Below are positions 1-64,000 of a stretch of 64,000 bases of DNA, piece by piece. Below the pieces are notes generated by a model. It searched no databases. It worked only from the letters and a program-made list of their open reading frames with translations, and was not told the DNA's origin. Position 1 is the stretch's first letter. Every line of letters starts with the position of its first letter. The translations under genes were made by a program, and so were the position numbers. This DNA is from Leptolinea tardivitalis (GTDB lineage Bacteria; Chloroflexota; Anaerolineae; Anaerolineales; Anaerolineaceae), in contig NZ_BBYA01000010.1 of assembly GCF_001050275.1 (NCBI RefSeq), forward strand, positions 1 to 64,000. Reading direction: 5' to 3'.

Positions 1-13
1 TTTCTTTGGATTC

Positions 14-1216
14 CTACGCAAGAATCTTGGTAATGACACCCGCGCCAACGGTCAGACCGCCTTCGCGAATGGCGAATTTTGAACCCTGTTCCAACGCAAC
101 CGGAATGATCAGTTCCACTTCCATGTTCACGTTGTCTCCCGGCATAACCATTTCAACACCTTCCGGCAGTTTGATGTTACCGGTTACATCCATGGTGCGA
201 ATGTAGAACTGCGGGCGGTATCCACTGAAGAATGCTTTGTGACGTCCGCCTTCTTCTTTCTTCAACACGTACACTTCCGCGTTGAATTTGGTGTGCGGGG
301 TGATGCTCGCCGGTTTGGCCACCACCATGCCGCGTTCCACATCGGTGCGCTCAATACCGCGCAGCAGCAATCCCAGATTGTCGCCAGCCTGGCCTTCGTC
401 CAGCAGCTTGTGGAACATTTCGACACCGGTTACTACCGAGTTCATGCTCTTCTCCCGCAATCCCACGATTTCCACCGGGTCGCCTACTTTGATCTTGCCG
501 CGGTCTACACGTCCGGTTACCACCGTCCCGCGCCCCTTGATCGAGAACACGTCTTCGATTGGCATCATGAACGGTTTGTCCAACGCACGTTCCGGGGTCG
601 GAATGTATTCATCCACTACCCGCAGCAGTTCTTTGATGCAGGCATATTCCGGTGCGTTCGGATCGGTCGAGGTGCTTTCCAGTGCTTTCAAGGCGGAGCC
701 GCGTACAATCGGGGTGGTGTCGCCCGGATACTTGTACTCGTTGAGCATTTCACGCAGTTCCATCTCAACCAGTTCCAACAGTTCCGGATCGCCCATCTGA
801 TCAATTTTGTTCAGGAAGACCACGATGCTCGGCACTTCCACCTGGTAGGCCAGCAAGACGTGTTCTTTCGTCTGCGGCATAGGGCCGTCGGGCGCTGCCA
901 CCACCAGGATGGCGCCATCTACCTGCGCCGCACCTGTGATCATGTTTTTGATGTAGTCACGGTGTCCCGGCATGTCCACATGGGCATAGTGCCGGTGTTC
1001 GGTCTCGTATTCAACATGCGCAATGTTGATCGTGATGCCGCGCGCTTTTTCTTCCGGCGCGTTATCAATTTGATCGTACGCACGATATTCCGCGTTTCCC
1101 AAAAATCCGCAATACTTGGTGATGGCCGCGGTTAATGTCGTCTTCCCATGGTCAATGTGACCCATGGTACCAACATTCACATGCGGTTTTGATCGGTCAA
1201 ATTTCTGCTTCGCCAT
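14..1216 (-). CDS. tuf: Elongation factor Tu
   Basis: EF-Tu, the GTPase that carries aminoacyl-tRNA to the ribosome. The 400-residue protein has the usual family length. G1 (GHIDHGKT, residues 19-26), G2 (RGIT, 59-62), G3 (DMPGH, 81-85) and G4 (NKID, 136-139) are all visible. G3 has Met where DCPGH is the common form, a mild variant. The ATG start follows an AAGGAG ribosome site. It is the last gene of the rpsL-rpsG-fusA-tuf run, 43 bases after fusA, with no promoter apparent in that gap, so it is probably co-transcribed from the promoter ahead of rpsL. Confidence 0.98.
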
Positions 1217-1259
1217 ATGGTACGCTTCTCCTTAATAATTGCAGGTAAATAGTAGTAGG

Positions 1260-3329
1260 TTATTTCAACACTTTTTCCGCCACCGATTCGGAAACCGGTG
1301 CGTAATGATCAAATTCCATGGTGAAAACACCGCGTCCCTGCGTTGAAGACCGCAGATCAGTGGCATAACCGAACATTTCGGCCATGGGAACCTGGCAGCG
1401 AACAGCCTGGGCATTTCCCGGGCGAGCTTCAGTCGCCTGGATCATGCCGCGGCGGGAACTCAATTGTCCCAGCACATCTCCGAAGAATTCTTCCGGAACG
1501 ACAACTTCCACCTTCATAATCGGTTCCAGTAAGACTGGAGAACCTTTCTGCATGGCTTCTTTAAAGCCCAGAATGGCAGCCATTTTGAAGGCCATTTCAC
1601 TGGAGTCAACTTCGTGGAAAGATCCGTCAATCAATTGGACTTTTATATCGGTGACAGGGTATCCACCCAGAACACCGCTTTCCGTTGCTTCTTTTACACC
1701 CTTTTCAACGGCCGGAATGTATTCACGCGGAATAGCGCCGCCCGTGATCTTATCTTCGAAGATAATCCCGGTTCCTGTATCACCAGGTTCAAGGCAGAAG
1801 ACTACATGACCATACTGCCCATGACCGCCTGATTGTTTCGCGTATTTATAGGAATATTTGGCTACAGGTCGTGTAATCGTCTCATGGTAGGCAACACGTG
1901 GTTTCCCGATGTTGGCCTGCACGCGGAATTCACGCAACATGCGATCAACCAACACATCAAGATGAAGTTCACCCATCCCTTTGATAATGGTCTGTCCGGT
2001 GTTTTCATCGGTCATTACCCGAAACGTTGGGTCTTCTTCCGCTAATTTTTGAAGAGCTTCACCCATCTTTTCCTGATCGGCGGTTGTTTTTGGCTCAATA
2101 GCTACAGAAATAACCGGTTCAGGGAAAGTAATGGCTTCAAGGGTGATTGGCTGGGCAGCATCGCACAGAGTGTCACCGGTAAAGCTTTCCTTCAGGCCCA
2201 GAACGGCAGCGATATCGCCAGCCAGAACTTCCTGAATATCTTCACGACGATCGGCATACATGCGGATTAAACGGCCAATTCGTTCTTTTTTGCCTTTGAC
2301 CGAGTTATAGACCATTGTGCCGCTGGCCAACTTACCGGAATAGACACGGAAATAGGCCAGACGTCCCACATACGGGTCGGTGACAATTTTAAATACCAAG
2401 GCACTCATGGGAGCGTCATCTTCTGCCGGACGGGTAATTTCTTCGCCCGTGTCGGGATTATTTCCATTTACAGCTGGAATATCCAGAGGTGATGGGAGAT
2501 AATCAATGACGGCATCCAAAACCTGCTGTACACCTTTATTCTTCAAAGAAGAACCTGTGAAAACAGCTGTGGCTCGGTTTTCCAGAATACCTTTGCGCAG
2601 GGCGGCTTTGAGTTCATCAATGCTCAATTCTTCGCCTTCAAGGAACTTTACGGTCAGATCATCATCCAATTCGGCAATTTTCTCGACCATAGCTGCGCGG
2701 GCTTCTTCGGCGGCGGATTTTAATTCCGCCGGGATTTCAGCATAAGTTTCCTGTTTGCCAAGCTCATCTTCATAGTAGATGGCCTGCATGGTTAACAGGT
2801 CAACAACACCTTTGAAATTTGATTCAGATCCTATTGCGAGTTGCATCGGAATCGCATTGGCACCAAGACGCTGGCGAATGCTTTCAACAGTTCGTTCGAA
2901 GCTGGCACCAATCCGGTCCATTTTATTGGCGAAGCAAATGCGCGGTACATTGTACCGGTCAGCCTGCCGCCATACGGTTTCACTCTGGGGCTCAACGCCT
3001 TGAACAGAATCAAAAACAACAACACCGCCGTCCAAAACGCGTAAAGAACGTTGGACTTCAGCCGTGAAATCAATGTGTCCGGGAGTATCAATAATATTAA
3101 TCTGATATCCCTTCCATTCCGCCGTAACAGCCGCAGACACGATCGTAATACCCCGTTCGCGTTCCTGAACCATCCAGTCGGTGACAGTATTGCCTTCATC
3201 GACGTTTCCCAACCGATACGTCTTTCCTGTATAGAACAGAATACGTTCGGTCGTGGTGGTCTTTCCGGCATCAATATGAGCGATAATTCCGATATTTCGG
3301 TACCGCTCCAAGGGGAAATTACGCGCCAT
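1260..3329 (-). CDS. fusA: Elongation factor G
   Basis: EF-G, the ribosomal translocase GTPase. The 689-residue length matches bacterial EF-G. G1 (AHIDAGKTT, residues 17-25), G2 (RGIT, about 60) and G3 (DTPGH, 81-85) are clear, followed by NKMD as G4 and full domains II-V, including the GGAIPREY segment of domain IV. It sits between rpsG and tuf on the same strand with a short gap on each side, the classical str-operon order. Nothing suggests the shorter EF-G2 paralogue type. Confidence 0.98.
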
Positions 3330-3376
3330 TACTAATCCTTACTTCCATTCAATGATTAAGATTCGAATTCCGGAGA

Positions 3377-3847
3377 TTAGGCGCGATAATGTGAGAAAGC
3401 GCGGTTGGCTTCTGCCATCTTGTGGGTTTCTTCACGTTTGCGGACTGCGGAACCCTGATTGTTGGCAGCATCCATAATCTCAGCGGACAATTTTTCGGCA
3501 AAAGATTTACCCGTCCGGGCCCGGGAAGCATCAATGATCCAGCGCATGGCCAGAGTCAGACGGCGGGAGGAGGGAACTTCCATAGGCACCTGGTAGGTGG
3601 CACCACCCACACGGCGTGGGCGGACTTCCATGATCGGGCCTACATTTTTGAGGGCCTGGTCATAAATTTCAACCGGATTCTTTCCGGTTTTTTCCTGGAC
3701 CATATCCATGGCGTCATAGATTAATGATTCAGCCGTGCTTTTCTTACCACGGCGCATAACGCGGTGAATCAACAGCTGCAAAGGAACGCTGGAATACTTG
3801 CGATCCGGATTTACTTCACGAGCTTCGGGTTTATTGCGTCGAGACAT
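3377..3847 (-). CDS. rpsG: 30S ribosomal protein S7
   Basis: Ribosomal protein S7, which nucleates assembly of the 30S head by binding the 3' domain of 16S rRNA. The protein is 156 residues, the usual length, begins MSRRNKPEAR, and contains the conserved VEVRPRRVGGATYQVP-like segment near residue 75. It lies 32 bases after rpsL and 47 before fusA. In other bacteria S7 represses its own operon by binding the message; the sequence alone does not show whether that happens here. Confidence 0.98.
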   Translation of the reverse strand: MSRRNKPEAREVNPDRKYSSVPLQLLIHRVMRRGKKSTAESLIYDAMDMVQEKTGKNPVEIYDQALKNVGPIMEVRPRRVGGATYQVPMEVPSSRRLTLAMRWIIDASRARTGKSFAEKLSAEIMDAANNQGSAVRKREETHKMAEANRAFSHYRA

Positions 3848-3879
3848 ACCACTCTCTCCGGTTTAGTTTCTTTTCTAGG

Positions 3880-4293
3880 TTATTTCGGCTGTTTGGCGCC
3901 GTATTTTGAACGAGCCTGGGAACGCTTGGCAACGCCAGTCGTGTCCAGAGTACCGCGGACAATGTGATAGCGGACACCGGGAAGGTCTTTCACACGGCCG
4001 CCACGAACAAGCACCACAGAGTGCTCCTGTAGCTGGTGTCCTTCGCCGGGGATATACGCAGTCACTTCGATACCGTTTGACAAACGCACACGGGCAATTT
4101 TCCGCAAAGCGGAATTCGGTTTTTTCGGTGTCATCGTACGGACTACGGTGCAAACACCTCGTTTCTGCGGAGCGCCGTCTTGCTTTTCACGGCGCTGTTT
4201 TACCGTGTTGAGGGTATACAGCAAAGCCGGAGCTTTGCTCTTTACTTTTTTGGTCTGGCGACCTTTGCGGATCAACTGATTGATGGTAGGCAC
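3880..4293 (-). CDS. rpsL: 30S ribosomal protein S12
   Basis: Ribosomal protein S12, a decoding-centre protein. I start it at the GTG at 4293, seven bases after GGAG, because the protein then begins [13 protein letters not shown] like other S12 proteins; an upstream ATG in frame adds 24 residues unlike any S12. The result is 137 residues, with the loop insertion at about 25-40 typical of Gram-positive-type S12. [11 protein letters not shown] (55-65) keeps both lysines of the streptomycin region, and [11 protein letters not shown] is intact, so a streptomycin-sensitive form is expected. Confidence 0.96.
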
Positions 4294-4358
4294 GTCTTTT
4301 CTCCAAAAAAAACCATCTCGAATAATTTCTGATTGCTGCCCTGTTTTTCCAAACAGTA

Positions 4359-4387
4359 AGGCCATCTTAAGCTTGCTGTGATGGCCT
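4359..4387 (-). other. Hairpin in the rpsL leader
   Basis: In the roughly 150-base leader between the internal promoter and rpsL, AGGCCATC and GATGGCCT can pair over 8 bp around a 13-base loop. There is no following T run, so it is not a terminator. It could be a regulatory or mRNA-stability element of the str transcript; this is inference. Confidence 0.4.
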
Positions 4388-4443
4388 CACCTTTCACCAA
4401 ATTGGTTACAGAAACGAGGGCGGATACAAGGCAACGGAGGGCG

Positions 4444-4472
4444 ATTATAGCACGGGGTCAGACCACCGTCAA
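4444..4472 (-). promoter_or_regulatory. Promoter for rpsL-rpsG-fusA-tuf
   Basis: On the minus strand TTGACG (4467-4472) and TATAAT (4444-4449) are separated by exactly 17 bases, a near-consensus sigma-70 promoter. The -35 box overlaps the last codons of rpoB, so the ribosomal-protein and elongation-factor genes can be expressed independently of rpoB. Confidence 0.8.
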
Positions 4473-7400
4473 GCGAGCTCCCCTCCAGACAGAACGGATA
4501 GGTCTTCACCAAGGCCGAGCAGGTCAATTCCCATGCGCGGCGGCTTTACCCGTTCCTCATCTTTTCCGAAGCGGATCACTTCACCATTATCCATTACCGC
4601 TTCGACGCCCAGCCCAAGGCTCTGAAGTTCTTTGACCAGAACCCGGAAAGAGGCCGGGATACTGGGTTCTTCGATCGATTCGCCTTTTACAATGGCTTCA
4701 TAGGCATTGACACGCCCCTGAACATCGTCTGATTTGACGGTAAGCATTTCTTGCAGGGTATAGGCAGCACCATAGGCTTCAAGAGCCCATACTTCCATTT
4801 CACCGAAGCGTTGTCCACCAAACTGCGCCTTACCGCCCAGAGGCTGCTGGGTAACAAGACTATATGGGCCGGTTGAACGGGCATGCACTTTATCTTCCAC
4901 AAGGTGGTGCAGTTTCAGCATGGTCATGACACCGACAGTTACAGGCTGGTCATATGTGGAACCAGATTTGCCATCCCGCAAGATTTGCTTGCCTAGAATG
5001 GGCATGGGTATGCCGGTTTCTACCATATAAGCATGAGCACGTTCACGAACGGCCGTTTCATCAAGTCCGGTGGTATCTACGCCTTTGGCCTCCAGCCATA
5101 ATTTGAGGCAGACGTTTACCGCCGCCGGATCTTTTACTTCTGAATCTTCAATGGTGTGGTGGTAGCTGAAATTGGTGATTCCGTCAGGATCGTATCCTTT
5201 TTCCCTCAACCATTGTTCTACAACAGCGCGGCGGGCATAGGTGGGATCTGTCGCCAGTTTACTGACATCGTATCCCTTATCACCCAGCCATTGCTCCAGA
5301 TAAAGCATACGCACTTCATCATCGTCCCGAATGCTTTCAGGAGAGTAATCCTGGTCTTTTAACCATTCCCAGGCTTTAATCGCGGCTTCGTTCCAGGCCT
5401 GATCAACCATCCAGGCACGTGAAAGTTCGGCTTCAATTTCTTTTTCGTCTGCGCCATCAAAAACCGGGGTGATGGCGCGGAATCCCATCTCTTTGGCAGC
5501 CCAACCCAGATGCGTCTCTAATATCTGACCGATATTCATACGACCAGGAACACCCAGTGGGTTAAGGATGATATCCACGGGGTTGCCGTCTTCCAGATAG
5601 GGCATATCTTCCACCGGAACAACACGAGAAACAACCCCTTTGTTTCCATGGCGGCCGGCCATTTTATCACCAGCGGTGATCTTACGGCGTTGGGCAACAG
5701 AAACGCGTACCATCTTGTCAACACCGGCAGAGAGGTCGGTATTATCTTCACGAGTGAAGACTTTTACATCCACAACCTTACCGCGTTCACCGTGAGGCAT
5801 GCGCAGAGATGTATCTTTTACATCCCGTGATTTTTCACCAAAAATGGCTCGCAGAAGACGTTCTTCAGGTGTAAGTTCTTTTTCACCTTTCGGTGTAATC
5901 TTGCCAACCAGAATGTCATTCGGGCCCACTTCCGCCCCGATGCGGATGATGCCAGATTCGTCCAGATCTTTGATGGCATCTTCACCTACATTCGGAATAT
6001 CACGCGTGATTTCTTCAGGGCCAAGTTTTGTATCACGTGCTTCCACTTCGTATTTCTCGATGTGAACAGACGTGAAACGATCATCCTGCACCAGCCGTTC
6101 GCTGATCAAGATGGCATCTTCAAAGTTTCCGCCTTCCCATGACACGAAAGCTACCACAACATTTTGCCCGAGCGCCAGATTGCCCTGAACAGTGGAAGAA
6201 GAGTCAGCCAGAATATGTCCTTTTTTGACTTTCTGTCCTTTGACCACAGCGGGGCGCTGGTCAATGCAGGTACTCTGGTTGGATCGTTGATATTTCCGCA
6301 GGTTATACGTCTTGATTCCATTGGCAGAACGCATGATCACCTGACGGCCGGTGACAGAGACAACTTCACCGTCTTCTTCGGCTACAACCACCTGACCCGA
6401 ATCCAGGGCAGCAAAACCTTCCATGCCCGTGGAGATCATCGGGATATCCGGGTTGATTAACGGTACAGCCTGTGCCTGCATGTTCGAACCCATCAAAGCG
6501 CGGTTCGCATCGTCATGTTCAAGGAAGGGGATCAACGCAGCGCTGATACCGACAACCTGGTTTGGTGCCACGTCCATATAGTTGATGGCGTCTGGCGATT
6601 GAATGACAAAATCATTATGATGGCGGCAGGTATTGTGCTCTTCCACAAATTCGGAATACTTATCCAGCACTGTATTGGCCTGGGCAATAATGAATTTATC
6701 TTCAGCATCTGCGGAGAGGTATTCCACTTCATCTGTCACATACGGATAGACAAAGATGGTTTTATTCAGTTTGGCAATCGCCGGAAGCATTTCCTTTGTA
6801 ACCCGGTCATCTTTCTTCCCGATCAGTGTGCCTTTTTCATCGACGAGGTCTTCACGCAGACGGCGACCGAGCAGGTTCGGATCAGAAGACGGGAGGGCTT
6901 TCGATACCCGGCGGTATGGAGTTTCGATAAAGCCATATTCATTTACCCGTGCGAAGGACGCCAGACGCCCAATCAAACCGATATTCGGGCCTTCAGGTGT
7001 TTCAATCGGGCAGATGCGGCCATAGTGCGAGTGGTGAACATCACGAACATCAAAACCAGCCCGCTCCCGGCGCAGACCTCCAGGTCCCAGGGCTGACAGG
7101 GTACGTTTGTGGCGCAGCTCGGCCAACGGGTTGGTTTGATCCATGAACTGGGATAACTGGCTGCTTCCAAAGAATTCGCGCAGCGCAGCCACAACCGGCC
7201 GGATGTTGATCAGGGAAACCGGTGAGACCTGTTCCTGATCACGAATGGACATACGTTCCTTGATGACGCGTTCCATTCGGCGCATACCGATGCGCAGTTT
7301 ATTCTGGATCAGTTCACCAACAGTCTTTACACGGCGATTGCCGAGGTGGTCAATATCGTCGCGGTCTTCTTTTTCATTGTTAATCAGGATCATGCGGCGG

Positions 7401-8392
7401 ACGAGATAGACAATATCCCAGGCCGTCACCGTGCGATGGGTTACCGGGATCTTATCCACAAGGTCCAGTTTCTGGTTTAATTTATATCGGCCTACCCGTT
7501 CCAGGTCATAATGACGCTGGTCAAAGAGCTGCTCAATCATGAAGGCCTTGGCATTATCCAGGTTGGCCGGGTCGCCCGGGCGCATACGTTTGAAGAATTC
7601 AAGCAGCGCTGCCTGAGCAATGGTCAAGCCGCCGGAAAGATTCCAGACGGGTTCCTGCCGCATGGAGTTTGTAATAAACATACGGTCAACATTATTGTCA
7701 ACATCCTGGAAGAGCGAGATCAGTTCTTCATCTGAACCGGTTTTTAGAGGCGATTCAGGAAGTCCATCGCTGACAGCAGCCAATGCCCGCAGGAAAATGG
7801 TAATCGGCACCGTGCGTTTGCGGTTGAATTTCAGGATGATGTAATCATTTTTGCGTGTTTCAAATTCCATCCAGGCACCACGATCCGGGATCAACTTGGC
7901 ATTGGCCAGATAATGTCCGGTGGCGCGATCCTGAGTAGATTCAAAGTAGACACCCGGGGAACGGATCAATTGAGAGACAACCACGCGCTCCGTTCCATTG
8001 ATAATAAATGTGCCCTTATCCGTCATTTCCGGGAAATCGCCCAGGAAGATTTCCGTGCGGACCGGGCTCGGAACTTCAGGGCCTTCCAACAAGACTGTCA
8101 CAAATAACGGAGAAGCATACGTCAAATCGCGTTCAATGCACTCGTCTATGGTGTGCTTTGGTTCACCAAAGCGATATTTCAAATCCCACTCTTTTAATTT
8201 CTCGTCATAGCACGGGAAATGCAATCGCATGCCCTTGTTATACGATTCAATGGGTGAGATTTCATTGAACAGGTCGCCCAGGTTATCGGTTTTCAGGCGG
8301 CGAAAAGAATCAAGCTGTACTTCAATTAAATTAGGTAAATTAAAAACTGTTGGAATGCGTGCGAAACTCTTAGTTTCAAACTCGGAAGCCAT
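4469..8392 (-). CDS. rpoB: RNA polymerase beta subunit
   Basis: Beta subunit of RNA polymerase, 1307 residues. Conserved blocks are visible throughout, including the rifampicin cluster ([10 protein letters not shown] and [12 protein letters not shown]) with the usual Asp, His and Ser, so sensitivity is likely. The C-terminal [19 protein letters not shown] block is intact. Residues about 982-1133 form an insertion, placed after the ATPVFDGA motif, that holds several W-L-x-x-K-G-Y-D units (see findings). rpoC is not next to it: rpsL follows after 175 bases. A good promoter lies 72 bases upstream of the ATG. Confidence 0.98.
4994..5449 (-). repeat. Lineage-specific repeat insertion inside rpoB
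   Basis: This codes for RpoB residues about 982-1133, where E. coli has only a short linker between ATPVFDGA and the DG-x-(T/S)-G segment. Four related units can be read: [47 protein letters not shown] and [16 protein letters not shown]. The reading frame is continuous. The units are degenerate at protein level, so this is an old internal duplication, not a recent DNA repeat. Confidence 0.75.
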
Positions 8393-8738
8393 GTCTACTC
8401 CTGGTTAAACGTGGCGAAAGGGGGAGAAAAAACCTGCCGCCCTTCGATAGTAAAGCAATTGGTAAGTATATCAAAAGGAAATTCGAAAATCAAGTATTTT
8501 AAGAAAATCATTGAGAAATCAGTATTTTTGATTACACGAATCTCTCCACACCGGTGAATACAATTTCACCTTACTACAAATGAAAGTGTATTTCCACCGG
8601 CAATTCTTTGGATTGTTTTTCTAATAATTTTAAATAAAAATCCATTTTATAAATAGTATTTCCTTTCTGATACCAGTACCTGTTGGAATCCATCCTCCGA
8701 TCGATCCAACAGATACCGGCATTTTCAAATTGAAAAAC
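8393..8738. other. Intergenic region upstream of rpoB
   Basis: These 346 bases hold no gene. They contain the rpoB promoter and a 72-base leader, and near the RNHCP end an inverted repeat (CTGTTGGA and TCCAACAG, 8680-8712) with a 17-base loop that may end the RNHCP transcript, although no T run follows. The middle is AT-rich with nothing else I can support. Confidence 0.6.
8465..8493 (-). promoter_or_regulatory. rpoB promoter
   Basis: TTGATT (8488-8493) and TATACT (8465-8470) on the minus strand, with a 17-base spacer, lie 72 bases ahead of the rpoB ATG. No rplJ-rplL genes precede rpoB, so this is the likely main start for rpoB. Confidence 0.7.
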
Positions 8739-9404
8739 TTATTTTTGTGTATCGGGGAATATTTCGCCATCTTCAAACTGGATTCTCTTTTCAGCTTCGT
8801 GGCATAGCTCTTCCATCTCAGGGCTCTCAACAGCTCTTCCTCCGCCAAATAACTGGGAATAGACAATAGAATAAGCACCCTGTCCGAGAAGGAATATCCC
8901 TTCACGCTCCAGACGAATTTTCAGCAAGTCTTCCATTTTGTCTGACTCGATGAACAACTGGAACAATCTGTGTGCATCATCATCAGCGGCAATCCGGTTG
9001 ATTGAAATTTTCCCGCAGCCTGTGCAAACATGTACCAGCATTAATTCGCCTGGCCAGTTCCGGCCATACCGTTTGTTGATCTGTTTCACCGTTAACCCCA
9101 CCGGTTCCATCCGGCTGCCGCAATCCGCCAGCCGATCGCCAGCAGTATGCAGGTCAACATGCCGTGACCATAAACACAGGGGGCAATGGTTCCGGTTGTT
9201 TACACCCGCCAGTTCCCTATCAGGAGAGACAAACGCTCCGCATTGACGACATTTGAAATTTTGAGTGTCATAAATGACTCTGTGGATCTTTTCTTTTCCA
9301 TCTTTGTTTCTCTTCTTCTCATGTCGAAATTTCTGCCTGTTTTCAGACTCATAACCATCGAACTCGTCATTTGAATGGCGATTTCGTAAAATATTCTTCT
9401 TCAT
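8739..9404 (-). CDS. RNHCP-domain zinc-binding protein
   Basis: A 221-residue protein carrying the RNHCP motif (RNHCPLC near residue 72) plus CRQC, before it, and HVCTGCG near residue 128. The Cys pairs look like zinc ribbons. The N-terminus is highly charged (MKKNILRNRHSNDEFDGYE). RNHCP (PF12647) is a small family whose function I do not know; its zinc ribbons and basic N-terminus would fit nucleic-acid binding. The gene stands alone behind a 300-base leader with two hairpins, the second a terminator only 14 bases before the ATG, so expression is probably controlled by attenuation. Confidence 0.8.
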   Translation of the reverse strand: MKKNILRNRHSNDEFDGYESENRQKFRHEKKRNKDGKEKIHRVIYDTQNFKCRQCGAFVSPDRELAGVNNRNHCPLCLWSRHVDLHTAGDRLADCGSRMEPVGLTVKQINKRYGRNWPGELMLVHVCTGCGKISINRIAADDDAHRLFQLFIESDKMEDLLKIRLEREGIFLLGQGAYSIVYSQLFGGGRAVESPEMEELCHEAEKRIQFEDGEIFPDTQK

Positions 9405-9731
9405 TGTTCCGCCAGAATAAAAAAAGTCAGCCGCAAGATTTCTCCCGCGGCTGGCTGCATTTGAATAGTTATATTAATGACAGCAAGACGAATTCCCTGT
9501 TTATGCCCCCCTGTTTAACTGCGTGCACGGTCAAGGTATGTCTTTTAAATGCAAACCACGGGATATGACTTCGCCCGTGGTCGGTAATAATCCCTGATTT
9601 GGTATTAAAACCGAACTCTACAGGCGAACCCCTGCATTGAGTGTGACAACAATGACCGAAGCGAAATTAAACAAACAACATCCTTTTTCGAATTAACTAC
9701 AAGAGTGATTATCTCACAAGTCTACCGGTTG
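9405..9731 (-). promoter_or_regulatory. Attenuator-like leader of the RNHCP gene
   Basis: This region runs from the promoter at 9708-9735 to the ATG. Reading the minus strand it has a hairpin ACCACGGG/CCCGTGGT (9555-9581), then about 100 bases, then a terminator hairpin (9425-9456). Short reading frames exist (for example MLFV and a GTG-started frame of 19 codons), but none has a convincing ribosome site, so I do not name a leader peptide here. Confidence 0.6.
9418..9456 (-). terminator. Leader terminator ahead of the RNHCP gene
   Basis: On the minus strand a 10-bp stem (9447-9456 with 9425-9434, one G-T pair) is followed directly by seven T. It lies between the promoter and the start codon, so readthrough must be conditional. 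The ascending arm and loop read CCGCGGGAGAAATCTT, close to the hairpin before the GNAT genes at 32.8 kb. Confidence 0.8.
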
Positions 9732-9735
9732 TCAA
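9708..9735 (-). promoter_or_regulatory. Promoter of the RNHCP leader transcript
   Basis: TTGACA (9730-9735) and GATAAT (9708-9713) on the minus strand are 16 bases apart. The -35 box overlaps the stop codon of the upstream phosphate transporter gene. Confidence 0.65.
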
Positions 9736-10739
9736 TGCAAGAATGAGATACTTAAATTCTGAAACAACCGGATGATCCAGACTGTCAAACCGGCAACCAG
9801 CCCTGACATGGGGATTGTGATCAACCAGGCCATCAAGATATTCCCGGCGGCATTCCATCGGACCTTGTTCACGCGGTCAGCTGCCCCCACCCCCATAATA
9901 GCCGAACTGACAACCTGCGTGGTGCTCACCGGTCCGCCAAACAGGGCGGCTCCCAGAATCACACCGGCTGAGGTTATCTGGGTACAGAAGCCATGAATGG
10001 GTCTGATGCGGAAGAAGCCGGCACCCAGTGTTTTTATCAATCGCCATCCACCGGAAACAGTACCGATGGCAATGGCTGAGGCACTGGCAAAAATGACCCA
10101 CAGGGGAACCTGAAATGATGGGATATAGCCGCCAGCTACCAATCCAAGTGTAATGATACCCATTGTTTTTTGGGCATCATTGGCACCGTGGCTGAGTGCC
10201 AGTCCTATCCCGGTGAGCACCTGAGCCTGCTTGAAAAAGATGTTAATCTTCATGCTGGCATTCCGGGCCAGCCAGTAGACCAGACGTGTAAACACAAACC
10301 CGGCCGCCAGTCCGATGACAGGAGAAACAAAAAGGGCTGACAGAACTTTCAAAACACCGGAAAATTGAATGACTTGCATATTTACACCAACGCCGATCGC
10401 TCCGACCATCCCGCCGATCAACGCATGTGAAGAGCTGCTCGGGATACCCACAAACCAGGTAAAAATATTCCAGACAATGGCACCTATTAATGCCGAGAGA
10501 AGAATAGGTATGGTCATGATGTCTGGCGAAACAATTTCTGACCCGATGGTTGTAGCCACTGCCACCCCGAACAGGAACGGGCCTGAAAATTCTGCCATGG
10601 CCGTCAGGGTGAGGGCCAGGCGTGGTGAAAGCGACCGGCTTGATATGATGGTTGCCACAATATTGCTGGAATCATGCACCCCGTTTAGAAAGTCAAAGAT
10701 TAACGCCAGAATAACCAGAGCAGCCAGTTGTCCATCCAT
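9732..10739 (-). CDS. PiT-family inorganic phosphate transporter
   Basis: Low-affinity phosphate permease of the PiT/PHO4 family, 335 residues and about ten membrane spans. The family repeat G-A-N-D appears twice in variant form: NGVHDSSN near residue 19 and SHGANDAQKTMG near residue 185. It lies 8 bases after the DUF47 gene on the same strand, the usual two-gene arrangement in which the PhoU-like DUF47 protein modulates the transporter. Only the common promoter upstream of the DUF47 gene is apparent. Confidence 0.93.
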   Translation of the reverse strand: MDGQLAALVILALIFDFLNGVHDSSNIVATIISSRSLSPRLALTLTAMAEFSGPFLFGVAVATTIGSEIVSPDIMTIPILLSALIGAIVWNIFTWFVGIPSSSSHALIGGMVGAIGVGVNMQVIQFSGVLKVLSALFVSPVIGLAAGFVFTRLVYWLARNASMKINIFFKQAQVLTGIGLALSHGANDAQKTMGIITLGLVAGGYIPSFQVPLWVIFASASAIAIGTVSGGWRLIKTLGAGFFRIRPIHGFCTQITSAGVILGAALFGGPVSTTQVVSSAIMGVGAADRVNKVRWNAAGNILMAWLITIPMSGLVAGLTVWIIRLFQNLSISFLH

Positions 10740-10747
10740 ACAGCTGC

Positions 10748-11377
10748 CTAGGCAATTTTCAAGATAATATCGGAAATCACGTTGGCTGCCTGGTCCTGCC
10801 TGTCTGCGGCATTACTCAAATGGCGGTAAATTTCACGCACCTTTAATACATTAATGACGTGCTTCACGTCTTTGGTCTCCTGGAACAACTCGGCGATTGC
10901 TTCGCGGTATGTGGTTTCGACCTGGTTTTCAATTCGCTTGGCGTTATTGGCATGTTCGGTTGCCACAGAATAATGCTTATCCTGAAGCCGCAACACGGCC
11001 AGATTCAACTCTTTCACAGCTTCACAAAGCAATTCAGCCATTTTTTGCATCTGAATTGTCGGAGTAACATCCAGAATTTCCATTTCTTCAACAGTGGTGC
11101 TGGAATAATGCAAAATATCATCCAAATCACGTGAAAGTGCAAAAATGTCTTCACGGTCAAATGGGGTGACAAAGGTGTTCATTAATTCTTCGATCATAAT
11201 CCGGCGTTTTTCTTCCGCCTGACTTTCGATTTCGACTATCTGCCGGGCCACATTTGAACTGCGTTTTTTAAGATAGTGCGTCAAAAGCTCCAGACCTTTG
11301 CTAGTGATTTCGGTCTGATCAATGAGCATCAGCATGAATTTATTAGGCTTTTGCTTGAACAGGTCACTGAAAGTCAT
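10748..11377 (-). CDS. DUF47 / PhoU-like phosphate transport regulator
   Basis: A 209-residue all-helical protein of the DUF47 (PhoU_div) family: MTFSDLFKQKPNKF start, then long amphipathic helices with ESQAEEKRR and TPFDREDIFALSRDLDDI segments typical of the family. The latter holds acidic residues that bind metal in PhoU proteins. It is the first gene of a two-gene operon with the PiT transporter. A TATAAT promoter lies 61 bases upstream, and AGGAGG occurs within 20 bases of the ATG. Confidence 0.9.
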   Translation of the reverse strand: MTFSDLFKQKPNKFMLMLIDQTEITSKGLELLTHYLKKRSSNVARQIVEIESQAEEKRRIMIEELMNTFVTPFDREDIFALSRDLDDILHYSSTTVEEMEILDVTPTIQMQKMAELLCEAVKELNLAVLRLQDKHYSVATEHANNAKRIENQVETTYREAIAELFQETKDVKHVINVLKVREIYRHLSNAADRQDQAANVISDIILKIA

Positions 11378-11437
11378 ACATATCCAAAAAAGGAGGATTT
11401 TTCTCCGATCAGGAAATGCCGGGGAGAGATATGACCA

Positions 11438-11465
11438 TTATAGATAGAGAAGAAACAAACGCCAA
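11438..11465 (-). promoter_or_regulatory. Promoter of the DUF47-PiT operon
   Basis: TTGGCG (11460-11465) and TATAAT (11438-11443) on the minus strand, 16 bases apart. I see no Pho-box-like direct repeats nearby. Confidence 0.55.
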
Positions 11466-11498
11466 ATTCACATAATGGTCTTGATATTATGCCAGACG

Positions 11499-11537
11499 AA
11501 AAAACTCCCCCGGGTTCGAAAAATCAACCTGGGGGAG
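11499..11537 (-). terminator. Terminator of the tryptophanase-like gene
   Basis: The minus strand reads CTCCCCC-AGGTT, a loop, then AACCC-GGGGGAG followed by TTTTTTCG: a strong intrinsic terminator 20 bases after the stop codon of the lyase gene. Confidence 0.9.
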
Positions 11538-11556
11538 GCAAGAAATGGGCTATCTC

Positions 11557-13002
11557 CTAACAGGATTCGCCAAAGTCGTTAATAAATGCCTGTGCCAGAT
11601 TTTCAGCCCAGCCATCTACTGGCTGCAATCTGCCGAAGAAGAAACGCAACACAGGCGGCTCTTCGACGAAGCGCAAACCACCCACCAGATCGCGGTGATT
11701 GTGAAGCCAGGCGATCCGGTCTGCGGCATAATCCAACTGGCTCATCGTATAAACCCGGCGGGGTACCGCCAATCGGGCCAGTTCCAGATCTGACATGACA
11801 TCATTCCCCTGGGCATCGCGGTCCATTGAAATCGTTCCGCGTTCCATGCTGCGAATACCCGAAACCAGATAGATTGCCGCGGCCAGCGCCCCGGCTGGAT
11901 ACTGTGGTTGAGCAATATGCGGGAGGAAACGCCTGGCATCCACATGGCAGGCCAATCCGCCCGCCGGGGTGACAGCCGGGACGCCCTTTTCTTCCAGTTG
12001 ATTGACAAAGTACTCAATGAAATCGGCCCCGCTGCTGGCTACTTCTTGTTCAGTCATTTCACGCAAACCCACAGCCATGGCCTCAATTTCTTTGGTTGAC
12101 ATGCCGCCATACGTGGCGAATCCTTCATATACCGGCAGCCAGGGAAGGATTTGATTGTAGAAATCCTTATTGTTGGTAGCGATCATACCGCCGCGAACAG
12201 CCGCGCTCTTGCGGCCGGACATATAGAAGATATCCACGTATTGCATCAATTCCTTCAGAATTTCTTTGATCGAACGGCCGCCGAATGCCTTTTCACGGTT
12301 TTGAATAAAGTAGGCATTTTCAGAGATCAGGCTGCCGTCAAATACCAGGGGAATTTTATGCTTTGCGGCCAGTTCTTTCACCTGCCGCAGGTTTTCGAGT
12401 GAAAACGGCTGTCCGCCGATCAGGTTGGTAGTTGCTTCCATACGAACATACGCAATCTTTTCTGCTCCATAGGTATTAATTGCCGCTTCAAATTTTTCCA
12501 GGTCAAGATTTCCCTTGAATGGGATATCACTTTTTGTGATCAGGGCGTCATCGGTGAAAATCTCCAACACCTTTCCGCCTGCCAGTTCAATATGGGCTTT
12601 TGAAGTGGTGAAATGATAGTTCATCAAAACAACATCACCTGGCTTCACAAACGCTTTTGCCAGCAGATGTTCCGCCGCTCGGCCTTGATGAGCTGGGATG
12701 ACATAATCAAATCCGAATATGTCTTTGACGGCATCGGTTAATCGGTAGAAGCTTTCACTGCCGGCATAGGCATCATCAGCCCGCATCATAGCAGCCAGCT
12801 GATTATCACTCATGGCATTGGTCCCGCTGTCGGTCAACATGTCCAGAAAAACATCACGTGTTCGCAGCAAAAATGTATTAAATCCGGCTTCCTGAATGGC
12901 AGCCAACCGGCGGCGGATGGGCGGAAGCTGTGTGCTCTGCACAATTCGAACTTTGTGCATTTCTATGGGAATGCTTCTTCCGTCTGATAATTGAATCTTC
13001 AT
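11557..13002 (-). CDS. Tryptophanase / tyrosine phenol-lyase family protein
   Basis: PLP-dependent beta-eliminating lyase of the TnaA/TPL family, 481 residues. Family landmarks: LTDSGTNAMSDNQ (56-68), AYAGSESFY, HQGRAAEHLL, TTNLIGGQP, the PLP-binding Asp222, the Schiff-base Lys265 in MSGRKS, and YGGMSTKEIEAMAVGLRE. The Arg of the canonical DSAR/DATR motif is Leu here (DGSL, 222-225), which questions a simple tryptophanase or phenol-lyase assignment. A conditional leader with a short peptide frame and a terminator precedes it. It is a single-gene transcript with a strong terminator. Confidence 0.85.
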   Translation of the reverse strand: MKIQLSDGRSIPIEMHKVRIVQSTQLPPIRRRLAAIQEAGFNTFLLRTRDVFLDMLTDSGTNAMSDNQLAAMMRADDAYAGSESFYRLTDAVKDIFGFDYVIPAHQGRAAEHLLAKAFVKPGDVVLMNYHFTTSKAHIELAGGKVLEIFTDDALITKSDIPFKGNLDLEKFEAAINTYGAEKIAYVRMEATTNLIGGQPFSLENLRQVKELAAKHKIPLVFDGSLISENAYFIQNREKAFGGRSIKEILKELMQYVDIFYMSGRKSAAVRGGMIATNNKDFYNQILPWLPVYEGFATYGGMSTKEIEAMAVGLREMTEQEVASSGADFIEYFVNQLEEKGVPAVTPAGGLACHVDARRFLPHIAQPQYPAGALAAAIYLVSGIRSMERGTISMDRDAQGNDVMSDLELARLAVPRRVYTMSQLDYAADRIAWLHNHRDLVGGLRFVEEPPVLRFFFGRLQPVDGWAENLAQAFINDFGESC

Positions 13003-13075
13003 TGTCTTTCCTCCTTGGGAATAAATAAAAATAGCTCCACCGCGCAGATAGTTTGTGCACGGGAGTTGGTTATGT

Positions 13076-13117
13076 GAAAAAGGCGCGTTCCCAGCCCGGT
13101 CAGGGCAGAGACGCGCC
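13076..13117 (-). terminator. Leader terminator ahead of the lyase gene
   Basis: On the minus strand GGCGCGT pairs with ACGCGCC (7 bp), with an inner GCCC/GGGC stem, and TTTTT follows. It lies 75 bases before the lyase ATG and after the leader frame, as expected of an attenuator. Confidence 0.8.
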
Positions 13118-13153
13118 TAAACGTAGATGTAAGGTTTTATTCCAGAGGGAGCG

Positions 13154-13186
13154 TTATAGCGTCGGGAGTAAATAAAAAGACACCAT
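13154..13186 (-). CDS. Possible leader peptide of the lyase gene
   Basis: A 10-residue frame, MVSFYLLPTL, starts about 22 bases after the -10 box TATAAT and ends 37 bases before the terminator stem. It has aromatic residues but no Trp, unlike TnaC of E. coli. The ribosome site is weak (CGGAAAACG). Position relative to the promoter and terminator is the main support. Confidence 0.4.
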   Translation of the reverse strand: MVSFYLLPTL

Positions 13187-13318
13187 AGAATTTCGTTTTC
13201 CGAATAAATTATATCATCAGTGGAGTATCTACTGTTTATTTAATGAAATTTCATCTTTGGGTCGCTATAATAAATATAAAGGATTTCCTTTGCCTGAAAA
13301 TTCAAAAGGAGGTGTGAA

Positions 13319-14017
13319 ATGACAACCGTGACCATCTCCAGAGATTTTGGCAGCGAGGGGGACAGCCTGGCCCGGAGCGTGGCACTTGATCTGGGCTACC
13401 ATTTTGTGGATAAGGAGATCATCGCAGACTTGCTGGCGAACTACGGCTTTGTCGAGTTCGACAGGGAATATGATTCACTGATGGGTTTTTGGGAAAAGTT
13501 CGATGCACAACGTGGAAAGCGGCGTGAATTGATGGTTGACATGCTCAACAAGGGCATCGAAGCATTTGCCGTGCATGGCAATGTGGTGATTCTGGGCCGC
13601 AGTGGATTTTCCGTGCTGAGTGGGTATGCCGATGTTTTCCATGTTCGACTTCAGGCACCTTTCCAGGCACGAGTCAAGAAACTGATGAAAGAAAAGAATC
13701 TCACACACGTTGAAGCCGTGACATTATGTGAAGAAGGTGACAGGGTCCGTTCTGAATTCATTCACGGATATTACGGAGTCGATTGGGATTCAGCCCATCC
13801 ATTTGACCTCATCATCAATACGGATAAAATCGAATCAGACCTGACATTGAGTTACATTGTCAACGCTGTTAAAGCCCTGGAAACTACATCATTGAAGGGT
13901 AAACCAACCAGCAAGATGCTTGAAGTTGACCCGATTCTCGCCAGAGCTGTGAATGAAATTCTACATTGCAAAATGGATCATTCCGAACTCAGGCCTGAGT
14001 TGGTGATGCATCTGTAA
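13319..14017 (+). CDS. Cytidylate kinase-like family protein
   Basis: A 232-residue P-loop-like protein of the cytidylate-kinase-like family (Cytidylate_kin2). It begins MTTVTISRDFGSEGDSLA; TISRxxGSGG is the family phosphate-binding signature, here with GSEGDS. LGYHFVDKEII and VILGRSGF follow as in relatives. True CMP kinases are usually encoded with rpsA or aroA, so this paralogue's substrate is unknown. A strong AAGGAGGTG site precedes the ATG. The gene is divergent from the lyase gene and shares its control region. Confidence 0.8.
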   Translation: MTTVTISRDFGSEGDSLARSVALDLGYHFVDKEIIADLLANYGFVEFDREYDSLMGFWEKFDAQRGKRRELMVDMLNKGIEAFAVHGNVVILGRSGFSVLSGYADVFHVRLQAPFQARVKKLMKEKNLTHVEAVTLCEEGDRVRSEFIHGYYGVDWDSAHPFDLIINTDKIESDLTLSYIVNAVKALETTSLKGKPTSKMLEVDPILARAVNEILHCKMDHSELRPELVMHL

Positions 14018-14167
14018 AATGATCTCGCGATCAGCTTGTAAGCACCCAATTTAATCATCTGGCCGGTGATCTCACCCGGTTAACAGACTATCCACCATCC
14101 GAACATTTTTCATGTGGTTGGTTAAGCATTAACACCTGAATATCTGGAATGGACAGAACTGGTACAG

Positions 14168-14173
14168 TACAAT
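14168..14173 (+). promoter_or_regulatory. -10 box directly ahead of the phosphorylase gene
   Basis: TACAAT ends 6 bases before the ATG at 14180, and no Shine-Dalgarno sequence is present. The expected transcription start falls on the ATG, suggesting a leaderless message. The -35 region is weak. Confidence 0.5.
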
Positions 14174-14179
14174 ACAGCT

Positions 14180-15820
14180 ATGGGGCGAACGGATTTCTCC
14201 AATTTGTTATCCAGAATTTATCCAGATCAAACAGCCGCAGAAGTTGAACTGCGGCTAAATTCTTTGCTCGACAAGTACCGGGGGAAAATTCCTGTACCGA
14301 TCATCACCCGTCTCACCGAGCGTGATGCCATGTTAATTACCTACGGAGACCAGGTTCGCTCACCAGGAACTCCCCATTTACAAACACTTACAAAATTCTG
14401 CAAGATGCATCTGGCAAATTCAATCAGCAGTATTCACATTTTGCCGTTTTATCCCTGGTCATCTGATGATGGTTTTTCGGTGAAAGACTATGGTACAGTA
14501 GACCCCGCTCTCGGAGATTGGTCTGATATTGACCATCTTGGCCGTTTTTTTCGGTTGATGTTCGATGCTGTGATCAACCATGCATCAGTGCAGGGAGACT
14601 GGTTTCAGGCTTTTTTACAAAATGATCCAAATTTTCTTGATTTTTTCATTACCGTTGAGGGAGAACCTGATCTTACACAAGTGATTCGTCCGCGTACGTT
14701 GCCGTTATTGACTGAATTCCAGTCATCCACCGGTAAACGAAAAGTCTGGACTACTTTCAGTGCAGATCAGGCTGATCTTAATTATGCCAACCCGGAAGTA
14801 TTGCTCAGAATTTTGGATGTTCTTCTCACCTACGCGCAACATGGCGCACAATTCATCCGTCTGGATGCCATTGCCTATTTGTGGAAGGAAATTGGAACAT
14901 CCTGTCTGCATCAACCGCAAACCCATGCCATCATCCAGCTTTTTCGGAAAGTTTTGGATGACGTTGCCCCGCATGTGTATATCATCACAGAAACCAACGT
15001 CCCGCATGTTGATAACATCTCCTATTTCGGTAATGGTGAGAATGAAGCCCAACTGGTATATAACTTTGCCCTGCCGCCTCTGGTATTGCATACACTGCGC
15101 ACCGGTGACGCAACAGCTTTATCCAATTGGGCGGCCGGACTTGCGTTGCCTTCAGAGAAAACGACATTCTTTAATTTTCTGGCCTCTCATGATGGCATAG
15201 GCTTGAACCCGATTCGCGGAATACTTTCGAATAATGAAATTGACCAACTGGTTCAAGACACATTACAGCACGGCGGTCTGATTTCATACAAAAATAATCC
15301 TGATGGGACTCAAAGTCCCTATGAGATGAATATCAATTATTTTGATGCCCTGTCTGATCCCGGCGGTTATGAACCCCTGCCTTTCCAGATCGATAGATTC
15401 ATGGCCGCCCAGGCAATCATGCTGATGCTTCGCGGCCTTCCGGGTATTTATTTCCACAGTCTGTTTGGTTCCCGCGGATGGAAGGATGGCGTCAGGCAAA
15501 CCGGACAAAATCGTTCTATCAACCGGGAAAAATTGGAACTAACGAATCTTGAAGCGGATTTGACCAATCCCCGGTCAATCCGATCTCAGGTCTTCCGCCG
15601 CTATTGTGACCTCTTGTCCCGGCGGGCCTCTTCACAGGCCTTTGACCCATACGGCAACCAGGAAATTTTAGATATGGGTCCCGCCGTGTTTGCCCTGCGA
15701 AGAAGTTCATCGGATGGTCGGTACCGTACGCTGTGCCTCCAAAATGTCACGGCCATTGAGCAGGAAGCCGGTGAATTTATTCTCGCTCCTTACCAGACAC
15801 TCTGGATTAATTCGATGTAG
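14180..15820 (+). CDS. GH13_18 sugar phosphorylase
   Basis: Alpha-amylase-fold glycoside phosphorylase of subfamily GH13_18, the sucrose or glucosylglycerate phosphorylase type, 546 residues. It keeps HILPFYPWSSDDGFSVKDY (86-104), the nucleophile Asp229 in RLDAIAYLWK, the acid/base Glu271 in ITETNVPH, and LASHDGIG. The QTGQNRSINREKL segment is typical of the YcjM-like (glucosylglycerate phosphorylase) branch more than of sucrose phosphorylase; this is judged by eye. It would convert an alpha-glucoside and phosphate to glucose 1-phosphate in the cytoplasm. It stands alone. Confidence 0.85.
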   Translation: MGRTDFSNLLSRIYPDQTAAEVELRLNSLLDKYRGKIPVPIITRLTERDAMLITYGDQVRSPGTPHLQTLTKFCKMHLANSISSIHILPFYPWSSDDGFSVKDYGTVDPALGDWSDIDHLGRFFRLMFDAVINHASVQGDWFQAFLQNDPNFLDFFITVEGEPDLTQVIRPRTLPLLTEFQSSTGKRKVWTTFSADQADLNYANPEVLLRILDVLLTYAQHGAQFIRLDAIAYLWKEIGTSCLHQPQTHAIIQLFRKVLDDVAPHVYIITETNVPHVDNISYFGNGENEAQLVYNFALPPLVLHTLRTGDATALSNWAAGLALPSEKTTFFNFLASHDGIGLNPIRGILSNNEIDQLVQDTLQHGGLISYKNNPDGTQSPYEMNINYFDALSDPGGYEPLPFQIDRFMAAQAIMLMLRGLPGIYFHSLFGSRGWKDGVRQTGQNRSINREKLELTNLEADLTNPRSIRSQVFRRYCDLLSRRASSQAFDPYGNQEILDMGPAVFALRRSSSDGRYRTLCLQNVTAIEQEAGEFILAPYQTLWINSM

Positions 15821-15891
15821 CATCTTCTATCAACAATCAAACCATAAAGGCAGGTTCTTTAAGCGAATCCTGCTTATTTAACCGTGTCAAT

Positions 15892-15916
15892 ATATATGTC
15901 ATAATTTGACATATAT
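15892..15916 (+). promoter_or_regulatory. Palindromic operator over the WYL-regulator promoter
   Basis: ATATATGTCA, five bases, then TGACATATAT form a perfect 10-bp dyad. The right arm overlaps TTGACA (15906-15911), the likely -35 box of the downstream regulator. A repressor bound here would block that promoter; autoregulation is inferred. Confidence 0.6.
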
Positions 15917-15942
15917 TGTTTTTATTATGTTATAGAAGGTAC

Positions 15943-16911
15943 ATGATGACCACGACTTCCACCCGATTGATCACCCTGATCCTGATGCTTCAACGCCAAC
16001 CCGGGCAAAAGGCGGCCGACCTTGCCCGTCAGCTGGATGTTTCTGTGCGTACTGTGCACCGTTACTTTGGCATGCTGGATGAGATGGGTGTGCCGGTGTA
16101 TGCCGAGCGGGGACCATACGGCGGTTTTTCCCTGGTACCGGGGAATAAACTGCCGCCTCTCATTTTCTCACCAGAAGAAGCGGTTGCCCTTTCACTGGGC
16201 ACAGGACTGGTTTGCGAAATGTGGGGGCAGGTCTATGCAGAAGCTGCCCGAAGCGCCCAGGTCAAACTCGAAAACGTTCTGCCCACCGACCAACGTCAGG
16301 AAATCACCTGGGCACAGCATTCGTTGTTGACTACTGGGATCAACCGCGCTGACATGACCACCATCAAACCATTGCTTGAAACACTGCTTGAAACACTGAG
16401 AGAAGCTGTCCACGACAGCCGGCAGATCGAAATGACCTACCAGAACAGCAAGAATGAAACAGGTGAAACTCGAATTTTTGATGTCTATGGTTTGTTCCAC
16501 CGTTCCGGTTGGTGGTATGCCGTTGGATTCTGTCATTTACGTGAAGGTTTACGCACATTTCGTGTTGACCGGATCATGAATCTTGCCCTGTTGAAGAATA
16601 CTTTCACCCGTCCGCCGGATTTTGATTTTCAGACGTATATCGCGCAAGACTGGCAGGATGTCCCCCAGGTCAAGGTCAGGATGATGTTTCCGGCCTTCAC
16701 AGCCCATCTGGCCCTCTATGCCAGACAATTCTGGAGCACCTATGAACCACAACAAGATGGTTCTGTAATTGTCTCATTCAATGCTCCAGACTTCAACAGT
16801 GCAGCCAGCAACGCCCTGACCTATGGCCCCGGCGCATTGGTGCTTGAGCCGGATGAAGTCCGGAGAATTGTAAGGGAATGGGCGGAAGAAGTCGTCAGAA
16901 TGTACGAATGA
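15943..16911 (+). CDS. WYL-domain transcriptional regulator
   Basis: DNA-binding regulator of the helix-turn-helix plus WYL type, 322 residues. The N-terminus holds an HTH (LARQLDVSVRTVHRYFGMLDE, about 25-45) followed by the GGFSL hinge of this family; the WYL domain spans about 130-220 and the C-terminal WCX part follows. I start at ATG 15943, six bases after GAAGG; a TTG frame further upstream overlaps the operator and is unlikely. It ends overlapping the region before the alpha/beta hydrolase, so the two are probably one operon. Confidence 0.88.
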   Translation: MMTTTSTRLITLILMLQRQPGQKAADLARQLDVSVRTVHRYFGMLDEMGVPVYAERGPYGGFSLVPGNKLPPLIFSPEEAVALSLGTGLVCEMWGQVYAEAARSAQVKLENVLPTDQRQEITWAQHSLLTTGINRADMTTIKPLLETLLETLREAVHDSRQIEMTYQNSKNETGETRIFDVYGLFHRSGWWYAVGFCHLREGLRTFRVDRIMNLALLKNTFTRPPDFDFQTYIAQDWQDVPQVKVRMMFPAFTAHLALYARQFWSTYEPQQDGSVIVSFNAPDFNSAASNALTYGPGALVLEPDEVRRIVREWAEEVVRMYE

Positions 16912-16937
16912 TCATAAAAGCAGAAGGAAAAGAAAAA

Positions 16938-18008
16938 ATGAAACACAAACTATGGATCCTTTCAGGGATTATTGTGATCGTACTTGTCGCCGCCGCAGGT
17001 GCTTTCTGGTGGATGACCCAGCAGCCTCTGTATACCCCAGGGATGGTCAGCTCCGGTCATAATCTGCGTGGCCCGCTCACCCCGCCAACCCAGACCGGAG
17101 ATCCAGACTACTGGCAGATGGAAAACGACATCCGCCTGTATCACTTTGCCACAGGCAGCGGGCGTAATGTACTGGTCATTCACGGCGGACCGGGAATGCC
17201 ATTCCGTGAGCCAATGCGCGGATTGGAACCCCTCACCAGTGAATACACTTTCAACTATTATGACCAACGCGGCTGCGGACAATCGACCCGCCCTTTCAAC
17301 AAATTCGCATCGACCAACATGTATGAGAACATAACCAATCTGGATAAGACGCTTGGACTGGGAGCTCAGATTGCCGATATTGAACGCATCCGCCAGATAC
17401 TGGGTGAAGACAAATTGATCCTGATCGGCCATTCCTGGGGCGGCTTCCTGGCATCGCTCTATGCTGCAGAATTTCCCGATAGAGTGGAGAAACTGATCCT
17501 GATTTCTCCGGCCAATTCGCTGGTCATGCCGCAGCCTGATGGTGAAAGCGACCTGTTTACCAGTGTCAGATTGAAACTCCCCGAGGGTGACCGTTCGGAA
17601 TATGATGCCTTCTTGAAAGACTATATGGATTTCAACAAACTCTTTACCCGGTCAGAAGCAGACTTGATCGCCATGAATGAAACTTTTGGAAAATACTACA
17701 TGGCAGTGGTCAACCTGCCGGAAAATGCTCAGATCAAGCAGGGTGAACCCGGTGGATGGATGACCTGGGGTATGTATGTCAGCATGGGGCAGCGTCACGA
17801 CTACCGCCGCCTGATGAGAAAAGTAACCGCACCGGTGCTGGTGATCCATGGCGCCGATGATCTGCAAAGCGAAGCCGCCAGCCGACTATACAGCGACACA
17901 TTTCCCAATTCGCAATTCGCTGTCATCCAAAATTCCGGGCACTTCTCTTTTCAGCAGCAGCCGGAGGAATTCTCAAAAATCGCTTCCGGTTTCTTGAAAG
18001 CCAGATAG
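16938..18008 (+). CDS. Membrane-anchored alpha/beta hydrolase, proline iminopeptidase-like
   Basis: Alpha/beta hydrolase of the prolyl iminopeptidase (S33) type, 356 residues. Residues about 5-25 (LWILSGIIVIVLVAAAGAFW) form a signal anchor, so the enzyme probably faces outward. HGGPG supplies the oxyanion hole, GHSWGG holds the nucleophilic Ser, and Asp (HGADD) and His (NSGHFSF) complete the triad. I use ATG 16938 after AAGGA; an ATG at 16908 overlapping the WYL stop codon is an alternative. It follows the WYL regulator in an apparent operon. Confidence 0.82.
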   Translation: MKHKLWILSGIIVIVLVAAAGAFWWMTQQPLYTPGMVSSGHNLRGPLTPPTQTGDPDYWQMENDIRLYHFATGSGRNVLVIHGGPGMPFREPMRGLEPLTSEYTFNYYDQRGCGQSTRPFNKFASTNMYENITNLDKTLGLGAQIADIERIRQILGEDKLILIGHSWGGFLASLYAAEFPDRVEKLILISPANSLVMPQPDGESDLFTSVRLKLPEGDRSEYDAFLKDYMDFNKLFTRSEADLIAMNETFGKYYMAVVNLPENAQIKQGEPGGWMTWGMYVSMGQRHDYRRLMRKVTAPVLVIHGADDLQSEAASRLYSDTFPNSQFAVIQNSGHFSFQQQPEEFSKIASGFLKAR

Positions 18009-18023
18009 AATGTGAAACTTCGA

Positions 18024-18055
18024 GAACCGGTTTCTGCCCAATCAGAAACCGGTTC
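18024..18055. terminator. Bidirectional terminator between convergent genes
   Basis: A perfect 13-bp stem (GAACCGGTTTCTG with CAGAAACCGGTTC) with a 6-base loop sits between the hydrolase and the DDN-like gene, which converge. T runs are short on both sides. Confidence 0.7.
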
Positions 18056-18074
18056 CTGATTTCAAAAGACCAGC

Positions 18075-18527
18075 TTACCCATCAATAGGGTGCAGTATGA
18101 CCATCGTTCGGTTGATGCAATACTGTTCGAGTTGTGTGCGGTTGAAATTAAACGGCAGCCCATCCGCAAAAAACATGATGGCACGCAACATTACCGGGTG
18201 TCGTTTCACCCGTAATTCGATAAAGTCAGCCACCTTTTTAGGATCTGTGACCGCTTCAGCCACGGCATCAAACTCGCGCTGTTGGATTTGTACATGTACA
18301 TGCGGGTTGGCCAGAATGTTTTTAAACCAATCCGCCTGTTGTCCGCGTGCCGATCCCACATAAATCAATCCGTCATCTTCCTCATATTGAAGAGGTGTAA
18401 CGCGCGGAAGGCCGCTCTTGCGCCCGGTGGTTGTCAGGAGAAGGACAATACGGGTGGGACCTTTTCCTTTTCGGTAATTATCCACCACCTGTGGATTAAA
18501 TTTTTTGGTCAGGTTGAAAAATTGCAC
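18075..18527 (-). CDS. DDN-type nitroreductase-family protein (F420-linked)
   Basis: A 150-residue split-barrel protein of the deazaflavin-dependent nitroreductase (DDN) family: LLTTTGRKSGLPRVTPL (about 31-47), GSARGQQADWFKNILANPHV (about 58-77), and the VAEAV segment are family marks. Relatives use cofactor F420 or bind haem or FAD; activity here is unknown. The GTG start at 18527 is preceded by GGGGA. Minus-strand neighbours are the pentapeptide gene upstream (58-base gap), possibly one transcript. Confidence 0.85.
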   Translation of the reverse strand: MQFFNLTKKFNPQVVDNYRKGKGPTRIVLLLTTTGRKSGLPRVTPLQYEEDDGLIYVGSARGQQADWFKNILANPHVHVQIQQREFDAVAEAVTDPKKVADFIELRVKRHPVMLRAIMFFADGLPFNFNRTQLEQYCINRTMVILHPIDG

Positions 18528-18585
18528 GCGTTATCCCCGATGTTAAATACCGCAACGTTGAAAAAAACAGAGATAGGTATTCGGG

Positions 18586-19197
18586 TTAATGCCCGGTTCC
18601 AAATATGCGCTGCAGGATGGAGGTGCGTTTTTCCTTAACCTGATTATCGTCTTCATGCGATTCTTCAATGGAAGCGTTCATCAGGTTGGTATCCTTCATC
18701 TTGGCGCCGCGCAAAATAACGCCTTTCATATCGGCATTTGTCAGGTCAGCACCGTTTAGATCGGCATTCGTCAGGTTGGCACCTTTCAACACGGCATCTT
18801 TCAGAATAGCTCCCCGCAGGTTGGCGCCGGTCAGGTTGACCACGGTCATATCGGCGCCCATGAAGTTTACATTGGTAAGGGTGGCATTCTCCATATTGGC
18901 ACCAATCAGATTGGCATCCATCATGTTGGCATCTGCCATATTGGCCCCGGAAAAATCTGTCCCTATTAAATTGGCGCGCATCAGGTACACGCCCTTCATA
19001 TTGGCATTCGTCAGGGCGGCGTGCACCATCTTGACGCCCCACATATTGGCATCTTCCAGATTTGCATTCCGCAGATTTGCACCGGCAAGATCAGCGCCCT
19101 TCAATACAGCGGGTTTCGCAGGACTGGAAGTATCCAGAATTTCACGCAATGTTCGTCCATCAACGACGATCTCTTCAGGCGCTTTCAGCTCCCTCAT
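18586..19197 (-). CDS. Pentapeptide repeat protein
   Basis: A 203-residue protein made mostly of A(D/N)LXX pentapeptides from about residue 35 to 175 (ADLAGANLRNANLEDANM and so on), predicted to fold as a right-handed quadrilateral beta-helix. Some repeat units use Met at the centre (ANMEN, ADMTV), an oddity of this copy. Related proteins mimic DNA and protect gyrase, but many have no known role. CAGGAG precedes the ATG; a TATAAT at 19241-19246 could be its -10 box. Confidence 0.92.
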   Translation of the reverse strand: MRELKAPEEIVVDGRTLREILDTSSPAKPAVLKGADLAGANLRNANLEDANMWGVKMVHAALTNANMKGVYLMRANLIGTDFSGANMADANMMDANLIGANMENATLTNVNFMGADMTVVNLTGANLRGAILKDAVLKGANLTNADLNGADLTNADMKGVILRGAKMKDTNLMNASIEESHEDDNQVKEKRTSILQRIFGTGH

Positions 19198-19372
19198 TGT
19201 AGGTCTCCTGTTGGCTCCCCTGGTTTTAGATGCTGTACTAATTATAGTGATTTAACGCCTTTTTTTAATAGTCAACTGTCATTCACCTTGACTATGATTA
19301 TCAGTTCTTTTTTGGTTGTCCATCGGTTAGCTATGATAAAATATTTTAAAATTTCTCAGTATGGAGTGCCAT

Positions 19373-20851
19373 GTGGGGAATTTACTGGAAAATGACATCA
19401 TACTGAAGAATTACCGCATAGAGCGCACTATCGGTCAGGGCGCCTTTGGTGAAGTCTTTCTGGCTACCCATACCGGATTGAATGGCAAACGCGCCGTCAA
19501 AGTACTTTTGCGTGATGAAGCCGGTATTGGTAGTTCAGATTACGAAGAATACCGCAACCGATTCCGTCAGGAATCCCAGTTGATGGAGTGGTTTAGCCAC
19601 CCGAATGTCATCCGGGTTTATGACTTTCAGGAAGAGGATAACACCCTGTTCCTCATCATGGAATATGCTGCCGGGGGAAGTCTGAAAACCCGGCTGGAAA
19701 AGAAAAGGATTTCAGGCGAGTTCTTCACGGTTGATGAGACCATCAAGACCGGCATTGAAATCGCCGAAGGACTGTCTGTACTGCATAAACGAGATGTGAT
19801 CCACCGTGATTTGAAGCCTTCGAATATCCTCTTTGACGAAACCGGCTGCGTCAAAGTGGCTGATCTGGGATTGGCTCAGATACCCGGCGGGCAAAGCATG
19901 CGCTCACAGCTCAGCGTATTAAAACCCCATCCCGGTACACCGGTCTACATGAGCCCGGAACAGGAAATATCCGGCATGTATCTCAGACCGGCATCTGATG
20001 TATTCACACTGGGGCTGATCCTTTTTGAGATGTTATCCGGAAGAAATTACAAGAACATCAAACCTGGAACACATTTGCAGGACATGGTTCCTCAGGCTCC
20101 AGACTGGTTGGATTCACTTCTGGTGAAGATGTTATCGGAAAATCCCAAAGATCGTCCCTGGGATGGCGCCGAAGCGGCGGATGCACTGAAAAGTGGCGGG
20201 CGCGAGACCCGGATTACGGAACAAACCCCGCCCGAGAGAACTGCAAAGCCTGATATTGCTCAAAATGCTTATCAAAATAAGACTCCCGAAAAGGAGATCC
20301 CTCTCAAGGAGAAGATTCCGAATCCAATTTGGAAGGAATCTATACCAGAAAACACAAAATTCCATGAGAAGCCAGATATCTACGACTATCTAAAGAAAAG
20401 TTGGATTTTTCTTGTTGCGCTGATAATCATTCTGGGTTACTCATTAATCAGAACAACCGGAACCAGTGGAACTTCTGCAAAGCCATACGCCACAGCCAGA
20501 ACGGCAAATACAGGTTTGGTATCACCAACCCGTACACCTGTCATGGAAGAAACCGCCTTCTATGACATTACAGGCAAATGGGTTGTGACAGAATCCGTCG
20601 ACGATCCCAATGAACAGGGGCCGGCCTGGCTGGAGCCGCAATGTACGATGGAATACAATGCCGGATTAATGTACATGAAGTGTTTTGGAACCGGAAGTGG
20701 AACAAATTATAGGATTTCTGGCAGGTATATCTTTTTCGAATTCAATGATGGGCATGTAGAACCCTGGGAAATTATTCCATTGGATTCTAGTAATTCTATC
20801 GAACTAAAGAAGAGTGGTTCAAGGGCTTCCATGAAACTATTCAAACAATAG
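19373..20851 (+). CDS. Membrane Ser/Thr protein kinase with extracytoplasmic GxW domain (copy 1)
   Basis: Hanks-type kinase, 492 residues. Gly loop GQGAFGEV (21-28), Lys43 in AVK, HRDLKPSN near 143, and DLG in place of DFG. After a proline- and charge-rich linker comes one membrane span (WIFLVALIIILGYSLI, about 343-358), then an outer domain starting GKWVVTES. The latter, of about 95 residues, resembles lipocalin-like beta barrels (GxW start). GTG 19373 has GGAG upstream and matches the N-terminus of copy 2; an ATG at 19361 lacks a ribosome site. A second, related kinase follows 58 bases later. Confidence 0.88.
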   Translation: MGNLLENDIILKNYRIERTIGQGAFGEVFLATHTGLNGKRAVKVLLRDEAGIGSSDYEEYRNRFRQESQLMEWFSHPNVIRVYDFQEEDNTLFLIMEYAAGGSLKTRLEKKRISGEFFTVDETIKTGIEIAEGLSVLHKRDVIHRDLKPSNILFDETGCVKVADLGLAQIPGGQSMRSQLSVLKPHPGTPVYMSPEQEISGMYLRPASDVFTLGLILFEMLSGRNYKNIKPGTHLQDMVPQAPDWLDSLLVKMLSENPKDRPWDGAEAADALKSGGRETRITEQTPPERTAKPDIAQNAYQNKTPEKEIPLKEKIPNPIWKESIPENTKFHEKPDIYDYLKKSWIFLVALIIILGYSLIRTTGTSGTSAKPYATARTANTGLVSPTRTPVMEETAFYDITGKWVVTESVDDPNEQGPAWLEPQCTMEYNAGLMYMKCFGTGSGTNYRISGRYIFFEFNDGHVEPWEIIPLDSSNSIELKKSGSRASMKLFKQ

Positions 20852-20909
20852 CCTGCCAAAAACCTGCAAAAATAGATTATTCATTCGTTTTTACAGAAAG
20901 TGATCAAAA

Positions 20910-22409
20910 ATGGAATTCAAATCCGGGGATATCTTATTTGACAAATACCGCATTGAAAAACGGCTGGGTGAAGGTACCTTTGGAGAGGTTTATCTGGTCA
21001 CCCACCTGAAATTGGATTTACCTCGGGCAGTTAAATTGCTGCAACTCAACGATCAAACATCCGCCGGTATTGATTTTGGCGAGATCAGGCAGCGGTTCCA
21101 GCAGGAAGCCCAGATTGGTGCCCGAATCAACCACCCCGGTCTGATCCGGGTGTTTGATTTTGATGAGACGCCAGAAATCATGTCAATTTCAATGGAATAT
21201 GCCTCCGGTGGTTCTCTTCAAAACCTGATCTACGACACCGGCAACGAATACGGTATGGCCAAAAAATCCGGACTGGAAATATCCAGAGCGATTGAAATTG
21301 CCTCCCAGATGGCGGATGGATTGGCTGCCATTCATGCCCTCGATATCATTCATCGCGACCTCAAGCCATCCAATATTTTGTTTGACGAATCGGGAAATGC
21401 GAAGATATCCGATCTGGGTCTGGCCCAGCTTCCCTTGAGCCAGCCATCACAAACCAGCCGGATTGCCCGAATGACCCACCCCGGTACGCCGGCTTATATG
21501 AGTCCCGAACAGGAAAACAATACGCTGTCTTTAAAACCCCCATCTGATGTTTACACTTTCGGATTGATCCTCTTCGAAATGCTGACCGTTCGGAATTACA
21601 AAAATCTCCGCCCCGGAACACGTGCCCGTGAACTGCGCGCTGACGTTCCGCAATGGGTGGACGACCTGCTGGCAGATTGTCTGTCAGATGATCCGGAGCA
21701 GCGCCCGTGGAGCGGAGAGGAATTATCAAAACTTTTCCAGGCGCATACTGGCAGCAATCAGAGCAGCGAAATTCACCCGGCTCCAGAGCCGGTGGTTTCT
21801 ATCAACACACCGCCTTCACAACCCGCTTTCGATACGACCAGAATTTTAGATACCGTCAAATCTGCCATAAAAACGGACGAACGGATGTCTCGTGTTCGGC
21901 AATTCGATATCAATTCTTTCTTAAAGCAATACTGGAAATTCGTTGTATCGGGTATTCTGGTGATTGCTCTTGGTATTGTCTTGTTGATCACGGTCAATAA
22001 TCCCCGGCCGGCCGCCGCCTCGACTGTGGCCACGGCGACCAAGGTCAAATCTGTACAGGCAACGTCAAAACCGGCTCCCACCGTTGTCCGCACTGTTAAT
22101 GCAGAAGAGATTAAGCCTGTACTGGGTAAATGGCAGGTTTCCAAAGTGGTGGGGTTCCCCGAAAAAGGACGTCCCTGGCAGGATCTGGGGAACATCCTTG
22201 AATTCCGGTCAACCGGTTACCTGAAAATTGACACCTACGATGGTAAAACCTACGGAAATTACTACAATGTGGAGAACGGTAAGGTTACTTTCGTCTTTGA
22301 AAAGAACCGCAAGGAAGTCTGGTCAATCGCATTGTATAAATACGAAGAATCCATGCAGCTCCGCCACGAAGGCACAACAGAGATCATTGATTTGAAACGG
22401 GTGAAGTGA
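20910..22409 (+). CDS. Membrane Ser/Thr protein kinase with extracytoplasmic GxW domain (copy 2)
   Basis: Paralogue of the preceding kinase, 499 residues with the same layout: Gly loop GEGTFGEV (20-27), Lys42, HRDLKPSNILFDESG, DLG instead of DFG, a Pro/Thr/Ser linker, one span (FVVSGILVIALGIVLLITV, about 350) and an outer domain beginning LGKWQVSKV near 405. The pair arose by tandem duplication; kinase domains are clearly similar, outer domains much less, suggesting different signals. It converges on the HAD gene with 11 bases between stop codons. Confidence 0.88.
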   Translation: MEFKSGDILFDKYRIEKRLGEGTFGEVYLVTHLKLDLPRAVKLLQLNDQTSAGIDFGEIRQRFQQEAQIGARINHPGLIRVFDFDETPEIMSISMEYASGGSLQNLIYDTGNEYGMAKKSGLEISRAIEIASQMADGLAAIHALDIIHRDLKPSNILFDESGNAKISDLGLAQLPLSQPSQTSRIARMTHPGTPAYMSPEQENNTLSLKPPSDVYTFGLILFEMLTVRNYKNLRPGTRARELRADVPQWVDDLLADCLSDDPEQRPWSGEELSKLFQAHTGSNQSSEIHPAPEPVVSINTPPSQPAFDTTRILDTVKSAIKTDERMSRVRQFDINSFLKQYWKFVVSGILVIALGIVLLITVNNPRPAAASTVATATKVKSVQATSKPAPTVVRTVNAEEIKPVLGKWQVSKVVGFPEKGRPWQDLGNILEFRSTGYLKIDTYDGKTYGNYYNVENGKVTFVFEKNRKEVWSIALYKYEESMQLRHEGTTEIIDLKRVK

Positions 22410-22420
22410 TTGTCTGTCCT

Positions 22421-23080
22421 TTAGCCGCAGGTCACCAAAATCTGGCCATCACCTGTTGGTGAAATCCGGATATCTGCCAGACGGTCAACAATCCCATCTG
22501 CCTGGGTCTCTGCCAGCATAGCCCTCGTATGAGTGGAAGCCACCGCCACCACCCGCATACCGGCTTTCGTACCAGCTTCGATTCCTGCCGGGGCATCTTC
22601 CACTACAAGACAATTCTGCGGTTTTACACCGAGTAATTGAGCTCCCTTCAGATAAGGTTCCGGTGACGGTTTCCCGCTGATCACATCATCAGCTGTTACC
22701 AGATACTCGGGGACTGGCAGTCCTGCCTGCCCCATGCGAAGATGCACCAGTTTACGACAGCCGGACGTGACTACAGCCCACTTCATTCCATTGAAGGAGG
22801 TGATAAGTTCCCGGGCTCCTTCAACAGCCGTAATGCCGGTCAGGTCTTTTAATTCATGTTCAGCAAAAAGCCTGGCTTCTTGTTCTGCATCAAGATGAGG
22901 TGCCACAAGTCGCATGGTTTCTACAGTACGCAATCCATGCGCCACCCGTTCAATCTCCCGGATATCCATACCGTGTTCATCCGCCCAGGTTTTCCAGTGG
23001 CGCAGTATATTTGGTGTGGAATCGATCAAAACACCGTCAAGATCAAATAAAACAGCGTTGCAGGTAAATTTATGGCTCAT
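22421..23080 (-). CDS. HAD-superfamily phosphatase, beta-phosphoglucomutase-like subfamily
   Basis: HAD-IA hydrolase, 219 residues. Motif I is FDLDGVLIDS with nucleophilic and acid/base Asp near residue 11; motif II is VVTSG; motif III Lys is in SGKPSPEPY; motif IV is VVEDAPAGIEAG. This matches sugar-phosphate phosphatases (YfbT/GPP-like), which hydrolyse hexitol or hexose phosphates. I use the ATG at 23080, preceded by GGA; a TTG four codons upstream is possible. The substrate cannot be read from the sequence. Confidence 0.85.
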   Translation of the reverse strand: MSHKFTCNAVLFDLDGVLIDSTPNILRHWKTWADEHGMDIREIERVAHGLRTVETMRLVAPHLDAEQEARLFAEHELKDLTGITAVEGARELITSFNGMKWAVVTSGCRKLVHLRMGQAGLPVPEYLVTADDVISGKPSPEPYLKGAQLLGVKPQNCLVVEDAPAGIEAGTKAGMRVVAVASTHTRAMLAETQADGIVDRLADIRISPTGDGQILVTCG

Positions 23081-23128
23081 GATTCGATCCAATAATTGAG
23101 AATATGGGGAGTTTCACATCCGATCGTA

Positions 23129-23866
23129 TCAGGATTTTTGTATGTTGGAATGCCCATAATGGATGGCAAACGGCAGGTAAAGTACACCGCACAACAGCAG
23201 GCCTATCACTTCCATCCAGATCAGGTACAGAGGGTATGGTCCCAGATAATCCAACAGACTGGGTGTGGGTAGTTTTCCCTGAGTATACAGGTAATTGCTG
23301 CCGATTTGACGGTTCACCCAGCCGCAAAATATCCAGTAGACATTCATAACGATAAATATCCAGCCCAGTGATTTCCAGGTTGGTCTGAATCCTTCCACCG
23401 CCGTCATATAAACGACAGCGATAATGATCGCACCATGCAGGGCAAAAAATTCCAAAAACCGAAAGTGGGGAAAGCCGTATTGCATCAAATCCGGGGTCAA
23501 CAGCGCCATCGCAGCACCCATTATGCCCATGAAATATGCCCACTGGTAATATCGGCGGCTTCGAAAAACCAACAGGAGAGGCATTGTCCATGAGGTGACA
23601 CTGCATAACCATAACGGCAGCATCCCCTGGATTGTCCAACTACCGATGGCAGCCATCCAGATCTGCCAGGAACCTTCACAGCCATAAATCAAAGCCAGCA
23701 AGCCCCATCGGGTAAACCGTTTCGAGGTTTCCGATTTCCAGTGTGTACGAAACAGACAGATTCCCAGGCAGATCAGAACAACTACCATTAATGCCATGAA
23801 ATGATCGCGCCCGAAAAGCACAAACGCGCCGCCCGTGTAATCCTTTGAAAAATATTCTGAAATCAT
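23129..23866 (-). CDS. YwaF/TIGR02206-family integral membrane protein
   Basis: A 245-residue protein with about seven membrane spans. FGRDHFMALMVV, PLWLCSV, FFALHGAII and NRQIGSNYLY are the positions I recognise as the TIGR02206 (YwaF, TMEM164-like) family, whose substrate in bacteria is unknown. A -10 box TACAAT (23874-23879) ends seven bases before the ATG with no ribosome site, a possible leaderless arrangement. It is 48 bases upstream of the HAD gene on the same strand. Confidence 0.78.
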   Translation of the reverse strand: MISEYFSKDYTGGAFVLFGRDHFMALMVVVLICLGICLFRTHWKSETSKRFTRWGLLALIYGCEGSWQIWMAAIGSWTIQGMLPLWLCSVTSWTMPLLLVFRSRRYYQWAYFMGIMGAAMALLTPDLMQYGFPHFRFLEFFALHGAIIIAVVYMTAVEGFRPTWKSLGWIFIVMNVYWIFCGWVNRQIGSNYLYTQGKLPTPSLLDYLGPYPLYLIWMEVIGLLLCGVLYLPFAIHYGHSNIQKS

Positions 23867-23942
23867 GAATCGGATTGTATCGGTTTTTCCTGTCTGCGCA
23901 ATTTTGCTTCAGCCGTATACTTCACGGATCAAAGACCAGCTA

Positions 23943-24350
23943 TTATGGACGATCTTCTACTTTCCTCCGGTTTTCACAAAGACTTCGGTGTAATTCCATT
24001 CCGATTGTTTGACAGGTGAAGATAAAACCGGCCGCTCTTTCAATTGCCGGGTGCTCCCGAGTCAGGCCGTACATTTCCACAAGCACGTGGAGATGTTGGT
24101 ATGTTTCCAACAGGGCATAATTCTGGTCTGGAACCAATGGGCTGCCGCTTTCCCCATATTTCCATGAACCGTCCGCTTTTTGTTTCCCCATCAAATTTGC
24201 AGGTTCAGGTAAATACCATTGATTCTGAACAGGCGCAACAGACTGATCCAGCAGATCACGAAAGATGAAGTAATCCCGTGCCATATCCCCGCTGTTTTGT
24301 AAGGCAGGTAAAGGATCCAGTTTAAAGTGTGAGATCCATTCAGCCGGGAT
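23943..24350 (-). pseudogene. Remnant of a prenyltransferase/squalene-oxidase-repeat protein
   Basis: An ATG-started frame (24284 to 23943) codes for 113 residues, but the in-frame sequence upstream to a stop near 24352 also looks like protein (FIPAEWISHFKLDPLPALQ). Together this resembles the start of a family of alpha-alpha-toroid proteins with RDLLD and ADGSWKYGE (QW-like) motifs, normally several times longer. No start codon or full C-terminus is present, so I read it as a decayed fragment. A short functional protein from 24284 cannot be excluded. Confidence 0.5.
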
Positions 24351-24410
24351 AAATCATTGTATATCGAAACAAAAAACAACTTCTGGTAAGGGAATTCTTT
24401 CTTGTGAGGG

Positions 24411-24416
24411 TACAAT
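24411..24416 (+). promoter_or_regulatory. -10 box ahead of the aminotransferase gene
   Basis: TACAAT lies 70 bases before the ATG at 24487, which itself follows GAGGAGAA. I see no good -35 box. Confidence 0.4.
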
Positions 24417-24486
24417 CGCATTATCAAAGAAGTCATCATAATTTAACCCATTATTCCCAATATCCACCGCTCGAGGAGAATCCATC

Positions 24487-25683
24487 ATGGCCAAATTCGC
24501 TAAACGCATCGCCAATATGCAAGCCTCTGCCGATGTCATCCGGCAATTGTTTGAATCAATGACTGACCCGGAGACCATATCCTTTGGCGGCGGCGCCCCA
24601 GCCCGCGAAGCCCTGCCTGTGGAGTTGGTTCATGATATAGCCAGTGAGGTGCTCACACGGGACAAACGCGGTATTCAGGCACTGCAATACGGCAATCCGA
24701 CTGGTATTCCTGACCTGCGCAGGGCAGTTACAGACCGTCTTCTGGCACCCAAAGGATTAACAGCCGGGATGGATAATGTGTTGATCGTTTCCGGCGGGAT
24801 CGAAAGCATGAACCTGGTGAGTCAGTTGTACCTTGAACCCGGTGATGTGGTGCTGGTGGAAGCACCCACCTTTGTTCAGGCTGTACAAATCTTCCAGTTG
24901 TTTGAAGCCCGCTGCATTGCCTGCGAGACCGATGACAACGGTCTCGTGATCGAAGATGTGGAAGCCAAGATAAAGAAATATTCTCCAAAAATGGTCTATG
25001 TGATTCCCACCTTCCAGAATCCAAGCGGACGTACCACCAGCCTGGAACGCCGGAAAGCATTGGCCGAACTGGGAAGCCGGTACGACGTGATCATTCTGGA
25101 AGACGATCCGTACAGCGAAATGCGCTACAGCGGGACAAAACTGCCGCCGATTAAGTCTTTTGACAAGACTGGCAACACAATCTTCGTCAACAGCTTCTCC
25201 AAAATATTCTCTCCCGGCAGCCGGCTGGGATATATCTTTGCCAGTGAAGAGATTATCCGCAAAGTGTATGATGTCAAAACAGCCACCAATTCGCATGCCA
25301 GCGTACTGGCACAGATCATCTGTGCCGAATTCTTCAACCGCGGTTTATATGATGCCCATCTCAAACGCATTTGCGATATCCATCGTGAACGCCGCGATGT
25401 GATGATGGATTGCATCGCCAAAATGCTTCCGGATAGCATCAAAGCCGTCTATCCTGACGGAGGGTTGTTCACCTGGGTGGAATTACCCCAGTCTGTCAAC
25501 ACAACTGCTCTTCTGGGGGATGCCCTGGCACAGAAGGTTGCCTATGTGCCCGGACGCGAATTCTTCGTGGAAGACCGCGACAATCACGATAATTGTATGC
25601 GCATCAGTTTTGGCGGTGTGGAACCGGAAAAGATCTGTATCGGGATGGAACGGTTGGCCCGGGTGATCAAGGCCAGGTTATAA
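24487..25683 (+). CDS. PLP-dependent aminotransferase, class I/II (LysN-like)
   Basis: Fold-type I aminotransferase, 398 residues. ISFGGGAPAREALPVELV near residue 31, LQYGNPTGIPDLRRAV near 61, the Lys in NSFSKIFSPGSRLGY (about 240) and PDGGLFTWVELP are marks of the 2-aminoadipate/aromatic aminotransferase group. It lacks the GntR domain often fused to it. It probably transfers amino groups between branched, aromatic or aminoadipate amino acids and 2-oxoglutarate; specificity is unknown. GAGGAG precedes the start and a strong terminator follows. Confidence 0.88.
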   Translation: MAKFAKRIANMQASADVIRQLFESMTDPETISFGGGAPAREALPVELVHDIASEVLTRDKRGIQALQYGNPTGIPDLRRAVTDRLLAPKGLTAGMDNVLIVSGGIESMNLVSQLYLEPGDVVLVEAPTFVQAVQIFQLFEARCIACETDDNGLVIEDVEAKIKKYSPKMVYVIPTFQNPSGRTTSLERRKALAELGSRYDVIILEDDPYSEMRYSGTKLPPIKSFDKTGNTIFVNSFSKIFSPGSRLGYIFASEEIIRKVYDVKTATNSHASVLAQIICAEFFNRGLYDAHLKRICDIHRERRDVMMDCIAKMLPDSIKAVYPDGGLFTWVELPQSVNTTALLGDALAQKVAYVPGREFFVEDRDNHDNCMRISFGGVEPEKICIGMERLARVIKARL

Positions 25684-25719
25684 GCCGGTCAGGGAATAAG
25701 TGAAAGCATAATTACAGAA

Positions 25720-25758
25720 AACGCCATGGAGGTACATCCCTCTATGGCGTTGGTTTTT
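25720..25758 (+). terminator. Terminator after the aminotransferase gene
   Basis: A 13-bp stem (AACGCCATGGAGG with CCCTCTATGGCGTT, one G-T pair) is followed by GGTTTTT. Its distal half overlaps the last codons of the convergent LysR gene. Confidence 0.88.
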
Positions 25759-26647
25759 CTTTCAGGTCATCCCGCACAATATCCATGAAGGCTTTCAAGG
25801 CAGGCGGCAGCCATCTGTTTTTCTGCCAGATCATCAGCAGATGGGCGGATACCAGTATGCCGTCCTGCCAGGGTAAAACCGCCAACCGTCCATCCTGCAC
25901 GTCCTGATGTACGGTGACTTCTGGCAAGACGGTGAAGCCAATACCGCTCATCAACACTTTTTTCAGGGCTTCAATCGAATTGAACCGCCACACATTTGGG
26001 ATTCTTACTTTTTGCTCTGTCAGGATCTTTTCCAGCAGGTGGCTGTAGCTGCAATCATTGGATGGAGTGAACAAGGGCTCGTCTCGTAGTTGCGAGAGAT
26101 CAACCGATGAATTTAGAAGCAATGGATTTTCTGGGTATGTCACCATCACCAGTGGAACCGGCATCAAAATCTCTGTTTCCAGGTTTTCAGATATGAATTG
26201 GTCGAGAATCAAAAAACCGAGATCGACAATCCCCGCTTTCAATTCTTCAGGAAGGTCGAAATACACACAGTCCATAAAGCCCAGATTGACTTTTGAAAAC
26301 CGCCTGTAGAACCGCCTCATCCAGGCAGGCAGATAGAACTGGCTGATCGTTTCCGGTATGCGGATGGAAAACGACCCGTGCGGCTCATCCGGATTCGTCA
26401 CTTCAGATTTGATCTCATCCTCCAGGTTGGACATTTTCTGGGCATAGTCCAGCAGCCGTGCACCGGCTGGCGTCAGGGCAACCCGCTTGCTGCCTGCCCG
26501 TTTGAAAAGAGCCGTGTTTAATTCCATTTCAAGGTTTTTGATCTGTTCTGAAACCGTCGATTGGGCATACCCTAAAACATCCGCTGCCTGACTGAAACTG
26601 CCCAACGAAGCAATCGTCCGAAAGGTGGTCAATTGTGTCAAATCCAT
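25742..26647 (-). CDS. LysR-family transcriptional regulator
   Basis: A 301-residue LysR-type regulator. The winged HTH is at 1-60 (LTTFRTIASLGSFSQAADVL, then SEQIKNLEMELNTALF), and a periplasmic-binding-protein-like effector domain fills about 90-295. The ATG follows CGGAG. It is divergent from the AhpD-like gene, and a T-N11-A dyad lies between them, so that gene is its likely target. Confidence 0.92.
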   Translation of the reverse strand: MDLTQLTTFRTIASLGSFSQAADVLGYAQSTVSEQIKNLEMELNTALFKRAGSKRVALTPAGARLLDYAQKMSNLEDEIKSEVTNPDEPHGSFSIRIPETISQFYLPAWMRRFYRRFSKVNLGFMDCVYFDLPEELKAGIVDLGFLILDQFISENLETEILMPVPLVMVTYPENPLLLNSSVDLSQLRDEPLFTPSNDCSYSHLLEKILTEQKVRIPNVWRFNSIEALKKVLMSGIGFTVLPEVTVHQDVQDGRLAVLPWQDGILVSAHLLMIWQKNRWLPPALKAFMDIVRDDLKEKPTP

Positions 26648-26662
26648 ATCAGCTCCGTGTTA

Positions 26663-26677
26663 TCGTATTTTCCGATA
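26663..26677. promoter_or_regulatory. LysR-type T-N11-A operator
   Basis: ATCG, seven bases, CGAT: an inverted repeat with the T-N11-A pattern of LysR binding sites, 16 bases upstream of the regulator's ATG. It extends to TATCG/CGATA. Confidence 0.5.
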
Positions 26678-26769
26678 TTATTTATCATATTCTATACGAC
26701 TATTCACATATTTTGATATTGTATTATTGCGTGAGTTGTTCATCCTGTCAATTGAGAAAAGAGGTCAAT

Positions 26770-27051
26770 ATGTTTTTGCTGGAAGAAACCAATGAGTTGT
26801 ACGATCAGTTTTCGGGGAAAGCCCTTGAGGCGGGGAGAATAGACAAGAAGACCAAAGAGTTGATCGCTGTTTGCTGCTCGGTGATGGCAGATTGCGTCCC
26901 CTGCATTCAATGGCATTACTCACAGGCTGTGGAAGCCGGTGCCACGGCAGAGGAAATTTCTGAAGTACTGGCCATACCGATGGCCATTAGTGCCGGTAGC
27001 AAACGGGCTAAATATGGACCGGTTGTCACCGAATTACAGAATCACCTGTAG
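26770..27051 (+). CDS. Carboxymuconolactone decarboxylase / AhpD-like protein
   Basis: A 93-residue AhpD-fold protein. ADCVPCIQWHYSQAVEAGAT (about 42-61) holds the C-x2-C-x3-H redox motif of AhpD-like peroxidase partners, and EEISEVLAIP follows as in the CMD family. The start at 26770 follows AAAAGAGG; a longer frame upstream is low-complexity and AT-rich and I discard it. It is divergent from the LysR gene and likely controlled by it, perhaps in an oxidative or electrophile response. Confidence 0.85.
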   Translation: MFLLEETNELYDQFSGKALEAGRIDKKTKELIAVCCSVMADCVPCIQWHYSQAVEAGATAEEISEVLAIPMAISAGSKRAKYGPVVTELQNHL

Positions 27052-27103
27052 ACATTCCAGTCGAACCGCGATAACCAGGTAATACCAATCCAAGTTTGAC
27101 GAG

Positions 27104-27140
27104 CGGCTGGTTTACTCCTGAAAACAGAAGAAACCAGCCG
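27104..27140 (+). terminator. Terminator after the AhpD-like gene
   Basis: CGGCTGGTTT pairs with AAACCAGCCG over 10 bp with a 17-base loop, followed by TTGAATTTT. Confidence 0.7.
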
Positions 27141-27243
27141 TTGAATTTTAAAGAAATCTGCTCGTAAAAAGATGGGACAATGACTTTTCTGTTCTGGTTT
27201 CATCTGTTTATTAACCCCACGTACAAAATTGATCAGCGGCAGG

Positions 27244-27249
27244 TACAAT
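27244..27249 (+). promoter_or_regulatory. -10 box directly ahead of rsgA
   Basis: TACAAT ends six bases before the ATG of rsgA; the intervening bases are TGGGGA. Transcription would start at or next to the ATG. Confidence 0.5.
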
Positions 27250-27255
27250 TGGGGA

Positions 27256-28317
27256 ATGGATATCCGCGAGCTTGGATTTGATGAATGGTTCCAAAAGGAA
27301 CAGAAGAACCTGAAGAAGTCAGACGGCAGCCCGGCACGAATCTCGGCCGTGGATCGTGATAGCTATCTCATCCGGAATGATACCCGTGAGATCAGGGCTG
27401 AATTGGCAGGAAATTTCCTCTACAATATCGATTCAGATATGGATATGCCCTGCGTGGGGGATTGGGTAAATGTGCAATACTTTGATAATGGAACCTTCGC
27501 GGTGATCTATGATCTTTATCCGCGCAAATCATTCCTTCAACGTAAAGCGGCGGGGAAATCGAAAGACAGACAGGCGATTGCCGCCAATATTGATACCGCT
27601 TTTATTGTGCAATCGTGCGATGCCAATTTCAACATCCACCGGTTGGAACGGTATATCGTTATGGCCCTCGACGGACGGGTGAATCCCGTTCTTCTCCTAT
27701 CCAAGAAAGACCTTGTCACCCCGGATGAATTGTCCCGGATGATTGAAAGTGTTCAGAATGCCGGGATCCGGTGCACGATTCTTCCCATAAGCAGCCGGAC
27801 GGAAGAAGGCATGGCTGACCTGAAAGCCTTGATGGAGACAGGAAAAACGTACTGCCTGCTGGGGTCATCAGGCGTAGGAAAAACAACCCTGCTTAACCGG
27901 CTCATCGGTCAGAATATATTTGAAACACAGGAAGTCCGTGAGTTTGACGGCAAAGGCCGGCACACCACCACCCGCCGCCAGTTGACTGTTCTTGATGGGG
28001 GAGCCATGCTGGTGGATACACCCGGTATGCGCGAGCTGGGTACCCTTGGAATGGGAGACGGCATTCACGAGAGTTTTGCAGACGCAGCCGAACTGGCCAA
28101 TGATTGCCGGTTTGCCGATTGCACCCACACAACGGAGGATGGCTGCGCCCTGCTGGCTGCCCTGAGTGACGGCCGCCTGCCTCGTGAAAGGTACGAAAGC
28201 TATATGAAACTCCTGTCTGAGGCAGATTTCCACGAGCTATCGTACGCGGAAAAACGTAAGAAGGATAAGGATTTCGGGCGTTTCATCAAGACGGCAAAAA
28301 AGCAGGTAAGAAAATAA
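27256..28317 (+). CDS. rsgA: Ribosome biogenesis GTPase RsgA
   Basis: Circularly permuted GTPase that matures the 30S subunit. Of 353 residues, about 30-95 form the OB-fold, then come the permuted motifs: G4-like LLSKKDLV (about 149), G1 GSSGVGKTTLLN (about 207) and G3 DTPGMRELG (about 255). The C-terminal zinc finger is C-x4-C-x-H-x5-C in CRFADCTHTTEDGC. I place the start at ATG 27256 since translation further upstream has no homology and a TACAAT box lies just before it. Confidence 0.93.
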   Translation: MDIRELGFDEWFQKEQKNLKKSDGSPARISAVDRDSYLIRNDTREIRAELAGNFLYNIDSDMDMPCVGDWVNVQYFDNGTFAVIYDLYPRKSFLQRKAAGKSKDRQAIAANIDTAFIVQSCDANFNIHRLERYIVMALDGRVNPVLLLSKKDLVTPDELSRMIESVQNAGIRCTILPISSRTEEGMADLKALMETGKTYCLLGSSGVGKTTLLNRLIGQNIFETQEVREFDGKGRHTTTRRQLTVLDGGAMLVDTPGMRELGTLGMGDGIHESFADAAELANDCRFADCTHTTEDGCALLAALSDGRLPRERYESYMKLLSEADFHELSYAEKRKKDKDFGRFIKTAKKQVRK

Positions 28318-28408
28318 ACCTCTTCATTGCAGGTCAGACGTAATAAAATCCGCCCAGTCTTGTTCGATCAAATTGACAGACGTAGAAGAAATGGGAAATC
28401 TACCCCGC

Positions 28409-29209
28409 CTAGGCCAGAAATTCCCTGACATCTGTTTCGAATTGCCGTCCTAAGGCAGGGTGTCCCATATTGGGGTACAACGCCAGCCTGGCGCCGGGGA
28501 TTCCGGCAGCCGTCGCACGGAACAGGGCTTCTGTGTAGAACGGATCATTTATTCCAGCCGCCACCAATGTAGGCACCCGGATATCTGTCAGGTGGTTTTT
28601 GAAATTAAACCTGTCCTCCGCATCAACTGTTATTACCAGATCAGAGGCTGACATGGGATGATCCGTCAACCCCATGACCCAGGCAACCAGAGGAAAAACA
28701 AACTGCAACAGCAACCGCTGCGGCTGCTGAACTGGAAGAATCGAATCCAGAATCCAGGCATACGCGCCAATCCAGTTGCGTTCGCTCCCCTGCCTGGCGA
28801 TCCGTTTCTGAATCTCCCGGGCGGGTTCACTCAATTTGTAGGCGCTCGAATGGAGAACCAGTCTGCGAACCAGATCAGGGTATTTGGCAGCAAATACCTG
28901 GGCTATCGATCCGCCTGTTGACAGACCAATGATATCCACCGGTGGTTTAAATTCCGCCTGGATCAATTCGGCGTAATCATCCGCCATGTTTTCGAGGGTA
29001 TATCCTTCAGGTAAACCCGGTTTACGCAAGACCTCATAGACTGTGTACCGGTCTGTCAGGAATTTATAGGTGCGCGTAAACAGAATAGGCTGGGGTTTAT
29101 TCTCAAAATACAATCCCTGGAACACGATCAGGTCGCGCGGACCGTCTCCGGTTCGATTATACGGAAGCCCGTTCTTGAAATAGCCTGATCTTGGTTTCTT
29201 ATCTGCCAC
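28409..29209 (-). CDS. Alpha/beta hydrolase
   Basis: Alpha/beta hydrolase, 266 residues. GLSTGGSIAQ holds the nucleophilic Ser (G-x-S-x-G), a catalytic Asp lies in AAGINDPFY and His in NMGHPALG. No signal peptide is seen. I choose the GTG at 29209, six bases after TGAGGT, over an ATG four codons upstream that lacks a ribosome site. TATAAT at 29262-29267 is a plausible -10 box. The substrate cannot be told. Confidence 0.82.
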   Translation of the reverse strand: MADKKPRSGYFKNGLPYNRTGDGPRDLIVFQGLYFENKPQPILFTRTYKFLTDRYTVYEVLRKPGLPEGYTLENMADDYAELIQAEFKPPVDIIGLSTGGSIAQVFAAKYPDLVRRLVLHSSAYKLSEPAREIQKRIARQGSERNWIGAYAWILDSILPVQQPQRLLLQFVFPLVAWVMGLTDHPMSASDLVITVDAEDRFNFKNHLTDIRVPTLVAAGINDPFYTEALFRATAAGIPGARLALYPNMGHPALGRQFETDVREFLA

Positions 29210-29322
29210 GGAACACCTCATCTGAAATGGACGTAATGAATTCTTGACTGAATTCAGGTAGATTATAGGCTAGAAATAGGAAATGCTTTATGAACGAATT
29301 CTTTTTCCAAGCAGAGCAAATT

Positions 29323-29363
29323 ATAAGGACTGAACAACTCAAAATTCATTGTCCAGTCCTTAT
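29323..29363. terminator. Hairpin between two minus-strand genes
   Basis: ATAAGGACTG and CAGTCCTTAT pair over 10 bp. The better T run (TTGTTTT) follows on the plus strand, where no gene ends; on the minus strand it would end the HAD-like gene transcript less efficiently. Confidence 0.45.
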
Positions 29364-29457
29364 TTGTTTTCATAAATTGTGATACACCAACTCATTTTTA
29401 ACGAATTTTTATCTATTTTTTTCCAGTACTCGGTTATTCCAAAACATTGTTCCTGTT

Positions 29458-29982
29458 TTATGTCAATAATGCTGATAGATCGGCTGGCAGATGATCGATA
29501 CCATGAAATTCTGGCACCACAATCGAATGGATACGTTCCTTGATTTCCGGCTGGATATATGTGATCGTCCAATTGCGGCGGCCGCCGATACTGCGGCAGT
29601 CATCCTCAATCAGCACATCAGGGACGATTTGTTCGGCAATGTAATGGTACTCTTCATTCTGGCCGCGGTAATACAGGCAGCAACCGGGAAAGCCCGCCCC
29701 AACAAGAATATCCCGGATGGCAGCCACATCCGCCTGTTTGCGGCAGGAGGTGAGATAAACAATCTGTGCACCCTGCTTTTCCCAACCAAGGATTTTTTCA
29801 ACACATCGACCAATGGGAACATAGTTTTTAACCTGGAAGAATTCCCACCAATGCCGGTATCCGAGCACCGTCCCCTCGGTGAAAATGAGGATGCGCGGAT
29901 GGGAGGGATCGGGTGAATTTCCGCCATTTGAATTGAATTGATCGATTTTTTGACGAATCATCAGGTAATTCATGGGGCTCAC
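29458..29982 (-). CDS. HAD-like protein lacking the usual nucleophile
   Basis: A 174-residue protein with HAD-like order: ILIFTEGTVLG near residue 31 where a HAD phosphatase has DxDGT, then KILGWEKQGAQIVYLTS as motif II-like region and VPDVLIEDDCRSIGG resembling motif IV. The nucleophilic Asp is replaced by Thr or Glu, so it is probably not a classical phosphatase. GTG 29982 is the likely start, ATG 29973 the alternative. It lies 21 bases after the HAD gene and is probably co-transcribed with it. Confidence 0.55.
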   Translation of the reverse strand: MSPMNYLMIRQKIDQFNSNGGNSPDPSHPRILIFTEGTVLGYRHWWEFFQVKNYVPIGRCVEKILGWEKQGAQIVYLTSCRKQADVAAIRDILVGAGFPGCCLYYRGQNEEYHYIAEQIVPDVLIEDDCRSIGGRRNWTITYIQPEIKERIHSIVVPEFHGIDHLPADLSALLT

Positions 29983-30003
29983 TTTATCCGCGCCTGCTGT
30001 GTT

Positions 30004-30633
30004 TTACTCCACCCCCAGCTCCCTCAACTGCCTGACGGCATCCTCACGGCCTTTGAACCAAACCGTGTTCAACCCGACAGCCTTCGCGCCTTCAATATTA
30101 TCGATGAAATCATCCACAAACACCGCCTCGCAGGCATTAACCCCCAGACGGTCGAGCATCAGGTGAAAAATGCGCGGATCGGGTTTTCGCAGGTGAACCT
30201 CGCACGAAAACATGATGACATCAAACGCCGTCAGGAAGGTATACCCTCGCTCCACCGTCATATCGCGGGTGCCCTGCCAGGCGTTGCTCAAGAGGCCGGT
30301 GCGAAATTTCGGCCGCAGACCACGGATGAACATTTCCAATTCTTCATCCACAGCATCCCCATCCCAGTAGGCGCGCTGAAATTCGTCAAGCTCGCTTTCA
30401 GGGAAATGGAGCAACCGGGCGACATTCTCCCAGTGCTCTTCTCTGGTGAATTCACCCAATTCTGCCCGCTTGGATTCGGGTGACTGGAAAACAATCATTT
30501 CCAATTCGTGACGAGAAAGCCCGAATTTCGCCGCGAGCTCCGTGCGCGAGGTCATATCTTCGGTGCGCAGAATCACACCGCCCATGTCAAAGATGACGGC
30601 TTTTATGGCAGGTTTGTTTGTTTGTGCAGGCAT
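30004..30633 (-). CDS. HAD-IA family hydrolase
   Basis: HAD-IA phosphatase, 209 residues. Motif I FDMGGVILRT near residue 16, LLSNAW as motif II, the RKPDPRIF Lys as motif III and VFVDDFIDNIEGA as motif IV. A YihX-like sugar-phosphate or nucleotide phosphatase is likely. The start is ATG 30633: the open frame continues upstream, but that part translates the 21-base repeats (PTGQLCI units) and is spurious. TACAAT (30640-30645) ends six bases before the ATG, again a leaderless arrangement. Confidence 0.85.
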   Translation of the reverse strand: MPAQTNKPAIKAVIFDMGGVILRTEDMTSRTELAAKFGLSRHELEMIVFQSPESKRAELGEFTREEHWENVARLLHFPESELDEFQRAYWDGDAVDEELEMFIRGLRPKFRTGLLSNAWQGTRDMTVERGYTFLTAFDVIMFSCEVHLRKPDPRIFHLMLDRLGVNACEAVFVDDFIDNIEGAKAVGLNTVWFKGREDAVRQLRELGVE

Positions 30634-30639
30634 GCAGGA

Positions 30640-30645
30640 ATTGTA
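30640..30645 (-). promoter_or_regulatory. -10 box directly ahead of the HAD-IA gene
   Basis: TACAAT on the minus strand, six bases before the ATG at 30633. No Shine-Dalgarno sequence is present between them. Confidence 0.5.
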
Positions 30646-30664
30646 ACCATGTTTTCCAGATTCT

Positions 30665-30750
30665 GTAGGGGCACACAATTGCCCGGTAGGGATACACAAT
30701 TGCCCGGTAGGGATACACAATTGCCCGGTAGGGGCGCACGGCCGTGCGCC
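30665..30750. repeat. Tandem 21-base repeats joined to a REP-like palindrome
   Basis: Three head-to-tail copies of a 21-base unit (GTAGGG-x-x-ACACAATTGCCCG) fill 30665-30727; copies 2 and 3 are identical. They run into a fourth, related element, GTAGGGGCGCACGGCCGTGC followed by GCCC. The units share the GTAGGG start and GCCC end with the REP-like element, as if an AATTG centre replaced the GGCC centre. Confidence 0.85.
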
Positions 30751-30818
30751 CATACGTGTTTGAATCAAAAGACATTCAACGGATATGCGGCCTCTCGTCC
30801 CTATGTATTTGCCTCAAA

Positions 30819-31343
30819 TCACCTGTCCGAATATTCCCGGTCAATTTCCCATTTCAATGGATTATTTATGATGTACTCCTGAATACGATTTAAATCTTTT
30901 TCATCCCTGATGATATGGTCATAATAATTACGCTGCCATACCGGTATCCCCGGAGTCCCTCTTCGCTCATTGATTTTATGTGTAACAGAAGATTTAAATC
31001 CGGCTACCAGCGAACCCAGCGATTTTGGTTTACGATCAATACCATTGACACATGTTCCGGATAGAAGACCTCTCTGTTTATTTTCTTTCAAAAGAATGAT
31101 TCCATGGAAATGATTGGGCATAATACACCATTCGTCCAATTCAATTTCCTGCCTGATTTGACCGGAAAGAAGCCATTCTGACGCAGCCAATTTTCCGAAA
31201 TCATTGAGAATCATTTCCCTTGTAATGATTTCACCGAATAGATGCCTGCGCTCATGGGTAACCAGGGTGATGAAATACATACCTGCCGAAGAGTAATCAA
31301 ATCCGGCAAGTCGTGTGGATTTACGATTGGGATGTTCGATCAT
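30819..31343 (-). CDS. REP-associated tyrosine transposase (RAYT, Y1_Tnp)
   Basis: A 174-residue IS200-like tyrosine transposase of the REP-associated type. The start (NRKSTRLAGFDYSSAGMYF), the metal-binding HFH in CIMPNHFHGIILLKE near residue 79, WQRNYYDHIIRDEKDL with the catalytic Tyr near 141, and the NNPLKW ending are typical. RAYTs are single-copy domesticated transposases that act on nearby REP palindromes; palindromes of that kind lie on both sides here. There is no partner tnpB gene. Confidence 0.9.
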   Translation of the reverse strand: MIEHPNRKSTRLAGFDYSSAGMYFITLVTHERRHLFGEIITREMILNDFGKLAASEWLLSGQIRQEIELDEWCIMPNHFHGIILLKENKQRGLLSGTCVNGIDRKPKSLGSLVAGFKSSVTHKINERRGTPGIPVWQRNYYDHIIRDEKDLNRIQEYIINNPLKWEIDREYSDR

Positions 31344-31382
31344 TTTTTAATTTTATGATTTTGTTGAAAGTTTGCTTTTTTA

Positions 31383-31424
31383 CACGTCAGTAGGGGCGCA
31401 CGGCCGTGCGCCCCTACTGACGTG
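31383..31424. repeat. Perfect 42-bp REP-like palindrome
   Basis: A 42-base sequence that equals its own reverse complement, centred on GCGCACGGCCGTGCGC and bounded by CACGTCAG/CTGACGTG. The same core appears in the repeat left of the transposase gene and in two partial copies to the right. Confidence 0.9.
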
Positions 31425-31466
31425 GGTAATAGGCGGAATTAAAGCAACAATTGGCTGGATTTGTTC

Positions 31467-31541
31467 CGTGCGCCCCTACGCATGTGGGTAATATGAACAG
31501 CAATTGCGACAGCCAGCCAGAACAAAACGTGCGCCCCTACG
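31467..31541. repeat. Two half REP-like elements
   Basis: CGTGCGCCCCTACG at 31467-31480 and CGTGCGCCCCTACG at 31528-31541, each a right half of the palindrome followed by CAT. The first is followed by GTGGGTAAT, which also follows the complete palindrome. Confidence 0.8.
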
Positions 31542-31556
31542 CATATTCAAGAATAA

Positions 31557-32129
31557 TCAGATGCAATCGCAGGAAGGGTCCTCCGGGCAGGTATCTTTCC
31601 ATTCAGAACGCAATACCCCCATATAAACCAGGTCATACCGTTTGCCATCGCGCTCCACAAATTGCGGGGCGGCACCTTCGCGCACAAATCCGGCTTTTTC
31701 ATATGAACGAATGGCGCGTGGATTGTACTCAAACACCGAAAGCGATACACGATGCAGATTCAACTGGCAGAAGGCATACCGCAGCATCAGACGCATGGCA
31801 TCTGTGCCATACCCTTTGCCCCAATCCTCCCGATCTCCAATACCAATAGCCACCCAGGCATCACCGGCAACCCAGTTGATGCCATCCAGTGCAATGAATC
31901 CTATGGGTTTGGTATCCTCGCCTTTGAGGTACATCATCATGACGATGGATCCGTCCATATGCTTTTCAAGCCAATCTTTCATCATCTTCTTTGGCCAGAA
32001 AATGATCGGATCCGAATCAAGCATACGGGCAAACAGACTGTCCTTCATCCAGGCATTGTAGAACTCACTGTCACGCTCAGGGTCCATCACCCGCAGGGTC
32101 ACCAGGCTGCCTTCCAATACTGCGTCCAT
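31557..32129 (-). CDS. GNAT acetyltransferase (second of a pair)
   Basis: RimJ/RimL-type GNAT N-acetyltransferase, 190 residues. The acetyl-CoA loop is visible as IGIGDREDWGKGYGTDAMRL (about 98-117), followed by NLHRVSLSVFEYNPRAIRSY, the standard motif B. I start at ATG 32129, which shares one base with the stop of the first GNAT gene (TAATG) and has GGAGG upstream, so the two are translationally coupled. The acceptor is unknown: small amines, ribosomal proteins and antibiotics are all possible for this family. Confidence 0.88.
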   Translation of the reverse strand: MDAVLEGSLVTLRVMDPERDSEFYNAWMKDSLFARMLDSDPIIFWPKKMMKDWLEKHMDGSIVMMMYLKGEDTKPIGFIALDGINWVAGDAWVAIGIGDREDWGKGYGTDAMRLMLRYAFCQLNLHRVSLSVFEYNPRAIRSYEKAGFVREGAAPQFVERDGKRYDLVYMGVLRSEWKDTCPEDPSCDCI

Positions 32130-32704
32130 TAATGACCTCCGTTCTGCAATGCCTGCCATTCCGGCAGCAGCATACTGAAATGCAGGGCAGCCCAACGACG
32201 TCCATTGTAATAAACCGCTTCCCGACGGCGGGCGGATAACTGCAAACCGGCATTTTCAGCCATCTCCACCATTTCGGGAAAAAACTGCGGAATATGGATG
32301 GTCACCAGGTACAGGTTCAACTCAGTGAACATATATCGCAGTGCAATCCGGAAAGCCTCATCCCCCCAGTTTTGCAGGTCAGCCTGCTCACCAAACCCGA
32401 TGCAGAATTGCGCCGCCCGGTTTGTCCATTCCACGCTGGGGATAGTAAATACACCGGCAAAGCGATTATCGGTATTTGCCCGCATGGCAAAGTAGAACTC
32501 CCGCCGGCGTGAATCGGATTTTTCCAGGCAGGTTTCGTAGTATTTTTTCATTTCACCTGCAATGTAACCACGGGGCAGATCATATTCCATTAACAACCGA
32601 TAACGGCTATTGCACGTCCAGGTTGCTTCCACTGCGGCGTCTTCTTCAGGGTCAATTTCAGTCAGGTGCAGCCATTTCCCCGCCATGATATCTTCTTCAA
32701 ACAT
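32129..32704 (-). CDS. GNAT acetyltransferase (first of a pair)
   Basis: A 191-residue GNAT-fold protein of the same RimL-like group: FAGVFTIPSVEWTNRAAQFC, GFGEQADLQNWGDEAFRIAL in the acetyl-CoA loop region (about 100-130) and ELNLYLVTIHIPQF. The loop departs from Q/R-x-x-G-x-G/A (QNWGDEA), so activity may be reduced and it could act with its partner. It is the first gene of the pair and lies behind a conditional leader with a 21-residue peptide and a terminator. Confidence 0.8.
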   Translation of the reverse strand: MFEEDIMAGKWLHLTEIDPEEDAAVEATWTCNSRYRLLMEYDLPRGYIAGEMKKYYETCLEKSDSRRREFYFAMRANTDNRFAGVFTIPSVEWTNRAAQFCIGFGEQADLQNWGDEAFRIALRYMFTELNLYLVTIHIPQFFPEMVEMAENAGLQLSARRREAVYYNGRRWAALHFSMLLPEWQALQNGGH

Positions 32705-32750
32705 ACATCCTCACTCTTCGATAGTTCGACCGGTTAGTTGCAGCCCGTGG

Positions 32751-32790
32751 AAGAACAAAACACCGCGGGCAAAAGATTGCACCCGCGGTG
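32751..32790 (-). terminator. Leader terminator of the GNAT operon
   Basis: CACCGCGGG and CCCGCGGTG form a perfect 9-bp stem, and TTTTGTTCTT follows on the minus strand. It lies between the leader peptide and the first GNAT gene, 56 bases before its ATG. Confidence 0.85.
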
Positions 32791-32821
32791 GCAAATGTTT
32801 TTTGAATAAAAACAGGCGCAA

Positions 32822-32887
32822 TCAGTCAACAGAAAGCCATCCCATTGCAGGGAGGCTGATTTGGTTTTCTCCTTTTAGTCTGATCAT
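32822..32887 (-). CDS. Leader peptide of the GNAT operon
   Basis: A 21-codon frame whose product begins MIRLKGENQ and ends MGWLSVD. It has AGGAG nine bases before the ATG, lies about 30 bases downstream of a near-consensus promoter, and its stop codon precedes the terminator by about 30 bases. This is the classic order for ribosome-mediated attenuation, as in antibiotic-induced resistance leaders. There is no run of one amino-acid codon, so amino-acid-starvation control is less likely. Confidence 0.6.
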   Translation of the reverse strand: MIRLKGENQISLPAMGWLSVD

Positions 32888-32924
32888 ATATCTGTACTCC
32901 TGTCTTTTTGATTTACTTTAACGA

Positions 32925-32954
32925 ATTTTAATGCAGAATATGACCATCCGTCAA
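32925..32954 (-). promoter_or_regulatory. Promoter of the GNAT leader transcript
   Basis: TTGACG (32949-32954) and TAAAAT (32925-32930) on the minus strand, 18 bases apart. Confidence 0.7.
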
Positions 32955-33065
32955 GCAGAAACCCTTAATTTTTCTTCTTCCCTGGGAAGACAGTAGCCTT
33001 CAAGAGTGGATATGTCATTTCCCCGATAAATCAAAAGGATTTTTCCGATGTCTCCTTCCCTTCGG

Positions 33066-33071
33066 TATAAT
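33066..33071 (+). promoter_or_regulatory. -10 box directly ahead of rsmG
   Basis: TATAAT, a perfect -10 box, ends six bases before ATG 33078. It falls inside the frame that would be coding if the upstream ATG at 33048 were used, which favours the 33078 start. Confidence 0.5.
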
Positions 33072-33077
33072 AACCGC

Positions 33078-33788
33078 ATGGATTTCCTACCAACTCAGGC
33101 CAAAACTCTTCTTGGACTGCAACTGACTCCCCGGCAGGTGGAAGCTTTTTCTTTATATGAAAAAGAATTGCTGGAATGGAATGAGAAATTTAACCTGACC
33201 GCCATCCGCAAGCCAGAAGAAATACGCAGCAAACATTTTCTCGATTCGCTCACCTGCATGCAGGGTTTCAAAGAACCCCGGCCGGTAAAGGTGATCGATA
33301 TTGGCACCGGTGCCGGTTTTCCCGGCATCCCTCTGAAAATCATATTCCCCCAACTCCGCCTGACTCTGGTGGAATCTGTAGGCAAAAAGGCGGACTTCTG
33401 CCGCCATATGATTGAGGTGCTTCACCTGGACAAGGTCGAGGTGTTGCAAGCCAGAGCCGAAGACCTGGGCCAACTGAATGCCCACCGTGAATCGTATGAT
33501 CTGGCTGTTGCCCGGGCTGTAGCAGCCCTTCCTGTGCTGGCGGAATATCTTCTGCCTCTGGTCAAAGTGGGTGGACGAATGATCGCGCAGAAAGGCGAAT
33601 CCGCTCCGGCAGAAGTGCATGCTGCCGAACATGCCGTGCAAATCCTGGGTGGACGGGTTCAGCAGATTACCCCTGTTGTTCTACCCGGTGTAGCAGATGA
33701 ACGTTTCCTGGTCATCATAGATAAGGTTGCCGCCACACCCAAACCGTATCCCCGGCGGGCCGGGCTTCCGTCTAAGCGTCCATTGTAG
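33078..33788 (+). CDS. rsmG: 16S rRNA (guanine527-N7)-methyltransferase
   Basis: RsmG (GidB) methylates N7 of G527 in 16S rRNA; its loss gives low-level streptomycin resistance. The 236-residue protein has EWNEKFNLTAIRKPEEI near residue 38, the SAM-binding VIDIGTGAGFPGIPLKI (about 74-90) and the FLVIIDK end. The upstream ATG at 33048 has a spaced AAGGA and is an alternative. Its 3' end overlaps the convergent recF end by 17 bases. Confidence 0.92.
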   Translation: MDFLPTQAKTLLGLQLTPRQVEAFSLYEKELLEWNEKFNLTAIRKPEEIRSKHFLDSLTCMQGFKEPRPVKVIDIGTGAGFPGIPLKIIFPQLRLTLVESVGKKADFCRHMIEVLHLDKVEVLQARAEDLGQLNAHRESYDLAVARAVAALPVLAEYLLPLVKVGGRMIAQKGESAPAEVHAAEHAVQILGGRVQQITPVVLPGVADERFLVIIDKVAATPKPYPRRAGLPSKRPL

Positions 33789-34956
33789 TCTGACGTTCCA
33801 CGTTCACACATCCGGCTGATACCCGCCAGATGGTGCTGGCAGCCATAAATTCATCCGAAAATTGATGCAGATCGGTGGTGGTCAACAAACCCTGATCACA
33901 TTCCTGCAGTGTCTCCTGCAGATCAGCCCGGCGGTGCAGATCAAGTTCAGCCAGGGTTTCATCCAGCAGCAACACCGGCCATTCACCGGTCTGAGCTTTC
34001 ATCCAGTTTACCTCGGCCAGTTTCAGTGAAAGCATGGCTGTCCGTACCTGGCCGCGTGAACCAAAGTCTCCCAAATCAAGGTCGTTGCACAGAAAATGCA
34101 GATCGTCTCGATGCGGACCGCAGACGGTCACTCCACGGGCAATTTCTTCCCCCTGTACTCGCTTCAGAGAATTTACAAAAGCCGTTTTAACAACGTCTTC
34201 CGTCAGTTCTTCCGAAACCGCCAGATCAAGGTCAATGGCGGGCTGATATCGGATGGATAAACGCTCCATACTTCCGGTCAACCGCAGATGAAGGCGAGAA
34301 GCATGTGCCTCCAATTGTTTGACAGCCAGAGCCCGGGCCAGCACCATTTCAGACCCAATGGACACAAGCTGGTTGTTCCAGTAAATCAGCTGATCCGGCG
34401 AACCGTGGCCTTCTGCCAGCATCTTCAACAGGGCATTCCGACGGGTGATTACCCGGGAGTAGTCACTCAGGTTGCGGGCATACCCGGGAACCGCCTGACA
34501 TAAAGCCATGTTCAAAAACTTACGCCGGTCGTCAGGGCTGCCCTCGATAATGCGTGTCATTTGCGGCAGGAAGATCACGGCAGAGAACTGTCCTACTGTT
34601 TCTGCGGCACTTTTCTTTACCCCATCGAGCAAAATTTCTTTACGGGTGCGTGTCCCGGCCGGCATAACCGGTTCCTGGATGATACGCACCTCCATGCGGT
34701 GAGGGTGGCCTCCCCGGTCATATTCAGCCACTATCCGGGCAACCGCCAGAGGTTCATTCAAGGCTTCGAAATTAATCATCTGCCGGTCAGCGCCAGCCTG
34801 AAAGGAAGCAAACGTTGCCAGATAATAGACCGCTTCCAGAAGGCTTGTCTTCCCCTGGGCATTATCCCCCACCAGAACAAGAATCCGCCCGGTGATATCC
34901 ATCTCCAGGCGGGAAAAAGCACGAAAGTTTGTCAGCGAAAGGCGGTTCAGATGCAT
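33772..34956 (-). CDS. recF: DNA replication and repair protein RecF
   Basis: RecF, an ABC/SMC-type ATPase that helps load RecA at gaps. 394 residues. It begins MHLNRLSLTNFRAF with Walker A GDNAQGKTSLLEA near residue 33, the LSDYSRVITRRNALL segment, and Walker B VLLLDETLAELD near residue 330. It starts three bases after the def stop codon, so it is translated from a clpC-def-recF transcript, not next to dnaA-dnaN as in many bacteria. Its 3' end overlaps rsmG. Confidence 0.95.
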   Translation of the reverse strand: MHLNRLSLTNFRAFSRLEMDITGRILVLVGDNAQGKTSLLEAVYYLATFASFQAGADRQMINFEALNEPLAVARIVAEYDRGGHPHRMEVRIIQEPVMPAGTRTRKEILLDGVKKSAAETVGQFSAVIFLPQMTRIIEGSPDDRRKFLNMALCQAVPGYARNLSDYSRVITRRNALLKMLAEGHGSPDQLIYWNNQLVSIGSEMVLARALAVKQLEAHASRLHLRLTGSMERLSIRYQPAIDLDLAVSEELTEDVVKTAFVNSLKRVQGEEIARGVTVCGPHRDDLHFLCNDLDLGDFGSRGQVRTAMLSLKLAEVNWMKAQTGEWPVLLLDETLAELDLHRRADLQETLQECDQGLLTTTDLHQFSDEFMAASTIWRVSAGCVNVERQTTMDA

Positions 34957-34959
34957 GGA

Positions 34960-35472
34960 CTAATCAGCCGCGTAATCTTCACCTTCTTTGGGTTTCCAGA
35001 CTTCAGTTGCCCGGTCAGTATAAATGATGCCATCCAGATGATCTATCTCATGTTGGAACACGCGTGCCAGCCATCCCTGGGCTTTGATTTTGACCGGTTT
35101 ACCTTTGCGGTTTTGCCCTTTGACGGTGATGCCGTAATAGCGTTCCACTTCCCCAACCAGGTTGGGTACAGATAGGCAGGCTTCCACACCATTAACGATC
35201 TGTTCAGATGTGGAAATAATCTCCGGGTTGGCCACAACATACAATTTCTTAGGGGCTTCCTTGCCCTCTTCGTCTTCTTCCCCGTACTCGATCACAATCA
35301 ATCGCTGGGAAACACCCACCTGCGGTGCCGCCAAACCGACACCTGGAGCCGCACGCAGGGTTTCAATCATATCATCCGCCAGTTTATTGAATTCCTTATC
35401 AAAGACGAGTACTTTATGAGCCTTGCGCCGCAGGATTGGATCAGGAAGATGCAAGATATCCATCACAGCCAT
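34960..35472 (-). CDS. def: Peptide deformylase
   Basis: Removes the N-formyl group from new proteins using a metal bound by Cys and two His. Of 170 residues, motif 1 is GVGLAAPQ (44-51), motif 3 is QHEIDHLDG (140-148) with His141, Glu142 and His145. Motif 2 reads EACLSVP with Cys99, where EGCLS is the norm; the Gly to Ala change is unusual. It is preceded by GGAG and followed by recF after three bases; clpC ends 92 bases upstream. Confidence 0.95.
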   Translation of the reverse strand: MAVMDILHLPDPILRRKAHKVLVFDKEFNKLADDMIETLRAAPGVGLAAPQVGVSQRLIVIEYGEEDEEGKEAPKKLYVVANPEIISTSEQIVNGVEACLSVPNLVGEVERYYGITVKGQNRKGKPVKIKAQGWLARVFQHEIDHLDGIIYTDRATEVWKPKEGEDYAAD

Positions 35473-35564
35473 TTCGTTTAAATCTCCAATCGTTCACTAT
35501 GTACAAACAGTAATCCGGCCTCCCCGCTGGTTTTTCGTACGAGAGAGGCCGGGAAATATCCGGA

Positions 35565-38039
35565 TCAGGCAGGAACCTCTGCCTTGGTTTTTACCACATC
35601 TGCCTTATCTGCCCGGGAAAAGACAAGTTTATCCGCTTCTTTATCCAGTTCAACCGTAACCACATCTCCTTCGGAATACTGGCCCGAAAGCAGGCTGATG
35701 GACAACGGGCTTTCTACATATTTTTGCAGAGCGCGGCGCAGCGGACGGGCACCAAAGGCCGGGTCAAACCCGAGATGCGACAGCCACTCACGAGCTTCGG
35801 GTTTCAAGATGACATCGAGACCGTGTTCACGCAACCGGCTGCTCACTTCTTTCATCTGCAGGTCTACAATCTGACCCATTTGTTCAACGGTCAAAGCCGA
35901 GAACATGATAACTTCATCGATGCGGTTAATAAATTCGGGCCGGAAGGTGGATTTCAAAGCCTTTTCCACCTTGTCATGCGCTTCACGTTCTTCATCCGAT
36001 TCGCCGATGAGGAATCCGAGCGATCCACTGCGGCGGACGTATTCCGTCCCCAGGTTGCTGGTCATAATCAAAACCGTATTACGGAAGTCCACCACCCTGC
36101 CCTGTCCATCAGTCAGGCGGCCGTCATCGAGAATTTGCAGCAGGGCGTTCCACACTTCTGGATGGGCTTTTTCGATCTCGTCGAACAGAATCACCCGGTA
36201 GGGTCTGCGGCGGACGGCTTCGGTCAACTGGCCGCCTTCTTCGTATCCCACATAACCCGGAGGCGCACCAAACAGACGCGAAGCGGTATGCTGTTCGCGG
36301 TATTCGCTCATATCCAGTCGTACCAGCGCTTCTTCATCGTCGAACATGAATTCTGCCAGCGCCTTGGCCAGTTCAGTTTTACCCACACCCGAAGGACCGA
36401 TGAAGATGAACGAACCAATCGGCCGCCGCGGGTCTTTGAGCCCGCTGCGGGCACGCCGGATGGCATCTGCCACGGCGTGGATGGCTTCTTCCTGTCCGAT
36501 GACGCGTTCATGCAAGCGTTCTTCCATCTTGAGCAGGCGGGTCTGTTCAGTTTCCATCATCTGGTTGACCGGGATACCCGTCCACTGGCAGACCACCTCG
36601 GCGATGTCGTTCACATCCACAACCTCATCGAGTTTATGTTCTTCTTCCCATTTGTCGCGAAGTTCGTTAAATTCAGTTTCCATGCGCAGGCGTTCCGCTT
36701 TCTTGCGGGCGGCACGCTCGTAATCGCGCTCCACACCGGCCTGTTCTTCTTCCGCGCGCATGCGGTCAATATCGCTCTTGCGGTCTTTCAGGTCTTGCGG
36801 CATGGAGAACAAGGCTACACGCAGCTTGGCAGCGGATTCATCAATCAGATCAATGGCCTTGTCTGGCAGATGCCGGTCGGTCACATAGCGGTCTGAGAGC
36901 CGCGCCGCCGCCACCAGGGCATCATCGGAAAAATGGACCTTGTGGTGGGCTTCATACCGGTCGCGCAGACCTCGCAGCATGGAAATGGTGTCATCCACAC
37001 TGGGTTCTTCAACAAACACGGGAGCAAAACGTCTCTCAAGAGCCGTGTCTTTTTCAATGAATTTATGATATTCATCCAGCGTGGTGGCACCCACACATTG
37101 AAGCTCTCCACGCGCCAGAGCCGGTTTCAACATGTTGCTGGCATCCATGGCTCCCTGCGCCGCTCCGGCCCCGACCACGGTGTGGAGTTCATCAATAAAC
37201 AGGATGATCTCGCCTTCGGAACGCTGTACTTCTTCGATCGCAGCTTTCAATCGCTCTTCAAACTCGCCCCGGAAGCGCGAACCGGCAATCATGGCACCCA
37301 GGTCTAGCGATACGACTCGCTTTCCCATCAGAATTTCGGGAACGTCATTCGCGGCAATTTTTTGTGCCAGACCTTCCACGATGGCTGTCTTGCCAACACC
37401 AGCTTCACCTATCAGAACCGGGTTATTTTTGGTACGGCGAGAAAGTATCTGCATGACCCGCAGGATTTCATTATCACGCCCGATGACCGGGTCAAGTTTA
37501 CCTTCGCGGGCCTGGGTTGTCAGGTCACGGGAATACTTTTCGAGCGTGCGAAACCGGGTTTCTGATTGTGGATCCGTCACCCGCTGGCCGCCGCGCTGTT
37601 GAATGATGGCATCATAAACACGGTCGCGGGTCAACCCGGCACCTTCCAACAGCCGAGCTGCCGGGGTATTGCGTTCACTCAATATCGCCAGGAACATGTG
37701 CTCGGTGGAGATATATTCATCCTTCAATCGGCTGGCTTCTTCGTTTGCCAGGTCCATGATCCGCTTCACCCGTGGAGTGATGAATATTTGCCCGGCACCG
37801 CCGCCAAAGATACTGGCTTTGGGGCTGGTGCGAAGAATGTAGTCCAATCGTTCAGAGAGGGTGGAAGGGTCAACTTTCAAGACTTCCAACAACTGGGTAA
37901 CCATACCCTGCGGTTGTTCGATCAGAGCAAGAAGTATATGCTCCGTATCAATCTGGTTGTGTCCATACCGTTGGATGATCTCTGCCGCTCGCTGAGCTGC
38001 TTCTTGAGCCCGCTCGGTAAATCGGTCAAATCGCATCAT
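35565..38039 (-). CDS. clpC: ATP-dependent Clp protease ATP-binding subunit ClpC
   Basis: AAA+ unfoldase of the ClpC/MecB type, 824 residues. It has the double Clp-N domain (1-140), a first AAA module with Walker [16 protein letters not shown] near 218 and [17 protein letters not shown], a UVR-like middle region (about 420-470) and a second module with [16 protein letters not shown] near 555. The short middle region separates it from ClpB. A hairpin (CCGGGG/CCCCGG) sits in the 50-base leader and a TATAAT lies about 55 bases upstream. First gene of the clpC-def-recF run. Confidence 0.94.
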
Positions 38040-38142
38040 AGAGTCCGTCCTTGCCGGGGGAGATTATCCCCGGTTGAATGATTATACATTATCAATATAT
38101 ACAATATTTCAGAACCGTATAAGAAAAATATCAACATAACGG

Positions 38143-38148
38143 TAAAAT
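38143..38148 (+). promoter_or_regulatory. -10 box directly ahead of the double GNAT gene
   Basis: TAAAAT ends nine bases before the ATG at 38158; no ribosome site is visible in between. Another possible leaderless start. Confidence 0.4.
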
Positions 38149-38157
38149 AAACATACT

Positions 38158-39159
38158 ATGCCGTCTTTACAAGAGAAAAATCCTCATCTCCGCCCATTGG
38201 ATCCACGCAAAGATTTGACTGGCGTAGCAGACCTCATCGATATCTGTTTTGATTTTCATATGGATGAAGACGGCCGAGAATACGTCCGTCAAATAAGGCA
38301 GGTTGCCCAATCTCAAAATTCCCTTCTGGGGATGAGTCAAAACCTGGGCAGCGGCGGTGTTCCCATGCAGGGATTTGTCTGGGAAGTGGATGGAAAACTG
38401 GTTGGCAACCTGACCATCATACCCTTCCTGCGCAGCGGTCGCTGGCATTTCCTGATTGCCAACGTAGCCACGAACCCGTCCTACCGACGGCAAGGGATAG
38501 CCCGCAAACTTACTCAGACAGCCTTGAAACACATCCGCGAACACAACGGAAGCATGGCCTGGCTGCAGGTCCGTGAAGACAATCCCGGTGCCTATGAGTT
38601 ATATTCCAGTCTTGGCTTCAAAGAAGTCGCCCGCCGCACGACCTACCGGGCATTGCCGCGTAATTACAAAAGTCTGCCGGCCGGAAGCAGCATTTACCTG
38701 ACCCGGCGTCATTCCAAAGACTGGCCGATTCAGAAAGCCTGGCTGCAGGCCATCTATCCGCCTGAAATTGCCTGGCATCTGCCCTTTCAGATTAAAGATT
38801 TTGAACCCGGTTTCTGGAACAGCCTTCGGCAGTTTATTGAAGATGAGCCGATCAGACAATGGTCTGCACGCCGTGGTGAACGTCTACTGGGTGTAGCCAG
38901 TCTGGAGACCAACCTGGGAAACACCGACAACCTCTGGCTGGCACTCCCGCAGGATATCGAAGAAGATGCCCTTTTTGCCCTGTTGACTACCGCTCGATTG
39001 GAAGGTTCCAGTGTGCGCACAATTTCAGTCAACTTCCCTACCGGTGTGGCGGAACGCTGTTTCCAGTCAGCTGGCTATGAAAAACATCTGACCCTGATCT
39101 GGATGAATCAATCCATTGACCAGGGTCAGTCTTCGTTTAGAACGGATAAAACTGCCTGA
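38158..39159 (+). CDS. GNAT-family N-acetyltransferase, two-domain
   Basis: A 333-residue protein with an N-terminal GNAT domain: ANVATNPSYRRQGIARKLTQ near 101-120 is the acetyl-CoA loop (R-x-x-G-I-A) and EDNPGAYELYSSLGFKE is motif B. The C-terminal half (about 190-330) has a weaker GNAT-like pattern, suggesting a tandem arrangement with one active site. It is divergent from clpC. Acceptor unknown. Confidence 0.82.
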   Translation: MPSLQEKNPHLRPLDPRKDLTGVADLIDICFDFHMDEDGREYVRQIRQVAQSQNSLLGMSQNLGSGGVPMQGFVWEVDGKLVGNLTIIPFLRSGRWHFLIANVATNPSYRRQGIARKLTQTALKHIREHNGSMAWLQVREDNPGAYELYSSLGFKEVARRTTYRALPRNYKSLPAGSSIYLTRRHSKDWPIQKAWLQAIYPPEIAWHLPFQIKDFEPGFWNSLRQFIEDEPIRQWSARRGERLLGVASLETNLGNTDNLWLALPQDIEEDALFALLTTARLEGSSVRTISVNFPTGVAERCFQSAGYEKHLTLIWMNQSIDQGQSSFRTDKTA

Positions 39160-39165
39160 TGTGGG

Positions 39166-42100
39166 CTATTCGGGCGGCAGATTGAAATTTAACAGGCGGT
39201 TGTTGCCGCCGTCGCTCACCCATACGCTGCCATCCGGTGAAACAGCCACACCGGAAACCAGTCCGAACCCGTCAACATCAGCACTGTAATCACCCCACCC
39301 GGTGATCAGTTTTCCTTCCGCGTCAAATTTCAACACACGATACCCTTCTGGATCCGCCACCAGAATTCGATTATTGGCATCCAGAGCAATAAACGGTTTG
39401 TTGTCCAGACTTTGTCCTTTCCAGGCATTCACCTCCCAGGCGCGCAACATGGAAAAGTTTGTTCCAGTTGCGTCTGGTGCAAAGATCTGGATACGAGAAT
39501 TCCAGGTGTCTGCCACATAAACCAATCCATCTTTATCCACAGCTATACCGACGGGTTCATCAAATTGACCCGGTTCCATGCCCGCTGTTCCAAACTGAGT
39601 GACGAAATCGCCATTGGACGTGAACACTACCACCCGTTTGTTACCGGTATCGGTGACATAAATATTGCCTTTTGAATCTACAGCCAAACCGCGCGGCCCC
39701 CAGAACGCATCGGGCTTTTCCGCCTGACCAAAATAGCCCCACATCTTGATGAATTGGCCGTCTGCCGTAAATTTCTGGATGCGGTGATTCCAGGTGTCAG
39801 TCACAAACACGGAACCATCCAGACCTGCAACAACCGCCCAGGGTTCATTGAAGGTACCACCGGGTGCTTCGCCTTTGGAGATATCACCAAACGTTCCCCA
39901 GGTTTGAAGAACCTGACCGGTTGAACTCAAATGCTGGATACGGTGATTACCAGAGTCAGCTACGTAGATCGTTCCATCAGGCGCCACACTGAGATCACGC
40001 GGTTTATTGAATTGCGCGGTACTGTTTTCTCCTGTTCCAATAACAAAAGCCGGCTGCAGATTGATTAGTTTTGCGGCATACGGATCAACTTTTGCTGCCG
40101 CAGCAGGTGCCGGAGATGCACCATAATTCCATATTTCAGAGGCAATATCTTTGCGTACATACATGCGCAACTTAGCCGCCGGCTGCCAGGTTTCCAGAGT
40201 CAGGCTCTGGTTGTTGGTCAATTTAGCATAAGCAGAATAATCTCTATTGAGCCAGATGTCAAAAATAGCCGCACGCATTTCCGGATTGAGCACGGCATTT
40301 TTAATACGGCTCCAGTCGAGATTGAAATAATCCTGATTGGGCCACCATAACCGCATGTAGGTAAATTGGACAAAATCATCTTTCAGAATTGTATCTACTT
40401 TGCCGAAATTGGTATCACCGGCAAGAACCACTGCAGAATCTTTCAACTCGCGTGTGGGCTTATCGGTATACCAGCGGTGATTGGGATAATCACGGAAATA
40501 CCACCAATATGGGTAAAGGCCGTCATTGTCATAGGAAACAACAATATTCTTGCCTCCGGTTGTCCGCCGGGAAATTTCTTCAACCTGTGCGAGGATGTCT
40601 TTCGGACCGCGGGCAGCATGGGCATATACAAGATATTCCTTGGCCGTATCATAGTTGATGTAATTGGCCATGATAGATGTTCGGATTGTCAGAATAGCAA
40701 GAATGGCAAAAATTCCTGCCGTAAATAATCGCAAGAGGTCATTTGTTTCAAAATTCCACAGTAGGCGCAAAATACCAAAGAGCGATCCGGTTGCCAGAAT
40801 AACAGAGATGATAAATGCGCTGGTGGCTTCCAGATTCTCAATCGTATTACCATTAAAAGGTGTCTTATCGCCAAGCAGTGAACCAAGCGAGCCGGCAAAA
40901 GCCATCAAAAAAACAGGGATGAGGAGGAGGGCTATAATCCCAGACCGGTTGGCTACCCGCCGCCAGGGAGTGGTATCCACCAGATATCCCAACCCCCATC
41001 CGGCCGTCAACAACATGGGAAGGGCGATGTGAACCGTGAGCCACGGCATCTTTTCACCAGCCACACTATAAGACACCAGACTGGCAATACTCCAAAAAAC
41101 GAAAAGAGCCATCACCGGAACAGGTCGAATGACAAAGAGTTCGCTTTCGTCACCGGCGTCATCAAGCCAATCTGATGTCCCAGCCTCATATAACATCACC
41201 TGCGCTTCCGGGTCTGCAGGTGAAGCAGATGTCCAGGTGATGAACCGTCTGTGCCGGATGGCGAAATAGATCGCCAGTATGGTTCCGGCTGCCGCAAGAT
41301 ATTCATAAATAGGGATTTGGATCAACCCGTAGAAATACCATGGCTGACTCCCGCGTTCCACTCCCTGCTGTGACAACCAGTACCCCAGAGAACCCACAAT
41401 GCCGGTAAAGAAACCACGACCATTGGTGAAAAAAGTCGTGTAGAAAACAGTATAGATCGTATAGAAAAGAGCGGCCAGCTTGAGCCAGGTGGTTCCTTTC
41501 CACCAATATCCGATGGCAACCGATATACCCAGGAAAACCAATATGAAAATACCCGTTCGCAGTATTCCATTACTTGTATAGTCAAGTGGATCCCACCCGA
41601 TTAATTTAATGGGGAAGGCAACAAGCTGTGGCAGGATGAGCGTGATGATCAGCACCAGCAGATCAAATGAACGCAAGCGCCGGATCTTTCCCCACCCGAC
41701 AGTACTGACCAGATTTGTCAGCGAGAGAACGCCCAGCAAAAGGGCTCCACCAATTCCACCGTAAATGCAACCTTTAACCCAGGCAGGCAAAACCTTGGCG
41801 GTTGCAACAGCCGTGGTGGCCGCATCGGCCCCTTCTTCTGCTGGTTTATTCATACTGGCACCCCATGCCCCAGCTCCCAGTGCCACCAGGATACAAACAA
41901 CCGCCAGCAGAGCAAAAATGGTAAATCGGCGGTGTGCCCGGTTATCCAGCGATTTCAGATCTGATGTTTCCTGCAGGAAATACAGAGCTAAAAAGATCAA
42001 AATTAATGCCGTATAGATGAAAGCCGTCTCTTTCGTGCAAAAATGGAGAACCGTTATCACGGTAATCAGATAAAGATAGGCTTTCTTTCCGGTTTCCAGA

Positions 42101-42618
42101 TAGGCCAGTGTGCCATATAACAACATGACACCGAATAGCTCAATAAACCCTTCATTGCGAGTATATCGGCCATAGAACAACATATAGGGTGAGATTAAGA
42201 AAAGGAATGCAGCAATAAGCGCACCGTTTTTACCAATATAGCGGGGAAAATAGAAAAGAATAAAAGCAATGGCAGCGATGCTGAAGAGAGCTGCGGGAAC
42301 TCTGGAACTGAAATCCGAATCACCAAGCAGGAAATAAGAAGCCGCCACCAGATGAAATTGCATGGGTCCATGCGTTACAGGGTCATGGCGATACCCTTTC
42401 CCTGTATACAGGTCATAGGAAGGCACCACATGATTTACTTCATCATGACTCATTACCCGCAGGTCGATATGGTAGAACCTGGAAACAACTGCCAGGATCA
42501 GTATCAGCACAGACAGCATTAGACGGAGGTTGATGGATGGCAACACATTCATCAAGGGTCGATCTAAAATTCCTGGCTGTGCATTCCCCTCTTGAATTTC
42601 AGACTTGGCTAGATTCAT
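39166..42618 (-). CDS. TIGR03663/Agl23-like membrane protein fused to an NHL beta-propeller
   Basis: A 1150-residue protein. Residues about 30-780 form a multi-span glycosyltransferase-39-like membrane domain: SHDEVNHVVPSYDLYTGKGY (a DE-containing first loop as in GT39/PMT enzymes) and GHGPMQFHL-type segment, then FCTKETAFIYT. The C-terminal 300 residues hold six NHL-type blades (GEFDEPVGIAVDKDGLVYVA-like pattern, each ending in VADT/DSGNHRIQ). The N-terminal part resembles TIGR03663, linked in archaea to Agl23. The NHL part probably lies outside the cell. Both ends are complete. Confidence 0.8.
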   Translation of the reverse strand: MNLAKSEIQEGNAQPGILDRPLMNVLPSINLRLMLSVLILILAVVSRFYHIDLRVMSHDEVNHVVPSYDLYTGKGYRHDPVTHGPMQFHLVAASYFLLGDSDFSSRVPAALFSIAAIAFILFYFPRYIGKNGALIAAFLFLISPYMLFYGRYTRNEGFIELFGVMLLYGTLAYLETGKKAYLYLITVITVLHFCTKETAFIYTALILIFLALYFLQETSDLKSLDNRAHRRFTIFALLAVVCILVALGAGAWGASMNKPAEEGADAATTAVATAKVLPAWVKGCIYGGIGGALLLGVLSLTNLVSTVGWGKIRRLRSFDLLVLIITLILPQLVAFPIKLIGWDPLDYTSNGILRTGIFILVFLGISVAIGYWWKGTTWLKLAALFYTIYTVFYTTFFTNGRGFFTGIVGSLGYWLSQQGVERGSQPWYFYGLIQIPIYEYLAAAGTILAIYFAIRHRRFITWTSASPADPEAQVMLYEAGTSDWLDDAGDESELFVIRPVPVMALFVFWSIASLVSYSVAGEKMPWLTVHIALPMLLTAGWGLGYLVDTTPWRRVANRSGIIALLLIPVFLMAFAGSLGSLLGDKTPFNGNTIENLEATSAFIISVILATGSLFGILRLLWNFETNDLLRLFTAGIFAILAILTIRTSIMANYINYDTAKEYLVYAHAARGPKDILAQVEEISRRTTGGKNIVVSYDNDGLYPYWWYFRDYPNHRWYTDKPTRELKDSAVVLAGDTNFGKVDTILKDDFVQFTYMRLWWPNQDYFNLDWSRIKNAVLNPEMRAAIFDIWLNRDYSAYAKLTNNQSLTLETWQPAAKLRMYVRKDIASEIWNYGASPAPAAAAKVDPYAAKLINLQPAFVIGTGENSTAQFNKPRDLSVAPDGTIYVADSGNHRIQHLSSTGQVLQTWGTFGDISKGEAPGGTFNEPWAVVAGLDGSVFVTDTWNHRIQKFTADGQFIKMWGYFGQAEKPDAFWGPRGLAVDSKGNIYVTDTGNKRVVVFTSNGDFVTQFGTAGMEPGQFDEPVGIAVDKDGLVYVADTWNSRIQIFAPDATGTNFSMLRAWEVNAWKGQSLDNKPFIALDANNRILVADPEGYRVLKFDAEGKLITGWGDYSADVDGFGLVSGVAVSPDGSVWVSDGGNNRLLNFNLPPE

Positions 42619-42747
42619 ATTCTTTTCACTTGTTTTTTTAAGATGGTTAATGTGAGAAATCTACTCGACTATACTTGAAAGCCGGGTATCTGACAAGATT
42701 CTACACCGGTAGACCAAACCTGGAAGATGAAACTCAGATAGTGGAAA

Positions 42748-43671
42748 TTAGCGCTTAAGCAACGGTTTAAAACCTTCACCCAGAGCTTCGTGTGCCTGAC
42801 TGATAACCATAAAAGCACTCGGATCGACTTCCTGTACCAGGGATTTAACCTGGTTTACTTCTGCCCGGCTGATGACCACATACAGCACCGGCCGGTCGGC
42901 TCCGGTATAGGCACCGGTACCTTTCAGAATGGTGACACCGCGTTCCATATCTGTGAGGATTTTACTGGAAACCTCATCTGGTTTTGAACTGATGATCAAA
43001 GCTGTACGGAAAACACTGCTGCCTTCCGAGATCATTTCGGCAGCCAGTCCGCTTACATAGATGACAACCAGACCGTAGAGAGCCTTTTCCCAGTTGAAAG
43101 CAAAACCGCCTGCAAGCACAACCAGGGTATCTGTCATCAGATAAGACTGGGAAATGGAAATGCCAAACCGGTAGTTGAGGATCCGCCCAAGAATATCGCT
43201 TCCACCAGAGGTGCCTTGCCCGCGATACACGAGCCCCAAACCCACTCCAAGCATCACACCGCCATACAGGCAGTTCAATACCAGATCATGGGTCACACCT
43301 TCTCCGGGGATGATCCACATGAATGCATCGGTAAAGAAGGAAAATACGGTAATGGAAAGGGCTGTCCGCAGGGCAAAACGCGGTCCTCCCAGAAACCGCC
43401 AGCCAAGCAGGAAAAGGGGGATGTTCCCCAGAAAAACCATCAAACCAATTGGCCAGCCCGTAAATGAATTGACAATCTGCCCGATACCGCTGATTCCACC
43501 GCTGACCAGTTGCGCCGGAACAAGAAAAAGTCGCATCGCCAGGGCTTGAATAATCGCGCCGGCTAACAAGTAGGCATATTCCATAATGATCGATGCCGTG
43601 AATTTTTCATGCCCGAGAGCATTCAACACTTTTTTCAGGAATTCACGACCAGATTGGGAAGGCGTTTGCAT
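42748..43671 (-). CDS. YitT-family membrane protein
   Basis: YitT (DUF161/DUF2179) family, 307 residues. Five to six spans lie in about 30-220, with the conserved VLVPAQLVSGGISGIGQIV-like start and GTSGGSDILGRIL; the C-terminal DUF2179 domain is about 220-300 (RGVTILKGTGAYTGADRPVLY). Function is unknown, perhaps transport. I choose ATG 43671; a longer frame reaching 43803 runs antisense through the tRNA gene and is spurious. Confidence 0.88.
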   Translation of the reverse strand: MQTPSQSGREFLKKVLNALGHEKFTASIIMEYAYLLAGAIIQALAMRLFLVPAQLVSGGISGIGQIVNSFTGWPIGLMVFLGNIPLFLLGWRFLGGPRFALRTALSITVFSFFTDAFMWIIPGEGVTHDLVLNCLYGGVMLGVGLGLVYRGQGTSGGSDILGRILNYRFGISISQSYLMTDTLVVLAGGFAFNWEKALYGLVVIYVSGLAAEMISEGSSVFRTALIISSKPDEVSSKILTDMERGVTILKGTGAYTGADRPVLYVVISRAEVNQVKSLVQEVDPSAFMVISQAHEALGEGFKPLLKR

Positions 43672-43736
43672 ATAAATCCAATTTTCAGGAGAATATTCTG
43701 CCACAAATTGTACCCGAAAGCAGTATTGAAAGAAAC

Positions 43737-43765
43737 TTGACCACTTTGACACAGGCGGGTAAAAT
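43737..43765 (+). promoter_or_regulatory. Promoter of tRNA-Gly
   Basis: TTGACC (43737-43742) and TAAAAT (43760-43765) with a 17-base spacer end 12 bases before the tRNA gene. Confidence 0.75.
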
Positions 43766-43777
43766 GACGTTTGTAAT

Positions 43778-43849
43778 GCGGGCGTCGCCAAGTGGTAAGG
43801 CATCAGCCTTCCAAGCTGACATTCGCCGGTCCGAATCCGGTCGCCCGCT
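43778..43849 (+). tRNA. tRNA-Gly (TCC)
   Basis: A cloverleaf forms fully: acceptor GCGGGCG/CGCCCGC with discriminator T, D arm, anticodon stem TCAGC/GCTGA with loop CTTCCAA (anticodon TCC), and T stem GCCGG/CCGGT. The T loop reads TCCGAAT instead of the near-universal TTCGAAT, so position 55 is C. CCA is not encoded. A T run follows (43851-43855), serving as a terminator. Confidence 0.95.
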
Positions 43850-43857
43850 CTTTTTAT

Positions 43858-44508
43858 TTAAGAACTCGTCCAGGGCATAAGGATTTCTTCGGTCGCCCTA
43901 ATGACAGGCTTCACCGTTCCATTGGTCATTTCGATGATTTGTGCCTGAAATTCCGGTGTGGTTTCAACTTTAAGCCGGGCGGTAAGCGTTACATCTGCGG
44001 CGAATTCTTCATCTAAAACTATTCCCCCACAATTAGCCACAATTCGTCTCACCCGTTCCAGATAGGTATAAGGCAATTTGACACTGACTGTGTCTGCCAT
44101 TACCCGTACTGACCGTTCCACTTTCTCTAAAACCGCCCGTACCGCATCAGAATACGCCCGAACCAGGCCGCCCGTACCCAGCTTTGTTCCTCCAAAATAC
44201 CGGGTAACAACAAGAACCACATCGCCCAGTCCGCTTCCCTGAAGAACAGCCAGTGCCGGTCTCCCGGCTGTACCAGATGGTTCTCCGTCATCACTGCAAT
44301 GAGCCGTAACCGAATCGCCGTGGCCTATCAAAAAAACCGGCACATTGTGGGTGGCATCAGAAAACTCTGCCTTGATCCGGCTGATAAATGAACGAGCTTC
44401 ATCAACGCTGCCGGCGGGAGCCAGTGTGGCTATGAAACGCGAATTGACTACCCGAATCTCCGCCCGCACTTCATGCGATGGGATGGGGTAAGGTTCCTTC
44501 TGAGTCAT
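43858..44508 (-). CDS. YigZ/IMPACT-family protein
   Basis: UPF0029/IMPACT family, 216 residues. EIRVVNSRFIATLAPAGSVD (about 18-37), the SDDGEPSGTAGRPALAVL signature (about 73-90), TRYFGGTKLGTGGLVRAY and a C-terminal DUF1949-type domain are diagnostic. Bacterial members have no settled function. It follows the C-methyltransferase gene by 23 bases on the same strand and may be co-transcribed with it. Confidence 0.9.
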   Translation of the reverse strand: MTQKEPYPIPSHEVRAEIRVVNSRFIATLAPAGSVDEARSFISRIKAEFSDATHNVPVFLIGHGDSVTAHCSDDGEPSGTAGRPALAVLQGSGLGDVVLVVTRYFGGTKLGTGGLVRAYSDAVRAVLEKVERSVRVMADTVSVKLPYTYLERVRRIVANCGGIVLDEEFAADVTLTARLKVETTPEFQAQIIEMTNGTVKPVIRATEEILMPWTSS

Positions 44509-44531
44509 AACCGTCTGCTATCTTGAAAAAA

Positions 44532-45761
44532 TCAGATGATCCGAATATCCGGTATGGGAATAATGAACTTTCCACCGGCTTTACGGTAGGCATCCTGCTG
44601 GGTAACGATCTCTTCCCAGAAATTCCAGGTCAGAAGAAGGGCATAGTCCGGTTTGTCTTCAAGTAATTTCTCAGGCGCAAGGATTTCGAGATGAGACCCG
44701 GGAGTATAGTAACCCTGCTTGACGGTACTGCGATCCACCACATAATCCAGATAATTGCTGTTAATCTGGAAATAGTTTAAAAGGGTGGCACCTTTGGCTG
44801 ATGCCCCGTAGGCGGCAATCCGTTTCCCCTGACTCTTTAGATCTTTCAAAAGAGAGGTGAGGTCTTCTTTCAAGGTCTCAACCTTTTTTGCCAGGGTTAA
44901 ATAGACATCTGCCGTATTTACACCCCATTTTTCTTCTTCAGCCAGAAAATGCCTGACGGCTTCAGAAATTTTTGGTTCATGTCCCACAAACAGACGCAGG
45001 GAACCGCCATGGATAGGCAGCAGTTCCACGTCTTGCAGTGTGAGACCGTGGCGGATAAATAACTTTTGTAAAGCCGTTACGGTGTAATAACACAGATGCT
45101 CATGATAAATGGTGTCAAATTCCACATTGTCGACCAGTATCTTGCCATAAGGGCACTCTATTACCGCCACACCGGTGGCATTGAGCATTTTGGCAATGCC
45201 CTCCACAAAACCATTCAGATCAGCCACGTGAGCCAGCACATTGTTGGCATGCATCACGTCTGCCCCGTTGGGATACTTCTGCCGCAGAGTAGTGGCGAAA
45301 TCGCTGGTAAAGAATTCTGGGATGGTCGGAATACCCTGTTCGTTAGCCACTTTGGCAATATTTTCTGCCGGTTCAATACCCAGCACCGGTATACCTTTTT
45401 CCTGATAATGTTTCAATAGATACCCATCGTTACTGGCCAGCTCTACAACCAGATTGTGCTTATCGAGTTTCCGTTCTTTCACCAGACGAAACGCGATAGA
45501 ACGCGCATTTTCAATAGCTGTTGTTGAAAATGACGAGAAATAGAAATAATCTCGGAAAAGTTTCTCTGGTGAAACTGTTTCAGAAATTTGCAGAAGTTTG
45601 CAATGCGGGCAAAAATACAGGTCAAGGGGGAAAACCTCTTCCGGTTGCTGTGTTTGCTCTTTTGTTAATAATGCATTGGCCAGGGGAGTTTTTCCCAGGT
45701 CAAGGATTTGCGTCAAACCAGTTTCGCCGCAAGAACGGCATTTAATATCTTTTGCAGTCAA
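44532..45761 (-). CDS. Sugar C-methyltransferase (TylC3/NovU-like), SAM-dependent
   Basis: A 409-residue methyltransferase: N-terminal zinc site C-x2-C near 9 and C-x2-C near 54 (YFCPHCKLL), SAM-binding VVELASNDGYLLKHY near 105, and a C-terminal domain with KRIAAYGASAKGATLLNYF. This three-part layout is the NDP-hexose C-3 methyltransferase family (TylC3), which methylates 4-keto-6-deoxy sugars. TTG 45761 is used, six bases after AGGAAGG. It is divergent from the CDP-glucose genes, supporting a CDP-linked C-methyl 6-deoxyhexose. Confidence 0.85.
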   Translation of the reverse strand: MTAKDIKCRSCGETGLTQILDLGKTPLANALLTKEQTQQPEEVFPLDLYFCPHCKLLQISETVSPEKLFRDYFYFSSFSTTAIENARSIAFRLVKERKLDKHNLVVELASNDGYLLKHYQEKGIPVLGIEPAENIAKVANEQGIPTIPEFFTSDFATTLRQKYPNGADVMHANNVLAHVADLNGFVEGIAKMLNATGVAVIECPYGKILVDNVEFDTIYHEHLCYYTVTALQKLFIRHGLTLQDVELLPIHGGSLRLFVGHEPKISEAVRHFLAEEEKWGVNTADVYLTLAKKVETLKEDLTSLLKDLKSQGKRIAAYGASAKGATLLNYFQINSNYLDYVVDRSTVKQGYYTPGSHLEILAPEKLLEDKPDYALLLTWNFWEEIVTQQDAYRKAGGKFIIPIPDIRII

Positions 45762-45893
45762 AGTACGCCTTCCTGAATAGCTGATTTACAAAAGTACGCC
45801 GATGATTATAAAGGATTATTACCGGGTTATTTTCAATACCTGCAGGTTCAAGGTAAAATACACCTGTCATTCATGATTTCTTAAGGAAAACAG

Positions 45894-46664
45894 ATGCAAA
45901 CCATCATACTTGCAGGCGGACTAGGTACCAGATTGGCTGAAGAGACAGAAGTACGGCCAAAACCACTGGTGGAAATCGGTCATCAGCCTATTCTCTGGCA
46001 TATTCTGAAGCATTATAGTTACTATGGACATAATGAGTTTTTTATTGCCCTTGGGTATAAAGGAGAAATGATCAAGCGGTATTTCCTTGACTACTCAAAC
46101 CTGAGCGGGCAATTGACGATTGACATGAAAACCGGCCGGGTAATTTCGGAGCAATCGGAGTGTGAACCCTGGACGGTTCATCTGGTAGATACCGGTCAGA
46201 AGACCAATACAGGCGGCCGCGTTAAACGGCTTGCGCCCTTCTTGAAGAAAGAGACTTTCTTTATCACCTATGGAGACGGAGTGAGCAATATTAACCTCGA
46301 CGAATTGCTTGCCTTCCACCGCTCCCAGAAAAAGATGGTCACCATCACAGCCGTGCGTCCGCCGGCCCGGTTTGGCGGATTGGAGTTCGACGGCGATCTG
46401 GTGATGAAATTTACCGAAAAACCCCAAACCGGTGAAGGTTGGATCAATGGCGGTTTCATGGTTTGCGAACCCGAATTGCTCGACGTGATCAATAATGACC
46501 TGAGCAGTCTGGAAGCAGATGTGCTGGATTATCTGGCTTCTATAAATCAAATTTCGGCCTACCGCCACTTTGGATTCTGGCAGTGCATGGATACCCTGCG
46601 TGACAAAAAACTGTTGGAACAATTCTGGCAGGATGGAAATGCCCCGTGGAAGATATGGGAATGA
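45894..46664 (+). CDS. rfbF: Glucose-1-phosphate cytidylyltransferase
   Basis: RfbF makes CDP-glucose from glucose 1-phosphate and CTP. 256 residues, the family length. It begins [19 protein letters not shown] with the nucleotide-binding GGLGTRL, then [19 protein letters not shown] and [14 protein letters not shown]. It heads the polysaccharide locus, follows an AAGGAAA site, and overlaps the next gene by four bases (ATGA). TAAAAT near 45855 is the likely -10 box of the operon. Confidence 0.95.
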
Positions 46665-47653
46665 GCGAATTCTGGTTGGATCGTCCTGTTTTTGTGACCG
46701 GAGCCACCGGTCTGGTAGGTTCCTGGCTCGTCAGGCGGCTTCTGGAGCAAAGAGCTGATGTGATTTGCCTTGTGCGCGATTGGGTTCCCCAGTCAGAATT
46801 GACGCGTACCGGAATGATTAACCGCGTCAAAACAGTCCGCGGGGATGTGCGCGATCAGAAGCTGTTGGAGCGGATTCTGGGTGAATTCGAAATCGACACC
46901 GTCATCCACCTGGCTGCCCAGACCATTGTCACCATTGCCAACCGCAACCCGGTATCCACATTTGAAACCAATATTGGCGGAACCTGGGCATTGTTGGAAG
47001 CCTGCCGCAGAAGCCCCAAAGTCAAACAAATCGTGGTGGCGTCATCGGATAAAGCCTACGGCGATCAGGAAATTCTGCCCTACAATGAAGGCATGCCACT
47101 GCAGGGACGTCATCCCTATGATGCCAGCAAATCATGCGCTGACTTAATCGCCCAGACATACGGTATCACCTATGACTTGCCCGTGGTGATCAGCCGCTGC
47201 GGCAACTTCTATGGCGGCGGCGACCTGAACTGGAACCGGATCATCCCCGGCACCATCCGGTCTGTGCTCCGAGGACAGCGTCCGATCATCCGATCTGATG
47301 GGGAATACATCCGCGATTACTTTTATGTGGAAGACGGTGCAGCCGCCTACACCCTGCTGGCCGAAAAACTGGCGGCCATGCCCGAACTTCGGGGTACAGC
47401 CTTTAACTTCAGCAATGAAATTCAGGTGACTGTCTTGCAGGTTGTTGAAAAAGTATTAAAGCTGATGGGTTCAGACATGGTTCCCGATGTAAAAGGTGAA
47501 GCCTCCAACGAAATTCGTCACCAGTACCTTTCGGCCGAACGCGCCCGCGCGGTTCTCGGTTGGAAACCCATGTTCGATCTCGACGAAGGTTTGAAACGCA
47601 CGCTTGAGTGGTATAAGACCTTCCTGAATGAAACAGATAATTTGACGGCTTAA
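46661..47653 (+). CDS. CDP-glucose 4,6-dehydratase-like protein
   Basis: Short-chain dehydrogenase/reductase, 330 residues. [20 protein letters not shown] (about 9-28) is the NAD-binding loop, SSDKAYG and YDASKSCAD supply the Ser and the Tyr-x-x-x-Lys catalytic pair, and [20 protein letters not shown] matches the RfbG family. Its ATG overlaps the rfbF stop codon, which also identifies it as the next enzyme, converting CDP-glucose to the 4-keto-6-deoxy form. A five-codon longer start is possible. Confidence 0.9.
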
Positions 47654-47661
47654 GGGCAAAC

Positions 47662-48189
47662 ATGCTGTTTCAAAAAACAGAATTTGACGGCCTTTTCATT
47701 ATCGAACCAGAAAAGCATACGGATGAGCGTGGTTTCTTCGCCCGCACCTGGTGTGTTCACGAATTTGCCGATCACGGCCTGGTCAGTGACCTTGCCCAGT
47801 GCAGCATTTCGTTTAATGCCAGAAAAGGGACACTCCGGGGGATGCATTATCAGGTAGAACCATACCCCGAGACAAAAGTGGTGCGCTGCACAATGGGCGC
47901 CATTTTTGATGTAGTGATTGATCTGCGCCCTGGTTCGACCACGTACCGGAAATGGTTTTCTGTTGAGTTAAGTGCCGAAAATCGCCGGGCATTGTATATC
48001 CCGGATGGTATGGCTCACGGGTTTCAAACATTAGAGGATAACTCAGAGGTCTATTACATGATCTCGGAGTTCTATCATCCAGAATGTGCCCGCGGCATCC
48101 GCTGGAATGATCCGGCCATTGGAATTGAGTGGCCTATCGAGGGGAAAACAATTTCGGAAAGGGATGCTACTTTTCCAGTTCTTCCATAA
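47662..48189 (+). CDS. dTDP/CDP-4-dehydro-6-deoxyglucose 3,5-epimerase family protein
   Basis: RmlC-like cupin, 175 residues. RGFFARTWCVHEF (about 22-34), SISFNARKGTLRGMHYQ with the catalytic His, and YIPDGMAHGFQTL are the family motifs. Because the preceding genes make CDP-4-keto-6-deoxyglucose, it probably epimerises that instead of the dTDP sugar; this is inferred from context. The start follows AGGG, eight bases after the dehydratase stop. Confidence 0.9.
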   Translation: MLFQKTEFDGLFIIEPEKHTDERGFFARTWCVHEFADHGLVSDLAQCSISFNARKGTLRGMHYQVEPYPETKVVRCTMGAIFDVVIDLRPGSTTYRKWFSVELSAENRRALYIPDGMAHGFQTLEDNSEVYYMISEFYHPECARGIRWNDPAIGIEWPIEGKTISERDATFPVLP

Positions 48190-48330
48190 ACAATCCAGTT
48201 ATGAGACAAATAAACGTTTCCATTTGCAGTTACCGCTGAGATTGCGGATTTTCTTTACCCAATGGATGATACAATCCACCTGATAAGGCCAATCCTTATC
48301 AAACCGGTAAGGAAACAAAGAAAAATTCCA

Positions 48331-49110
48331 ATGTCTGATTTGTTAAATTCATCCAACTGCCAGACAAAATCCGAAAAAACTATCGTTATCTCGCAATCAA
48401 TGTATTTCCCATGGGTGGGAATGCTTGAACAGATTCGCCTAGCGGATTCGTATGTTTATTACGATGATGTCCAATTTTCTCATGGCGTCTCCAACAATCG
48501 AATTAATCGGATTCAGGTAAAGACCGAACAGGGTCAAAAATGGATGACGATACCCATCCGTGATTTCCATTTTGGCCAGAAGATTGATGAAGTCCTCATT
48601 GATGACCGTAAAGATTGGCGAAACCAACATCGTCAAATTCTTCAACAGGCGTACAAGGGGGCTCCGTTCAAAAATGAGATGCTTGAATTGGTAGATCGGG
48701 TATTCTCAAAATCATTTACGACTCTTGCTGATGTCGCAAGAGCATCCACAATGGAACTCGCAGAATACTTTGATATTGTTGAAGGAAAAATGTTCGTTGA
48801 TTCAAAAACAATGAACATCGGAGGAAGCAGCGATAAACGGGTTTTAGATATTGTTCTGGCATTGGGAGGGAATATCTATGTAACGGGGCTCGGTGCCAGA
48901 AACTATATGGATTTTGAAATGTTCAATACTGCCGGTGTTCAGGTTCGGTTCATGCAATACCGTTGCATACCATATCCGCAACTACACGGTGAATTTACAC
49001 CTTATGTGACAGGGCTTGATCTTGTGGCCAATTGCGGAAAAGAAGGGAAACCCTATATTCAATCGGAAGCAATTGATTGGAAAGATTTTTTAAGGATTAA
49101 TCATGAATGA
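48331..49110 (+). CDS. WbqC-family protein
   Basis: WbqC-like protein (PF08889), 259 residues. IVISQSMYFPWVGMLEQIRL near residue 17 and YYDDVQFSHGVSNNRIN are the family's N-terminal marks; LLELVDRVF and MQYRCIPYPQLHGEFTP follow. The family is common in O-antigen and polysaccharide loci. I know of no settled biochemical role. The start is uncertain; ATG 48331 is used because upstream codons do not resemble the family. The next gene overlaps its end by eight bases. Confidence 0.78.
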   Translation: MSDLLNSSNCQTKSEKTIVISQSMYFPWVGMLEQIRLADSYVYYDDVQFSHGVSNNRINRIQVKTEQGQKWMTIPIRDFHFGQKIDEVLIDDRKDWRNQHRQILQQAYKGAPFKNEMLELVDRVFSKSFTTLADVARASTMELAEYFDIVEGKMFVDSKTMNIGGSSDKRVLDIVLALGGNIYVTGLGARNYMDFEMFNTAGVQVRFMQYRCIPYPQLHGEFTPYVTGLDLVANCGKEGKPYIQSEAIDWKDFLRINHE

Positions 49111-49822
49111 GATTGACACTTTGGCAAAAGAATATTTGCCTGATGCGGCTACAGCAACAGAAAATGATCTGATCATGCATTGGTATCCACAACGAATCAT
49201 CAAGAGATTCGATCATTGTGATTCATTGCTCGAATTAGGGCTCGGACATGGATTTACGGCAGTTCTTTTCAACCCGGTATGTAAAGAACATATTGTCCTT
49301 GAAGGATCACAGACTGTTATTGAGAATTTCAATAAAAGCCATCCTGATTTCTCCGGTAATGTAATTCTCAGCTATTTCGAAGATTATGATACTGATAAGA
49401 CTTTTGACGTGATCGTAATGGGTTTCGTACTTGAACATGTGGACGATCCCAGGTTAATCTTAGAAAAATATAAAAAATATCTTAAACCGGGTGGGAAGAT
49501 GTATATCACTACACCCAATGCAAAATCCCTGAACCGACGTCTGGGGTTGGAATTGGGGAAAATTGATTCAATTTACAGCCTGAATTCAAACGATATCGCT
49601 TTAGGGCATAAACGTCAATTCTGTCGAGATACTCTGAAACAATTAATCATCGAATCAGGTTACAGGGTAACCTATGAAGAAGGCGTTTACCTCAAACCAT
49701 TACCTTTGGCAGTTTTAAAAACACTGGATGATTTTGAAGGTAACCTGCAAGCCATGCTAAAGGTAGGTGTGGACTTTCCGGATTTATGTGTTTCTCTACT
49801 CATGGAAGTAATTCCAGTATGA
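49103..49822 (+). CDS. Class I SAM-dependent methyltransferase
   Basis: A 239-residue Rossmann methyltransferase. LLELGLGHGFTAVLF near residue 38 is the SAM motif I, FDVIVMGFVLEHVDDPRLIL near 95 is motif II, and LKPGGKMYITTPNAKSLNRR near 124 follows. These match the UbiE/Methyltransf_11-23 type found in polysaccharide clusters. It overlaps the WbqC gene by eight bases and the next gene by four. Acceptor unknown. Confidence 0.85.
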   Translation: MNEIDTLAKEYLPDAATATENDLIMHWYPQRIIKRFDHCDSLLELGLGHGFTAVLFNPVCKEHIVLEGSQTVIENFNKSHPDFSGNVILSYFEDYDTDKTFDVIVMGFVLEHVDDPRLILEKYKKYLKPGGKMYITTPNAKSLNRRLGLELGKIDSIYSLNSNDIALGHKRQFCRDTLKQLIIESGYRVTYEEGVYLKPLPLAVLKTLDDFEGNLQAMLKVGVDFPDLCVSLLMEVIPV

Positions 49823-50697
49823 AAACAGCCGCAATTATTGGCGCCAACTCCATGCTTGGCAGCCGTTTGGAAGCGATTTTAAAGTCAGACGGTATTCGCG
49901 TTATCCGGGTCGGTCTATTTGATGGTGCTGATATTAAATTAGATTTAACCCGTGGTTTTCTTTCCCCACTTCCATCAGACCTAACAGCTGATACCGTATT
50001 TCATGTGGCATCTGCATTCGCCGATGATAGCCCACAGGGATTGCGAACGAATTTTTCAATAAACAGCGCCGGAAGTCTCTGGGCACTTGATCTGGCGCGA
50101 ATGACACAGGCAAAATCCTTGATATATGCTGGATCACTTTCTTCATTTGAAGGTCTGGAACCTGGCAAAATGACCTCCTATGGATTGACAAAAGCCCTGG
50201 CAGAAAACCTGCTTGATTGGGGAATGAAGAATCTGCAAGCAAGTTTCTGTAGTCTGCGGTACTCTCAGTTGTACGATACAGAAGGTCTTTGTTGTCAACA
50301 TCAGAAGTGGTTTGGGAGAATCATTGGTTATGCTTCTCGAGGATTGGATATTCATATGCCTGCATCGGAAGGAAAACGGAATTTCATTCACGTTGACGAT
50401 GCTGCACGTCTACTAATTCAGGCAAGTGAACACGTCATTTCAGGTATCCTCCCTGTTGTTCATCCAATAACTAACACATACGATGAAATAGCTCATATGG
50501 CGTATGCCATTTTTAATAAGGGAGGTCAGATAATCATTGATACTAAAAAGCCCCCTTTCAGACCGATTAATTTTCCTGAAACAGGCGAAACCTATAAATT
50601 ATTGCATTATGTCCCTGTGATCTCCATGGAAAGTGGTATAACACGAATACGAGACGAGGGGACCGCTTTAAAATTCGGCCCTCTGGACGTATCTTGA
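49819..50697 (+). CDS. NAD-dependent epimerase/reductase (SDR family)
   Basis: Extended short-chain dehydrogenase, 292 residues. AAIIGANSMLGSRLEAIL (about 4-21) resembles the NAD(P)-binding loop, GSLSSFEGLEPG and YGLTKALAENL hold the Ser and the Tyr-x-x-x-Lys pair, and NFIHVDDAARLLIQ follows. It may reduce or epimerise the 4-keto sugar. ATG 49819 overlaps the methyltransferase stop (ATGA); a longer frame upstream lies inside that gene. Confidence 0.82.
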   Translation: MKTAAIIGANSMLGSRLEAILKSDGIRVIRVGLFDGADIKLDLTRGFLSPLPSDLTADTVFHVASAFADDSPQGLRTNFSINSAGSLWALDLARMTQAKSLIYAGSLSSFEGLEPGKMTSYGLTKALAENLLDWGMKNLQASFCSLRYSQLYDTEGLCCQHQKWFGRIIGYASRGLDIHMPASEGKRNFIHVDDAARLLIQASEHVISGILPVVHPITNTYDEIAHMAYAIFNKGGQIIIDTKKPPFRPINFPETGETYKLLHYVPVISMESGITRIRDEGTALKFGPLDVS

Positions 50698-51686
50698 TGG
50701 AAACAAAAACCACCACAAATGAAATTACTGTTTTAGTGACCGGTGTTGGCGCCATTATCGGACAGGGCATCGTCAAATCGTTGCGGAAATCCGAAAAGCA
50801 TATCCGCATAATAGGTTTGGACAAAAACCGCCAGGCTCTTGGCCAATATGCCTGTGATGCGTTTTTTCCCAAACCAGATGGTGATGAAACTGAACCAGCT
50901 TATGTTGAGTTTTGGAAAGACCTGCTGCTGAATGAATCGATCGATCTTGTTCTTCCGGGTCTCGAAGTGGATGTATTTTTCCTAAATCAACATCGGCAAT
51001 CTCTGGGAAAATGTGGGGCAATCCTTGGATTAAATCGGTACGAGCTTATTGAACTCGCAAGGGATAAGTGGCTGTTTGGTCTTGAATTAGAAAATTCTGG
51101 TTTTGAACCAATCCCAACGATTTTGACTGATAGCTGGTTAGAATGTGTCCAAAAACTGGGGAACCCTCCATTTCTCATGAAACCCCGTCAGGGCAATGGT
51201 TCAAGAGGAATTATTCGCCTGGAAGACAGGGATGATTTTGAGTACTGGAAGAAGAAATGCGGCCCTGATTTTATGGTTCAGAAAATTGTAGGAAACGATG
51301 AAGAGGAATTCACTGTCGGAGCATTTGGTTTGAGTCACGGAGAATTACTTCCTCCAATAATTTTCCGCCGCAAGCTCTCTTCGGCCGGCAATACTCAGTT
51401 TGCTGAGGTAGTTGATGATGCCATTATTGCTGAAGCCACAAATCTACTCGGACAATATTTTCAACCAATAGGTCCAACTAATTTTCAATTCCGTAAAGAT
51501 CATAATAAAGCATTTTTATTGGAGATTAATCCCCGATTTTCCAGCAGCACATCTCTGAGGGCTGGCTTTGGCTATAACGAAGCAGATATGGCAATCGACT
51601 ATTACCTTTATGGGAAAAAACCTTCGGTACCTGTCATCACCACAGGACAAGGATGGCGATATTATGAGGATTTTTTTATTAAATGA
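50697..51686 (+). CDS. ATP-grasp domain protein (carbamoyl-phosphate-synthase-like)
   Basis: A 329-residue ATP-grasp ligase. TVLVTGVGAIIGQGIVKSL near residue 10 is the pre-ATP-grasp Rossmann motif of the CPSase-like type, FLMKPRQGNGSRGIIRLED (about 158) and FLLEINPRFSSSTSL (about 272) are ATP and Mg sites. Such enzymes link a carboxylate to an amine. Placed next to a perosamine-type aminotransferase gene, it could acylate an amino sugar, which is inference. The start overlaps the epimerase stop by one base. Confidence 0.84.
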   Translation: METKTTTNEITVLVTGVGAIIGQGIVKSLRKSEKHIRIIGLDKNRQALGQYACDAFFPKPDGDETEPAYVEFWKDLLLNESIDLVLPGLEVDVFFLNQHRQSLGKCGAILGLNRYELIELARDKWLFGLELENSGFEPIPTILTDSWLECVQKLGNPPFLMKPRQGNGSRGIIRLEDRDDFEYWKKKCGPDFMVQKIVGNDEEEFTVGAFGLSHGELLPPIIFRRKLSSAGNTQFAEVVDDAIIAEATNLLGQYFQPIGPTNFQFRKDHNKAFLLEINPRFSSSTSLRAGFGYNEADMAIDYYLYGKKPSVPVITTGQGWRYYEDFFIK

Positions 51687-52372
51687 TTGCCATCATTTCA
51701 GATATTCATGGAAATTTACCAGCTTTACAGGCTGTCTTGAAAAAGATCGCATCATTAGGTTGCGAGAATGTTCTCTCTTTGGGTGATGTAGTGGGATATT
51801 ATGCCCAACCCGGCGAATGTATCGATTTACTTCGCTTAAATAAAATTCCAAATATTATGGGTAATCATGATAGTTATATTGTTAATGGAACGAATTGTTC
51901 ACGCTCAAAAATTGTTTCTGAAATCATTGACTACCAGCGAAAAATCATTACACCTGATCAGGTAAAATGGCTCTCTGAATCAACCTCATGCATCATTGAA
52001 AATGGTGATTATTTTACTCATGGCAGCTGGAAGGACATGATTGATGGCTATCTGTATAATGTCTCTCCATCAGATTTTCCACAGGGCGCCATCCATTTTT
52101 TTGCCGGTCATACGCATGTTCAGTCTTTGATAAAAATCAAAGGTCAAACTTTTTGCAATCCAGGTTCTGTTGGTCAGCCACGAGATGGAGATCCCCGCGC
52201 CGCTTTTGCCACCCTTTCAGACAATGAGGTAATACTTCACCGGGTAGAGTATGATATCGACTTAGCCGCTTATCAAATGAAGAAGGCAGGTTTTCCGGAA
52301 TACTGTTATAAAAACCTTTACCTGGGTGCACAAATTGGCGGTCGGATAGACAGGATCACTATCAATTCATGA
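51683..52372 (+). CDS. Calcineurin-like metallophosphoesterase (YfcE/MJ0936 type)
   Basis: A 229-residue metallophosphoesterase. The dimetal motifs SDIHGN (6-11), GDVVGY, GNHDSY and GHTHVQ are all intact. It sits between the ATP-grasp gene and the CmcI-like gene, sharing ATGA overlaps with both neighbouring frames. An unusual partner in a polysaccharide locus; it may remove a phosphate from a sugar or cofactor intermediate, unproven. Confidence 0.88.
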   Translation: MIAIISDIHGNLPALQAVLKKIASLGCENVLSLGDVVGYYAQPGECIDLLRLNKIPNIMGNHDSYIVNGTNCSRSKIVSEIIDYQRKIITPDQVKWLSESTSCIIENGDYFTHGSWKDMIDGYLYNVSPSDFPQGAIHFFAGHTHVQSLIKIKGQTFCNPGSVGQPRDGDPRAAFATLSDNEVILHRVEYDIDLAAYQMKKAGFPEYCYKNLYLGAQIGGRIDRITINS

Positions 52373-52428
52373 TCTATGTATTTTGTTCGAGTTTCTTTTT
52401 AAAAGAACCTATCTCACATGGTGAAAAG

Positions 52429-53169
52429 ATGAATAAAAAAGAAGAATTTGAAAATGAAGTAAAAAACAATATACACCGGTTGGGTGAAACACAAAACCTA
52501 AGAGAGAAAACCATTGATTGGATGCTGGCTGTGGCAAAAGCAGGAAATTACACCTATAACTTTTCCTGGATGGGACGGCCAATCATTCAATTCCCGCAAG
52601 ATATAATGGCCATGCAAGAGATCATCTGGAAAGTTAAACCTCAATTAATCATTGAAGCCGGGATTGCCCATGGAGGTTCCCTGATTTTCTATGCCTCGAT
52701 GCTTGAATTACTGGGTGGTGACGGTATGGTTTTAGGTTTAGATATCGATATCCGTCCACACAACCGTATTGAAATCGAAAATCACCCCATGGCAAAACGA
52801 ATTAAGATGATTGAGGGTTCTTCCGTTGATAAGGCTGTTATCGGCCAGGTACATGCGTACGCAAAAGGCAAATCTCCCGTTATGGTGGTTTTGGATTCAA
52901 TGCATACTCATGAACATGTTCTTGGCGAATTGAAAGCCTATTCATCACTGGTGACAAAGGGCAGCTATCTTGTTGTGTTCGACACGTTGGTGGAAGATTT
53001 GCCCGATGATGTATATTCCAATCGTCCCTGGGGAAAAGGGAACAATCCCAAAACAGCGGTATGGGAGTTCCTAAAAACCAATGACCGGTTTGAAATTGAC
53101 AAGGAAATTGAAAACAAAATCCTTATCACCGTTGCACCAGATGGGTATTTGAAGTGCATAAAGGACTAA
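52429..53169 (+). CDS. CmcI-family (cephalosporin hydroxylase-like) methyltransferase
   Basis: A 246-residue CmcI-like protein. LIIEAGIAHGGSLIFYASML near residue 77 is the SAM-binding loop, VLGLDIDIRPHNR the acidic strand, VVLDSMHTHEHVLGEL and LVVFDTLVEDLP the downstream motifs. Relatives methylate sugar hydroxyls, and the family is misnamed for a single cephalosporin enzyme. The ATG at 52369, overlapping the previous stop codon, would add 20 unconserved residues; 52429 fits better. It is not a hydroxylase by motif. Confidence 0.82.
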   Translation: MNKKEEFENEVKNNIHRLGETQNLREKTIDWMLAVAKAGNYTYNFSWMGRPIIQFPQDIMAMQEIIWKVKPQLIIEAGIAHGGSLIFYASMLELLGGDGMVLGLDIDIRPHNRIEIENHPMAKRIKMIEGSSVDKAVIGQVHAYAKGKSPVMVVLDSMHTHEHVLGELKAYSSLVTKGSYLVVFDTLVEDLPDDVYSNRPWGKGNNPKTAVWEFLKTNDRFEIDKEIENKILITVAPDGYLKCIKD

Positions 53170-53171
53170 AA

Positions 53172-54299
53172 ATGGAGAACATTCCTGTAGCAGGCCCATG
53201 GATTACAGAGAAAGAAATAGCCTATGTTACTGATGCTGTTACGAACGCATGGTATTCCAATGCCAATATGTATCATCAACGCTTTGAAAAAGCGTTTGCT
53301 GAATATATTGGCGTGCAATATGCCATGGCACTGCCTTCATGCACATCAGCCATTCATCTTTCCCTGCTTGCGTTGGGTATCGGCCCCGGTGATGAAGTCA
53401 TTGTGCCAGATTGCACCTGGATAGCATCAGCGGCTCCAATCTCTTATGTGAATGCCACTCCGGTATTTGCTGATATTGATCCCAAAAGTTGGTGTATCTC
53501 CGCAAAATCTTTTGAAGAATGCATTACCCCGCGTACAAAAGCCGTCATTCCAGTAGATCTATATGGCAATATGCCAGATATGGATGCTTTACGCGAAATT
53601 GCCGCAAAACACAACATCGCCATTATTGAAGATGCCGCTGAAGCCATTGGTTCAACATACAAAGGGAAAAAGGCCGGCAGCTTCGGCGTGACCGGGGTTT
53701 ACAGTTTCCACGGCTCCAAAACTTTAACCACAGGAGAAGGTGGTATTCTTCTGACAGATCGCAAAGACCTGTATGACCGAATTTCCTTCCTGCGGGATCA
53801 CGGCCGGGCACCGGGTAATGCCACGCTCTTCTATAACTCTGAAGTGGCCTATAAATACAAAATGAGCAGCATGCAGGCAGCGCTTGGTCTGGCCCAGCTA
53901 GAACGCATAGATGAACTGATCGCCAAAAAACGTGAGACGTTCAAATGGTATTACGAACGTCTGGGAAATATTGACGGCATCACCATGAATTCCGAGGCGT
54001 CTGATGTTTTCAATTCTTACTGGATGGTAACCATCATCCTTGATCCAAAATTTGGTATCAAGAAAGAAGCTCTTCAAGAAAAGCTGGGTTTACAAAACAT
54101 CGCCACCCGTCCCTTCTTCCATCCGTTAAGTTCTTTACCTGCCTATCAAAATCTTCCACAGGCAGGACACGCCCATGAACGCAATGAAGTCAGTTATGCC
54201 TTGAGCCCTTATGGCGTCAATCTTCCCTCGGCCTTGAACCTGACAGAATCTCAGGTGGATTTTGTCTGTCAGTCGGTAAAACAGATCATTCAAGGATAA
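53172..54299 (+). CDS. DegT/DnrJ/EryC1 aminotransferase (perosamine-synthase-like)
   Basis: PLP-dependent sugar aminotransferase, 375 residues. SCTSAIHLSLLALGIGPGDEVI near 55 (family start motif), VEDAAEAIGSTYKGK-type segment and SFHGSKTLTTGEGG with the Schiff-base Lys near 182 are diagnostic. The profile is close to GDP-perosamine synthase (RfbE/PerA), which aminates C4 of 4-keto-6-deoxy sugars. Its real nucleotide partner may be CDP here. AAGGAC precedes the ATG, three bases after the previous stop. It ends the overlapping run. Confidence 0.88.
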   Translation: MENIPVAGPWITEKEIAYVTDAVTNAWYSNANMYHQRFEKAFAEYIGVQYAMALPSCTSAIHLSLLALGIGPGDEVIVPDCTWIASAAPISYVNATPVFADIDPKSWCISAKSFEECITPRTKAVIPVDLYGNMPDMDALREIAAKHNIAIIEDAAEAIGSTYKGKKAGSFGVTGVYSFHGSKTLTTGEGGILLTDRKDLYDRISFLRDHGRAPGNATLFYNSEVAYKYKMSSMQAALGLAQLERIDELIAKKRETFKWYYERLGNIDGITMNSEASDVFNSYWMVTIILDPKFGIKKEALQEKLGLQNIATRPFFHPLSSLPAYQNLPQAGHAHERNEVSYALSPYGVNLPSALNLTESQVDFVCQSVKQIIQG

Positions 54300-54361
54300 A
54301 GTCCATCAAATAGTGTTCAGAAACCATCTACCTGCTGGAAACTTACCTTAATAAACAAAGA

Positions 54362-54400
54362 GGAGAAAAAGCGAATGACAGTCATTCTCCCCTTCTTTTA
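54362..54400 (+). terminator. Possible terminator after the perosamine-like aminotransferase gene
   Basis: GGAGAA pairs with TTCTCC, followed by CCTTCTTTTA, with a second nested dyad GAATGAC/GTCATTC inside. A TACAAT at 54472-54477 could restart transcription for the next genes. Confidence 0.45.
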
Positions 54401-54526
54401 TGGTATAGTCATCAAAAATTTTTGTAACTTGTCTATTTTTTGAGATAAAAAAACCTCAAGTTGCGATAAGGTACAATATTCTTCAATGACCGGTATGTTG
54501 ATTCCTCCATTGAAAGGAGCTGCTGC

Positions 54527-55132
54527 ATGGCAGTAAAAATTCATCCTACATCTGATGTATCATCCGAAGCTGTTATTGGGGATGGTACCGCTATATGGTT
54601 ATTCTGTCAGATTCGACCGGGTGCCCATATTGGGAAAAATTGTAATCTGGGTAAAGGTGTATATATCGATAATGATGTACACATTGGCGATCATGTAAAA
54701 CTGCAAAATAATGTGTCTGTATATCACGGCGTTACATTAGAAGATGGCGTTTTTGCCGGACCGCATGTCTGTTTCACCAATGATATGCGTCCCCGGGCTG
54801 TCAACCCGGATTTAAGTGTCAAAAGCACCGATGACTGGGTGGTAACCAAAACCTTGGTGAAGAAAGGCGCTGGTCTTGGTGCCAATTCCACTATCCGCTG
54901 CGGAGTTACCATCGGTGAATGGGCCATGGTAGGTTCAGGAAGTGTCGTCACCCGTGATGTGCCCGACCACGCTCTTGTATATGGTAATCCTGCCCGCCTG
55001 CACGGATTTGTCTGTGCCTGTGGTGAAAAACTAAAAAAAGGCGAGATCAAAGGGAAAATGATGGCCGCCGAATGTCCGGCTTGCCATAGCATTGTTGATA
55101 TTCCACTTGATCTCTGGGAGAAAATAAAATGA
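54527..55132 (+). CDS. UDP-3-amino sugar N-acetyltransferase (WbpD-like, left-handed beta-helix)
   Basis: A 201-residue hexapeptide-repeat acyltransferase. It begins MAVKIHPTSDVSSEAVIGDG, has several [LIV]-G-x-x-x-x turns (GAHIGKNCNLGKGVYID), the catalytic-type PHVCFTNDMRPRAV, and ends with a CACG/CPAC zinc-ribbon-like tail. It matches WbpD, which acetylates UDP-3-amino-GlcNAcA. The neighbouring aminotransferase, oxidoreductase and dehydrogenase complete that pathway. GAAAGGAG precedes the ATG. Confidence 0.88.
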   Translation: MAVKIHPTSDVSSEAVIGDGTAIWLFCQIRPGAHIGKNCNLGKGVYIDNDVHIGDHVKLQNNVSVYHGVTLEDGVFAGPHVCFTNDMRPRAVNPDLSVKSTDDWVVTKTLVKKGAGLGANSTIRCGVTIGEWAMVGSGSVVTRDVPDHALVYGNPARLHGFVCACGEKLKKGEIKGKMMAAECPACHSIVDIPLDLWEKIK

Positions 55133-56211
55133 TTAATATGGCCCGGCCGCAAATCGGCGATGATGAAAAAAAAGCTGTACTGGAAGTGATGGATTCTGGA
55201 ATTATCGCCCAGGGTCCACGAACCAAAGCGTTTGAAGAAGCATTTGCTTCTATGTGTACCACCAAACATGCCATTGCCACATCGTCTGGCACAACAGCTC
55301 TGCATATCGCCATGCTGGCGAACAAAATAGGAGCTGGCGATGAGGTTATTACATCTGCATTCACCTTCATTGCCTCTGCCAACAGCGTTATCTATGCCGG
55401 CGGTAGACCGGTTTTTGTGGATATTGACCCGAAAACGTTCAATATTGATGCCGATCTTATCGAAGCAGCCATCACACCGAAAACAAAAGCCATTCTTCCC
55501 ATCCATCTCTTTGGACTGCCCTGCGATATGGAAAAAATTATGGCTATTGCGAAAAAACACAACCTGCTGGTGATTGAAGATGCCTGCCAAAGCCATGGTG
55601 CCACATTCAAAGGAAAGAAAGTAGGCTCCTTTGGTACCGGAACATTTTCATTGTATCCCACCAAGAATATCACGTCAGGTGAAGGCGGCATGATCACCAC
55701 CAATGATGATGCCGTTGAAGAAGCCTGCCGGGTGATTCGCAATCATGGTATGCGCAAACGCTACTACCACGATGAAATCGGATATAACTTCCGCATGACC
55801 GATATGCATGCCGCCATTGGGCTTGCCCAGATTGCAAAACTGGAAATGTTCAATCAGAAACGGCAGGAAAATGCAGCTTTTTATGACAAAAATCTGAAGG
55901 GTGTGGTCACCCCGTTTGTTCCCGAAGGCTGCCAGCATGTTTATCACCAGTACACTGTTCGAGTTCCGGGCGGAAAGCGGGATGCTCTGCGTGCCTACCT
56001 GGCCGAGCATGAGATTGGTTCAGAAGTGTATTATCCGGTACCCATCCACAAACAGGGTTTTTATCAGACAGATTATGGTTACCATATTTCGCTTCCTGAA
56101 ACCGAAAAAGCTGCCAGTGAAGTATTATCGATCCCTGTTCACCCGGGCATTTCAGCAGCCGACCGCGAAAAAGTTGCTGCCACGATTAATGAATTTATGG
56201 CCAAAGGATAA
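55129..56211 (+). CDS. DegT/DnrJ/EryC1 aminotransferase (WbpE-like)
   Basis: PLP-dependent sugar aminotransferase, 360 residues. SSGTTALHIAMLANKIGAGDE, IEDACQSHGATFKGKKVGSFG and LYPTKNITSGEGGMITTND (with the Schiff-base Lys near 183) are present. It resembles WbpE, which aminates C3 of UDP-3-keto-GlcNAcA. It overlaps the acyltransferase gene by four bases and is followed by the oxidoreductase gene after three bases. Confidence 0.9.
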   Translation: MINMARPQIGDDEKKAVLEVMDSGIIAQGPRTKAFEEAFASMCTTKHAIATSSGTTALHIAMLANKIGAGDEVITSAFTFIASANSVIYAGGRPVFVDIDPKTFNIDADLIEAAITPKTKAILPIHLFGLPCDMEKIMAIAKKHNLLVIEDACQSHGATFKGKKVGSFGTGTFSLYPTKNITSGEGGMITTNDDAVEEACRVIRNHGMRKRYYHDEIGYNFRMTDMHAAIGLAQIAKLEMFNQKRQENAAFYDKNLKGVVTPFVPEGCQHVYHQYTVRVPGGKRDALRAYLAEHEIGSEVYYPVPIHKQGFYQTDYGYHISLPETEKAASEVLSIPVHPGISAADREKVAATINEFMAKG

Positions 56212-56214
56212 TCT

Positions 56215-57219
56215 GTGACGAAGACATTGAAAACCGCAGTGATTGGTGTTGGATCCATGGGGAAGAACCATGCCCGCGTCTATTCCGAATTGGCAGAATC
56301 CAATCTGGTCGGTATTTCAGATGCAAATCTTGATACGGCGCAATCCATAGCCAAAATTTTTGGGACAAATGCCTATTCCGACTATCATGAATTGCTGGAA
56401 AAGGAAAAACCTCAGGCTGTCAGTGTGGCTGTTCCAACGGCACTTCATGAACAGGTGGTTACCGATGTTCTTCATTCCGGCGCCCATGTGCTGGTTGAAA
56501 AACCCATAGCGGCTACCATCGAAGAAGGACAACGGCTGATCAAACTGGCAAAGGAATTGAACCGGAAATTAATGGTCGGGCACATCGTACGCTTCAATCC
56601 GGCCATTCAGGAATTGAAAAAACGACTGTCTGCCGGTGATCTGGGACGAATCTACCAGGTATTTTGCCGTCGGGCTGGACCATTCCCTGCCCGCATCCGT
56701 GATGTTGGCGTAGTCATTGACCTGGCTCCGCATGATGCCGATATTGTCCGTTTCCTCACCGAAATGGATCCAATCCGGTTGTATGCTGAAACAGAACAGC
56801 GTATTCATACGGATCATGAAGACCTTCTGCTGGGAATGCTGCGCTTTCCTGATGGCGTCACGGCGGCTCTGGAGATCAACTGGTTAACCCCTACGAAAAT
56901 CCGCGAGGTGCTTGTGTTGGGCGAACGCGGCCTTTTCCGTGTGGATGACCTGACCCAGGACCTGTACTTCTATGAAAATGCCCAGGCGTCCGGCCTCACA
57001 TGGGATTCACTGAAGAACTTGCGCGGTGTCAGCGAAGGCAGTATGTCACGTTTTGCCATTCAACGATTTGAACCGTTGAAAGCCGAATTGCAGGGTTTCT
57101 TGAAAGCCGTCTTGGAAGATACCCCTGTCCCGGTGTCTGGCGAAGACGGTCTGGCTGCCCTGCGAATTGCTCTGGCACTGGTTGAAGCCGGAACAAACCA
57201 TCAGGTAATAAATTTCTAA
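56215..57219 (+). CDS. Gfo/Idh/MocA oxidoreductase (WbpB-like)
   Basis: NAD-dependent oxidoreductase, 334 residues. AVIGVGSMGKNHARVYSEL near residue 8 is the dinucleotide motif, VEKPIAATIEEGQRLIKLA the Lys-Pro signature near 93, and a GFO_IDH C-terminal sheet follows. It would oxidise C3 of the UDP-uronic acid. The GTG start follows AAAGGA. Slightly longer relative to WbpB, with no insertions seen. Followed by a strong terminator. Confidence 0.88.
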   Translation: MTKTLKTAVIGVGSMGKNHARVYSELAESNLVGISDANLDTAQSIAKIFGTNAYSDYHELLEKEKPQAVSVAVPTALHEQVVTDVLHSGAHVLVEKPIAATIEEGQRLIKLAKELNRKLMVGHIVRFNPAIQELKKRLSAGDLGRIYQVFCRRAGPFPARIRDVGVVIDLAPHDADIVRFLTEMDPIRLYAETEQRIHTDHEDLLLGMLRFPDGVTAALEINWLTPTKIREVLVLGERGLFRVDDLTQDLYFYENAQASGLTWDSLKNLRGVSEGSMSRFAIQRFEPLKAELQGFLKAVLEDTPVPVSGEDGLAALRIALALVEAGTNHQVINF

Positions 57220-57228
57220 TATTTCAAT

Positions 57229-57266
57229 AGCAGGGTGTGAGATCTTATTCCCACTCACTCCCTGCT
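57229..57266 (+). terminator. Terminator after the WbpB-like gene
   Basis: AGCAGGG pairs with CCCTGCT, and an inner GTGAG/CTCAC stem adds five pairs; TTTGATTT follows. Confidence 0.75.
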
Positions 57267-57394
57267 TTGATTTAATCTGAAAGGCGAAATTTCTCTCTTA
57301 TAAAATAAATAAACAGAAAAGCAGAAGTAGCCAGTCAACCACATTTGATACAATAAGCTGGTTTCTTTTATAAAATTTTTAATTTTTTCTACAC

Positions 57395-58729
57395 ATGGAT
57401 ATCCTGATGTCGCAAAAACAACTTGAGAGCTTAATTGAAACGAAAAAAGCCAAACTGGCCATAATTGGATTAGGGTATGTTGGGCTGCCAGTTGCGGCCA
57501 TGTTTGCCGAAAAAGGTTTTGATGTCCTGGGGATGGAAATCCGCGAAGATCGCGTACATACGATCAATTCAGGAAAATCGCCTATCGAAGGTGACGAACC
57601 CGGTCTGGAAGAATTGCTGAAAAAAGTGGTGGGTGGGAAAAAACTGCATGCCACCTCAAATTATGAAGACTTGCGCAACCGGGACATTATCCTGATTGAT
57701 GTTGAAACTCCGGTAGATGAAACGCATACACCACGATATGCCGCCTTGAAATCGGCCTGCAACAGCCTTTCGACCGTACTGAAACCGGGTGCTTTGGTCA
57801 TCATAGAATCCACAATCGCTCCAGGAACCATGAAGGGAACCGTCCTGCCTTTGCTGGAAAAGAATGGCCTCAAATCAGGCCGTGATTTTCTGCTTGGAAA
57901 TTGCCCCGAGCGGGTAATGCCGGGGAAACTGCTTGCCAACCTGCGTCAGATGAGCCGCGTTTGCGGTGGCGACTCCCCGGACACATCTGCCATCATGATG
58001 GCTCTTTACCGGAATATCGTGGAAGCTGACCTGGATGCCGCCGATTGGGCTACGGCAGAACTGGTAAAAACTGTCGAAAACGCCTATCGCGATGTGCAAA
58101 TTGCCTTTGCCAATGAGGTTGCCCTGATCTGCGAACAGGCCGGGGCGGATGTCATGAAAGTAAGAGAATTGGTCAATAAAAGTCCCTTCAGGCAAATGCA
58201 CATTCCCGGTGCCGGAGTCGGAGGGCATTGTATTCCCAAAGATCCGTGGCTTCTGGCATATGGAGTGGCTGGAAGCGAGGTCCCCTTGCGTTTGATTCCG
58301 GCGGCCCGTGCGATCAATGACCAGATGCCCCATCACATGGTACGGTTGCTCGAAAAAGCTTTAGCCGGTCAGAGTAAAAAATTGAACGAATGTAAAGTAC
58401 TGGTTCTGGGCTATGCCTATCTAGAAAATTCTGATGACACCCGCAACAGCCCCTCAGCGGCCTTGATTGGCGGTCTGGATGCTCTGGGAGCAGAAGTTGT
58501 AATTCATGATCCTTATGTGAATGAATACAAGGGGGATGTATTTGAAAAAGCTGCCGGTTGCGATGCCGTGGTGGCGATGGTCAGGCATGATGAATACGTA
58601 AAAATCAATCTCGATAGATTGAAATCTACCCTAAAGACACCTGTACTGATTGATGGGCGGCGAGTATTTGATGCCAAATCTGCCCGGCAGTCCGGTTTTG
58701 ACTACTGGTCCGTTGGGCTGGGGAGATAA
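57395..58729 (+). CDS. UDP-N-acetylglucosamine 6-dehydrogenase family (WbpA/WecC-like)
   Basis: Nucleotide sugar dehydrogenase, 444 residues. LAIIGLGYVGLPVAAMFAEK near residue 20 (NAD motif), IESTIAPGTMKGTVLPLLE, the catalytic-Cys region IPGAGVGGHCIPKDPWLLAY near 270 and the C-terminal SLGYAYLENSDDTRNSPS-type segment. It makes UDP-GlcNAcA, the first step of the uronic-acid pathway whose later enzymes lie just upstream. It has its own upstream region after a terminator. ATG 57407 is an alternative start. Confidence 0.9.
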   Translation: MDILMSQKQLESLIETKKAKLAIIGLGYVGLPVAAMFAEKGFDVLGMEIREDRVHTINSGKSPIEGDEPGLEELLKKVVGGKKLHATSNYEDLRNRDIILIDVETPVDETHTPRYAALKSACNSLSTVLKPGALVIIESTIAPGTMKGTVLPLLEKNGLKSGRDFLLGNCPERVMPGKLLANLRQMSRVCGGDSPDTSAIMMALYRNIVEADLDAADWATAELVKTVENAYRDVQIAFANEVALICEQAGADVMKVRELVNKSPFRQMHIPGAGVGGHCIPKDPWLLAYGVAGSEVPLRLIPAARAINDQMPHHMVRLLEKALAGQSKKLNECKVLVLGYAYLENSDDTRNSPSAALIGGLDALGAEVVIHDPYVNEYKGDVFEKAAGCDAVVAMVRHDEYVKINLDRLKSTLKTPVLIDGRRVFDAKSARQSGFDYWSVGLGR

Positions 58730-58744
58730 TCCACTTTCTTTTTA

Positions 58745-60268
58745 ATGAAAACGGAAACCCGGAATTTAATCGCCAACTATATCGGCCGCGGTTGGGTAAT
58801 GGCCATCAACCTGATTGCCACCCCGTTGCTTATCAAAATACTGGGCATTGAATCGTATGGATTGATCGGCTTCTACACAACTCTATATGGCCTGATTAAC
58901 CTGCTTGATTTCGGTATCAGTCCAACCATTAACCGTGAACTGGCACGATATTCAGTAGATCAAACCCAGGAAAATCGGGGGCGTGATCTTGTCCGCACGC
59001 TGGAAATAGGGTACTGGATAATTGGTATTCTTTTGGGTGTGCTCGTTTTTTTCGGGGCACCAATCATTGCCGAAAAATGGCTTCAATCAAAAAATCTATC
59101 CATTGATACCCTGATCCACTCCATCCGGTTGATGGGTTTTCTCATAGTACTGGAATGGCCGATTACTTTTTATCAGGGATGCCTTTTGGGGCTTCAACGC
59201 CATATCCGTTTAAATCTCATCAACATTGTTAACAGCCTGCTGAAATTTGGCGGCGCATTATTGATTTTGACGTATGTCTCCCCAACCATCGATACTTTTT
59301 TTTCATGGCAGCTGGGAGTATCCACACTGCAAATCACCTTGCTGGTAATATCCGTCTGGTTATATTTGCCAGCTAAGCAAGGAAATCCAGTTTTTGATTT
59401 AAAGTTGTTGGAAAATATCTGGAAATTTGCCCTCAGTCTGAATATCATCAGTTTTCTGGGTCTTGTTATCAGTCAAATTGACCAGATTTTCGTCAGCCAC
59501 AATTACAACCTGGAAATTTTCGGATTCTACAATATTGCATTAATGATTAATTCAGGGCTTTCCATTGTTGTCAGCCCAATTAACCTGACATATTTCCCGC
59601 GGTTTTCCGCGTTGGTTGCTCAAAAAGACAAGGACACGTTTAATAGAACATACCATCAGGCCTGCCAGCTGGTCTCAGCAGCCGTGTTACCCATTGCCAC
59701 GGTGGGAATTCTTTTTTCTCGACCGATCATATTAGTCTGGACAGGGGATCCACAGGTTGCTGATCATGCTTCCACCATAACATCAATTGTATTGGCTGGA
59801 ACGTTACTCAATGCGCTGATTGGTATACCGTATCAGGCACAGGTAGCACACGGGTGGACCCGGTTGGCTCTATGGAGTAATGTAATTTGTATTCCCTTAG
59901 TTTTATTACTAGTCTTCCTGTTTAATTCCATTTTTGGAGTTACCGGAGTTGCTGCCGTCAGGGTTGTTTATGGGGTAATAGGATTATGCATTGTCATCTT
60001 CATCATGTATAGGTACATTCTGATCGGGGAATTGAAACCCTGGATACTCAATGACATACTTCCATCACTTCTGGTATGTGCCTCATTTAGCTTAATAAAA
60101 ATAGCAGGCGACATATTCTTTCCTGAAATTATCAATACAGTGCCCGCTTTTCTATTTTTCTCATTGGCCATTCAACTTGTTGTGATCTTTTCAGTACGGT
60201 ATACAAGAGAAAAATCTCTATTCTTTATACAGAACATCAGGAACAAGTATGCAAAAACAATCGGTTAA
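58745..60268 (+). CDS. Wzx-type polysaccharide flippase
   Basis: Integral membrane protein of the MATE/MOP superfamily, 507 residues with about 12-14 spans. LIKILGIESYGLIGFYTTLYG near residue 27 and FGISPTINREL near 58 are typical of O-antigen flippases. It would flip lipid-linked repeat units across the membrane. Start is 15 bases after the dehydrogenase stop; the GT2 gene overlaps its end by 20 bases. Confidence 0.88.
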   Translation: MKTETRNLIANYIGRGWVMAINLIATPLLIKILGIESYGLIGFYTTLYGLINLLDFGISPTINRELARYSVDQTQENRGRDLVRTLEIGYWIIGILLGVLVFFGAPIIAEKWLQSKNLSIDTLIHSIRLMGFLIVLEWPITFYQGCLLGLQRHIRLNLINIVNSLLKFGGALLILTYVSPTIDTFFSWQLGVSTLQITLLVISVWLYLPAKQGNPVFDLKLLENIWKFALSLNIISFLGLVISQIDQIFVSHNYNLEIFGFYNIALMINSGLSIVVSPINLTYFPRFSALVAQKDKDTFNRTYHQACQLVSAAVLPIATVGILFSRPIILVWTGDPQVADHASTITSIVLAGTLLNALIGIPYQAQVAHGWTRLALWSNVICIPLVLLLVFLFNSIFGVTGVAAVRVVYGVIGLCIVIFIMYRYILIGELKPWILNDILPSLLVCASFSLIKIAGDIFFPEIINTVPAFLFFSLAIQLVVIFSVRYTREKSLFFIQNIRNKYAKTIG

Positions 60269-61187
60269 GAATAGAGAGACGATTCAACCAATGTTATCCA
60301 TCACTCTCCCGGTTTACAATGGGGAAGAGTATATTCAAATATTTTTGGATTCCATTCTTTCCCAAACATTCAAAGACTTCGAATTGATCATTTCAGATAA
60401 TGCATCCACAGATAGAACGAAAGAAATCATTGAGAAATATGCCAAAAATGATTCACGCATTCAAATCTATTACCAGGAAAAAACTTCCACAGCAAGAGAT
60501 AATTGCCAATTTCTTCTTGAAAAAGCTAAGGGGAAATATTTCATGTGGACAGCCTGTGATGACAGCTATTCTCCATTTTTTGTTGAAACCATCCTTTCCG
60601 GAATGGAGAAGGATCCTTCAATCATCTTAGGGTTTGCACCTTATCAAAATATTGACGAAAATAGATCATCATTAGGAAAACCAGTATTTGTCGATAATTC
60701 TGCAAAAACACATCTTCTCAGACTTTTAAAATTTTTTTGGACATATAATGACTGTATTATTTATGGGATCTATCGCTTCGATGCCATTAAGGGTACTGTA
60801 TTACCAGATTGGTGGTCAATTAATCGGAAATCTCCTTACGATATTGCTTATGGTTATTTACCGTATGTATTGGCTAAAGGTGGCTACGGTTTATATGGCA
60901 CAGAACCACTTTTTTATAAACTAATCAAGACCACTCAACACTACCAACCATTTCACAAACGCAGAAGAATATTTGCCTTCTTATTCACCAATTTATTAAG
61001 AAGAATAAACCTGAGTTGGGTTGAATTTGTTAATATTGCCAAAGGCTCATCGTTGATTATCGCCATAGTGTTCAGCCCTGTGATTATTTTGCGCAATGCA
61101 TTTGAGTACCTTCGCATGATCCGCAATATCGCGCGAAAACAAATTAAGATAGCGGTCGATTCTCTTTCAACTATCCATTCCAACTAG
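60249..61187 (+). CDS. Family 2 glycosyltransferase
   Basis: GT-A fold glycosyltransferase, 312 residues. LSITLPVYNGEEYIQIFLDS near 15, FELIISDNASTDRTKEII near 41 and the DxD-like ACDDSY near 98 are family motifs. C-terminal hydrophobic stretches may anchor it at the membrane. AGGA precedes the ATG. An alternative ATG at 60291 would remove 14 residues. It adds one sugar of the repeat unit; which cannot be told. Confidence 0.88.
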   Translation: MQKQSVKNRETIQPMLSITLPVYNGEEYIQIFLDSILSQTFKDFELIISDNASTDRTKEIIEKYAKNDSRIQIYYQEKTSTARDNCQFLLEKAKGKYFMWTACDDSYSPFFVETILSGMEKDPSIILGFAPYQNIDENRSSLGKPVFVDNSAKTHLLRLLKFFWTYNDCIIYGIYRFDAIKGTVLPDWWSINRKSPYDIAYGYLPYVLAKGGYGLYGTEPLFYKLIKTTQHYQPFHKRRRIFAFLFTNLLRRINLSWVEFVNIAKGSSLIIAIVFSPVIILRNAFEYLRMIRNIARKQIKIAVDSLSTIHSN

Positions 61188-61322
61188 TTTTCTGGTTTTC
61201 CTTTAGAAGACTTAGTTTATGTGTATTCAATTCAGGAAATCGCTTAAGAATAGAATTTTCTTTTTTCCAAAATTTGGACCTATGTACATCAAATCCATCA
61301 CCAGACATACTTCAGGAACTCT

Positions 61323-63311
61323 ATGTGCGGCATATTTGGAATAATACAGGATCAGCTTGATCCAGAATTGGTCGTAAAGGCAACTCGCACCATCAGGCAT
61401 CGCGGGCCGAATGATGAAGGTTATCTGCTGGTTTCACGAGATCAAACAGAGGTAATCGCCTGTATTGGTGATGATTCTCAAGCCGAATTGAGATTGCCCC
61501 ATATTCAATCCTTCTCATCAAAAAGATACCACATGGCCTTTGGGTTCAGACGTTTATCTATTCTGGACCTTTCCATCAATGGACATCAACCCATGTGTGA
61601 TAAGAATGAGAACATCTGGGTGATATTGAATGGCGAAGTGTATAACTTCGTCGAAATCCGCCAGGAATTAATCAAAGCAGGATATGAATTCAATTCGGGC
61701 AGTGATACTGAAGTTATCTTAAACTCGTATCTCGAATGGGGAACAGATTGTTTCGTTAAATTCACTGGTATGTTCGCCATTGCCATTTTTGACCGGCGCA
61801 AGCATTCCCTGATTCTTGCCAGAGATCCATTTGGGATAAAACCGCTCTACTATTCTGTAACAGCAGATAAATTTGCATTTGCATCAGAAATTAAATCCCT
61901 GGTACAAATTCCCTGGGTTCCTAGAGAAGCCAATTATTCCTTTGTAGGGAAATATCTTTCATTTGGTATATCGGATATCGCCCCCGAAACAGCCTTCAAT
62001 GGCATTGATGCCCTCAAACCGGGTTGCTTTTTGGTTGTTGACCTCGAAAATGTGACCAATAAACAGGAGACCGTTTATTGGGAAATAACTCGTGATCCTG
62101 AAGCGGCAAAATTGGATTACGAATCAGCCACGCACAGATTCAGGGAATTATTTGAAGAATCCGTTCGCATCCACATGCGAAGTGATGTCCCTGTTGGTGT
62201 CTCTCTCTCCGGAGGGTTGGATTCATCTTCCATTCTGGAGACCATTCATCATGCCACAGATCATACACTGGGATTACATGCTTTCAGCTTCATCGCAGAT
62301 AACCCGGAATTATGTGAAGAAAAATGGGTGGATATGGTTTGCCATGACACAGGAACCATTTCTCACAAGACTCACATTACGGGTGACGATTTCTCAGAGT
62401 TGATGGATAGGATGATTTATTCTTTGGATGAACCATTCGGCGGTTCCAGTATGTTTGCCCAGAATCAGGTTTTTCAATTGGCCAGGCAAAATAATGTGAC
62501 CGTGCTATTAGATGGTCAGGGCAGCGATGAATTACTGGGCGGCTACAGAGATCACATGGGTGACAGGTTGGCTTCCGTCATGTTGTCAGGAAATCCGATT
62601 GAAACCATTTCCATGTTATCGAAGATGAGAGCAAAAGGGTTTTCGCAATTATCAAAGTATTTTGCCTGGGCTATTGACAGGGCGCTACCCGAATCAGTCC
62701 GGCCTTCAACCTGGATGTACAACATAAAATCCATGTATCCAGCAGTGTCAGACTCGTGGAATTCCCGGTTATCTGGCCGCGTTCCACATGGATTTTTCCG
62801 CAACAAGGTGCAACAATACTCAAGCCGTGAAATATTGAATGAGCAGTTGAAATATGAGACTTTTCAGGCCGGGTTACCCGCCCTTCTTCGTTATGAAGAT
62901 AGAAATTCCATGGCGTATTCTATTGAAAGCCGTGTACCATTCCTGACGACGAGTCTCGCCCAATTTTGTCTATCTTTACCCGAATCCTATAAGATTTCAA
63001 CCGATTGTGTTTCCAAACGAATTCTGCGTGATGCCATGAGTGACCGGTTGCCGCCTCCAATCAAAAACCGCAAGGATAAAATCGGATTTGCCCCACCGGA
63101 AAAAGAGTGGATGTTCCAAAATTCAGAAAAGGTTAAATCGATATTTAAATCAGGCGTAGGAGATACAGTACCATTTTTCGATCGTGCAAAAGCTCTTTCC
63201 TGGTTTGACAATCATCTTCAAACTGGCAAATACGACCGTCGAATATGGTATACGATTAATCTGCTTCTCTGGACAGAAAAGTTCAATATCCACTACCCTG
63301 AAATTGTCTGA
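61323..63311 (+). CDS. Asparagine synthase (glutamine-hydrolysing) family protein
   Basis: AsnB-type amidotransferase, 662 residues. Cys2 of MCGIFG is the glutaminase nucleophile; FRRLSILDLSINGHQPM follows; the synthetase domain has the PP-loop SLSGGLDSSSILE near 296. Members in polysaccharide loci, such as WbpS, amidate uronic acids. Located after the WbpA/B/E/D set, it may make an amide of the diacetamido-uronic acid. AGGAA precedes the start; 135 bases of gap before. Confidence 0.9.
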   Translation: MCGIFGIIQDQLDPELVVKATRTIRHRGPNDEGYLLVSRDQTEVIACIGDDSQAELRLPHIQSFSSKRYHMAFGFRRLSILDLSINGHQPMCDKNENIWVILNGEVYNFVEIRQELIKAGYEFNSGSDTEVILNSYLEWGTDCFVKFTGMFAIAIFDRRKHSLILARDPFGIKPLYYSVTADKFAFASEIKSLVQIPWVPREANYSFVGKYLSFGISDIAPETAFNGIDALKPGCFLVVDLENVTNKQETVYWEITRDPEAAKLDYESATHRFRELFEESVRIHMRSDVPVGVSLSGGLDSSSILETIHHATDHTLGLHAFSFIADNPELCEEKWVDMVCHDTGTISHKTHITGDDFSELMDRMIYSLDEPFGGSSMFAQNQVFQLARQNNVTVLLDGQGSDELLGGYRDHMGDRLASVMLSGNPIETISMLSKMRAKGFSQLSKYFAWAIDRALPESVRPSTWMYNIKSMYPAVSDSWNSRLSGRVPHGFFRNKVQQYSSREILNEQLKYETFQAGLPALLRYEDRNSMAYSIESRVPFLTTSLAQFCLSLPESYKISTDCVSKRILRDAMSDRLPPPIKNRKDKIGFAPPEKEWMFQNSEKVKSIFKSGVGDTVPFFDRAKALSWFDNHLQTGKYDRRIWYTINLLLWTEKFNIHYPEIV

Positions 63312-63354
63312 AAGAAGATACCGGATAGTAGAAAGATAAACCCAGACATTCAAG

Positions 63355-64000
63355 ATGCGAAAAACCATTTGGATCATCAGCCTGCTGGCTATTTTGATAT
63401 TTTGCGCCTATATCCCATTGAACAATAAAGGCGCTGCCACAGCCCATGAGCTTTCCAGAAACTCTGTGGATGAGAGCTTTCAATACCCGTTTCTGATTCA
63501 CATGATCACACCTGGAAAAACAGCAGCAGAAACCCACTGGCGGCTGATTTCTTATGGACACTATATATACGGATATCCGTTTTATGTGGCTTCTGCCCTG
63601 GCAGCCGCTCCTGTGCAAATCATGTACGGAGAAGAGACAGAAAACCAGGTTCAGTTGATTGTATTGTTGGAACGACAGCTCGTGAGTGTATTGCCTATGC
63701 TTTTAGCTATTGGCATATTCACCTATCTGGCAACGCGGTTCAAATCCACCCTGATATCTATATTCGTCTTCTTATTTCTCTGTACAATACCTGGCATTGT
63801 TCGTCAAAACATCTGGTGGTGGCATCCAGACGCACTCACCATCCTGTGTGTCGCCTTAACTTTCTTTTTCCTGGATCGCGATTCTTTGCGGTTTAGCCGC
63901 AATTTCTATATTGCAGCTCTCTTTTGTGGTCTGGCAACCGGACTAAAGACCATTGGCGGTTTCTTTGCACCTGTAATTGCCTACCTGTTAATTAGAGCAT
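63355..64000 (+). CDS. GT39-like membrane protein, truncated by the window edge
   Basis: An open frame from ATG 63355 runs to the end of the window (215 codons). The N-terminus is a membrane span (IWIISLLAILIFCAYIPL), followed by a periplasmic loop and several spans with HWRLISYGHYIYGYPFYVAS and WWWHPDALTI. The pattern is like ArnT/PMT-type glycosyltransferases, which take sugars from a lipid carrier. The missing C-terminus leaves this tentative. Confidence 0.6.
   Translation, partial: MRKTIWIISLLAILIFCAYIPLNNKGAATAHELSRNSVDESFQYPFLIHMITPGKTAAETHWRLISYGHYIYGYPFYVASALAAAPVQIMYGEETENQVQLIVLLERQLVSVLPMLLAIGIFTYLATRFKSTLISIFVFLFLCTIPGIVRQNIWWWHPDALTILCVALTFFFLDRDSLRFSRNFYIAALFCGLATGLKTIGGFFAPVIAYLLIRA

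Follow-up and report, generated by a model that had tools for sequence, protein, structure and literature searches.

Gene content and layout of the locus

The DNA analysed here, referred to as the window, is a stretch of 64,000 nucleotides from Leptolinea tardivitalis (contig NZ_BBYA01000010.1). Between positions 44532 and 54299 it contains the following genes:

44532-45761, minus strand: sugar C-methyltransferase, TylC3-like (PF08484, Methyltransf_14, 193 bits; PF08421, Methyltransf_13 zinc domain, 82 bits)
45894-46664, plus strand: rfbF, glucose-1-phosphate cytidylyltransferase (NCBIfam TIGR02623, 361.3 bits, cut-off 300.25)
46655-47653, plus strand: rfbG-like CDP-glucose 4,6-dehydratase (best NCBIfam model TIGR02622, 217.1 bits, below the cut-off of 278.45)
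47662-48189, plus strand: rfbC-like sugar 3,5-epimerase (TIGR01221, 186.2 bits, cut-off 155.75)
48331-49110, plus strand: WbqC (PF08889, 202.8 bits), modelled with a BshC-like/class I tRNA-synthetase-like fold and a candidate for amide ligation
49103-49822, plus strand: SAM methyltransferase (MT; Methyltransf_23), which opens the four-gene cassette
49819-50697, plus strand: extended SDR of the epimerase/reductase family (PF01370), in the same cassette position in loci L118 and L158
50694-51686, plus strand: ATP-grasp ligase, carbamoyl-phosphate-synthase-like, PRK12767 group (PF15632 and PylC-like N-terminal domain; NF009402)
51683-52372, plus strand: metallophosphoesterase (PF12850, Metallophos_2), metal-binding motifs intact
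52369-53169, plus strand: CmcI/rhamnosyl O-methyltransferase family, probable sugar O-methyltransferase (PF04989, RMNT_CmcI, 316 bits)
53172-54299, plus strand: DegT-family sugar 4-aminotransferase (DegT1; PF01041), nearest solved relatives perosamine synthases

The seven genes from WbqC to DegT1, singled out by the original prediction, are all intact reading frames that match their named families in Pfam, and they are as tightly spaced as it had claimed: WbqC and MT overlap by 8 nt, the four junctions from MT/SDR through SDR/ATP-grasp and ATP-grasp/phosphoesterase to phosphoesterase/CmcI are 4-nt overlaps (three ATGA and one TTGA), and 2 nt separate CmcI from DegT1. Their lower GC content was also found (42.2% for 48331-54299 against 47.8% for the whole window) but is not specific to the block, because the region from 59 to 64 kb ranges from 35 to 45%; GC is equal or lower in 7 of 291 overlapping sliding segments of the same length. 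As a complete unit the seven genes are too few, because sugar-forming genes sit just upstream, and the region 44532-48189 (C-methyltransferase, rfbF, rfbG and rfbC) also belongs. There, rfbG is 75% identical to its counterpart in the Chloroflexi locus L050, and the C-methyltransferase clusters with the C-methyltransferases of related loci. The solved chains nearest to DegT1 are the perosamine synthases 3bn1 and 3dr7 (E 1.7e-89 and 2e-89, respectively); no NCBIfam aminotransferase model reached its curated equivalog cut-off with this protein.

A UDP-diamino-uronic acid set (54527-58729) follows immediately downstream on the same strand. Its hexapeptide acetyltransferase-like gene at 54527, 227 nt downstream of DegT1, overlaps DegT2, after which come a GFO dehydrogenase and a nucleotide-sugar dehydrogenase, making up a second amino-sugar set.

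The variable slot of CmcI loci and the conserved cassette

By scanning GTDB species for CmcI loci, we obtained 579 confirmed candidates and kept the best 80, in which a gene was counted as present on the basis of tblastn with a reference protein (E 1e-5 to 1e-8), not of curated annotation. A core of CDP-glucose synthase, dehydratase, 3,5-epimerase and C-methyltransferase recurs in these best 80 of 579 loci, and the genes beside CmcI vary, being either an aminotransferase with an N-substituting enzyme or a ketoreductase-type SDR without aminotransferase. The slot is occupied by hexapeptide (acetyl-), formyl-, GNAT or methyltransferases, or by an ATP-grasp set. With the module aminotransferase defined by a 44% identity limit and hexapeptide genes counted up to 800 nt upstream of CmcI (limits chosen, like the slot distances, after inspection of the locus table, mainly to exclude DegT genes of 27-36% identity about 4 kb downstream in Pseudomonas), an N-substituent gene was found in 36 of 43 loci with a module aminotransferase versus 3 of 37 without, and a ketoreductase-type SDR in 1 of 43 versus 29 of 37. 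When Pseudomonas was left out of the best 80, the corresponding figures were 23/30 versus 3/26 and 1/30 versus 18/26. Fisher P values on such counts take no account of how the loci are related. Several of the exceptions (7 of the 43 aminotransferase loci with no N-substituent gene seen, 3 of the 37 others with one) are cut contigs. The slot alternates are thus known types of N-substituting enzyme that track the presence of the aminotransferase, which supports the earlier proposal of an acylated amino sugar with ATP-grasp in an acylation role. By gene position, the WbqC-MT-SDR-ATP-grasp-phosphoesterase set of the window occupies this putative N-substitution slot.

A search for the same set in other genomes, as the prediction had suggested, recovered six of its seven genes in the same order (WbqC-MT-SDR-ATP-grasp-phosphoesterase-CmcI) in two Pseudomonas genomes, L118, from P. 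subflava, and L158, where the cassette sits inside a CDP-sugar cluster between DegT and CmcI; the window MT is 57% and 65% identical to the MTs of L118 and L158, respectively. The genes are therefore contiguous elsewhere and not scattered in relatives. In the genus of L118, the phosphoesterase profile matches 16 of 298 genomes, in 14 of which MT, SDR, ATP-grasp and phosphoesterase follow one another in that order; no aminotransferase was seen in two of the 16 loci, L168 (19.5 kb) and L172 (10.8 kb). This four-gene middle recurs in twelve genomes beyond L118 and L158, beside more distant aminotransferases. One such locus, L161, has an aminotransferase of the WecE/dTDP-Fuc4N type (640 bits, cut-off 435), so the cassette is not bound to a single sugar. 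Among seven islands that encode a close relative of the L161 large protein, three (L179-L181) had neither WbqC nor another N-substituent gene. A plasmid search gave no plasmid genus common to the ATP-grasp and phosphoesterase matches, and in a phage search one phage record was matched by WbqC.

Components of the cassette and alternative readings

Both WbqC and the phosphoesterase had been described as lacking a known place in such a route. The structure model of WbqC has a pLDDT of 92.3, and BshC heads the VIA-align rows for two WbqC models (Z 13.9 for 4wbd over 227 residues; Z 14.3 over 222 residues), with the next rows at Z 8.3 and 11.3, a wide gap for one model and a position still below BshC for the other; VIA-align was run on Foldseek's candidates only and could miss other folds, and Foldseek alone gave no match for WbqC at E 0.001. 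The models share the Rossmann/HUP core fold of BshC. The two proteins differ in length (540 residues for BshC, 259 for WbqC) and in sequence: no BshC model (PF10079) matched any of 16 WbqC sequences at E up to 10, and hhalign of two WbqC alignments against six BshC sequences gave probabilities of 0.1-0.2%, that is, no profile similarity. From WbqC alignment A7, the L061 protein was left out because of a stop within its frame. WbqC is thus predicted to fold like BshC without resembling it in sequence. BshC, from bacillithiol synthesis, is described as a putative cysteine ligase that presumably adds cysteine to GlcN-malate, its activity not having been shown in vitro as of a 2015 review (from the part of that review available, PMC4360819). 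By analogy of fold, WbqC might carry out a second amide-forming step.

A competing account, to which we give somewhat less than an even chance, makes WbqC an accessory or regulatory protein that retains an old nucleotide-binding fold and is no ligase, ATP-grasp alone forming the amide. The missing sequence link to BshC agrees with it, and the rank of BshC above the next rows in both models argues against it, as do 23 residues invariant among 16 WbqC sequences, Q22, W28, R60 and D230 of the 259-residue window protein among them. WbqC was not found in five loci with a second type of ATP-grasp cassette (ATP-grasp/DSP, below), a result that also favors the accessory role and indicates that ATP-grasp cassettes do not always need WbqC. 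On the other side, 14 of the 15 WbqC-positive CmcI loci among the best 80 of 579 have no ATP-grasp scored near CmcI, with a GNAT or formyltransferase in 11, so something other than ATP-grasp appears to need WbqC. A DegT aminotransferase lies within 6 kb in 16 of 23 WbqC loci sampled independently of this cluster, contrary to the claim that WbqC has no known place; the other seven, with no aminotransferase on the stretch, fit the accessory account. A literature search found no function described for the WbqC family in the portions of papers available, in which the family name occurs once per paper. Shigella dysenteriae type 7, which has N-acetylglycyl-Qui4N, was considered as a WbqC precedent and dropped, 'wbq' being absent from the papers checked.

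The window ATP-grasp protein scores 230 bits with NF009402, above the cut-off of 218, and so falls in the PRK12767 group; the profile of this protein and its relatives matches CPS, RimK/LysX and amino-acid ligases. Kinases also exist among ATP-grasp proteins, and the same profile has a weak match to an inositol phosphate kinase (E 0.0062). The cassette might on these grounds act on the sugar itself: ATP-grasp would phosphorylate or carboxylate, the phosphoesterase would trim a phosphorylated intermediate (sugar or nucleotide), and another enzyme, such as the nearby hexapeptide protein at 54527, would add the N-acyl group. We regard this as unlikely, since ATP-grasp cassettes share their slot with N-acyl and N-formyl transferases and also occur next to an aminotransferase of another type, and since the hexapeptide gene, with its DegT2 overlap, precedes the dehydrogenases of the second amino-sugar set.

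As for the phosphoesterase, the calcineurin-like metallophosphoesterase motifs (D-x-H, GD, GNHD, H, GHxH) are intact in all 17 homologues, including that of the window, and its gene has a recurrent place, adjoining ATP-grasp in 16 of 16 genomes of the L118 genus with a profile match. The second ATP-grasp cassette has a counterpart: downstream of ATP-grasp, all five loci of this type encode a PTP/DSP-like domain and an SDR within a single open frame. The fused domain carries the C-x5-R-S signature, with C63, R69 and S70 invariant in all five sequences, and phosphatases (best 4.4e-6) make up 57 of the 60 solved chains among the matches listed for its profile; at E 0.001, the Pfam matches of the complete SDR fusion include no phosphatase family. 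With a phosphatase domain of the PTP type joined to the SDR of this alternative cassette, the phosphatase step looks real, and the claim that the phosphoesterase has no place is not borne out. VioM was tried as a homologue of the MT and rejected, size being the sole agreement (239-243 versus 241 aa) and the sole property compared.

It is very improbable that the cassette serves the UDP-diamino-uronic acid set instead of the CDP sugar: that set is the immediate neighbor on the same strand, but the cassette overlaps CmcI, itself 2 nt from DegT1, and its L118 and L158 versions are within the CDP-sugar cluster. That the block is a chance mosaic of polysaccharide genes, acquired laterally and without a common function, is barely credible, because the six-gene order is the same in Pseudomonas, and the genes overlap and keep their motifs. 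The low GC of the block points that way, as does the scarcity of homologues in the phylum, where an ATP-grasp match at E 1e-20 occurs in 7 of 400 genomes, the source genome included, the best other being 34% identical.

Proposed pathway and comparison with known systems

We consider it probable that the genes from 44532 to 54299 make one nucleotide sugar, an N-acylated, kansosamine-like CDP-4-amino sugar, the block from WbqC to the phosphoesterase being an exchangeable N-acylation cassette. Gene content, conserved order, slot swapping, intact catalytic motifs and predicted fold come from comparison of sequences and models; the reactions, the acid, the sugar configuration, the chemistry of WbqC and the pairing of enzymes with amines are what we infer. 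RfbF and RfbG would yield CDP-4-keto-6-deoxyglucose, to which the C-methyltransferase would add a methyl group, probably at C3; RfbC would epimerize C3/C5, DegT1 convert the 4-ketone to an amine, and CmcI O-methylate the sugar, giving a product of the kansosamine-like class (4-amino-4,6-dideoxy-3-C-methyl-2-O-methyl-hexose). The cassette would build a small acid or aminoacyl group and attach it to the 4-amine, taking the place of the acetyl-, formyl- or GNAT-type transferases of other loci. ATP-grasp may activate the carboxylate as an acyl phosphate for amide formation, the phosphatase may remove a phosphate ester, either from the acid, which could be of the 3-phosphoglycerate type, or from the product of coupling, and SDR and MT may reduce or epimerize the acyl chain and methylate it. 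WbqC, with its BshC-like predicted fold, would be the candidate for the second amide-forming step, perhaps placing an amino acid on the sugar amine. The minus-strand position of the C-methyltransferase and the below-cut-off score of RfbG count against this scheme.

More tentatively, and as something we would sooner doubt than assert, WbqC might found a group of small BshC-like amide ligases that join an amino acid to a nucleotide sugar at its 4-amine; together with an ATP-grasp/phosphatase pair that attaches and then dephosphorylates a phosphorylated acid, it would give a doubly acylated branched amino sugar, and cassettes would be swapped to change the tips of surface glycans, possibly on flagella. 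The N-acyl groups of 4-amino sugars act as strong antigenic determinants and, to our knowledge, few enzymes are known that install such groups other than acetyl, formyl and 3-hydroxybutyryl. The portable ATP-grasp/phosphatase cassette keeps its order between Pseudomonas and a Chloroflexi-like genome and accompanies two or more kinds of sugar aminotransferase; it is a concrete enzyme set to test, and the predicted fold gives a structural lead towards the function of the WbqC family.

Kansosamine, the structure of which in the lipooligosaccharide of Mycobacterium kansasii was reportedly described by Hunter et al. in 1984, is a 3-C-methyl, 2-O-methyl, 4-amino-4,6-dideoxy-L-manno sugar, acylated in that species with 2-methoxypropionyl. 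Given this structure, the core steps of the window appear to be those needed for kansosamine, the genes for C-methylation, 3,5-epimerization, 4-amination and O-methylation occurring together as a kansosamine-type set. The M. kansasii lipooligosaccharide bears N-acyl kansosamine, and its cluster resembles the window in having a glucose-1-phosphate cytidylyltransferase, an NAD-dependent epimerase/dehydratase and a rhamnose epimerase, marked as lacking a M. marinum counterpart; unlike the window, it has no ATP-grasp or phosphatase listed in the part of the paper available (PMC4403928). CmcI matches at E 1e-50 in 10 of 133 Mycobacterium genomes. The locus L100, from a Mycobacterium MAG, has PhyH, MT, GNAT and WbqC instead of the set of the window; of the other nine CmcI loci, five have a ketoreductase-type SDR close to CmcI, with DegT present as well in one of these five, and none has WbqC.

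GDP-perosamine synthases, the nearest solved relatives of DegT1, follow the same 4-amino-4,6-dideoxyhexose logic. The N-acylated perosamine of the Vibrio/Brucella type uses the GDP route, has no C-methyl group and receives its acyl groups from single transferases. The flagellin viosamine island of P. syringae (vioA, vioM, vioT, vioS, vioB, vioR and acp), whose content differs among strains, likewise leads to a methylated 4-amino-4,6-dideoxy sugar N-acylated with a small acid; it differs from the window in using a dTDP sugar and ACP enzymes for 3-hydroxybutyryl, and its gene list, in the part of the source available, includes no ATP-grasp, WbqC or phosphoesterase (PMC3927599). The sfmABCDE flagellin modification operon of Shewanella oneidensis serves, unlike the window, a NeuB-type nonulosonic acid pathway, with no mention of a phosphoesterase or WbqC in the accessible text; like the window it has a methyltransferase and an ATP-grasp protein required for flagellin to be modified normally (PMC3765264).

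Extent of the gene block

All seven genes at 48331-54299 are present with unbroken reading frames and match, in order, the Pfam families WbqC, Methyltransf_23, Epimerase (an extended SDR), ATP-grasp, Metallophos_2 (the phosphoesterase), RMNT_CmcI and DegT (the aminotransferase). Their junctions are overlaps of 8, 4, 4, 4 and 4 nt followed by a 2-nt gap, which confirms the tight packing described in the original prediction. The low GC content is likewise real (42.2% vs. 47.8% for the whole window, with values at or below the block's in 7 of 291 sliding windows of equal length) but not peculiar to the block, as the final 5 kb of the window are about as AT-rich. The window itself begins contig C10; the genome measures 3.69 Mb. 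The idea that the seven genes are the full unit had to be abandoned because their coordinates truncate it, four further genes adjoining upstream (the first four lines below).

Directly upstream of the block: rfbF (TIGR02623, above cut-off)
Directly upstream of the block: rfbG-like dehydratase (TIGR02622 is the best model, score below cut-off)
Directly upstream of the block: rfbC (TIGR01221, above cut-off)
44532-45761, minus strand: C-methyltransferase of the TylC3 type, with zinc-binding and C-terminal domains
54527-58729, directly downstream of the block: second amino-sugar set (hexapeptide acetyltransferase-like, DegT, GFO/Idh/MocA dehydrogenase, nucleotide-sugar dehydrogenase)
39169-42618, minus strand: protein of 1150 aa, PMT_2/Agl23-like at its N-terminal end, with NHL beta-propeller repeats close to the C-terminus

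Judged from gene content, the seven genes would be the acylation, O-methylation and amination section of a longer CDP-sugar pathway, and the downstream set appears as for a UDP-diacetamido-uronic acid; UDP-GlcNAc 3-dehydrogenase is the best model for its GFO/Idh/MocA member, with a score below cut-off. The window's polysaccharide cluster also holds an asparagine-synthase-like gene (GATase and Asn_synthase; 61323-63311), and AsnB-like genes lie near CmcI at two other loci, L052 and L096.

CmcI matches at an E-value of 1e-20 occurred in 13 of 400 genomes of the phylum, including the source genome. The closest (68% identical), in genome G130, lies in a single cluster with rfbF (62%), rfbG (75%), the C-methyltransferase, rfbC (68%) and DegT (69%), together with a different ATP-grasp gene (30%), an SDR and a TylF-family gene. 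We then scanned GTDB, one genome per species, with a CmcI alignment and took the best 80 of 579 loci, which are spread over many phyla and archaea; among those of at least 19 kb, rfbF, rfbC and the C-methyltransferase occur jointly in 44 of 51.

The variable slot beside CmcI and the candidate sugar

In these best 80 of 579 loci, the positions beside CmcI hold a hexapeptide acyltransferase, either of two kinds of formyltransferase, a small methyltransferase, the ATP-grasp set, a GNAT acetyltransferase together with PhyH dioxygenase and methyltransferase genes, or, alternatively, an SDR, in some cases accompanied by a second methyltransferase. A gene for an N-substituent was scored in 36 of 43 loci with the module aminotransferase (DegT at least 44% identical) vs. 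3 of 37 without it, and a ketoreductase-type SDR in 1 of 43 vs. 29 of 37; leaving out 24 Pseudomonas loci gave 23/30 vs. 3/26 and 1/30 vs. 18/26, respectively. These scoring limits were chosen after inspection of the table, and loci were counted singly whatever their relatedness. Seven loci have the aminotransferase and no scored N-substituent gene (L081, L087, L091, L096, L104, L117, L131) and three show the reverse (L075, L077, L088), several of these ten being contig ends. The plain reading is that the slot would carry an amine-substituting enzyme when the sugar is aminated and one that could reduce a ketone when it is not. The window's ATP-grasp set sits in the amine-substituting slot. The proposal that the sugar is an acylated amino sugar has good support.

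Kansosamine requires C-methylation, 3,5-epimerization, a 4-amino group and O-methylation on a 6-deoxyhexose, which are the steps that the core, DegT and CmcI would provide. Its N-acyl group is 2-methoxypropionyl. A Mycobacterium MAG carries, at L100:1785-10726, the full CDP core with PhyH, methyltransferase, GNAT and WbqC genes; these last four could build that group, which makes this a candidate locus for the kansosamine N-acyl part. In M. kansasii, which makes N-acyl kansosamine, the LOS cluster includes a glucose-1-phosphate cytidylyltransferase, a dehydratase-family gene, a rhamnose epimerase and a methyltransferase, for which Table 1 marks no M. marinum counterpart; the text on this cluster does not assign the four genes to kansosamine (PMC4403928). 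Nine Mycobacterium CmcI loci other than L100 showed no WbqC, and five of them have a ketoreductase-type SDR close to CmcI.

Recurrence of the cassette

One of the best 80 CmcI loci, L118 of Pseudomonas subflava, has the window's gene order within the same core (WbqC 41%, methyltransferase 57%, SDR 41%, ATP-grasp 46%, phosphoesterase 53% identical, then CmcI). The phosphoesterase profile matched, at an E-value of 1e-30, 16 of 298 genomes of its genus (L118 and 15 stretches of 10.8 to 19.5 kb). At all 16 loci an ATP-grasp gene adjoins it, and at 14 the methyltransferase-SDR-ATP-grasp-phosphoesterase series is whole and ordered, L168 lacking the methyltransferase and L172 a detectable SDR. WbqC shares the cassette's strand in 14 of 16; the stretch searched at L171 has no WbqC, and L172 has just a 22% match, on the opposite strand. 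WbqC and the phosphoesterase, for which the original prediction saw no known place, are thus regular cassette members rather than strays; a search of open-licence papers turned up no account of the cassette and none of a WbqC function.

The window's set is matched in full a second time at L158, which has an additional PhyH and methyltransferase. At the other twelve complete loci the aminotransferase shares just 30-33% identity with the references; the L161 enzyme, the one tested, is a WecE-type dTDP-4-amino-4,6-dideoxygalactose transaminase (640.5 bits, cut-off 434.85).

L161:2550-12213: cassette with GT2-domain protein, followed by putative flagellar rod genes
L177:12663-16185: alternative island cassette (Pfam) of FAD oxidoreductase (glycine oxidase/D-amino-acid dehydrogenase relative), TylF-like gene, small methyltransferase and WbqC
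L056:8898-10564: weakly similar phosphoesterase/ATP-grasp pair beside an SDR and DegT

At L161, the cassette and aminotransferase are flanked on one side by a 1178-residue GT2-domain protein, which several similar loci share as neighbor, and on the other by genes that we take, on our own reading of their sequence, to be flgF/flgG. This looks like a flagellin glycosylation island in which the ATP-grasp cassette replaces the known 3-hydroxybutyryl genes. Seven stretches have a relative of the large protein (53-69% identical) and no phosphoesterase. Four (L175-L178) carry WbqC, a TylF-like gene and an aminotransferase of the same type as in cassette islands; in L177, the one annotated, these are joined by a small methyltransferase and by an FAD oxidoreductase akin to glycine oxidase/amino-acid dehydrogenase. 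On the stretches searched, L181 has the aminotransferase only, and L179 and L180 no reference gene besides the large protein; the source genomes of L180 and L181 carry the cassette at another place. A more distant island, L184, holds methyltransferase, PhyH, GNAT, a 326-residue protein, WbqC and aminotransferase. The genes of the seven stretches may be what replaces the cassette. The cassette is thus portable and not bound to the CDP sugar. In the window's own family, genome G019 (L056) has an adjacent phosphoesterase (26%) and ATP-grasp gene (27%) near DegT.

The proposed phosphatase step and WbqC

The metal-binding motif set is kept in 17 of 17 phosphoesterase sequences. At five alternative ATP-grasp loci (L067, L075, L076, L106, L119) the phosphoesterase was not found, and the ATP-grasp gene is directly followed by an approximately 114-residue domain in which the C-x5-R-S signature is invariant; it shares one open frame with the SDR in all five (in L106 the first codon is unlike a usual start). 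Among the matches listed for its profile against solved structures, 57 of 60 were protein-tyrosine/dual-specificity phosphatases (best E-value 4.4e-6); a Pfam scan of the G130 copy gave no phosphatase family.

L067:7986-9203 and L076:7845-9101: PTP/DSP-like domain fused to sugar SDR

That two unrelated phosphatase folds each occur with ATP-grasp and SDR speaks for a phosphomonoester as a true intermediate. Most simply, the acid would enter phosphorylated, and the phosphate would be lost before or after coupling.

Among 23 WbqC loci drawn from the phylum independently of this cluster, 16 lie no more than 6 kb from a DegT aminotransferase gene, which shares their strand in 15 cases. The same proximity holds for the two other WbqC genes of the window's genome, each with DegT within 1.2 kb.

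L064:9615-10310 (contig C8) and L065:9760-10449 (contig C1): further WbqC genes

GNAT enzymes and formyltransferases require a free amine. The occurrence of WbqC beside these and an amino-acid-oxidase-like protein suggests, as a hypothesis, that WbqC couples an amino acid and that the amine which this brings in is modified afterwards. WbqC-like proteins also occur in viruses: BFVD holds five predicted proteins with this fold (query, L126 model m1fc09dc6f685) at E-values no worse than 0.001, the best being 1.2e-16, and the product of phage record MT838042.1:2826-3455 shares 26% identity with the window's WbqC.

AlphaFold2 modelled the window's WbqC (pLDDT 92.3) and a 36% identical relative (94.5) with confidence. 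Foldseek by itself found no significant match. VIA-align on Foldseek's candidate list placed BshC first for both: Z 13.9 (3.8 Å, 227 residues; next row 8.3) for the former, and Z 14.3 (3.4 Å, 222 of 236 residues) for the latter, followed by class I lysyl-tRNA synthetase (Z 11.3). A search for a sequence-level link between WbqC and BshC gave none. WbqC thus resembles in fold, but lies outside the sequence family of, BshC, referred to as the putative enzyme joining cysteine to GlcN-malate (PMC4360819).
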